From the NCBI GenBank assembly GCA_016199675.1, contig JACQGE010000103.1, forward strand, positions 1 to 32,205: a DNA stretch of 32,205 bases. The letters run 5' to 3'. The position numbers and the translations under genes are program-made. Origin of the DNA: Acidobacteriota bacterium (lineage in GTDB: Bacteria; Acidobacteriota; Terriglobia; 2-12-FULL-54-10). The first letter of the stretch is position 1. Every line of letters begins with the position of its first letter. The notes beneath the pieces are model-generated. The model worked only from the letters and a program-made list of their open reading frames with translations, did not search any database and was not told where the DNA came from. Below, piece after piece: positions 1 to 32,205 of this stretch.

Positions 1-839
1 ACGCTCACCCGGAGATCGAGCTGTTTCTTCTTGCCGTTCTGGTGCATCCGGAGCATGATGCGGCCGTCCTGGGGGAGCCTTTTTTCAGCAATGTCCAGTT
101 TTGACATAATTTTGAGGCGGGAAATAATGGCGTCCCGCATCTTTAATGGCGGGCTCATCACCGCCTGGAGCGCACCGTCAATTCGGAAGCGAATCCGGTA
201 CTCCTTTTCGTACGGCTCCATGTGAATATCGCTGGCGCCGCGGGTGAGTGCTTCCCGCAAGATGATATTGACCAGTTTCACCACGGGGGCTTCCGTAGCG
301 GCTTTTTCCAATTCCCCCGCCGCCAGTTCCGTTTCCTCCGCCTCCAGCTCCAGGACTTCATCGCCTTCCCCGCCTAACTCCTCCATCGCTTTGGACAGCG
401 CATCCCCTTGGACTTGGGCGTAAAACTTGTCGAGCGCTTCTCGGATGGAGCTTTCCGAGGCCACTACCGGCTCCACATTAAAGCCGGTCATGAACTTGAT
501 GTCATCCATGGCGAAGACGTTCGTCGGGTCCACCATGGCGATCGTCAGTGAGGAACCCACCCGGCTGAGGGGCACGATCTCGTATCGCCGCGCCGTTTCC
601 TCCGGCACTAATTTGACGACTTCGGGATCCACTTCAAAATAGGAAAGATTAATGGAAGGAACACCATACTGGCGAGAGAGGAAAGTGGTGACATCCTCGT
701 CGTTTACAAATCCCAATTTGACAAGAGAACTCCCCAGCCGCCCCCCGTTCTTCTTCTGCTGCTCCAGTGCCTGCGTAAGTTGGGTGGGGCTAATCAGGTT
801 CTCTTTAACCATCAATTCGCCGAGTCGAGTTCCCGACAT
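1..839 (-). CDS. pilB: Type IV pilus assembly / type II secretion ATPase PilB (GspE family), N-terminal part
   Basis: The 5' 279 codons of a PilB/GspE-type ATPase are present; the gene runs off the left edge, so the Walker A and B region is not visible. The protein starts MSGTRLGELMVKENLIS and has an MshEN/GSPII_E N-terminal domain (about residues 5-140, with the patterns LGSSLVKLGFV and AMVDPTNVFAMDDI). The arm and start of the ATPase fold follow, with ILREALTRGASDIHMEPYE and ending in KKQLDLRVS, which sits just before the Walker A in this family. PilB powers pilin polymerisation at the inner membrane. The ATG at 839 is preceded by GAGGAA (848-853 on the complementary strand). Family identity is clear; pilus versus type II secretion cannot be decided from this fragment, though the long MshEN domain favours PilB. 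Confidence 0.9.
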   Translation of the reverse strand, partial: MSGTRLGELMVKENLISPTQLTQALEQQKKNGGRLGSSLVKLGFVNDEDVTTFLSRQYGVPSINLSYFEVDPEVVKLVPEETARRYEIVPLSRVGSSLTIAMVDPTNVFAMDDIKFMTGFNVEPVVASESSIREALDKFYAQVQGDALSKAMEELGGEGDEVLELEAEETELAAGELEKAATEAPVVKLVNIILREALTRGASDIHMEPYEKEYRIRFRIDGALQAVMSPPLKMRDAIISRLKIMSKLDIAEKRLPQDGRIMLRMHQNGKKKQLDLRVS

Positions 840-1028
840 CCGTTATTCCTCGCAATGCATTCCCTGCATCTGCCTTTGAAAAAATTGGAGGGATAAGTCC
901 TTCTGCATCCTAATCAAAAGTGACACCTGAGTCAAGCGCCTCTCCGGCAGTGTCGGTGTCTTCTCTACCTGTATATATGGCAAATGATACGTTGCGATTT
1001 CAGCGGCAATGCTGTGCGGGCAACAGAG

Positions 1029-1034
1029 TATAAT
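1029..1034 (+). promoter_or_regulatory. Candidate -10 box for the acyl-CoA dehydrogenase gene
   Basis: A perfect TATAAT lies 32 bases upstream of the ATG at 1067, in the divergent gap between pilB and the dehydrogenase gene. No convincing -35 box was found at 16-18 bp, so this is only a candidate. Confidence 0.35.
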
Positions 1035-1066
1035 CACCCAAAGGAAAATAAGGAAATCTTAGGGAT

Positions 1067-2209
1067 ATGTCGCTCAAATCTCTTCTGGCTACCAGCGATG
1101 ACCAGGACGTGCTCGTTTCGGCGGTTGAAAGCCTGATGCGAGAGCAGGTTGGCTCTTTGCTAGCGATGAATGCCGACGAGTGGGGCTTCCCATGGGCTGT
1201 TTGGCAAATCCTGCGGGAAAACGGCGTTGTCTGTTTTCCATTTCCCTTGGAACACGGCGGCCTGAGTGGAAGCATGGTTGCCAATTGCCTGATCGTCAGC
1301 GAAGTAGCCCGCTACTCGGCGAATGTGGCGATGATTCTGGTTAGTAATCATTTGGCTGCCGTGCCGCTTCTTTCCGAGGGATCTCCGGAACAGAAAGAGA
1401 AACTTTTGCCCGACATCATCGCTGGCCGTTCTTTGGCCACCTTTGCCATTATGGAATTAGAACCGGAACCGGGGGGACTTCGAACCAGCGCCCGGAAAGA
1501 CGAGGGGGAATATATCCTCAACGGGGCAAAACAATTGGTGACCAACGCCGAGGGGGCCCGCTGGCTGGTCATTTTCGCCAAAGAGCTGCCGACTTCCGTT
1601 CCCGGCAGCAGCAGTGTTTTCCTGGTCGAGCAGGGGACGCCCGGCCTTTCCATTCTCAAGAGGGAAGGAGAGATTGGCTACCATGGCTTCTCGACCAGCG
1701 GGTTGATTCTGGAGGAATGCCGCATCCCGGAGTCAAACCGCATTGGTCAGGCTGGTGAAGGAGTCAGTCTGCATACCCAAATCACGAATTGTAGCCGTCC
1801 CTTGTTGGCTGCCCTAGCTGTTGGCTTATGCCAGGGCGCTTTGGATACTGCCGTTTTATATGCCCGCGAGCACAAACAATTCGGGAAGCGAGTGGCTGAA
1901 TCGGAGAGCGCGCGTCTGAAACTGGCGGATATGGCGATTGCCGTCGAAGCCGCTCGCGGGCTGATGGTGCGCGCAGCGGCCGCCTTTGACCAGCGCAGTA
2001 ATGAGTTGACCAAGCTCGGAGCCGCAGCCAAATGCTTCGCCACCGATACGGCCATGCGTCTGACGATTGATTGCGCTCAGATGCTGGGCGAAGCGGGCTA
2101 CCTGCACCGCTTTCCCCTGGAGCGACGAATCCGCCAGGCAAAGTTGATGCAGATTTTCGAAGGGGGGAATGAGTCCCAGCGCCTCACGGTCTCTCGCGCA
2201 CTCCTATAA
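1067..2209 (+). CDS. Acyl-CoA dehydrogenase
   Basis: This 380-aa FAD-dependent acyl-CoA dehydrogenase would oxidise an acyl-CoA to the trans-2-enoyl-CoA and pass electrons to ETF. The length matches the family. The N-terminal helical domain is followed by the FAD-contact stretch LATFAIMELEPEPGG (a divergent form of the usual AxTEPxAGSD motif), then LVTNAEGARWLVIFAK and a C-terminal helical domain. The final motif MQIFEGGNESQRL carries Glu365 where short- and medium-chain enzymes have their catalytic base. Substrate chain length cannot be inferred. The start ATG follows AAGGAAAATAAGGAAA. It is transcribed divergently from pilB and is followed after 151 bp by panB. The thiolase and mutase subunit on the other strand are plausible pathway partners. 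Confidence 0.9.
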   Translation: MSLKSLLATSDDQDVLVSAVESLMREQVGSLLAMNADEWGFPWAVWQILRENGVVCFPFPLEHGGLSGSMVANCLIVSEVARYSANVAMILVSNHLAAVPLLSEGSPEQKEKLLPDIIAGRSLATFAIMELEPEPGGLRTSARKDEGEYILNGAKQLVTNAEGARWLVIFAKELPTSVPGSSSVFLVEQGTPGLSILKREGEIGYHGFSTSGLILEECRIPESNRIGQAGEGVSLHTQITNCSRPLLAALAVGLCQGALDTAVLYAREHKQFGKRVAESESARLKLADMAIAVEAARGLMVRAAAAFDQRSNELTKLGAAAKCFATDTAMRLTIDCAQMLGEAGYLHRFPLERRIRQAKLMQIFEGGNESQRLTVSRALL

Positions 2210-2360
2210 ACGGCACTTCCCCCGGCTAGCCCCCTTCGCTGCTATAATAAAAAGGGCGGAGTCGGGAAAATGCCCTGGCAGAGATTCTGATCAATGCTTC
2301 TCTTCCGAAAAAGCACAAACGTCGTAGGGGTTCGGGGCTTCTGGAATTGGTGAGGCAGAC

Positions 2361-3203
2361 GTGCAGCAAATCACAACCTCCCATCTGATGAAGATGAAAC
2401 AGAAGGCAGAGAAGATCGTGATGATCACTGCCTACGATTATCCCACCGCCTGCCTGGTGGATGAGGCTGGAGTGGATGTGGTGTTGGTGGGAGACTCCCT
2501 GGGCATGGTCGTCTTGGGCTATGACACGACCTTGCCCGTGACGCTCGCGGAGATGATCTATCACACCAAGGCGGTGGCTCGCGGAGTCAAGCGGGCTCTG
2601 CTGGCGGTGGATATGCCTTTTATGACTTATCAGACTGGCCCTACGGACGCTCTGCATAATGCGGGGCGGCTGATGCAGGCGGGAGCTATGTCCGTAAAGC
2701 TGGAAGGGGGAATCGAAATCTGCCCGCAAGTGCAGGCCCTGGTGACGGCAGGGATTCCCGTGATCGGCCATCTCGGGTTGACTCCCCAGTCTATCCATGT
2801 GTTTGGGGGATACAAATTGCAAGGCCGCGACGAGGTTGCGGCTCGCAAAATGCTGGCCGACGCCAAGGCCCTGGAGGCCGCTGGAGCTTTCGCGGTGGTG
2901 CTGGAATGCGTCCCGGAAGACTTGGCCGCGAAAATTACCGCCAGCCTCGCGATTCCTACAATCGGAATCGGCGCGGGCTCTCATTGCGACGGCCAGGTGC
3001 TGGTCCTGCATGATTTGTTGGGCATCGCCGGAAAGGTAAAGCCGCGTTTTGTCAAACAGTATGCGCGACTGGGACCAGCGATCCGGGATGCCGTCGAGGA
3101 CTACGCCCGCGAAGTCCGCGATGGCAAATTCCCTGCCCCAGAACATTCTTTCCTTTCCGAAGATACCGTGGCTCACTCTTACCCGATCCCCGAAAAAACA
3201 TGA
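2361..3203 (+). CDS. panB: 3-methyl-2-oxobutanoate hydroxymethyltransferase (ketopantoate hydroxymethyltransferase)
   Basis: PanB transfers a hydroxymethyl group from methylene-tetrahydrofolate to 2-oxoisovalerate, giving ketopantoate, the first committed step of pantothenate synthesis. The 280-aa TIM-barrel length is normal. Metal-binding residues fall at the expected positions: Asp45 in VLVGDSLGMV, Asp84 in AVDMPF and Glu115 in SVKLEGG. The start is GTG at 2361, preceded by GGTGAGG at 2349-2355. That start gives the usual N-terminus with ITTSHLMKMK just before MITAYDYPTA. The stop overlaps the panC start by 4 bp (ATGA), so translation is probably coupled. First gene of panBCD. A TATAAT at 2243-2248 is a possible -10 box but lacks a clear -35. 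Confidence 0.97.
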   Translation: MQQITTSHLMKMKQKAEKIVMITAYDYPTACLVDEAGVDVVLVGDSLGMVVLGYDTTLPVTLAEMIYHTKAVARGVKRALLAVDMPFMTYQTGPTDALHNAGRLMQAGAMSVKLEGGIEICPQVQALVTAGIPVIGHLGLTPQSIHVFGGYKLQGRDEVAARKMLADAKALEAAGAFAVVLECVPEDLAAKITASLAIPTIGIGAGSHCDGQVLVLHDLLGIAGKVKPRFVKQYARLGPAIRDAVEDYAREVRDGKFPAPEHSFLSEDTVAHSYPIPEKT

Positions 3204-4054
3204 CGGTTGTGCTTTCGACGATTTCGGCGGCCCGCCAGTGGATGCGCACCGAGCGCTCCGCAGGCAAAACCATCGGCCTGGTTCCCACGATGGGCGCGTT
3301 GCATGAAGGCCACCTGAGCCTCTTTCGCCAGGCGCGGCAGCGGTGTGATTGCGTGATCGCCTCCATTTTCGTCAATCCATTGCAATTTGGGCCTACGGAA
3401 GATTATGACCATTATCCACGAAACCTGGATCACGATATGACCCTGGCGGAACAGGAAAAGCTGAATGCGATTTTCCATCCTGAAGCGCGCGAAATGTATC
3501 CCCAGCCCCCGCAAATCACAGTTTCTCCGGGAAGATTCGGCGAACTCCTTTGCGGAGTTTCGCGACCCGGCCATTTCCAGGGTGTCGCAACTGTGGTGGC
3601 GAAACTCTTTAACATCCTTCAGCCGAATGTGGCTTTCTTTGGGCAGAAAGACGCTCAACAGGCTATCATCGTACAGAGAATGGCTCAAGATTTGAATTTC
3701 CCGGTGGCAATTGAAATTTGCCCGATTGTGCGCGAGCCAGATGGCTTGGCGATGAGTTCACGGAACCAGTACTTGAACGCAGCAGACCGTGTGCGAGCGA
3801 CCGTGCTTTATCAGGCGTTACGGCGCGCGGAGAGGCTGATCCGTTCCGGGGTGCGCGATGCTATCCAGGTGGAGCGGGAAATGCAAGAAGTCATCGCCAC
3901 CACGCCGGGCGTAGAGTTAGATTATGCCCGCGTAGTCGATCGCCAAAGTCTGCAAGATGTGTCGGAAGTGACGGGTGAAGTGCTGCTCGCAGTGGCTGCG
4001 CGTTTCGGCAGGACCCGTCTGATTGATAATATGATCGTGGTGCCAGAAGGATAG
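3200..4054 (+). CDS. panC: Pantoate--beta-alanine ligase (pantothenate synthetase)
   Basis: PanC joins D-pantoate and beta-alanine with ATP to form pantothenate through a pantoyl-adenylate. The 284-aa length is typical. The nucleotidyltransferase HIGH-type motif is HEGH at residues 35-38 within [13 protein letters not shown], and the KMSKS-equivalent is LAMSSRN at 183-189. [19 protein letters not shown] and the FFGQKDAQQ stretch are also family hallmarks. The ATG overlaps the panB stop by 4 bp and panD begins 10 bp after the panC stop, so the three genes form one operon. Confidence 0.97.
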
Positions 4055-4064
4055 GGAGGAGACC

Positions 4065-4454
4065 ATGTTGCGGACGATGATGCGAGCCAAACTTCACGGA
4101 GCCACTGTAACCCAAGTGGACTTACATTACGTGGGGAGCATCACGCTGGACGCAGAGCTAATGGAAAAGCTCGACATCTTGCCGAATGAACGGGTCCAGG
4201 TTCTGAACGTGAACAACGGGGCGCGCCTGGAAACCTATGTAATTCCCGGGGAGAGGGGTAGTGGCGTGGTAGGGCTGAACGGGGCAGCGGCACGACTGGC
4301 TCAGTTAGGCGACAAAATCTTGGTCGTAACTTATGCCCTGATGAGTGACGAGGAAGCCCGCAGCCACAGGTCAAAAGTAGCCGTGTTGGATGATCACAAC
4401 CGCATCGCGGAAATCCGTCAGGATGTGGAAATAGTAGTTCCTAGGATGCCATGA
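4065..4454 (+). CDS. panD: Aspartate 1-decarboxylase proenzyme
   Basis: PanD decarboxylates L-aspartate to beta-alanine, the second substrate of PanC. It is made as a proenzyme that self-cleaves between Gly24 and Ser25 to create a pyruvoyl cofactor. Here Gly24-Ser25 is present at exactly that position in HYVGSITLD. Lys9 and the [11 protein letters not shown] and [12 protein letters not shown] stretches also fit. The protein is 129 aa, the usual size. The start ATG follows a strong GGGAGGAG. Last gene of panBCD; with ilvD at 11733-13412 the window encodes four steps of the valine/pantothenate branch. Confidence 0.97.
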
Positions 4455-4533
4455 AAGTAAAGCGGCTCCCGCAGAACGTCATTCTATCTACACAGCCATT
4501 TTGCGGCGGTCGTTTTTCGGAAGAGAGGCAGTC

Positions 4534-5100
4534 GTGCGGATTACGAACGTCACTACCCGCAGCGGGGATGAAGGGAACACAAGCCTAGCCAGCGGCGACC
4601 GTGTCAGCAAGGCTTCTCAACGAGTCTGCGCTTATGGAGATGTGGATGAGCTGAACTCTTTTCTGGGTCTAACTCGCTCGCGGATTGTGGACGGAGAGCT
4701 TCAGCAATTGCTGGAACGGATTCAGAATGATCTTTTCGTCCTGGGAGCCGATCTGGCCACTCCTGTTCCCGAATCGGGAAGCAACAAGCCTGATCCAGTT
4801 CGTCGGACTTCCTCCGCCGAGATCGAAAACCTGGAAAAAGCGATCGACCAATATAACAAAACCTTACCTCCCTTGGAGGAGTTCATTCTCCCAGCAGGCA
4901 GCGAAGCAGCCGCGCTACTACACGTGGCCCGCGCCGTAACGCGCCGGGCCGAACGACAAGCGGTTCATCTGGCCCAGGCGGAACATATTAACCCCCACGT
5001 GGTCATTTATCTGAACCGTCTTTCCGATCTTCTGTTTGTCTTGGCCCGCGTGGTCAACCGCCAGAGCGGTTCTAAGGAAGTCTTCGCAAAATTCACCTAA
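4534..5100 (+). CDS. pduO: Cob(I)yrinic acid a,c-diamide / cob(I)alamin adenosyltransferase, PduO type
   Basis: This 188-aa enzyme transfers the 5'-deoxyadenosyl group of ATP to cob(I)alamin, making coenzyme B12. PduO-family motifs are clear: the ATP-binding TRSGDEGNTSL near residues 8-18, VCAYGDVDELNSFLG, the TRRAERQAV motif and YLNRLSDLLFVLAR near the C-terminus. I chose GTG at 4534, which has AGAGAGG 5 bp upstream and gives the standard VRITNVTTRSGD N-terminus. A TTG at 4501 would add 11 residues without a ribosome site. It lies 79 bp after panD. The cobalamin-binding mutase subunit at 10993-11406 is a likely user of its product. Confidence 0.93.
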   Translation: MRITNVTTRSGDEGNTSLASGDRVSKASQRVCAYGDVDELNSFLGLTRSRIVDGELQQLLERIQNDLFVLGADLATPVPESGSNKPDPVRRTSSAEIENLEKAIDQYNKTLPPLEEFILPAGSEAAALLHVARAVTRRAERQAVHLAQAEHINPHVVIYLNRLSDLLFVLARVVNRQSGSKEVFAKFT

Positions 5101-5127
5101 CTGATTGTCTTCCTTTCCAAAAAGTCG

Positions 5128-5156
5128 TTGCAAAAATATTGCTTAAACGAGATACT
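5128..5156 (+). promoter_or_regulatory. Candidate sigma-70-like promoter of the msrP-like gene
   Basis: TTGCAA (5128-5133) and GATACT (5151-5156) are separated by 17 bp, each matching the consensus at 4 of 6 positions, about 30 bp before the start at 5186. It suggests the msrP-like gene and its overlapping partner start a new transcript. Confidence 0.35.
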
Positions 5157-5185
5157 GTTAGCCAAATAAATCAGGCGGGAAATGC

Positions 5186-6124
5186 ATGGCGCACATCAGA
5201 ATCCCTAAAGCCTGGGATATTCCTGAGCAAGAGGCCACTTCAGAACATGTTTATCTGAACCGGAGAAAGTTTTTGGCTGCGATGGGCATTACAGCAGCGG
5301 TCCAGATTCTTCCTCGCCGCCTCCAGGCAGCCGAGAATAGTCTTTATCCAGCCAAACGGAACCCCCGCTTTCTTCTCGACCGAACGATTACGGACGAGAA
5401 AGCAGTTACTCACTATAACAACTTCATAGAATTTAGCGATGAAAAGGATCAAGTGTCGGTGTTGGCTAGCGGCCTCCAAACCGACCCCTGGACGGTCCTG
5501 GTGAGTGGCTTGATTGACAGGGCGCAAACGTTCGATATTCCGAAGTTGACTCGCCTCATCCCGCTGGAAGAGCGTCTCTACCGCCACCGCTGCGTAGAGG
5601 GTTGGTCAATGGCGGTACCGTGGATTGGGTTTCCGCTGAAAGCGCTGATTGATCTGGTACGCCCGAAACCAGAAGCGAAATATGTGCGCTTTCTCAGCTT
5701 CTACCGTCCGGATGAGGCGCCGGGGCAAAAAAGAATGACCTCTTATCCCTGGCCCTATTCCGATGCCCTGACAATGGCCGAGGCGATGAACGAATTGACA
5801 TTTCTGGCGACTGGACTCTACGGCCACGAACTCCCAAAGCAGAACGGCGCGCCCATCCGCCTGGTTGTGCCCTGGAAATTTGGCTTCAAGAGCGTTAAAT
5901 CAATTGTGGCAATAGAATTCCTGGATTTTCTGCCGAAGAAGCCCCTGACTTACTGGCACGACTCATCGTATGGAAGCGATTTCTTCGCCAATGTAGACCC
6001 ACAGGTTATGCATCCCCGCTGGTCTCAAGCAACAGAACGATTGATAGGAACAGGCGAGGTGCGGCCTACGCTCCCTTATAATGGCTATGGAGCGTTTGTT
6101 GCGCATCTTTACGCCAAGCCGTAA
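5186..6124 (+). CDS. msrP: MsrP/YedY-like molybdopterin-dependent protein-methionine-sulfoxide reductase catalytic subunit
   Basis: This 312-aa protein belongs to the sulfite-oxidase-fold family of YedY/MsrP, periplasmic enzymes that repair oxidised methionines in exported proteins. A Tat signal is visible: NRRKFLAAMG at residues 25-34 followed by a hydrophobic stretch, with probable cleavage near LQAAEN. HYNNFIEFSDEKD is the typical early motif. Cys136 in YRHRCVEGWSM is the expected molybdenum ligand. MSYPWPYSDAL-like and PIRLVVPWKFGFKSVKSI segments complete the fold. The ATG at 5186 follows AGGCGGGA. Normally msrP sits beside msrQ, which encodes the membrane haem subunit; no msrQ is seen here, so the electron donor is unknown. 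Its 3' end overlaps the next gene by 44 bp. Confidence 0.9.
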   Translation: MAHIRIPKAWDIPEQEATSEHVYLNRRKFLAAMGITAAVQILPRRLQAAENSLYPAKRNPRFLLDRTITDEKAVTHYNNFIEFSDEKDQVSVLASGLQTDPWTVLVSGLIDRAQTFDIPKLTRLIPLEERLYRHRCVEGWSMAVPWIGFPLKALIDLVRPKPEAKYVRFLSFYRPDEAPGQKRMTSYPWPYSDALTMAEAMNELTFLATGLYGHELPKQNGAPIRLVVPWKFGFKSVKSIVAIEFLDFLPKKPLTYWHDSSYGSDFFANVDPQVMHPRWSQATERLIGTGEVRPTLPYNGYGAFVAHLYAKP

Positions 6125-6866
6125 CACCCTGTTGGCGCTTGTGTTCCTCTCCAGTCTACCGTGGATGGTTGGGTGTGTTTTCTTCCGAGGCCAGCAGTAT
6201 CACCATTTCACCACTCCCACACCATTGCCGGAAGGACACACGCTGATCCTTGGTTTCTTGGGAGGGCGGGACTCCTGGAACGACTCCAAGCGCAGTGTAC
6301 GAAAGCTCGCTCTGAAACTCCGCTCGATGAACCTGCCGAATGTGCAAATTGAGACAGTAGAAAACAAGGAACGCGAATTGGCGATCCGCCTCATCCGCAA
6401 TGCCCTGGATCGCAATCAGAATGGAGCTCTCGAAGAACATGAAAAAACTTCAGCGAGGTTGATTCTGTACGGGCAAAGTTTTGGCGGGGCGGCGGTCGTG
6501 AAAGCGGCTCGCGAGCTAAGCCAGATGGATGTTCCTGTCTTACTAACCATGCAGGTGGACAGCGTCGGTCGCAATGACGCCCAGATTCCCTCCAATGTCG
6601 GCTGTGCAGCCAATCTTTTCCAGAAAGACGGCATCCTGATTCATGGAGAGCCGGAAATCGAGGCTGAAAATCCTGCCCGAACCTACATTATCGGGAATTT
6701 CCGATACGACTATAAAAACAAGCAATTTGATTTATCCCAGTTTTCGTGGTGGAAGAAAGTGTTCCGCGTCGCTCATCTGAAGATGGAGGTTGATCCTGCG
6801 GTTTGGGCTAAAGTGGAAGAGATGGTCGTGGGAGCAGTTCGCGGCGGGAGTTGCGAAAATCTCTGA
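6081..6866 (+). CDS. Putative lipoprotein alpha/beta hydrolase with an embedded EF-hand-like loop
   Basis: A 261-aa protein of no family I can name. The N-terminus has a hydrophobic segment ending in WMVGC, a plausible though imperfect lipobox with Cys32. The sequence LYGQSFGG has the nucleophile-elbow pattern GxSxG of alpha/beta hydrolases with Ser133. His232 in VAHLKMEV could complete a triad. Residues 110-121, DRNQNGALEEHE, match the 12-residue EF-hand loop pattern (D-x-N-x-N-G-x-L-E-x-x-E), placed just before the elbow strand. The start overlaps the msrP-like gene by 44 bp; ATG at 6087 is an alternative start. No good ribosome site is visible, which suggests translational coupling. Substrate unknown. 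Hydrolase assignment is moderate; calcium binding is inference. Confidence 0.7.
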   Translation: MAMERLLRIFTPSRNTLLALVFLSSLPWMVGCVFFRGQQYHHFTTPTPLPEGHTLILGFLGGRDSWNDSKRSVRKLALKLRSMNLPNVQIETVENKERELAIRLIRNALDRNQNGALEEHEKTSARLILYGQSFGGAAVVKAARELSQMDVPVLLTMQVDSVGRNDAQIPSNVGCAANLFQKDGILIHGEPEIEAENPARTYIIGNFRYDYKNKQFDLSQFSWWKKVFRVAHLKMEVDPAVWAKVEEMVVGAVRGGSCENL

Positions 6867-6869
6867 ACA

Positions 6870-6890
6870 ACAGGGGTAAGTTTACCCTGT
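6870..6890. terminator. Candidate bidirectional terminator hairpin
   Basis: ACAGGGGTAA and TTTACCCTGT form a short, near-perfect inverted repeat between two convergent genes (ends at 6866 and 6906). No strong T-run follows, so termination is only plausible. Confidence 0.35.
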
Positions 6891-6905
6891 GTGGGACAGC
6901 CTTTC

Positions 6906-7466
6906 TTATGCCGGGACGAAGTAAACGTCGGTCGCCTTGAATTTGGAGTTGCGCAGGAATTGCGCGCAGACTTTCATCCCAATCTGGATTCCATCCTGGG
7001 ACAGGCCAACCAGCCGCGCTAGCAGCAAGGTATCCACATCCTGAAACTCAATCAAAGCCAAGCTGAACGGAGTCTCTTTCAGAAAGGCTTGGCTGCCGTA
7101 GTAGCAAGTAGTCCAGGTGTGGATGCGCCCTTCCAGCGGCAAATCAATCCATTTGGTCGGTGATCCGCATTCCAGGCAGTAGGCGCGCGGCGTGGCAAAG
7201 CAATGCTTGCACTTTAGGCACTCGCTCCCCAGGAGCTTGCCTTGCGAGAGGCCAATGAAAAACGGCGAGTCCTCGGCGTAGCTGTGGATGTAGTCAATCT
7301 CGTAGTGGTCTTTGACAATCAGCGGGTCGGTGTTGAAGACGACCGTGCCTTCTTCGGTCTCGGGCAGGCGAATCTTCTTGGCATTGACCGCCGCCGCTTT
7401 ATCCGGCTTCGCGCCGCCCTTTTTCTGATTCTTATCGGCTTTGGTCTTCGCTCGGCGTACCGGCAT
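6906..7466 (-). CDS. DUF35 zinc-ribbon / OB-fold acyl-CoA-associated protein
   Basis: A 186-aa protein of the DUF35 family: a rubredoxin-like zinc ribbon followed by an OB fold. The ribbon cysteines are Cys83, Cys86, Cys97 and Cys100 (ECLKCKHCF and AYCLECGSP). The OB part includes GRIHTWTTCYYG and LLARLVGL. DUF35 proteins bind SCP2-type thiolases and related condensing enzymes and help position CoA; this is known for the archaeal thiolase/HMG-CoA synthase complex. The thiolase at 9659-10930 is the obvious partner but is separated from it by toxin-antitoxin-like genes. I chose ATG at 7466, which has GGAAGGAGG upstream; an ATG at 7502 would add 12 residues. A Lys/Ala-rich N-terminal extension of about 30 residues precedes the fold. 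Confidence 0.88.
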   Translation of the reverse strand: MPVRRAKTKADKNQKKGGAKPDKAAAVNAKKIRLPETEEGTVVFNTDPLIVKDHYEIDYIHSYAEDSPFFIGLSQGKLLGSECLKCKHCFATPRAYCLECGSPTKWIDLPLEGRIHTWTTCYYGSQAFLKETPFSLALIEFQDVDTLLLARLVGLSQDGIQIGMKVCAQFLRNSKFKATDVYFVPA

Positions 7467-7520
7467 ACTTCGCAGCCTCCTTCCGCTTATCGTAAAATTC
7501 ATAGTACGACAAAGAAAAGT

Positions 7521-7727
7521 TTAGCCATCACATACGCGATTTCCAGCCCGCCTGGTATTTCGATGAATCACGGGATACCGAGTCGGATGCGTAACGATGT
7601 TGTCAAGCGCTGATTGAACGGCTGCAAAGAAGTCATCCCCCAGGCCAGTACGCTGGCGCTCGTACCACAGAAACGCTTCCTCAATATCCGCGGCGGCGGC
7701 GGCAGCCGGGCGGAGGATGGGCCTCAT
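7521..7727 (-). CDS. RelE/ParE-family toxin, C-terminally truncated
   Basis: A 68-aa ORF matching the N-terminal two-thirds of ParE-like toxins: helices with IEEAFLWYERQRTGLGDDFF and AVQSALDNIVTHPTRYPVIH, then HRNTRRA. At that point intact relatives continue with a strand such as RRFPYAVFY and end near 90-100 aa. Here the frame ends in GNRVCDG and a stop, so the last beta strands are missing. The ATG overlaps the antitoxin stop by one base (TGATG), the usual coupling. It is probably inactive as a toxin; the other frames of the next 50 bases do not clearly restore the missing part. Confidence 0.65.
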   Translation of the reverse strand: MRPILRPAAAAAADIEEAFLWYERQRTGLGDDFFAAVQSALDNIVTHPTRYPVIHRNTRRAGNRVCDG

Positions 7728-7924
7728 CACCGGGCGCGCTCGCGAATCCGGCGGAGCACTTCATCCCAGGGGATGCCGGTGGGTCCCTCTCGATCCAACT
7801 CATCGAGCCGCCGGTCCAGCTCTTCCCGTTGCGCGTTGGTCAGGGAGATTGCCTCGGGCGTCGCTGAGAGACTCTCCCAAAGCGCATCCAAGAGTTGGAG
7901 CCGTTCTTCGAGACAGACTGGCAA
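7727..7924 (-). CDS. Addiction-module antitoxin (TIGR02574-like), frameshifted near its N-terminus
   Basis: The 65-aa frame reads LEERLQLLDALWESL, LTNAQREELDRRLDELD and GIPWDEVLRRIRERAR, which fit the short antitoxins paired with ParE/RelE toxins. In this frame the only start is TTG at 7924. The expected N-terminus, MAAIDIASLS, is present from an ATG at 7940 but in another frame. Restoring two bases in the short CT-repeat at about 7908-7918 would join them into the normal MAAIDIASLS-LEERLQ sequence. So a 2-bp slippage deletion probably broke the gene, or a weak TTG start is used. A TATAAT on this strand (7953-7948) sits 7 bp before the ATG. Confidence 0.65.
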   Translation of the reverse strand: MPVCLEERLQLLDALWESLSATPEAISLTNAQREELDRRLDELDREGPTGIPWDEVLRRIRERAR

Positions 7925-8036
7925 TGTCTATGGCTGCCATGTCATTTATTATACCGCTGTTTTGTTCCGCCTCTTATGCCGACGCAATTCGGTAGCCACG
8001 GCCTTCTTTCGCCTCTTCGGGGTCCTTCGAGGGCAT

Positions 8037-8501
8037 TCATTCGGGGTTGGATTTGAGAGAACTCTTCAGGGGTGCCATGATGTCAGAAAGCTCTTTCGGC
8101 GCATCCATTATTAATTGGATTATGGAATTCATTTTTTCAATCGTCTGTTGGAAGAATGGTTTTTCCGCTTCTACGGTTTTCACGAGTTTTGTCAAGACGG
8201 GTAGCTGCTCTCGTAGTCGAGCGGCTTCCTGACTATGCTCAAGGATATATGTTTCCCATGTGATTTGCTCAATCAGTTCTAGTCCTTCTTTGGCTAGGGC
8301 ACGAACGAGAAGAGCCTGTGGGAGTTCGTCAGCCATGACAAGTAAGACTTGCTCCAGAGGTCTTCCTTGCAAGAGGGAGTCGTAGTTTAGAAAGTGATCA
8401 GCCATCTCGCCGAGCGAGTGAGAAACCACCTCAAACCGTTGGGCTGCATGCGCCGCTCGCTCAAAGCAGTTCCGTGTACTAAACGCTGAGTCGGATGACA
8501 T
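8037..8501 (-). CDS. Uncharacterised helical protein downstream of higBA
   Basis: A 154-aa protein that I do not recognise. It is predicted by eye to be almost all helical, with heptad-like stretches such as ARLREQLPVLTKLVKTVEAE and FFQQTIEKMNSIIQLI. No signal peptide, cysteine cluster or catalytic motif is evident. The ATG at 8501 is 20 bp after the higA-like stop, with a weak CGGAG upstream, so it is probably co-transcribed with higBA. It could be a third component of that module or an unrelated passenger; nothing in the sequence decides this. Confidence 0.6.
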   Translation of the reverse strand: MSSDSAFSTRNCFERAAHAAQRFEVVSHSLGEMADHFLNYDSLLQGRPLEQVLLVMADELPQALLVRALAKEGLELIEQITWETYILEHSQEAARLREQLPVLTKLVKTVEAEKPFFQQTIEKMNSIIQLIMDAPKELSDIMAPLKSSLKSNPE

Positions 8502-8521
8502 ACGGTTGCTCCGTTCGCTGG

Positions 8522-8761
8522 TTATCCTTCGCCTCCACTCATCAACTCCGGGACGTGTTCGTCTTCGTAGCGTTCAATCAGCACGCCCACCACTTCCATC
8601 AAGGACGCTAAGGGATGTTTCTCGTCCTCTCCGACTTCATCTATTAAGCGATCCAGGAAAGCGACCAGCCGCCGGTATTCCGCCTCGGTATGGGGAACGG
8701 AGACTGCCTTGGCTAGCTCCGTCCAATGCGCGGTTACAGTCGAGACATTAGGCTTTGCCAT
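8522..8761 (-). CDS. HigA-type antitoxin-like protein lacking the HTH domain
   Basis: This 79-aa protein matches the N-terminal region of HigA/XRE antitoxins: TEAEYRRLVAFLDRLIDEV followed by a helix ending in LIERYEDEHVPEL. In usual HigA proteins a DNA-binding HTH comes next. Here the protein ends after only MSGGEG, and I found no HTH remnant in the few bases before the next gene. The ATG at 8761 follows AAGGTGG and lies 7 bp after the higB stop, the standard toxin-first order. It can probably still neutralise the toxin but may not autoregulate by DNA binding. An upstream in-frame start at 8794 is unlikely because it would overlap higB. Confidence 0.75.
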   Translation of the reverse strand: MAKPNVSTVTAHWTELAKAVSVPHTEAEYRRLVAFLDRLIDEVGEDEKHPLASLMEVVGVLIERYEDEHVPELMSGGEG

Positions 8762-8768
8762 GTCCACC

Positions 8769-9056
8769 TTACTCCTTCCATTTGCCTGCTTCATATTCGG
8801 TGTGAGTTAACACGGCACGAATATAGACGCGGCGACGATTATAATGAATGGCTGCCACCAAACGAGCTTTATTGCCGCCAATATTAAAGACGCTCAATTT
8901 TCCCACCTGGTCTGCGGCGGGGAAAACCTTCCGAACTTCCACAAAGGAAGAGAAGTTGCTGCGTTTCATCTCGTTATACCAGTGTTGCAACGCGCTACGG
9001 GTTTCCGGATGGCGGACACTGAACTCATTCAACCGCTTCCGGGTGATGATATGCAT
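8769..9056 (-). CDS. higB: HigB-family mRNA interferase toxin
   Basis: The 95-aa protein MHIITRKRLNEFSVRHPE... matches HigB toxins along its full length, including HWYNEMKRSNFSSFVEVRK, FPAADQVGKLSVFNIGGNKA, RLVAAIHYNRRRVYIRAVL and the closing THTEYEAGKW. HigB toxins cleave mRNA on the ribosome and are silenced by HigA. I chose ATG at 9056, with GGAACGAG upstream; the longer in-frame version adds unrelated residues. No frame damage is seen, unlike the neighbouring ParE-like module. It lies 37 bp after the remains of the Uma2 gene. Confidence 0.88.
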   Translation of the reverse strand: MHIITRKRLNEFSVRHPETRSALQHWYNEMKRSNFSSFVEVRKVFPAADQVGKLSVFNIGGNKARLVAAIHYNRRRVYIRAVLTHTEYEAGKWKE

Positions 9057-9093
9057 CTCGTTCCAGCGGTTATCCGATCCGGCATATTCTGTC

Positions 9094-9642
9094 CTACACC
9101 AACACCTCACTCACCACCAGCCGCAATCCGGGCAGCAGGGAGGTTTCCACTTTTTCGCCGGAGGAAAATTTCCGGGCCAATTGCAGCTTGTCGTCCCGGT
9201 GCGCATAAACTTCGCTGGTCTGCGTTTCCGGGTCCACGATCCAGTATTCCTAAACGCCGAATTGCGAATAAGCCGTCATTTTCTTGCGCAGGTCTTTATA
9301 GAAGGTGCTGGGCGAGAGAACCTCCACAACCAGGTCCGGTGCGCCTTCTATGGCTTCTTCCTTTACGATTCCCAGTCGCGAACTGCTGATGAACAAAACG
9401 TCGGGCTGTACCACCGTGTGTTGGTCAAAGAGGATGTCCACCGGAGCGATGAAGACTTCACCTAAGTTGTTCTTCTTTACATGAGTGTCCAATTCTTCGG
9501 CAACCCGCAGGACAATCTTTTGGTGCTTGGGCTTCGGTGCAGGGGTCATGAACAGCTCTCCGTCAATCACTTCGTACTGCTTGCCATCGTCGGGCAGTAG
9601 GCAATACTGGTCGTAGGTCATTTTGGTTGTGGCTTGTCTCAT
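9094..9642 (-). pseudogene. Uma2-family putative restriction endonuclease interrupted by an in-frame amber codon
   Basis: The reading frame from ATG 9642 encodes a Uma2/DUF820 protein: MTYDQYCLLPDDGKQYEVID, the PD-(D/E)xK core VQPDVLFIS and APDLVVEVLSPST, then YSQFGV. At codon 131 (9252-9250) there is a TAG. In the same frame the protein continues EYWIVDPETQTSEVYAHRD through LLPGLRLVVSEVL to a stop at 9094-9096, giving the normal family length of about 180 codons. Relatives usually have Arg, Gln or Lys at the interrupted position, so one base change would explain it. The intact downstream frame means the lesion is recent, a sequencing error, or read through. The gene starts 16 bp after the thiolase stop. 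Uma2 genes are usually multicopy with unclear roles. Confidence 0.82.
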
Positions 9643-9658
9643 GCCCTTATTGTAACCC

Positions 9659-10930
9659 TTAAAACGCCCGTTCCAGGATGGTGCAGGTGATGTAAGTGCC
9701 TGTTCCGGCGTGGCTGTGGATGAGGCCGCGCATGGGGCGGCTCTTCGACTTAGGTTTCACCTGAATAAAGCCGTCGCTGTTGTTGTGCTTGGCGATGGCC
9801 CCTTGAAGCTGCCAGAAAGCAAAGACGGCTTGCATCAGGCCCGTGGCTCCGACGGGATGACCGCAAGCGAGCAGGCCGCCGGACGGATTCACCGGCATTT
9901 TCCCGCGCAGTTCCGAAGCGCCGGACTCAATGAAGTGCCCCCCCTCGCCATAGCGGCAGAGGCCCAGGTCTTCGTAGGTTTGGATTTCGCTTGACGTATA
10001 GGCGTCGTGCAACTCAATGAAATCCAATTCTTCGACGGGATTGCGAATCCCGGCTTTTTCATAAACCATTTTGGCGGCCGAACGGCCGGCGCGAAAAGAA
10101 TGTACGCCGGGGTATTTCAGCTTCTTGTACCACTTGGCTTCCTCATGAGGCAGGAGGATTACTCCACCGTGAGGACGGTCGGCCATGCGCATGGCGTCGG
10201 AGCCTGCTCCAATGCCCGCAATCCTCACGGGCCGATCTGTCATGCGTTCGGCAATTTTTTCGTTGGCCAGGATGCAGACTGCCGCGCCATCGGACATCGT
10301 GCAAATATCGAGTTCCGTTAACGGATAGGCTACCATCGGCGCACGCCGCACGTCTTCGATAGTCAGGTTCAGGTGCTTCTGCGCCCAGATGTTGTGCAGA
10401 GCATTCTTGTGATTCTTGATCGAGACCTTGGCCAGTTGCTCCACCGTGGTTCCGAACTCGTGCATGTGGCGTACGACCATCATAGCGTAGTAGCCGCTGT
10501 AGAAACCGCCGACAGGGTAGTCGAAATTGGTGTCGGAAGCCAGGGCAATGAATTCGTTTCCTTTCCAGGTGTTCACGCGAGACATGGTTTCAAATCCCAT
10601 CGCTACAACGCAATCCATCCACCCGCTGGCCACGTGCCGGTAGGCTTCCTGGAAGCATAGACCACCGGTGGCTCCTCCACCTTCTACGCGGATGGTCGGT
10701 TTGGGAACCAGCCCGCACATGTCCACGGCCATCACTCCAGCCTTCAGTTGGCGCGTGAAATGATCGGAAAAATAGCTGACCACAGTCCCGTCAATGTCGT
10801 TCTTGCGCAGCTTGGGAACATCCCGCATGGCATAGTCGAACGCTTCCTTCACCATGACCCGGAAGCTCTTGCGCGACTCCGACTTGCGGAACTTGGTAAT
10901 GCCACCCGAAATCATATAGACAGGTCTCAT
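9659..10930 (-). CDS. SCP2-type thiolase family protein
   Basis: A 423-aa thiolase-fold protein like the acetyl-CoA acetyltransferase/SCP2 thiolases that work with DUF35 proteins. Visible motifs are MDCVVAMGFETMSR, SDGAAVCILANE, FIELHDAYTSSEIQTYEDLG, NPSGGLLACGHPVGATG and a C-terminal HSHAGTGTYITCTILER. The usual nucleophilic Cys lies in a VExxCASGG-type motif; here the corresponding stretch is VEGGGATGG (residues 82-90), with Gly86 in place of Cys. Activity as a classical thiolase is therefore doubtful; a role in acyl-CoA binding or a different reaction is possible. ATG at 10930 follows AAGGAG with 5 bp spacing. It lies 62 bp after the cobalamin-binding mutase subunit gene, suggesting one operon. 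Confidence 0.88.
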   Translation of the reverse strand: MRPVYMISGGITKFRKSESRKSFRVMVKEAFDYAMRDVPKLRKNDIDGTVVSYFSDHFTRQLKAGVMAVDMCGLVPKPTIRVEGGGATGGLCFQEAYRHVASGWMDCVVAMGFETMSRVNTWKGNEFIALASDTNFDYPVGGFYSGYYAMMVVRHMHEFGTTVEQLAKVSIKNHKNALHNIWAQKHLNLTIEDVRRAPMVAYPLTELDICTMSDGAAVCILANEKIAERMTDRPVRIAGIGAGSDAMRMADRPHGGVILLPHEEAKWYKKLKYPGVHSFRAGRSAAKMVYEKAGIRNPVEELDFIELHDAYTSSEIQTYEDLGLCRYGEGGHFIESGASELRGKMPVNPSGGLLACGHPVGATGLMQAVFAFWQLQGAIAKHNNSDGFIQVKPKSKSRPMRGLIHSHAGTGTYITCTILERAF

Positions 10931-10992
10931 CGGTTCTCCTTCTTGATCCCGCTGCCCCCAGAGGGCGGGAGCACGGGAATCACCGGGCAGCG

Positions 10993-11406
10993 TCAGACCT
11001 TCTGGCGGACGTGGGTGCGGATGAATTCGACAATGCTTTCCAACGACGAGCCGGGCTGAAACACTCCGGCCACTCCCAGGGCTTTCATTTGCGGCACATC
11101 GGCATCGGGCACAATCCCTCCGAGGACGACGAGGATATCTTCCATGTGCTGTTCTTTCAAGAGGGACATCAGCTTGGGAACAATGGTGGTGTGGGCGCCG
11201 GAAAGGATGGACAAGCCAATCACATCGGCGTCTTCCTGGAGCGCGGCGTTGGCGATCTGTTCCGGCGTCTGGCGCAAGCCGGTGTAGATGACTTCCATCC
11301 CCGCATCTCGCAAAGCGCGGGCTATCACTTTTGCGCCCCGGTCATGGCCATCCAGACCTGGTTTGGCCACGATTACCCGGATTCTTTTTTCGTTCCTGCT
11401 CTCCAT
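10993..11406 (-). CDS. Cobalamin-binding subunit of a methylmalonyl-CoA-type mutase
   Basis: A 137-aa stand-alone B12-binding domain as found at the C-terminus of methylmalonyl-CoA mutase. The DxHxxG motif is in [18 protein letters not shown], where His21 would be the lower cobalt ligand. The SxL and GG motifs follow in [16 protein letters not shown] and [11 protein letters not shown]. The large catalytic subunit is not in this window, so the acyl-CoA substrate (methylmalonyl, isobutyryl, ethylmalonyl) cannot be assigned. The ATG at 11406 has only a weak AGGCGAAAG upstream. It lies between a small unknown gene and the thiolase on the same strand. The PduO-type adenosyltransferase at 4534-5100 could supply its cofactor. 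Confidence 0.9.
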
Positions 11407-11436
11407 TCTTTCGCCTGTTTACCTGCCGAGAATCGT

Positions 11437-11742
11437 TTACTCGGTTTCCTCGTAAGCATCAATTACGCACGATTGTTCCAAGTAATGCGCGACCGCATAT
11501 TCAGCCAGCAAATGATTTTCCACTTCGATCAATGCGCCGCACCATTCTCCGTCCCGATGCGGCTCGTGCGGAGCGTGCTCGCAGGAACCACTGGAGCCTT
11601 CCTCCGGCCCAAACACCCCCCCAAGAATTTCGGAGAAATGTCGCAGATCTTTCCAAGCTGCATCTCCGATGGTTCCGCCAATGTCAATCTTTAACCGGAC
11701 TCGCCGCACCTTATGCTCCGAGGATGGCAGGCTTACCGACAA
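11437..11742 (-). CDS. Small uncharacterised protein between ilvD and the mutase subunit
   Basis: A 101-aa frame that I do not recognise. It begins with TTG at 11742, overlapping the ilvD stop by 10 bp, with GGGAG just upstream inside ilvD; a GTG start ten codons further on is also possible. The protein contains [19 protein letters not shown] and a Cys/His-rich stretch, [15 protein letters not shown], that could bind a metal, and ends in an acidic tail. The arrangement on the same strand between two clear genes and the 30-bp gap to the next gene support it being real, but coding is not proven. Confidence 0.5.
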
Positions 11743-13412
11743 ACGGCTCCCTGCGACGCTGATGAGACCAGCTTGGCGTATTTGGCCAGAGCACCCGTTC
11801 GGAACTTCGGTGGCGGTGGTGTCCAGCGGCTCAACCGGCTTTTCAGCTCCTTTTCTGTCAAGTTAACAGATATGGTGCGGTTCACAGCATCTACTGTAAT
11901 CCGGTCTCCGTCTTTCAGCGCAGCAATAGGGCCCCCCACCGCTGCCTCGGGGGCCACATGGCCCACCATCAGCCCATGCGTAGCGCCGGAGAAGCGTCCG
12001 TCGGTCATCAAGGCGACCTCGTCTCCCAAACCTTCGCCATAAAGGGCCCCGGTCACGGCTAGCATCTCGCGCATTCCCGGCCCGCCCTTGGGGCCTTCAT
12101 AGCGGATCACCACTACGTCGCCGGCGCGAATCTTCCCCTTGAGAATGGCTTTCATGGCGTCTTCTTCGCAATCAAAGACCCGCGCCGGGCCTTCGTGATA
12201 GAGATTCTTTACGCCGGCGGTCTTGAGCACGCCGCCCTCGGGGGCGAGGTTTCCTTTAAGCACCATCAGCGTGCCCGTCGGCGCAATGGGAGAGGAAACG
12301 GAATGGATTACCTCTCCGGTCCCATCCACTTTTACGCCCTTCAAGTTCTCCTTGACTGTCTTTCCGGTCACGGTCAAGCAATCGCCGTGGAGCAATCCGG
12401 CATTGAGGAGTACCTTCATCAAGACGGGCACTCCGCCCGCGCGGTCCAGATCGACCATCACAAATCTTCCGCCAGGACGCATATCGCCAATATGGGGCGT
12501 GCGACGGCTAATGCGGTCCATGTCATCGAGGGTGAGCGGAACCTCGGCTTCGCGGGCAATAGCCAGCAGATGCAGGACAGCATTCGTCGAGCCGCCCGTA
12601 GCCACCACCACGGTGATTGCATTCTCAAACGCCTTCCGCTTTAGGATGTCCCGTGGCCGGATTCCTTTCGCAAGCAAATGCATCACCGCTTCACCGGATT
12701 GGAAGCTGGCTTCCTGGCGGCGCTCATCCACTGCCGGGATGGAGGCCGTGCCGGGCAGGGAAAGGCCCATGGCTTCGATAGCTTCTGCCATCGTATTGGC
12801 TGTGTAAAGTCCGGCGCAAGAACCCGCGCCAGGGCACGCAGCGTGCTCCAGACTGCTCAACTCATCCAAAGTCATCTTGCCCCTGGCGTGCGCGCCCACC
12901 GCCTCAAAGACGTCCTGAATCGTCACATCCTTGCCGCAATACTCGCCCGGCAGGATGCTGCCGCCATAAAGAAACACACCGGGGATGTTCAAACGAGCCA
13001 GCGCCAGCACCATGCCCGGCAGGCTCTTGTCGCAACCCGCGATGGTGACCAAGCCATCAAAGCGTTCTGCTACGGCCATTAGTTCCACGGAATCGGCAAT
13101 CACTTCGCGGCTTACCAAAGAGGCTTTCATTCCTTCGTGTCCCATGGAAATGGCGTCGCTGACCGCAATGGTGCCGAACTCAAACGGAGTGCCCCCCGCC
13201 GCCGTTACGCCTTCTTTAGCCTTCTTGGCGAGGTGGTTCAGGTGGAAGTTGCACGGGGTAATCTCATTCCAACTGCTGGCGACGCCGATGTGCGGACGTG
13301 CAATCTGCTCGTCGGTGAAACCCATGGCGTGGAACATCGCCCGGTGCGGCGCGCGCTCCGGGCCGACCGATACTTCCGAACTGCGGTGCTTCATCTTGCG
13401 GTCCGTCTTCAT
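11733..13412 (-). CDS. ilvD: Dihydroxy-acid dehydratase
   Basis: IlvD dehydrates 2,3-dihydroxyisovalerate and 2,3-dihydroxy-3-methylvalerate to the 2-oxo acids of the valine and isoleucine pathways. The 559-aa length is normal. The three conserved Fe-S cysteines are Cys54 (ITPCN), Cys127 ([10 protein letters not shown]) and Cys199 ([15 protein letters not shown]). The C-terminal hallmark [19 protein letters not shown] is also present. The ATG at 13412 has GAGG about 9 bp upstream; an internal ATG six codons later is possible. Its product 2-oxoisovalerate is the substrate of PanB at 2361-3203. It is the first gene of the long minus-strand run. Confidence 0.97.
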
Positions 13413-13497
13413 TGGGATACCTCACAATTTGGGATAGTAGTGCCCGAAAGTTTGAACAGTTTCATAATTGGCGCAGACCCAACCGAAGCGATTGCCC

Positions 13498-13524
13498 GCC
13501 TGCTTACGCGCGCGGGTCCGACTG
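13498..13524. repeat. Solo copy of the REP unit that flanks the Y1 transposase
   Basis: The stretch CCTGCTTACGCGCGCGG (13499-13515) is shared, except for one base, with the REP at 20864-20892; TGCTTACGCGCGCGG is identical. It lies in the 183-bp gap between ilvD and the TonB receptor, about 7 kb from the transposase. It can fold through CCCGC and GCGGG. Nothing else was recognised in this gap. Confidence 0.7.
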
Positions 13525-13595
13525 GCGTCTTCTCAAAAGTCTACACCATTAGCGAAACGGGTCTAAAACGATACAGTATAGCGCAAAAGGCAGGG

Positions 13596-16589
13596 TCAAA
13601 AGGACAGTCGCAGGGCGAACTGGATTTGCCGCGCCGTCGAGGATGTCTTGTCCACTCTTCCCGCGCTGGCACCCGCCTTGGGGCTATCGGGGTCACCGGT
13701 AAGGACCACCACGCCAGTGGACGTATTCTTGCTGAAGTTGGTGTGATTGGGAAGATTGAAAATCTCGGCTCGAAATTCCAGCCGCCGTCTGCTGTCGATG
13801 GAAAACTCTTTCTGCAAGGAGATATCCATATTGAACTCACCGGGTCCGATCACCGTGTTCCGCCCAAGGTTACCCAGCGTGCCCTTCGGGGGAGCGCTGA
13901 ATGCGGTAACATCAAAATACCTCAGGCGGTCGCCAATAACTGGGTTGTTGCTCCGCCCCGGAACTAAATTAGGCCGGGTGGCGGAAAACAAGTAGCCGTC
14001 TTTCCGAAGACGCACCTCAATGCTATACGGCGTCCCTGCACGGCGGGACATGATGCCTCCCACGCGCCATCCCCCGAACACAGTAGAAAGGAAGCCAGAG
14101 TTCAGCCAAGCGCGACCCTGTCCGAAAGGAAGACTGTAGAAATAACTGACCACGAAACGATGGCGAATATCAAAGTCAGAAAGACCCCTATCTAAAGTTC
14201 TCCTTAAGCCGTACTGACTGGAAGTTGACGACTCCACGGCGTCGCCCCCGGATGAGGATGCGTCGTCGACGGACTTGCTGAGCGTGTAACTGGCCTGCAC
14301 AGAGTTCCCGCGGCTAGACCGTTTACTCAGAGAGAGCTGCAAGGAATTGTAGAAGGACTGCGCGTCGCTGCCGAGCATCGTAATGGCGCCAAAGGCAGGG
14401 TTCACCCGATTATCGGGACCCCTCGGATCGTAGGGAGGGAAAAAAAGAGACCCGTCCGGCTGGACGACCGGCACCGGGGCCAAGTTCATTTCGTACGTGC
14501 GGAACAGATGATTGCCGCGCGCACCCACATACGACGCCTGAGTCCGCCATTCGCCAGGAAGTTGATGTTGGATTGAGAAGTTGTACCGTAACACCATCGG
14601 AGTGGTCAAAGCGGAGTGGTCCAGCACTTGCGCCAAATTGGAGGGTGTCCCGTCTTTCGCTGCATCCAAAGCATTGAGGAACGTATCGGGAGGAGGGGAA
14701 TAAGTAAAATTTTGCTTGACGATGACGGTGTAAAACGGAGCCGAATTTTTTCGCGCATCCACGACATATTCCAGCAGTTGATCATAGTAGATGCCGAAGC
14801 CGGCGGTGATCACGGTATTGGGAGCGGCAGCCGGCGCCCAGGTGATTCCGAGACGGGGCGCAAAATTCCGGACCGACGGATTGTGATCCAGGAAAGGCCC
14901 TTTTCGCATCTGGGAATCGCGCGCCGGATCGAGGAGGGAGGCAGTCCTTTCCCGCGTGTCATGAATGAGCGTGGCTAATTCGTATCGGAGTCCCAGGTTT
15001 ATCTGCAAATCAGAACTCACGTTGTAGCTATCGTGGACATAGAGACCCGCCAAGGTTTGTCGAAACGCCCGACTGTTATTGGAATCCGGCAATGCTACGG
15101 TCAGCGAAGTTCCGGGGCCTCCTCCTGCCAAAAAACTCTCGATACTGTTGAAGACCCAGGAACCGCCCTTATTCCAACTGGAGGAGGTATCCCAACGATA
15201 GCGATGCAGTTCCATGCCAGTTTTGATGGCGTGCGCCCCTCTCTCCACCAGCAAGTCTCCCGCAAATTGGAAGGTATTCCCCGTATTGGTCTCCGGCGCA
15301 ACCAAATTATGACCGAAACCCGTCATGCCGGGCAAACGCAGGGTCCCAAATTTGGGAGCATCGGGAACGAAATACAAAGAGGTTGGAATGTCAATGGTTG
15401 AACGATTGTCTGTAGCGATCGCCGGTCTGGTATAGCCAAACCGCAGCGAAGTCAGGAGCCTCGGGCTAAAGATGTGCGATTCCACCAGCGTAAGGTATTG
15501 CTGGCGGCTATTGTTCAAGACGGAGAAATCTACGGCCCCTTGTGCGGCAACACTGGTCGCGTCGTCAAAGGTATAACGGGTGAAAAAGCTATCCCGGTCG
15601 GAAATCTTGTGGTCCACGCGCACGGTGAAAAAATTTTCATCCGTCGGCAAGAACCGCACGCCTTCGTATTCGGCCATACCCCTGCCAATCAGCTGACCTG
15701 TCGGAATCGGGATCAGTTTCAGGTAAGGCACCACGTCCGGGTTTACATCCACTTGGGTCACTTTAGTGACACCTCCGTCGGTGTCCGTAATGATCCCTAG
15801 CCGTGCCTGCTGATCCGGGTAGTAGTCGATATTGCTTTCGCTCAGTCGGTCGCGCATGGCCTCGAAGCCTGCCATAAAAAATGTCCTTTCCTGCCTGATG
15901 GGACCTGTGAGAGTGAAGCCAAATTGGTTCCGCTTAAAGGGGGGAGGTTCTGGTCCGAAATCGAAAAAATTGCGGGCATCGAGCTTGCTGTTGCGGAAAT
16001 ATTCAAACAGGTTGCCGTGGAATTCCGGCGTCCCGGAACGCGTAATCGAGTTCAGTACGCCGCCGCTGCCCCGACCGTAATTCGCTCCGTAGTTGGCGCT
16101 AAAAACCTGAACCTGCAAAACCGCATCGGAGCCCAATTGCACTCCGGCTGCGCTCTGAGGCACTCGGTTCTGCGAATCCATGATATTTGTGCCGTCCAGC
16201 AAAAAACTGTTCGACGTAGAGCGGCCCCCGACAACATTTAATCCGCCGCCGCTAGTTCCCCGGGAAGCAGAGGCAGAAGAGGAATTGCTGATGCCGCCTT
16301 GGAGAGTGGCCAACTGGCTATAGCTGCGGCCATTTAAGGGAAGACCGACCAGTTGACTTTCATTAATCTGGCTCGCTGTGCTGTTCGTGGCGGCGCGAGA
16401 ATCCTCGGAATCAGCCGCTTCTGTTTCTGGCTTCTGCTGGATTGCGGCGGCGTCCTGGCCCTCTGGCCTAGAAGCCAAACCGTTTTGCGCAAAGGCCGTC
16501 CCGCCAAACCATAAAGCCACCACAGCCAAGGTCATTACTTTGCAAATCCATTTTTGCTTGTCTATGGCATCCCGCCAGAACCTGGGCAT
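13596..16589 (-). CDS. Oar-like TonB-dependent outer-membrane receptor
   Basis: A 997-aa outer-membrane protein. The signal peptide spans about residues 1-34 (MTLAVVALWFGGTAFA, cut before QNG). A plug domain follows with SQLVGLPLNGRSYSQL, FLLDGTNIMDSQNRVP, GANYGRGSGGVLNSITRSG and FHGNLFEYFRN, then a long beta-barrel ending in IQFALRLSF with the terminal Phe. These are signatures of the Oar-like receptors that are abundant in Acidobacteriota. Most relatives carry an N-terminal carboxypeptidase-regulatory-like Ig domain; here the plug follows the signal after a short linker, so that domain is absent. I chose ATG at 16589 because GAGGAGG lies 9 bp upstream and a proper signal peptide follows; the open frame continues upstream to 16790 but is not credible. 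Ligand unknown. Confidence 0.92.
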   Translation of the reverse strand: MPRFWRDAIDKQKWICKVMTLAVVALWFGGTAFAQNGLASRPEGQDAAAIQQKPETEAADSEDSRAATNSTASQINESQLVGLPLNGRSYSQLATLQGGISNSSSASASRGTSGGGLNVVGGRSTSNSFLLDGTNIMDSQNRVPQSAAGVQLGSDAVLQVQVFSANYGANYGRGSGGVLNSITRSGTPEFHGNLFEYFRNSKLDARNFFDFGPEPPPFKRNQFGFTLTGPIRQERTFFMAGFEAMRDRLSESNIDYYPDQQARLGIITDTDGGVTKVTQVDVNPDVVPYLKLIPIPTGQLIGRGMAEYEGVRFLPTDENFFTVRVDHKISDRDSFFTRYTFDDATSVAAQGAVDFSVLNNSRQQYLTLVESHIFSPRLLTSLRFGYTRPAIATDNRSTIDIPTSLYFVPDAPKFGTLRLPGMTGFGHNLVAPETNTGNTFQFAGDLLVERGAHAIKTGMELHRYRWDTSSSWNKGGSWVFNSIESFLAGGGPGTSLTVALPDSNNSRAFRQTLAGLYVHDSYNVSSDLQINLGLRYELATLIHDTRERTASLLDPARDSQMRKGPFLDHNPSVRNFAPRLGITWAPAAAPNTVITAGFGIYYDQLLEYVVDARKNSAPFYTVIVKQNFTYSPPPDTFLNALDAAKDGTPSNLAQVLDHSALTTPMVLRYNFSIQHQLPGEWRTQASYVGARGNHLFRTYEMNLAPVPVVQPDGSLFFPPYDPRGPDNRVNPAFGAITMLGSDAQSFYNSLQLSLSKRSSRGNSVQASYTLSKSVDDASSSGGDAVESSTSSQYGLRRTLDRGLSDFDIRHRFVVSYFYSLPFGQGRAWLNSGFLSTVFGGWRVGGIMSRRAGTPYSIEVRLRKDGYLFSATRPNLVPGRSNNPVIGDRLRYFDVTAFSAPPKGTLGNLGRNTVIGPGEFNMDISLQKEFSIDSRRRLEFRAEIFNLPNHTNFSKNTSTGVVVLTGDPDSPKAGASAGRVDKTSSTARQIQFALRLSF

Positions 16590-16908
16590 AATTTTGAACC
16601 TCCTCACAGAGGAAAAAAAACGAGATGAATACCCGCCTGCAATTTCCCAAAGGGTGTCGGCATTATACATCGGATTCATCTCCCGAGGAATGACAGCCTC
16701 TTGTGGGTAGTGCAAACTGCACCACTCCCTCTTGCGGGACAGGCCGCCAAGACGGTTAAGCAAGTTGCGAAATGGATGCCGGCTGACCACCCTGTCAATC
16801 TTTATCCTCAGGTTGTGTTTGGAGGGCGGAGACTTTATTCTGGCAAAGGAAAGCGAAGGCCGAAAATCGCAATCCTTCGCAGGAGAATAGCCGGCTTCGA
16901 GAAGCTAG
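16590..16908. promoter_or_regulatory. Divergent intergenic region between the TonB receptor and menC-like genes
   Basis: This 319-bp gap should hold promoters for both directions. On the minus strand there is a TATAAT at 16667-16662, about 73 bp before the receptor start, without a clear -35. A small dyad, GTGCA-AAC-TGCAC (16710-16722), lies upstream of it and could be an operator. For the plus strand only a weak TTGTGT-17-TATTCT pair is seen near 16814-16842. No gene was recognised. Confidence 0.4.
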
Positions 16909-18015
16909 ATGATCATCGAGCGCATCACGTTACGGGAGATCCAAATACCTCTGGTCTCCGCGTTTGAGACTAGCTTCGGAGCCACGATCCGCCGCCGCAT
17001 TCTCCTGGTGGAAGTACTCGGAGAGGGCGCGGTCGGCTGGGGAGAAGTGACTGCCGGGGAAACTCCTTTCTACAACGAGGAGAACACCGACACCGCTTGG
17101 ATCATCTTGAAGGACTTTGCCATTCCTCGGCTGCTGGACACGCCATTGATTTCGGCGGCTGCGGCCACGCCATGCTTCCAACAAATTCGCGGGCACCACA
17201 TGGCCACCGGAGGTTTGGAGGCAGCGCTTTGGGACTGGGAATCGCGATTGTCCGGCCGCCCGCTGTTTGATTTGCTGGGCGGGACACGGCGGGAGATTCC
17301 CTGCGGGGTCTCCATCGGCATCCAGAAAAGCGTGGAAGAATTGCTCCGGAAAATCAGGGTGGAGGTCGCGGCTGGTTACCAGCGGGTCAAGATCAAGATC
17401 AAACCGGGATGGGACGTTGATGTGCTGGAGCGGGTGCGGCAGGAGTTCCCAAGCCTGCGGCTGATGGCGGACGCGAACGGCGCATATACGCTGGCGGATC
17501 AGGAGCACCTGAAGCTGCTGGATCGCTTTTACCTGATGATGCTGGAGCAGCCGCTGGCCTACGACGACCTGCTGGACCATGCGCGGCTGCAACAGGCGTT
17601 GGAAACGCCCATCTGCTTGGATGAAAGCATCCGCACGGTGCGCACCGCCGAGCAGGCCATGGCCATTGGGGCTTGTCGCATCGTCAACATCAAGCTAGGC
17701 CGGGTGGGAGGACATAGAAATGCCCGTCAGATTCACGACTGCTGCCAGGAGGCGAACGTTCCGGTCTGGTGCGGAGGGATGCTGGAGTCCGGCATAGGGC
17801 GCGCGCATAACATTGCGTTATCCACCTTGCCCAACTTCGTTCTTCCAGGAGACGTATCGGCGAGCAAACGGTACTGGCAGCAGGATATCATCACGCCGGA
17901 AGCGGAAGTGACCCCGCAAGGAACCATCCTCGTTCCGGAAAGCCCTGGTTTCGGTTACAAGGTGAACCGGGAGCGCATCGAGCAGTTGACCGTCCGGCAA
18001 GAAACTTTCCCATGA
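16909..18015 (+). CDS. menC: o-Succinylbenzoate synthase / N-acylamino acid racemase family enolase
   Basis: A 368-aa enolase-superfamily enzyme of the MenC class II / NAAAR group. The capping domain has FETSFGATIRRR; the barrel has catalytic lysines Lys161 and Lys163 in RVKIKIKPGWD, metal ligands Asp188 (MADANGAY), Glu213 (LEQPLAYDD) and Asp238 (CLDESI), and the second acid/base Lys262 (NIKLGRVGG). GGMLESGIGRAHN is also typical. Family members dehydrate SHCHC to o-succinylbenzoate in menaquinone synthesis, racemise N-succinyl or N-acyl amino acids, or do both. No other men gene is present, while an EamA exporter is coupled by a 4-bp overlap, so an amino-acid role is as likely. The ATG at 16909 has only a weak GAGAAG upstream. 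Confidence 0.85.
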   Translation: MIIERITLREIQIPLVSAFETSFGATIRRRILLVEVLGEGAVGWGEVTAGETPFYNEENTDTAWIILKDFAIPRLLDTPLISAAAATPCFQQIRGHHMATGGLEAALWDWESRLSGRPLFDLLGGTRREIPCGVSIGIQKSVEELLRKIRVEVAAGYQRVKIKIKPGWDVDVLERVRQEFPSLRLMADANGAYTLADQEHLKLLDRFYLMMLEQPLAYDDLLDHARLQQALETPICLDESIRTVRTAEQAMAIGACRIVNIKLGRVGGHRNARQIHDCCQEANVPVWCGGMLESGIGRAHNIALSTLPNFVLPGDVSASKRYWQQDIITPEAEVTPQGTILVPESPGFGYKVNRERIEQLTVRQETFP

Positions 18016-18935
18016 GGAATAAAAGCGAATTGCGAGAAGCTCTGGAGGCAGCGGCGGCTCCGACAGAACATCCCCCGTTACGAGCGTATGTGGGCATTCT
18101 TGCCGCTACCCTTTTCTGGTCCAGCAATGTAGCGGCGGTGAAATTGATCGTGCGGGAACTGCCGTACCCCACGGCGGCGGGCCTGCGCATGGTTCTGGCA
18201 GCCTTGACGCTGGCTGTTTTCTATTGGGCGCGGGGCGGGAGGTTTCGCTTTCGCCCGGGCGAGGTGCGTCAATTTTTGACGCTGGGTTTCTGGGGGCTAA
18301 CGCTGAGTTTCTTTTTCTTTACCGTAGGGGTGTATTACACCAGTGTTTCCCATGCTGTGCTAGTAGGCGCGCTAGCGCCAGTGGCGGTCCTTCTTCTAGC
18401 CCGGATAAAAGGACAGGAGCGGATCACTTCTGGAAAGCTGATCGGATTGCTGATCGCTTCGCTGGGAGTTTGCCTGCTGGCCTTGGATAAAACGTCCGGC
18501 CCCGGCCCAAGCTGGAAAGGGGACCTGATCGTGGGAGCCGCAGTGTGCAGCTTTGCTTATTTCACTGTGGAGAGCAAACAGATGGCAGCGGCCTACGATC
18601 CCCTGGGCTTCAATACCTATTGTTTCCTGGCAGCCGGGATTTGGTTTGTGCCGTGGCTGAGCTGGGCGTTATGGCGCCTGCCGTGGGGAGAGATCACCTG
18701 GATAGGATGGTCCAGCCTGTTGTATTCGGCCACGGTGGGATCAGCAGGAGCCTATCTCGCTTTTTATTATTCCTTGCGGTGGCTGAAGGCTTCCGAAGTC
18801 GCCGTTTTCCATTACATGCAGCCGGTGCTGGCCACTATCCTGGGGGTCTGGCTATTTCAAGAATCGTTGACTCCGCGTTTTGAAGCCGCCGCCGCACTGA
18901 TCCTGACAGGCGTTTTTTTGGCCGAGCGGCAATAA
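18012..18935 (+). CDS. EamA-family (DMT superfamily) permease
   Basis: A 307-aa inner-membrane transporter of the drug/metabolite superfamily with about ten hydrophobic segments arranged as two EamA repeats. The first repeat starts at ILAATLFWSSNVAAVKLIV and contains YYTSVSHAVLVGALAPVAVL; the second includes AVCSFAYFTVESKQMA and LKASEVAVFHYMQPVLATIL. Such carriers export amino acids, nucleotides or other metabolites. Its ATG overlaps the menC-like stop by 4 bp, so the two are co-translated and the permease may move the enolase substrate or product. The 3' end is followed by a dispersed repeat rather than an obvious terminator. Confidence 0.9.
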   Translation: MRNKSELREALEAAAAPTEHPPLRAYVGILAATLFWSSNVAAVKLIVRELPYPTAAGLRMVLAALTLAVFYWARGGRFRFRPGEVRQFLTLGFWGLTLSFFFFTVGVYYTSVSHAVLVGALAPVAVLLLARIKGQERITSGKLIGLLIASLGVCLLALDKTSGPGPSWKGDLIVGAAVCSFAYFTVESKQMAAAYDPLGFNTYCFLAAGIWFVPWLSWALWRLPWGEITWIGWSSLLYSATVGSAGAYLAFYYSLRWLKASEVAVFHYMQPVLATILGVWLFQESLTPRFEAAAALILTGVFLAERQ

Positions 18936-18954
18936 AACCAAAAAGCCCACGGCA

Positions 18955-19020
18955 CAAAGGGCCCTTCGACTACGCTCAGGACAAGCTCGGGACAGGCTCA
19001 GGGCAGGCAGGGACAAGCTT
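18955..19020. repeat. Dispersed short repeat with CTTCGACTACGCTCAGGACA core
   Basis: The stretch CTTCGACTACGCTCAGGACA, followed by degenerate reiterations of GGGACAGGCTCAGG and GGCAGGGACAAGC, resembles a very common short dispersed repeat in environmental genomes. It lies directly after the EamA gene, in a 224-bp gap before the HEPN gene end. AAAGCCCAC also occurs twice in the gap (near 18950 and 19110). Confidence 0.5.
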
Positions 19021-19159
19021 TAGCCTACGGCAGTGAGGAATTAATTATTAGAACCACTTTTTCGGCACGGGTGAAACTGTGCCCTGACAAACGCAAAGAG
19101 CCGGGGCCAAAAGCCCACAGCGAGGAAAGCGAGAGCCGTGTCTAGACGCTGCTGATTCT

Positions 19160-20680
19160 TCAGATCACTGTCCACCACTCGGGGACGTTCGGGAAAGAAT
19201 CGGGCAATGCTTGTAGTATTTTGGCGGTACGCCGTCGCCTTTCGAGATCCATATCGAAAACTTTCAAAAGGTCCTCCCTGCTCGGCACCTCTGCGACTCC
19301 GTCCGGCAGGTGCTGGGCCACATGATTCAAATAGCCGAGCATCCATAAAACCACGGCACGGGCCATTTCCCACGCTTCATTTACGTATAGATATTGAAGA
19401 TGCGACTTTTCCTCGAAAGGTGTATTTCCATGAACAAGGTTAGACCTGAACTCGTACAGATTGTTAAAGCGCTTCTTGATTTCTCTTATTTCCTGAGGCG
19501 AACTCGCCAGGATTCTCGAGATTCGAGTTCTCAGCAGCCTCGTAAGGCCGTAATCTACCTTCTCTCCGAGGACCGCTTCAATTGCTGTAATACTCCAGAG
19601 AAGCCCTTCCTTGTCATCAGAAATAAAGGCCTTGAAAAGGAAATCAAGGGCGGTATTCATAAAATTCCATCCCCTTGCATTTATTTCGGTGAGCATCTTT
19701 GAAACTTGTTTCATGACTGCAGCAAACTGTGCAGTCTTCTCAGCCTCGTGCAAAGGAAACTCTGCTTCCGCTTCTCCCTCCGCACCGATTTCCAGGTCCA
19801 TCCACGTTTCACGGACTTTCCCCTCATGGAGAATGCGAGGTCCACGAATCTTCAATTCCAACCGCGAAAAGTCCGGACAGCTTTGCGGCCAGTGAATTAG
19901 GCTGTCCCAGGTGGATATGACCAGCGGAAAACGGGGCCGTGGGGGGACGATTCCATCTTGTGTTAAAAACCCGACTGTCTGATCTTCACGTTGGATAGAA
20001 AGAATTGCACCACTTGGCTCCCAGGTATAGAGCATCAGGTGTTTAATCGCAAGGGCTACGCTGTCAAGAGCAGGCTTTCGCCCTACAGGGATAAAGATAG
20101 TAAACATTCCCAGTTTCCCTGTAACAGAAACATTCTCCGTAACGCATATGAACCAGTAATGGCTAATCTTTTCCAGATCGACATAAGCCTCCGGGTAAAA
20201 GACCCGCTTAACCCGGTTGCGAAGGATGTGATCCAGTTCCTCTTTTGAAAACCGCTGAATCCGGAATGTCCCGCAATCCAAAAGATCAGCACTGAAATCC
20301 ACGAGTTGTATAGGTGCGAGATGGGTGACTCTGTATGTCTTGGAAGTAAAGGCCTTCTCGTAGTTCAAGAAAACTTCCGATCTTTCCCATGGTTCATCGT
20401 TAAAGAGTACTTGGTATATGCCCGAGAGTCTAAAGTAATTTCGCACCTCAAGCTCCAACACGTCTGACTGGTCTCCTAAAAACTCTTGTGCAGTAGTCTG
20501 TGTGAGATCGAGGAAGGCTGTGGCCCCTTCGGCTTCCTTAACAAGCCGAACCAGCAACTGGTCCTCCGTCATCAGCAAGCGGACTGATGAGCTAGAACCG
20601 GATTCTGCTTTTCCCTCTTGGAAAAGAGTCTCAACAAGGGTTAGATAGTTGACGATTGATGTTTCAAGTTCTGGTGACAT
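19160..20680 (-). CDS. Large protein with a C-terminal Apea-like HEPN domain
   Basis: A 506-aa protein. The first 320 residues are of no family I can name; they look like a mixed alpha/beta sensor-like region with SVRLLMTEDQLLVRLVKE and RVTHLAPIQLVDFS. The C-terminal part fits the Apea-like HEPN family: LLWSITAIEAVLGEKVDYGL, then LRTRISRILASSP and FNNLYEFRSNLVHGNTPF, with the RNase-type RX4H motif Arg412-SNLV-His417. HEPN domains often act as RNA-cleaving effectors in abortive infection or toxin systems. I chose ATG at 20680, preceded by GAGTTGGAAAC; the open frame extends upstream through repeat DNA and is not credible there. It diverges from the HEPN-like gene at 21585, with a Y1 transposase between. 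A TATAAT on this strand at 20803-20798 is a possible -10. Confidence 0.75.
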   Translation of the reverse strand: MSPELETSIVNYLTLVETLFQEGKAESGSSSSVRLLMTEDQLLVRLVKEAEGATAFLDLTQTTAQEFLGDQSDVLELEVRNYFRLSGIYQVLFNDEPWERSEVFLNYEKAFTSKTYRVTHLAPIQLVDFSADLLDCGTFRIQRFSKEELDHILRNRVKRVFYPEAYVDLEKISHYWFICVTENVSVTGKLGMFTIFIPVGRKPALDSVALAIKHLMLYTWEPSGAILSIQREDQTVGFLTQDGIVPPRPRFPLVISTWDSLIHWPQSCPDFSRLELKIRGPRILHEGKVRETWMDLEIGAEGEAEAEFPLHEAEKTAQFAAVMKQVSKMLTEINARGWNFMNTALDFLFKAFISDDKEGLLWSITAIEAVLGEKVDYGLTRLLRTRISRILASSPQEIREIKKRFNNLYEFRSNLVHGNTPFEEKSHLQYLYVNEAWEMARAVVLWMLGYLNHVAQHLPDGVAEVPSREDLLKVFDMDLERRRRTAKILQALPDSFPNVPEWWTVI

Positions 20681-20863
20681 GTTTCCAACTCGCCAATACG
20701 CAGCGTCGGCACGCCTTTGGTCCCGTGGGTGTTTACAGGTCGGATTATCGTTCTGGAACGGGCATTGCACCACGCGCGAATGCTCCAGGGCAAAGTTATT
20801 ATAGCTGGACCAGCCAGTCTTTGGGGCTTTTCCAGGGGCTTTTTCACCACAGAAGAAAACAGG

Positions 20864-20907
20864 GTCCGCTTGCTTACGCGCGCGGCTCGGATCGGCGCGG
20901 CTCGGAT
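20864..20907. repeat. REP unit, left flank of the Y1 transposase
   Basis: A 29-bp unit at 20864-20892 is repeated in inverted orientation at 21420-21448 with a single mismatch. GCGCGGCTCGGAT recurs in tandem at 20880-20892 and 20895-20907, so the flank is doubled. The last bases overlap the transposase stop codon. The G/C-rich palindromic sequence and position identify it as a REP associated with the RAYT. Confidence 0.8.
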
Positions 20908-21413
20908 TATTGTCTCTCCCAAACTGCCATTGGTTCTCCTTGCTCGCGGGCAACGTAGTGAATGGCAGCTCCTATCTCCTCCGGCTTCCACAAATACCGT
21001 GTGCTTCCGTGACGAGTCCAACGCTGTCGGCTGTTGCTATCCATTCCTGTTTGGTGTAGGGCGCGGCTGGCATACGCCTTTACATCATTGAGAACCTTCT
21101 CTGGACCCGCCTCTGCTGTTACTACCATATGAACATGACTATGCCGCACATGGGCTGCCAGCAGTGTCCAGCCTCGGTGGGCACAAACTTTTTGAAGTGC
21201 GTCCAGCACGACGGTTCTGCGGTGGCTGTCGAGTTGATATGCCTCTTGTTTCATTTGCCTCTGTTCGGCTACAACCCTTCGCGGGTTCGGAGCCAGAAAG
21301 GGCGTACCTGGGACGTTGTGCTCCTGATCCACCGAACCAGCTTCATCTCCATACAAACGTGTCCCATAGCAGGTGAAAGTGATGAGATAAGCGAGCGGAA
21401 TAAGCTGAACCAT
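20907..21413 (-). CDS. REP-associated tyrosine transposase (RAYT, Y1_Tnp family)
   Basis: A 168-aa Y1 HUH-type transposase related to IS200/IS605 TnpA. The opening LAYLITFTCYGTRLYGD is typical of RAYTs. The HUH motif is His93-Val-His95 in HVRHSHVHMVV, and the likely catalytic tyrosine is Tyr114 in NDVKAYASRAL. YLWKPEEIGAAIHYVAREQGE closes the protein. RAYTs process REP single-stranded DNA and are usually single-copy domesticated enzymes that maintain REP families. I chose ATG at 21413; the longer frame reads through the REP itself (its LADARGSD peptide is a translated repeat). REP units flank the gene on both sides in opposite orientation. Confidence 0.9.
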   Translation of the reverse strand: MVQLIPLAYLITFTCYGTRLYGDEAGSVDQEHNVPGTPFLAPNPRRVVAEQRQMKQEAYQLDSHRRTVVLDALQKVCAHRGWTLLAAHVRHSHVHMVVTAEAGPEKVLNDVKAYASRALHQTGMDSNSRQRWTRHGSTRYLWKPEEIGAAIHYVAREQGEPMAVWERQ

Positions 21414-21419
21414 CGTGTC

Positions 21420-21470
21420 ATCCGAGCCGCGCGCGTCAGCAAGCGGACATTTCAAATGCGCGCGTCAGCA
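21420..21470. repeat. REP unit, right flank of the Y1 transposase
   Basis: The 29-bp inverted partner of the left REP lies at 21420-21448 (28 of 29 identical). A second partial unit follows: GCGCGCGTCAGCA occurs at 21429-21441 and again at 21458-21470. The flank is thus doubled, as on the left. Confidence 0.8.
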
Positions 21471-21515
21471 GGTTCGTATAACAGACCGTTTGACAAAAGG
21501 CAAGACAGGTTTTTG

Positions 21516-21540
21516 GGTAATTACTACGTTGACACACATT
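21516..21540 (+). repeat. Left half of a 25-bp imperfect inverted repeat; also holds TTGACA
   Basis: GGTAATTACTACGTTGACACACATT is present here as 25 bp (first 8 and last 12 conserved) and recurs inverted at 23581-23605 with 22 of 25 identical. It includes a perfect TTGACA (21529-21534) upstream of the HEPN-like gene; a matching -10 at 17 bp is weak (AATCTA), so promoter function on this side is uncertain. Confidence 0.55.
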
Positions 21541-21584
21541 GTGTTAGACTGAATCTACGCAGGCTGGTAAGCCTGTGGGAGATC

Positions 21585-22421
21585 ATGAATTTATTTAAAC
21601 TTGAGCAATTGGCTGCTCTTATTGCGCAGATCGAAGGCATGATTAGTTTGTGTGATTTCCCAATGGCGTATCGCCGCGCTGCTGACCCCATACCAGAACA
21701 ACTCAAATTGCAGATAGTACAAACAATACCTCAAGCAAGGATGCTGTTTTCAGACATCCGGCTCACGGAATCGGTTAGGCAAGTGGATTTGGCCGGCCAC
21801 TATTTGTCCGCAAATCCACCACCTAACGTTTCCGAAGCCAAGACTGAACTGCGTCGAATCATAGACACCTTGATAACGGAGTTGAAAGAAAGAAAATTTC
21901 TTTTTGTTGAATCTAGCCTCATCGGATATGTTGATAACCAGGCTCCTTTTGGGCAGCAAGTATATGATGCTTTCCCTAGCGCACGATTTGATATAACCGA
22001 GGCCGGTAATTCTATTACTTGTCGGCTGAACAGCGCGGCAGGATTTCACTTGGTTCGAGCCGCCGAAGTAGGACTATGGGAACTTGGCAAAGATCGCCGG
22101 ATTCCATTGGCACGGGCTGGCAAGATCGAATTCGCGGAATGGGGGCACATTATTGGGGAACTCGAAAATGAAATTAAGGCTATCCAGCAATGGCCCAATT
22201 CTTACGTTAAGGAAGATGCTCACAAGTTCTACAATTCTGCGCTTGTTGAAATACGATCTTTCAATGACGGCTGGAGGCGGCACTTAGCACATGTCCGCAA
22301 AACGCAACAACCACTGCGCGATGATGAGGCACTGGCGCTTTTGGGGCACATTGAAAGATTCCTGAAAATCATAGCTACTAAAATCTCAGAGGGGAACTAC
22401 ACTCCTACAATCTGGAAATGA
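21585..22421 (+). CDS. HEPN-like domain protein of a widespread uncharacterised family
   Basis: A 278-aa soluble protein. I recognise the family pattern but not a named function: AFPSARFDITEAGNSITC, then SAAGFHLVRAAEVGLWEL, EWGHIIGELENEI and a C-terminal helical bundle. The last region, FNDGWRRHLAHVRK, carries an RX4H motif (Arg231-RHLA-His236), followed by DDEALALLGHIERFLKIIA, as in HEPN-type ribonucleases. RNase activity is inference. I chose ATG at 21585, with TGGGAG 4 bp upstream; the frame is open much further upstream, through the transposase region, which is not credible. Its stop overlaps the next tiny gene (ATGA). It diverges from the Apea-like HEPN gene and is read toward the IS1595 transposase. 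Confidence 0.75.
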   Translation: MNLFKLEQLAALIAQIEGMISLCDFPMAYRRAADPIPEQLKLQIVQTIPQARMLFSDIRLTESVRQVDLAGHYLSANPPPNVSEAKTELRRIIDTLITELKERKFLFVESSLIGYVDNQAPFGQQVYDAFPSARFDITEAGNSITCRLNSAAGFHLVRAAEVGLWELGKDRRIPLARAGKIEFAEWGHIIGELENEIKAIQQWPNSYVKEDAHKFYNSALVEIRSFNDGWRRHLAHVRKTQQPLRDDEALALLGHIERFLKIIATKISEGNYTPTIWK

Positions 22422-22570
22422 GAAAGATTATTAAACCGGAAATGGAAGAAGGCCCGAAGGCCAGGGAGAAGTTCGAGCTGGCGATGAAAGCGGTATTCCG
22501 TGTGCCGAAGTCTGAAATAGTGAAGACAGAGAAGAAGTACAAACAGAAGCGGAAACGGAAGAAGTCCTAG
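22418..22570 (+). CDS. Tiny basic protein translationally coupled to the HEPN-like gene
   Basis: A 50-aa frame, MRKIIKPEMEEGPKAREKF... with VFRVPKSEIVKTEKKYKQ and a very basic Lys/Arg tail. Its ATG overlaps the stop of the HEPN-like gene by 4 bp (ATGA), the classical arrangement for coupled translation. I recall similar short FxxxMKxVxxVPKSEI-type proteins in Acidobacteriota but know no function. It could be an antitoxin-like or RNA-binding partner of the HEPN protein, or an accessory gene of the IS1595-type element that starts right after it. Confidence 0.65.
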   Translation: MRKIIKPEMEEGPKAREKFELAMKAVFRVPKSEIVKTEKKYKQKRKRKKS

Positions 22571-22597
22571 CCCTTCCGCTTCCCGCGTCCTTGGCGC

Positions 22598-23557
22598 TTA
22601 GTTCGCTTGCCTCGCGTCAAATTGCTCGTTGCCGGTTAGTTGGGAGAAGGTAACGCGCTTGCCAAATACATCTCCCATTGCCAGTTCAAACCGCTCTGCA
22701 TCTGTCATGTCCTTGCGGTTGTTATAGCGGAAAGCTTGCTCATCAAGGTAACGGAACAAATGGAACGGCTCAACACTCACGTAGGTTCCGGCAATACCGC
22801 GCTTCAAAAGCGCCCAGTAATTTTCCAACCCGTTTGTGTGGATGTTCCCTTCAACATAGGAAACGGCATGGTCAATCACTTGATGTGCGTACTTCGCTCC
22901 GAGACCTTCATACGAGAGCAATTCATCGGAGTAGAGCGCCGCCCCAGCACGGACGTGCCTATTGACTTCGACTTGAAGCGTCTTTTTCTTCCGATTATCA
23001 ACAACCATTGTGCGAACTTCGCCGCCACGTTTCAGAATCCCCATGACCGGAACCTTGTCCACGGTTCCACATCCGGTGATTCTCCGTTGCTTTTTGGCAA
23101 GATGCATGTTCCGAGCTTTACCGCCAATAAAGGTTTCGTCAACTTCAACTTCGCCGCCAAGTTTTTTGAAAGAACCGTTCTGCATTGCGAGACGAAGCCG
23201 GTGCGCCATGAACCAAGCCGACTTTTGGCTAATCCCAAGATCACGGGCAATTTCGCAACTACTGATTCCGTTCTTACAGTTCACAAGCAGCCACATCGCA
23301 GTCATCCACTTGTCCATTCCGAGGGGAGAATCCTCAAAAATTGTTCCGACCTTCATTGTGAATTGCCGCTCACAGTTCTTGCAGAACCAAATTCGGCGGG
23401 ACGAAATGAAAGAGTGCTTGTCGGAGTCGCAGCGCGGGCATGTTACCTTGCCGCTAGGCCAACGAAGTTTCACGGCATACTCGAAACATTTTCCAGGATC
23501 GGCAAAATAGGCAATTGCTTCTTGCAAGGTTTGTGGGGTTTCGGTTCTTTTTTCCAT
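22598..23557 (-). CDS. IS1595-family transposase (ISXO2-like)
   Basis: A 319-aa DDE-type transposase. An N-terminal zinc ribbon (Cys40, Cys43, Cys59, Cys62: TCPRCDSD and WFCKNCERQFT) is followed by an HTH (ISSCEIARDLGISQKSAW). The catalytic domain has Asp140 (VEVDETFIGG), Asp211 (LYSDELLSYEG) and NGLENYWALLKRG with Asn242 and Lys252, matching the DDNK pattern of IS1595. The frame is intact, so the enzyme may be active. The ATG at 23557 has no ribosome site and sits 6 bp after a strong -10 box, which suggests a leaderless transcript. It converges on the tiny gene ending at 22570. Confidence 0.93.
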   Translation of the reverse strand: MEKRTETPQTLQEAIAYFADPGKCFEYAVKLRWPSGKVTCPRCDSDKHSFISSRRIWFCKNCERQFTMKVGTIFEDSPLGMDKWMTAMWLLVNCKNGISSCEIARDLGISQKSAWFMAHRLRLAMQNGSFKKLGGEVEVDETFIGGKARNMHLAKKQRRITGCGTVDKVPVMGILKRGGEVRTMVVDNRKKKTLQVEVNRHVRAGAALYSDELLSYEGLGAKYAHQVIDHAVSYVEGNIHTNGLENYWALLKRGIAGTYVSVEPFHLFRYLDEQAFRYNNRKDMTDAERFELAMGDVFGKRVTFSQLTGNEQFDARQAN

Positions 23558-23563
23558 GCACAA

Positions 23564-23592
23564 ATAATACACTGGAAATGAATGTGTGTCAA
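23564..23592 (-). promoter_or_regulatory. Strong promoter of the IS1595 transposase
   Basis: On the minus strand a perfect TTGACA (23592-23587) and TATTAT (23569-23564) are separated by exactly 17 bp. The ATG of the transposase at 23557 lies where transcription would begin, so the mRNA is probably leaderless. Confidence 0.75.
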
Positions 23593-23605
23593 GTTAATAA
23601 TTACC
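23581..23605 (-). repeat. Right half of the 25-bp imperfect inverted repeat
   Basis: Inverted partner of 21516-21540 with 22 of 25 positions identical, including the 12-mer TTGACACACATT. The pair brackets the HEPN-like gene, the tiny gene and the transposase (2,090 bp). This copy contains the -35 box of the transposase promoter. Confidence 0.55.
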
Positions 23606-23792
23606 GGTTTTTGTCCGGTAGTGGGCTAGTTTGAAAGCAGCCCCCACTACCCTTTGTCGGTCGCGGCTCGATTAGCATTTGACTGTGGGATGTGGGATCA
23701 CAGGACATGACAAAAACCCGTAGAATTCCGAGTAGCCTCAAGGCAAGAAGATCGGGGATAATTGGCTACCAAATCGAAAAAAGGAGGCGGGC

Positions 23793-24389
23793 ATGACTGT
23801 AGCAGAAGCAACCATCGTCAAAGGAATTGATGCAAGACAGTTGGAAAGTTTCAACAAACAGTACACGGCTTCCCCCGAGAAGTTTGTGCTCGGACTACAA
23901 GCAAAGACCATGTGGGAGGGGCGAGGACTCGGTAATCTCGGCAAGGTAGGGCCGTGGACTCTCGGAGGCCAGCCCATCGTAAAACCTACGCGAGATTTCT
24001 CGGTGCAGCTTGGCTCGTGGAAAGAGGTTGGCGACGCGATTGGAGTAGAAGGAGCCGATGACAGAATTGAACCCGTAGAAGCGGCCCTTCTGGCGCTGTC
24101 GTCCTGCGTCACCGAGGCCATTACGCTGAACTGCGCTCGCACCGGAGTCCCGCTGGAAGGCCTTGAAGTTACCGCAAACATGGATGTGGATCCGGGACCG
24201 ATCATTGGCGTCAAGGATCCCAGCGACTGGAAGAATAGCCTGAAAGAAATTCGGGTGAATGTAACTGCGCGCGGCAAACTTTCCGAGAGGGACCGGAAAA
24301 TGGTGGAGGAAGGGGCCACCCGATCCCCGGTCCATCACATTTTTAGCAGCGGAAAACAGGTCAGGACGACATTCCGTTATGAGGCGTAG
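23793..24389 (+). CDS. OsmC/Ohr-family protein
   Basis: A 198-aa OsmC-fold protein. The core helix carries PVEAALLALSSCVTEAITLNCARTG with Cys105 at the usual peroxidatic position. In OsmC and Ohr a second Cys normally lies in a CPVxxTL-like motif; here that site is RSPVHHIF with Ser178, so the two-Cys thiol peroxidase mechanism may not apply. Cys114 in the same helix is an extra candidate. A 70-residue N-terminal region precedes the fold, longer than in Ohr. ATG at 23793 follows GGAGG with 5 bp spacing. It is monocistronic by appearance and lies just outside the IS1595 right end. Confidence 0.85.
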   Translation: MTVAEATIVKGIDARQLESFNKQYTASPEKFVLGLQAKTMWEGRGLGNLGKVGPWTLGGQPIVKPTRDFSVQLGSWKEVGDAIGVEGADDRIEPVEAALLALSSCVTEAITLNCARTGVPLEGLEVTANMDVDPGPIIGVKDPSDWKNSLKEIRVNVTARGKLSERDRKMVEEGATRSPVHHIFSSGKQVRTTFRYEA

Positions 24390-24433
24390 AGCGTGATTCG
24401 TTTGCGGTGGGCATCCGCGAGTTTTTAACGACG

Positions 24434-24517
24434 AACCTCAGCGGCTGAAGCTGTATTGAAATTGCAACATATATGGCGCGATTCTCACCCCGGCGCGCTG
24501 AAAACAGCTCGCCGGGG
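24434..24517. repeat. Dispersed palindromic repeat with strong hairpin
   Basis: AACCTCAGCGGCTGAAGCTG at 24434 recurs at 27101 as AACCTCAGCGGCTAAAGCCG. Here it is followed by a strong hairpin: CCCCGGCG-C-GCTG-AAAA-CAGC-T-CGCCGGGG (24488-24517), 12 pairs with one mismatch and an AAAA loop. The stretch lies in the 593-bp gap (24390-24982) after the OsmC-like gene; no gene was recognised in that gap. No T-run follows the hairpin, so it looks more like a repeat element than a terminator. A further 7-bp dyad GTGTTCG / CGAACAC sits at 24587-24605. Confidence 0.65.
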
Positions 24518-24713
24518 GCGCTATGCTGTAAGGGTTGAAATGTAGGCCGGGGCAGACCCTTCAAGGGCGAGCACGGCCTTGATAGCGTGTTCGTTGGCCG
24601 AACACTGGTAAGGAAAATTTCTCTTCTTTTCTATTCCCCTCCATCAAAATAACTCAGGGCGTGCTTGCCGCGCTCGAAAATGCTGGCCGCAATCTATTTC
24701 CCGAATTTTTTAC

Positions 24714-24908
24714 TTGACCCAGCCAACCCCATTTTCATAGCATGGGCATCAGATTCGGAAGATTGCTGTAGAAATTTCCGGACGTGGAAGAGGAATTTCC
24801 GGCAACCGGGGAAAAACGCAAGGCGGGTCTAGTCGAGCGAGTAGAAAAACGGTTTTTGTTCTTTCAGGCGCGATAAGGCTTGGGAAGGCGCTAGTGTTGG
24901 CGCGCCAA
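24714..24908 (+). promoter_or_regulatory. Putative control region of the choice-of-anchor V protein gene
   Basis: TTGACC (24714-24719) is a possible -35 with a weak -10 (CATAGC). Downstream, AATTTCCGG occurs twice as a direct repeat at 24773-24781 and 24794-24802, spaced 21 bp, two helical turns. A perfect 12-bp palindrome TTGGCGCGCCAA lies at 24897-24908, 74 bp before the gene. These could be protein-binding sites. Confidence 0.35.
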
Positions 24909-24982
24909 GAGAGCTGTTTATTGCGTGCTGACAAGAACACGCCAATGAATTGCGGCGTCATCCGGCTGAGGAGGGTAGAAAT

Positions 24983-26962
24983 ATGACGGTAAATCTGCGC
25001 AAGAAAAAACGGGCGATGGTTTTACTCGGTATCGTATGGGGCGGCCTTCTGGTGGCATTCCTGCTCTTCGCGAATTCCGTAGCGCCCCCAGCGGGCAACA
25101 CCGGCGGCTTTGGGGAGCCTACCTGCGCGCAAGCAGGTTGCCATGTCGGGACTGCTGTGAATGGAGTGCCTGGGGGGAGTGTGACCATTAGCGCTCCTTC
25201 GTCTTACACCAGCGGCGCCACCTACCCGATTCACGTCATCGTGACTGACCCTACCGCGCGGCGCTGGGGGTTCGAACTGAGCGCCCGGACACTGAACGGG
25301 CAGCAGGCGGGAATGCTCATTGCGGGCAATGATGGGAACAGCCAATTGCTGAGTCCGATCAATGGGATTCAATACGTAGGGCACACCTTGCAAGGGAGCC
25401 GCGGCGGCGTGACGGGGAGCGTGAGCTTTGATTTCCCTTGGCAAGCTCCCGATGTTTCAGCCGGCCCTATCATCTTCCACGCGGCTGGAGATGGCGCCAA
25501 CAATGATTTCAATACAACGGGGGACCATATCTACACGACCTCAATAACCGTACAACCGGCGTCTGACTCGACGCCCTCCAGTACTTACTACTTCCCTCAT
25601 CTGGCGTTGGGAGGAGGCTGGCAAACTACGCTTACCTATACCAACTATTCTCCCCAAACCGTTAGTTGCGCCACGACCTTTTATTCAGATTCCGGAGGCC
25701 CTCTATCGGTTTCCTTTGGGGGCACAGCAGCGTCCAGCCGCACAGATACGCTTGCACCGGGAGCAGTCCTTCATACCGAAAGCACGGCCGACCTGAATGC
25801 CGCCGAAGTCAGAGGCTGGGCGAAGGCACAGTGCAGTGGGCCGATCAAGGCCAGCTTGCTGTTCCGTTTTTACCAGCAGGGCAAGCCCATAGGCGAGGCC
25901 GGAGTGAATGCCATGACGGAACTGGCGACCAAGTTCGTCACATTCTCCGATCAAACTACCGGAGTTGCCTACGCGAATCCGTCCACTCAGCCAGCCTCAG
26001 TTACCTTTTCTGCCTTTAACTCTGATGGAGTGAAGCTGACTAGCAAAAGTCTGACGCTGTTAGCCGGAGCACATGACGCCGCTAACGTGGGACCTTTTCT
26101 CGGCGTGAGTAGTAGTTTTAGGGGTTCGATTCAGATTGAATCCACGGTTCCCATCGCCAGCTTATCGCTCAATGCCGAGGCCTTTCCGTCTTTCTCCTCT
26201 TTACCTCCAGGGGAACTAGGTACTTCCATCCAGCCACCTCCCGCCGCCTATTATTTCCCTCATCTGGCGTTAGGAGCCGGCTGGCAAACCACGCTGACCT
26301 ATATCAATTTTTCCCCACAAACCGTTACTTGCACGACGACATTCCTTTCTGATTCTGGAAGCCCCTTGTCGGTTTCCTTTGGTGGCGCGGCGGCTTCCAG
26401 CCGCACAGACACACTCGCGGCGGGGGGAGTTCTTCATGAAGAAAGCAAAGCCGACCTGAACGCCCCCGAAGTCAGAGGTTGGGCGAAGGCGCAGTGCAAC
26501 GGGCGGATTAAGGCCAGCCTCCTATTCCGTTTCTACCAGCAGGGCAAGCCCATCGGAGAGGCGGGTGTGAATGCGATGACGACTACGGCCACCAAGTTTG
26601 TTACTTTCTCCGATCAAACCACCGGAGTTGCCTATGCGAATCCATCCACCCAATCAGCCTCCATCACCTTTAATGCTCTTGGCCTGGACGGAATCAAGCT
26701 GGCCAGCAAAAGTTTAACGCTGGCAGCCGGAGCACACGACGCTGCGAACATGGGCCCCTTCCTAGTCCTCAACATCTTCAAGGGTTCTATTCAGGTCATT
26801 TCCACGGTTCCGATTATCAGCTTGTCGCTGAACGCGGAAGCGTTTCCGTCGTTTTCTTCTTTGCCTGCCGGGGAACTGGACGACTCCACTCCGCTGGCAA
26901 CTGGCGAGAACAGTAACCCGGGCCCAGAACCGCCCCCGCCGGACTACAGTTATGGCTATTAA
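24983..26962 (+). CDS. Exported choice-of-anchor V protein with CX4CH motif and duplicated domain
   Basis: A 659-aa secreted protein. A signal/anchor segment spans residues 10-31 (AMVLLGIVWGGLLVAFLLFA). A choice-of-anchor V / reeler-like domain follows, with PTCAQAGCHVG: Cys48, Cys53 and His54 form CX4CH, a possible unusual haem-c site. WGFELSAR and QAGML are typical of the domain. Two near-identical 221-aa modules come next, from residues 202 and 423, each beginning YYFPHLALG and ending SLSLNAEAFPSFSSLP, with two conserved Cys that could form a disulfide. The end is Pro-rich. I chose ATG at 24983, preceded by GAGGAGGG. It is probably extracytoplasmic; function unknown. The next gene also encodes a CXXCH protein. 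Confidence 0.82.
   Translation: MTVNLRKKKRAMVLLGIVWGGLLVAFLLFANSVAPPAGNTGGFGEPTCAQAGCHVGTAVNGVPGGSVTISAPSSYTSGATYPIHVIVTDPTARRWGFELSARTLNGQQAGMLIAGNDGNSQLLSPINGIQYVGHTLQGSRGGVTGSVSFDFPWQAPDVSAGPIIFHAAGDGANNDFNTTGDHIYTTSITVQPASDSTPSSTYYFPHLALGGGWQTTLTYTNYSPQTVSCATTFYSDSGGPLSVSFGGTAASSRTDTLAPGAVLHTESTADLNAAEVRGWAKAQCSGPIKASLLFRFYQQGKPIGEAGVNAMTELATKFVTFSDQTTGVAYANPSTQPASVTFSAFNSDGVKLTSKSLTLLAGAHDAANVGPFLGVSSSFRGSIQIESTVPIASLSLNAEAFPSFSSLPPGELGTSIQPPPAAYYFPHLALGAGWQTTLTYINFSPQTVTCTTTFLSDSGSPLSVSFGGAAASSRTDTLAAGGVLHEESKADLNAPEVRGWAKAQCNGRIKASLLFRFYQQGKPIGEAGVNAMTTTATKFVTFSDQTTGVAYANPSTQSASITFNALGLDGIKLASKSLTLAAGAHDAANMGPFLVLNIFKGSIQVISTVPIISLSLNAEAFPSFSSLPAGELDDSTPLATGENSNPGPEPPPPDYSYGY
25586..26911 (+). 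repeat. In-frame 663-bp tandem duplication within the coding sequence
   Basis: Copy 1 starts at 25586 and copy 2 at 26249; the offset is 663 bp, or 221 codons. Long stretches are nearly identical at the DNA level (for example the part encoding LLFRFYQQGKPIGEAGVNAM), with scattered changes. The duplication is recent or kept similar by gene conversion. Confidence 0.9.
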
Positions 26963-27060
26963 GATTTGACGAGAAAGATTGACAGGCAACCGTGATTGGG
27001 GCGCGATGGATCAAGTTGTCAGTTGCCTGATCAGAACAAGGGCTAGAGCATTTTTACAAA

Positions 27061-27176
27061 TGGTGTAGACCGCGCTGGTGTCCGTGGGCTTTGGAAAACA
27101 AACCTCAGCGGCTAAAGCCGTAAAATTTTACGGCGGTTACGGCATGGCTGAAGCCATGCCCTGACGGTCTACACCA
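27061..27176. mobile_element. 116-bp palindromic element with 12-bp terminal inverted repeats (MITE-like)
   Basis: TGGTGTAGACCG (27061-27072) and CGGTCTACACCA (27165-27176) are perfect 12-bp terminal inverted repeats. Inside lie three more palindromes: CGGCTAAAGCCG (27109-27120), CCGTAAAATTTTACGG (27118-27133) and GGCATGGCTGAAGCCATGCC (27141-27160). It has no ORF. Part of it (27101-27122) is shared with the repeat at 24434. It sits 34 bp before the next gene, whose 5' region it may shape. Confidence 0.7.
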
Positions 27177-27210
27177 AAAGTGAAAACGCTCTTAGGAGGA
27201 ATTGGAACCA

Positions 27211-28455
27211 TTGAGGAGGAAAATTCAAGGAGTCGCTTTTTTTTTGTCGATGGCAGCGGCTTTTCTGAACCCGGCTACCGCCCAGGCGCTCCCCGCCTTC
27301 ATGCTGCGGTTCTCCCAGGACCCGTTTTCGCTGCCGGAGATGCGCAATCAATGTTCCACCTGCCACCTCAACCCCCAAGGGGGCGGCCCCCGGAATCCGT
27401 TTGGGACTGCTTTTGAGCAAAACAAACACATCGTAACACCGGAATTCCGCCGAGCCTGGCCCAGCCATTTTCTGCCGAATATATCTTCCGAGGCTGTGCC
27501 TGCCGGGGCGGGCGAAATCAAGGCGATTTTTCTTCCGGGCGAGCGAGAAACCATTCTGGAAATCAACGGAGAGTACTTCCGACTGCGCCCAGGAGAGGCC
27601 AAACTGGAGAAGATCACTCCTGAAGAAGCAGCGAGTCTGATGGCTGCTCCGCCGCCACCTCCCGCCCCTCCGGCAGAGCCGAAACTGCCTCTGCGGGATC
27701 AGCCGACCTTCGACCATTATCTGGTTAATCTGCCAACGACACTCCCTTATCAACAGGGCCGCTTCAGCATGCGCTTCACGCATCGCTTCACGCAACCGGT
27801 GCTGATTGCAGGGAAGGGATGTGACGGCTGTGGCGATCTCGGCAACCTGTATGGGCTGGATAGCTTTTCTTTTTCTTCCTTCGGGGGAGAATATGGAATT
27901 ACCGACCGACTCGCCGCGACGGTCTATCGCAGCCCTTTGGATAAGACCATTGAAATGGGAGGGGTTGTTCAGTTGCTGCGCCAGCAGGGCCGAGAACCGC
28001 TCTCGGCAGCAGTACGGGTTAGTGTCGAAGGCCGAAATAACTTCCAGGATTTTTACACCACCAACCTGGTCTTTCCTGTCTCCCGGGCCATCTCGAACGT
28101 AGCGGAGCTCTTCGTAGTCCCGATGATGAATTTTAATGCCAACCCTTTTGCCTCCTTGGCCTCGCCGTTGGCGCCCGAAGGGAAGAAACGTCGCCATCAA
28201 GGGGCGGTGGGTCTGGGAACCAGCATCCGCTTCCGGCCCCGCAGCGCGTTTGTAGCCGAGTGGATGCCGCGAGTGACGGGGTTTCACGAGCAGGACAGCC
28301 GCAATACGGTTTCCTTCGGAATCCTGCGCAGCACGAACGCCCACGTCTTTGAATTCGTTTTGACCAATTCCTGGGGGACCACCACCAGCCGCGCCGCCAG
28401 CTTCGGGACGATGAACTTTGCCCTTGGTTTCAATCTTTACCGACGCCTCCGCTGA
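27211..28455 (+). CDS. DUF5777-like beta-barrel protein with N-terminal cytochrome c-type CXXCH motif
   Basis: A 414-aa exported protein. The signal peptide is residues 1-25 (VAFFLSMAAAFLNPATAQA). Next is a short cytochrome-like segment with Cys48-ST-Cys51-His52 in RNQCSTCHLNPQGGG. After a Pro-rich linker (APPPPPAPPAEP, about residue 145), the C-terminal two-thirds resembles DUF5777-type barrels: RFSMRFTHRFTQPV, NLYGLDSFSFSSFGGEYG, FVAEWMPRV and HVFEFVLTNSWGTT. It may sit in the outer membrane with a haem facing the periplasm, but no partner or reaction is known. TTG at 27211 is preferred because AGGAGG lies 11 bp upstream; TTG at 27202 is too close to it. The neighbouring CX4CH protein may act with it. 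Confidence 0.8.
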   Translation: MRRKIQGVAFFLSMAAAFLNPATAQALPAFMLRFSQDPFSLPEMRNQCSTCHLNPQGGGPRNPFGTAFEQNKHIVTPEFRRAWPSHFLPNISSEAVPAGAGEIKAIFLPGERETILEINGEYFRLRPGEAKLEKITPEEAASLMAAPPPPPAPPAEPKLPLRDQPTFDHYLVNLPTTLPYQQGRFSMRFTHRFTQPVLIAGKGCDGCGDLGNLYGLDSFSFSSFGGEYGITDRLAATVYRSPLDKTIEMGGVVQLLRQQGREPLSAAVRVSVEGRNNFQDFYTTNLVFPVSRAISNVAELFVVPMMNFNANPFASLASPLAPEGKKRRHQGAVGLGTSIRFRPRSAFVAEWMPRVTGFHEQDSRNTVSFGILRSTNAHVFEFVLTNSWGTTTSRAASFGTMNFALGFNLYRRLR

Positions 28456-28460
28456 ATAGT

Positions 28461-28480
28461 CTCCTGCCCTGCATCAGGAG
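28461..28480 (+). terminator. Candidate hairpin after the beta-barrel gene
   Basis: CTCCTG (28461-28466) pairs with CAGGAG (28475-28480) across an 8-base loop, 6 bp after the stop. No T-run follows, so it is a weak terminator candidate. Confidence 0.25.
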
Positions 28481-28650
28481 CTTAGCGCGTTGCTCCTGCT
28501 CCTGTGGAATCGGAATCTGTCGTTTGCCATTATGGGGGTTGCATTGAGCCTGCGGTGCGGCTATTGTTTCCTTGACGCTTCGCAAATGGTATTTGCGGGG
28601 TTTCAGCAAACAAGTCCGCGAGCTTAGGCCCGTGTTCGGAGGCAAAGAAT

Positions 28651-29172
28651 ATGGCGAGTTTGACCGAACGAATGATCCGCGCCGCCAAGTTGGATGTCAG
28701 TCTTTATGAAGAAGTGGAGGCGGATCACAACGCCATGAGGCAGGCCATGTTCGTCGTGATACTTTCCAGCCTGGCTCTGGGGATTAGCTCGCTTTCCCGC
28801 ATTGGTGTCCGGGGATTGGTTTGGGGGACGATCGCTGCCTTGATGGGCTGGTTTATCTGGGCATTTCTCACGTACTTTATCGGAACTCGTATCCTGCCGG
28901 AAGCGCAGACTGAAGCCGACATGGGACAACTGCTGCGCACGATTGGGTTCTCGAGTTCTCCTGGGATTCTGCGGGTATTGGGCGTTGTTCCGACGCTCTG
29001 GGGCCTGGTTGCTTTTGTAACCTCTATCTGGATGCTGATTGCGATGGTGATTGCAGTGCGGCAGGCCCTGGACTATCGTAGCACACTGCGCGCCGTAGGA
29101 GTTTGCCTCCTGGGCTGGCTTGTCCAAGGGATTGTCCTGTACGTTCTCTATGGAATTTCCAGGACGGCCTAA
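28651..29172 (+). CDS. Yip1-family small membrane protein
   Basis: A 173-aa integral membrane protein with a soluble N-terminus (MASLTERMIRAAKLDVSLYE) and about four to five hydrophobic segments, starting with AMFVVILSSLALGI and ending with VGVCLLGWLVQGIVLYVLYG. The pattern, including TYFIGTRILPEAQTEADMGQ and LLRTIGFSSSPGILRVLG, fits bacterial YIP1-domain proteins, whose role is unknown. ATG at 28651 follows GGAGG with 8 bp spacing. It precedes the uppS cluster by 131 bp and is probably separate from it. Confidence 0.75.
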   Translation: MASLTERMIRAAKLDVSLYEEVEADHNAMRQAMFVVILSSLALGISSLSRIGVRGLVWGTIAALMGWFIWAFLTYFIGTRILPEAQTEADMGQLLRTIGFSSSPGILRVLGVVPTLWGLVAFVTSIWMLIAMVIAVRQALDYRSTLRAVGVCLLGWLVQGIVLYVLYGISRTA

Positions 29173-29245
29173 TCGAGAAAAGCGACCAGCGACAACGGAG
29201 TTTGATCCGGATTTTTCTTAGCACTATCCCACGGCCTAAAAGACC

Positions 29246-29274
29246 TTGCGAGAGTAGGAGTTCTAGGTTATTCT
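29246..29274 (+). promoter_or_regulatory. Candidate promoter of the uppS-cdsA-dxr-rseP cluster
   Basis: TTGCGA (29246-29251) and TATTCT (29269-29274), 17 bp apart, each match the consensus at 4 of 6 positions, 29 bp before the uppS start. Confidence 0.4.
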
Positions 29275-29303
29275 GAAAAACTGTAGGATTATTGAGGGTT
29301 AAT

Positions 29304-30092
29304 ATGAGTTCATTGCAATTATCAGCGTTGCGGGGCACAGAAGAGGCAGAATCAGACTTGGTGGCGCAGATTGATTTAGCGCGGCTTCCGCGGCACATTG
29401 CCATTATCATGGACGGGAACGGGCGGTGGGCACGGCGGCGCCGTTTGCCTCGAATTGCAGGCCATCGAGCAGGCGCCCAGGCCGTGCGGGAGACCGTGGA
29501 AATCTGTTCCCAACTGGGGGTTACTGCGCTAACGTTGTACGCTTTCTCCACGGAGAACTGGAAGCGGCCGCAGAACGAAATTGACACTCTCATGGGGTTG
29601 CTCCGAGAGTACCTTCGCAAAGAGCTGGCGGAGATTCATCGCAACAATATCCGATTGCAAATCCTGGGCCACTACGAACAAATTCCTCCTGAAGTGTGCC
29701 AAGATCTGGAAGATGCCTTGCAGCAAACTGCTCAAAATACGGGAATGGTGCTCAACGTGGCCTTGAATTATAGCGCCCGTACGGAGCTCGTGGATGCGTT
29801 CAATGCCATTTTGGACCGAATGAGAGACAATGGGAACCGGACCAGGGAAATAACCGAGCAGATGATCGCGGAACATCTGTACACCCGCGGATTGCCGGAC
29901 CCCGATCTTTTGATTCGGACGAGCGGCGAGATGCGAGTCAGCAATTTTCTGCTCTGGCAGATTGCTTACGCGGAGATCTGGGTCACCGAGACCTGCTGGC
30001 CCGACTTTACCCGGCGGCACTTGTTACAGGCCATCCTTGACTTTCAGAAGCGTGAACGCCGCTACGGCGGTTTGGGACACAACGGAGCCTGA
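29304..30092 (+). CDS. uppS: Isoprenyl transferase (undecaprenyl diphosphate synthase)
   Basis: UppS extends farnesyl diphosphate with isopentenyl diphosphate in cis, giving the C55 carrier lipid for peptidoglycan and other envelope polymers. The 262-aa protein has the P-loop-like catalytic motif HIAIIMDGNGRWA with Asp37, then AGHRAGAQAVRE, TLYAFSTENWKRP and DPDLLIRTSGEMRVSNFLLW. A 30-residue N-terminal extension precedes the core. ATG at 29304 follows GAGGG with 5 bp spacing; an upstream in-frame TTG at 29292 is not needed. First gene of the cluster, 7 bp before cdsA. Confidence 0.96.
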   Translation: MSSLQLSALRGTEEAESDLVAQIDLARLPRHIAIIMDGNGRWARRRRLPRIAGHRAGAQAVRETVEICSQLGVTALTLYAFSTENWKRPQNEIDTLMGLLREYLRKELAEIHRNNIRLQILGHYEQIPPEVCQDLEDALQQTAQNTGMVLNVALNYSARTELVDAFNAILDRMRDNGNRTREITEQMIAEHLYTRGLPDPDLLIRTSGEMRVSNFLLWQIAYAEIWVTETCWPDFTRRHLLQAILDFQKRERRYGGLGHNGA

Positions 30093-30099
30093 GCCGCCA

Positions 30100-30936
30100 A
30101 TGCGGCGCATCTTCACCGCAGTCATCCTCATTCCTCTAGTCGTTTACCCCGTTCTGTATGGTCCCTTGTATTTATTGGTTGGGATGCAGTTGCTCTGCAC
30201 GGTTTTGGGCCTTTGGGAGGCCTTCCGTTTGTTGCGCGCGATTAGCGCCCCAGCGATGATTGGCTTCCCCCTGATGGAGGTGACTGGTTATCCGGGAGGC
30301 CTCTTATTCGCCTTGGTATTTTCTCAAGTGGACCCGTCCATTGGAGCCAACAAAGAGATGATGACGGCCCTCGTCGTATTGTCCTCGATTGCGTCGGTGG
30401 CAATTTTGGCATTGGCACTGACCCTTGGCCATGAAATTCGCAGGTTAAGCGAAGGGGGAGCCACCTTCCTCGCAGTGATGTACGTTGCTGTTCCGTTAGG
30501 TCTATTGGTCTGGGTCTGGCGCCAGCCAGACGGGCCGTTCCACCTTCTCTTCGCTCTTGTTGTCATCTGGACCAGCGATACGGCTGGTTATTTCATTGGG
30601 AAAAAATTCGGGAAGCACAAATCATCACCGCGTATCAGCCCAAACAAAACGTGGGAGGGTACCATCGCGTCTTTTGTTGCAGCGTTGTTGGTTGGATATA
30701 TTACCGCACGCTATTTTTGGGGCGGAGACGATTACTTTGAACCGATGGCGCTGGCAGCATTCCTCAATGTGGCTGGGCAGCTTGGCGATTTGGCTGAGTC
30801 TGGCTTGAAACGGAGGGCGGGTGTGAAGGACTCCTCTAACCTTATCCCTGGGCACGGGGGGGTGCTGGATCGGATTGATGCTTTGCTATTTGCCGCGCCC
30901 GTTTTGTGGTACTATTGGATGGGGAAAACATTCTAG
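30100..30936 (+). CDS. cdsA: Phosphatidate cytidylyltransferase (CDP-diacylglycerol synthase)
   Basis: CdsA makes CDP-diacylglycerol from phosphatidate and CTP for phospholipid synthesis. The 278-aa protein has multiple membrane segments and the C-terminal family signature LKRRAGVKDSSNLIPGHGG followed by VLDRIDALLFAAP. ISPNKTWEGT is also typical. ATG at 30100 lies 7 bp after the uppS stop and gives the usual MRRIFTAVILIPLV start. No strong ribosome site is visible, so coupling to uppS is likely. dxr begins 14 bp after its stop. Confidence 0.96.
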   Translation: MRRIFTAVILIPLVVYPVLYGPLYLLVGMQLLCTVLGLWEAFRLLRAISAPAMIGFPLMEVTGYPGGLLFALVFSQVDPSIGANKEMMTALVVLSSIASVAILALALTLGHEIRRLSEGGATFLAVMYVAVPLGLLVWVWRQPDGPFHLLFALVVIWTSDTAGYFIGKKFGKHKSSPRISPNKTWEGTIASFVAALLVGYITARYFWGGDDYFEPMALAAFLNVAGQLGDLAESGLKRRAGVKDSSNLIPGHGGVLDRIDALLFAAPVLWYYWMGKTF

Positions 30937-30950
30937 GGTCTTCTAACTAC

Positions 30951-32123
30951 ATGAAAAGACTGGGCATTCTTGGCTCCACTGGCTCCATCGGGCGGAGTTG
31001 TCTGCATGTGGTAGCTCATGATCAGGATCGCTTTCAGGTGGTGAGTCTTGCGGCTGGAGAAAACGTTTCCCGGATGGCGAAACAGGTACAAGCTCTAAGA
31101 CCTATTTTTGTATCTATGGGGACCGAAAAGGCAGCCAATCAGCTTTTGGAATGCCTCCGCGAAGCAAACTGTAGTCCCTTACCGGAAATTGCGTTTGGCC
31201 CGGAGGGTATGAAGAAGGCTGCCACCTTGCCGGAAGTGGATATGGTTGTCTCTTCGACCGTCGGGGTCGCCGGTTTGCCAGCAACTTATGAGGCCCTGCG
31301 GGGCGGCAAGCAAATCGCGCTGGCGAATAAGGAAACCCTGGTAGCGGCCGGGGAACTGGTGACGGCAATGGCTCAGGAGCGCCAGACAGAACTGCTTCCG
31401 GTGGACAGCGAGCACAGTGGAGTTCATCAATGTTTGCGCGCGGGAAAGCACGGGGAGGTCCGACGGCTGGTGCTGACGGCCTCCGGTGGGCCATTCCTCC
31501 GCACGCCCATGAAGCAATTCGACAGGGTGACCGTCGAGGAGGCTTTGCAACATCCAACCTGGAAAATGGGCAACCGCATTACCATTGATTCAGCAACCTT
31601 GATGAATAAAGGGTTGGAGGTCATTGAGGCCCGCTGGCTGTTTGGCTTTTCTCCCCGCCAAATTCAAGTGAAAGTTCATCCGCAGTCCACGGTGCATTCT
31701 CTGGTGGAGTTCGTGGATGGGTCCATTCTGGCTCAGCTTTCGATTACGGATATGCGCCTTCCCATCCAATACGCGCTATCCTATCCGGAGCGAATTGCAT
31801 CTAATAACCATGGTTTTGACTGGGAGAGGCTGAGCGTGCTGGAATTTTGCGATCCGGACACCGAGCGATTTCCTTGCCTGAAATTGGCCTATGAAGCATT
31901 GGAACAGGGTTCCTCGTATCCGTGTGTTCTCAACGCAGCCGATGAAGTGGCGGTGGCGGCTTTTTTGGAACATCGGATTTCTTTTGGCGTTATCCCCGGC
32001 TTGATTCGGGAGGTGCTGGAAAAGGTTCCTTCCCGCCAGTTTCGCAACATCGAAGACGTGCTGGAGCACGATGAACTTTGCCGGGCGCGAACCCGCGAAC
32101 TGCTGGCGCGCTACGAAAATTAG
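30951..32123 (+). CDS. dxr: 1-deoxy-D-xylulose 5-phosphate reductoisomerase
   Basis: Dxr converts DXP to 2-C-methyl-D-erythritol 4-phosphate with NADPH in the MEP isoprenoid pathway, which supplies precursors to UppS. The 390-aa length is normal. The NADPH-binding GSTGSIG is at residues 8-14. Metal ligands are Asp152 and Glu154 in LPVDSEHSGVHQ and Glu223 in MNKGLEVIEARWL. ATG at 30951 gives the standard MKRLGILGSTGSIG start; the only upstream purine tract (AGGG) is far away. It is followed 14 bp later by the rseP start. Confidence 0.97.
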   Translation: MKRLGILGSTGSIGRSCLHVVAHDQDRFQVVSLAAGENVSRMAKQVQALRPIFVSMGTEKAANQLLECLREANCSPLPEIAFGPEGMKKAATLPEVDMVVSSTVGVAGLPATYEALRGGKQIALANKETLVAAGELVTAMAQERQTELLPVDSEHSGVHQCLRAGKHGEVRRLVLTASGGPFLRTPMKQFDRVTVEEALQHPTWKMGNRITIDSATLMNKGLEVIEARWLFGFSPRQIQVKVHPQSTVHSLVEFVDGSILAQLSITDMRLPIQYALSYPERIASNNHGFDWERLSVLEFCDPDTERFPCLKLAYEALEQGSSYPCVLNAADEVAVAAFLEHRISFGVIPGLIREVLEKVPSRQFRNIEDVLEHDELCRARTRELLARYEN

Positions 32124-32137
32124 GAGTTTTGGTTCTT

Positions 32138-32205
32138 ATGTTATATGCCCTGATTACTAATATCCTGGCCGTGATTGTCGTGCTGGGGGTCATGATCCTG
32201 GTGCA
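32138..32205 (+). CDS. rseP: RIP metalloprotease RseP, N-terminal 22 codons
   Basis: The frame MLYALITNILAVIVVLGVMI is the first transmembrane helix of a site-2 protease; the next residue (CA-, cut by the window end) is in the place of the first His of HExxH. AGGAG lies 11 bp upstream. The uppS-cdsA-dxr-rseP order is conserved widely. The call depends on position and the short hydrophobic start. Confidence 0.82.
   Translation, partial: MLYALITNILAVIVVLGVMILV

Follow-up and report, generated by a model that had tools for sequence, protein, structure and literature searches.

A 2.1-kb IS1595-type element with an HEPN-like cargo gene and a tiny companion gene in an Acidobacteriota bacterium

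We analysed a stretch of 32,205 nucleotides from an Acidobacteriota bacterium (the window) and found that, judged from its sequence, the block at 21516-23605 is a complete element of 2,090 bp, inserted with an 8-bp target duplication. It comprises, in order, a left end, an HEPN-like gene, a tiny gene, a convergent IS1595 transposase gene and a right end. We are confident that the whole is one IS1595-family transporter IS, sitting at GGTTTTTG, with HEPN-type cargo and a tiny protein that belongs to the transposon backbone. Its features are:

21508-21515, no strand: left copy of the 8-bp target duplication GGTTTTTG (end-pair search)
21516-21540, plus strand: left terminal inverted repeat, 22/25 to the right one (repeat search; end consensus of 34 elements)
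21585-22421, plus strand: P0001, HEPN-like cargo gene, 278 aa, Rx4H motif from R231 to H236; start uncertain
22418-22570, plus strand: P0002, tiny basic protein, 50 aa; its ATG overlaps the stop of the HEPN-like gene
22577-22596, no strand: 20-base stretch, 18/20 to a conserved word beside the transposase stop
22598-23572, minus strand: P0003, IS1595 family transposase, 324 aa, zinc ribbon and DDE domain (Pfam, NCBIfam, alignment)
23564-23592, minus strand: promoter-like match TTGACA-17-TATTAT (11/12) for the transposase, with the -35 box inside the right end
23581-23605, minus strand: right terminal inverted repeat (repeat and end-pair searches)
23606-23613, no strand: right copy of the 8-bp target duplication GGTTTTTG (end-pair search)

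A preliminary description of this DNA had reported 25-bp inverted repeats that agree at 22 positions, and the repeat search returned the same arms, 21516-21540 and 23581-23605 (25 nt, 88% complementary), with TTGACACACATT in both. Both ends begin with GG. The target duplications that it had proposed to look for outside the repeats are present: the outer 8 bases of the two arms are identical, in direct orientation and exact (GGTTTTTG). Duplications of 8 bp usually flank IS1595-family members according to the pertinent part of PMC8101967, and the part of PMC12561309 on ISApl4 gives that element as an example. As a chance control, we shuffled window positions 18001-27000 200 times with dinucleotide content kept and scored the best combination of a 25-bp inverted repeat and an exact 8-bp direct repeat directly outside it; the best scores were 12-16/25, and the real element (22/25) lies above all shuffles. 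The end-pair search found no rival left end beside the transposase, the runner-up pair around it reaching just 11/25, in agreement with the earlier remark that no left IS terminus adjoins this gene. IS copies ending in the 27 bases between the tiny and transposase genes (22571-22597), which would have spoken for a smaller element, were not found: the block has one copy in its own genome (a draft of 198 contigs, 86.6% complete), and all 34 elements delimited below carry a further frame.

The preliminary description had also suggested a search for the 2.1-kb block at other loci or for an empty site. The same layout does occur in locus L003, but no empty site was found among 41 genomes, own included, searched with window positions 20400-24600; this search gave transposase, REP, RAYT-region and short right-flank matches. 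Because no empty site was found and the block is single in its genome, mobility was not observed. To the left of the element, a minus-strand gene at 20907-21455, which we take to be RAYT-like, lies between 29-nt inverted repeats (20864-20892 and 21420-21448, 97%). Near-identical 25-35-nt copies of these repeats are scattered in the same genome and in family relatives, in the manner of REP-type repeats.

The transposase looks intact by sequence criteria. P0003 scores 139.4 bits against PF12762 (DDE_Tnp_IS1595, cut-off 27), 47.7 bits against PF12760 (Zn_ribbon_IS1595, cut-off 25.4) and 177.5 bits against NCBIfam NF033547 (transpos_IS1595, cut-off 75). Its zinc ribbon cysteines C45, C48 and C64 are conserved in the transposase alignment, and D145, D216, E250 and K257 are conserved in at least 97% of 68 transposase rows. 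In the section of PMC8101967 on the family, the N-terminal zinc ribbon is missing solely from the IS1016 group. A plasmid search with P0003 gave 197 records, all below 60% identity, and a scan of viral contigs gave no pattern match.

Elements of the same kind are found elsewhere in the phylum, where 105 of 396 genomes have transposase matches. We took the stretches around the best 41 transposase places, the window's own included, together with L003 and L004 (43 transposases in all), and 20 more distant transposase loci for comparison; the counts below therefore describe the examined loci rather than the whole phylum. End pairs of 18-25/25 were found for 34 of the 43 transposases, 33 of them with an exact abutting 8-bp duplication; the remaining one, L083, has good ends (24/25). 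The duplications are partly a product of the search, since it required an exact one, and the end match is the independent evidence. Second-best end pairs printed in the survey reach at most 14/25, except for a shifted register in L057. L004 adds a 35th delimited element, so that L003, L004 and 32 others are known beyond the window. Eight transposases (L058, L062, L073, L078, L080, L081, L086, L087) have no end pair with exact duplication, and the counts omit the second transposase of L085, a distant one that has ends of its own (21/25). The 34 elements measure 1,896-4,584 bp (median 2,456), and in each of them mechanical frame finding gave at least one open frame of at least 100 aa besides the transposase (56 in total). 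End pairs of 18-25/25 with exact duplication also delimit 12 of the 20 distant loci at 1.9-3.6 kb, and the extra length, probably cargo, is therefore not special to the clade with the tiny gene.

L003 holds an HEPN relative, a tiny gene and a convergent transposase between ends at 3526 and 5727, with the duplication GTAATTAG. L004 (ends at 3738 and 7055, duplication CAAAAGCG) has its transposase turned round and contains further open frames. With the duplication in the window, these two elements at different duplications bear out the earlier proposal of a larger IS1595-type element with passenger genes. An HEPN relative without a transposase had been named as an observation that would speak against this, and one exists, in L002, where neither transposase nor right end was found; but a possible start of its HEPN frame lies 71 bp past a sequence that matches the left-end consensus at 20/21, and for this reason the locus is probably a remnant of such an element.

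L158 (5028-6514) is an element without a transposase, with ends of 24/28 and a duplication of 7 of 8; it contains a 254-aa DUF3800-like frame (identified by eye), a tiny gene and, in a frame of 111 aa, a C-terminus similar to the tail end of other tiny proteins. L056 has two different elements (6309-8565 and 8853-10947) separated by 287 bp in one genome; each has a duplication and cargo of its own. Other contigs of the window's own genome carry two further IS1595 elements of a distant branch, L093 (1027-2947) and L094, of 1.9-2.0 kb, with ends of 19/25 and 24/25, exact 8-bp duplications AAAAAGTC and AAAGATGG, and no tiny gene.

The motif Rx4-6H is typical of the HEPN superfamily, many members of which have RNase activity. 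In P0001, the Rx4H motif (R231, H236) is invariant in the alignment of 6/6 HEPN homologues. An AlphaFold2 model built from 4 sequences (pLDDT 73.5, pTM 0.50) has a C-terminal helical bundle at residues 127-271 and a further helical part N-terminal to it. Residues 127-271 align to the HEPN structures 2q00, 2hsb, 1wol, 4nqf, RnlA 4i8o and Csm6 6tug with Z 8.8-11.0, HEPN structures thus being among their best fold matches, though the model is of middling confidence and unrelated helical proteins reach similar Z. A Foldseek search with the model gave no match at E ≤ 0.001; these last two results are why we grade the HEPN fold of P0001 as likely, not proven. P0001 has no match in Pfam, NCBIfam or PADLOC, lacks a transposase domain by Pfam, and its two hits in a sequence search of the PDB (E 0.94 and 0.96) are at chance level. 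HEPN-MNT toxin-antitoxin systems have an adjacent nucleotidyltransferase (MNT) gene; no MNT gene lies next to P0001, which shares the element only with P0002 (no Pfam or NCBIfam match) and the transposase. The HEPN assignment draws on this motif and on moderate fold matches; P0001 is most likely an RNA-cutting effector, for host defence or element retention.

The species collection contains three relatives of P0001 (L002, L003 and L004), each from an acidobacterial MAG. These relatives can start further upstream, with a conserved RLxSLxxI-like N-terminal stretch. Such a stretch also lies in frame ahead of 21585 in the window copy, but from the end repeat to 21585 the frame has no ATG, GTG or TTG. 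L002, L003 and L004 have leaders that are ~50-60 bp longer. The protein may thus start at 21585, or the window copy may be slightly worn. HEPN-type cargo occurs in the elements of the window, L003, L004, L057 and L076, and in L122 of a distant branch; the proteins of L057 and L076 are just 20-25% identical to P0001. An HEPN profile search of 396 genomes gave matches in 8 genomes at 9 places. Among six of these loci that we examined, L122 is part of an element, a single end-like sequence lies near L124, and no IS1595-type ends were found near L088, L123, L125 and L126. For three plasmid relatives (22-27% identity), the annotated neighbours include no IS1595 transposase, and a scan of viral contigs with A1 (115 stretches) found no relatives. 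Since HEPN relatives exist without a nearby element, the gene family is wider than the transposon and not exclusive to it.

Cargo in the other elements is diverse. We scanned 40 of the 56 frames with Pfam, the window's own being scanned separately, and 10 with PADLOC. The Pfam cut-off was reached by 13 of the 40 (Bro-N in L083 just at it), so that most cargo, 27 of 40 frames, has no family assignment. L052 and L054 encode a DNA methylase with a C-terminal Mrr-type match, which is above the cut-off in L054 only. L055 encodes an AbiU-like protein (E 6.5e-155; Pfam AIPR), L065 a GmrSD-type N-terminal domain followed by a frame with an HNH match just under the cut-off, L066 a RelA/SpoT-domain protein matching the PADLOC candidate PDC-S33 (E 2.1e-118), and L068 an AAA ATPase alongside a DUF3226 protein, with AbiLi and PDC-M38A/B as best PADLOC matches. 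DUF3800, to our knowledge a domain of no known function, is above the cut-off in L064, L067, L070, L072 and L075. By these resemblances, the cargo includes restriction-modification, AbiU-like and other defence-type proteins.

Comparison of transposases and cargo indicates that cargo has been swapped between transposon backbones over time. In the transposase tree, the window is nearest to L049, L050 and L051 (99/94), whose cargo has no resemblance to HEPN. The five backbones with HEPN-type and tiny genes imply 5 changes on this tree, and well-supported branches force at least 4 of them; as L003 is the sister of the window group (90/79), its HEPN cargo may share one origin with that of the window. 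L049 and L050, from one genome, are 78% identical in DNA over 1,059 columns, from 26 nt before the tiny stop through the transposase, with no alignable cargo before it. In a distant branch, L122 (6370-10053) is an IS1595 element with an HEPN relative, ends of 18/22 and the duplication TTATAGAG; HEPN cargo was thus acquired more than once or crossed between branches.

P0002 is probably translated together with the HEPN-like gene. We built a tiny-protein profile iteratively from 13 seeds, which detects the gene in 26 of 34 elements at E < 1e-3 and in 31 of 34 at E < 1 (13 of the 31 hits being those seeds). It had no hit in L066, L083 and L085, though L083 has a similar-looking frame, and none in the 20 loci of other transposase branches. 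Five of the eight transposases without delimited ends still have the tiny gene (E < 1e-9). All tiny-bearing transposases examined fall in one clade of 46 rows (100/100), of which 5 rows are without a tiny label; weak hits were counted as tiny-bearing, as was L083, labelled by eye without a profile hit. Searched alone in 396 genomes, with up to 16 candidates scored per genome, the tiny gene occurs in at least 40 places in at least 25 genomes. Among the 40 places listed, 33 lie within 3 kb of a transposase match (in two, L162 and L166, a short transposase piece only); of the other seven, L158 is the transposase-free element described above, a single end-like sequence was found at both L159 and L165, L161 adjoins a contig edge, and nothing element-like was seen at L160, L163 and L167.

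The tiny gene is under coding constraint (dN/dS ~0.27, 0.13 and 0.40 for three pairs; for a fourth pair dS was not computable). Its products, in 23 members, are 43-68 aa long with a net charge of +3 to +12, and the window's is predicted to be a two-helix hairpin with a turn at V29-P30 (pLDDT 80, pTM 0.37, 3 sequences). No Pfam or NCBIfam family is matched by more than one of the 23, and one tiny protein searched against plasmids gave no match. In 16 of 31 elements, the tiny and transposase stops share 2 nt within a YTAG word, so that no terminator could fit between the two genes; in 8 of 31 the tiny gene is more than 150 nt from the transposase stop or oppositely oriented. The window's tiny gene ends 27 nt earlier, ahead of where it ends in many relatives, and this early stop, with the short HEPN leader that has no upstream start, suggests that the window copy may be worn. 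Of the 34 elements, 17 have beside the transposase stop a 20-base word close to CGCTTCCCGCGTCCCTGCCG (15/20 or better); these scores are biased, because the word was derived from these same elements. Examples are window positions 22577-22596, L053, L056 and L067; the word is coding in some elements and noncoding in others, and was found in 0 of the 20 distant loci.

Could the repeats be merely similar promoters of unrelated neighbouring genes, as the preliminary description had offered as an alternative? TTGACA is present in both, and the right repeat does hold the -35 box of the 11/12 match; matches of at least 9/12 occur in 30 of 34 right and 12 of 34 left ends (counted without a shuffle control), and the region has 4 sites like the 11/12 match against 2.3 expected. 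A promoter-like right end leaves unexplained, though, why an exact 8-bp duplication abuts both repeats and why the same end consensus recurs with different 8-bp duplications at other loci, and as a full account of the repeats we reject this reading as very unlikely. It is also very improbable that a smaller IS1595 element lies beside an older HEPN/tiny pair, with the left repeat a coincidence or an older solo end. Such an arrangement would fit the HEPN relatives without a nearby element (L088, L123, L125, L126 and the three plasmid loci), but it is the far left repeat that the duplication matches to the right one, the search gave no left end closer to the transposase, and L003 and L004 hold the same gene set between their ends.

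That the HEPN-like and tiny genes form a toxin-antitoxin pair stabilising the element, with the tiny protein as antitoxin, is a more serious candidate, yet still unlikely. The genes overlap, the partner is small and basic, and P0001 has a fold match to the toxin RnlA (Z 9.6). Against this, the tiny protein also accompanies unrelated cargo (DUF3800, methylases, AbiU-like and RelA/SpoT-like proteins), and in L002, read by eye, the HEPN gene is kept but was not seen to be followed by a tiny gene. Because unrelated cargo has it too, the tiny protein is hardly an HEPN-specific antitoxin, although a generic effect is possible; being tied to the transposase clade whatever the cargo, it is better seen as part of the transposon backbone than as a partner of HEPN.

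On the reading that we prefer, a single transporter IS with cargo, the transposase would recognise both ends and the DNA between them would move as one unit. The HEPN protein would cut RNA and confer a benefit through host defence or element retention, and our preferred guess is that the tiny protein helps or restrains transposition. With the tiny gene so often ending on the transposase stop, we expect transcription of the cargo to continue into the transposase gene and yield RNA antisense to it. A bolder proposal, which we hold only tentatively, is that this clade of IS1595 mini-transposons acts as a shuttle, in which a fixed module (ends, transposase and a basic helical-hairpin protein of ~43-68 aa, its gene interlocked tail-to-tail with that of the transposase) carries small, exchangeable defence-type genes; the small protein would be a dedicated and as yet undescribed transposition factor or regulator, and the antisense overlap would couple cargo expression to transposase control.

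Small one-transposase elements are usually counted as selfish IS. Here, 34 of 34 delimited relatives have further frames, several of them resembling anti-phage systems. Transposons with passenger genes are a known kind, and the preliminary description was right that the family has such members: the passage of PMC3129680 on transporter ISs, which gives Siguier et al. 2009 as source, describes them as IS copies with passenger genes. The window element resembles the IS1595 transporter IS of that passage in its transposase domains, 8-bp duplication, ends beginning with GG and genes inside that do not serve transposition, P0001 being unrelated to transposition and lying between the ends. It differs in that its clade has its own small gene interlocked with the transposase gene and HEPN- or defence-type cargo. 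L158, with ends, cargo and a tiny gene and without a transposase, is like the mobile insertion cassettes named in the same source, unlike the window element, which has its own transposase. With the Tn7-like transposons treated in part of PMC8649781 the window element shares variable cargo that includes defence genes, but it is far smaller and has a single transposase of another family. P0001, like RnlA, Csm6 and archaeal HEPN proteins, has the Rx4H motif and an alignable bundle, and differs from them in having no family match and an additional helical N-terminal part. We recognised no report of this small gene or of HEPN cargo in IS1595 in the open-access papers searched, which do not include the founding paper.

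Overall, the further frames in all 34 relatives, several of them anti-phage-like, make the ends of these elements a direct route to new defence candidates: anything between such ends, including HEPN-type proteins of no known family, would have travelled as cargo, and the small protein tied to the transposase would be a new, testable component of a DDE transposon.
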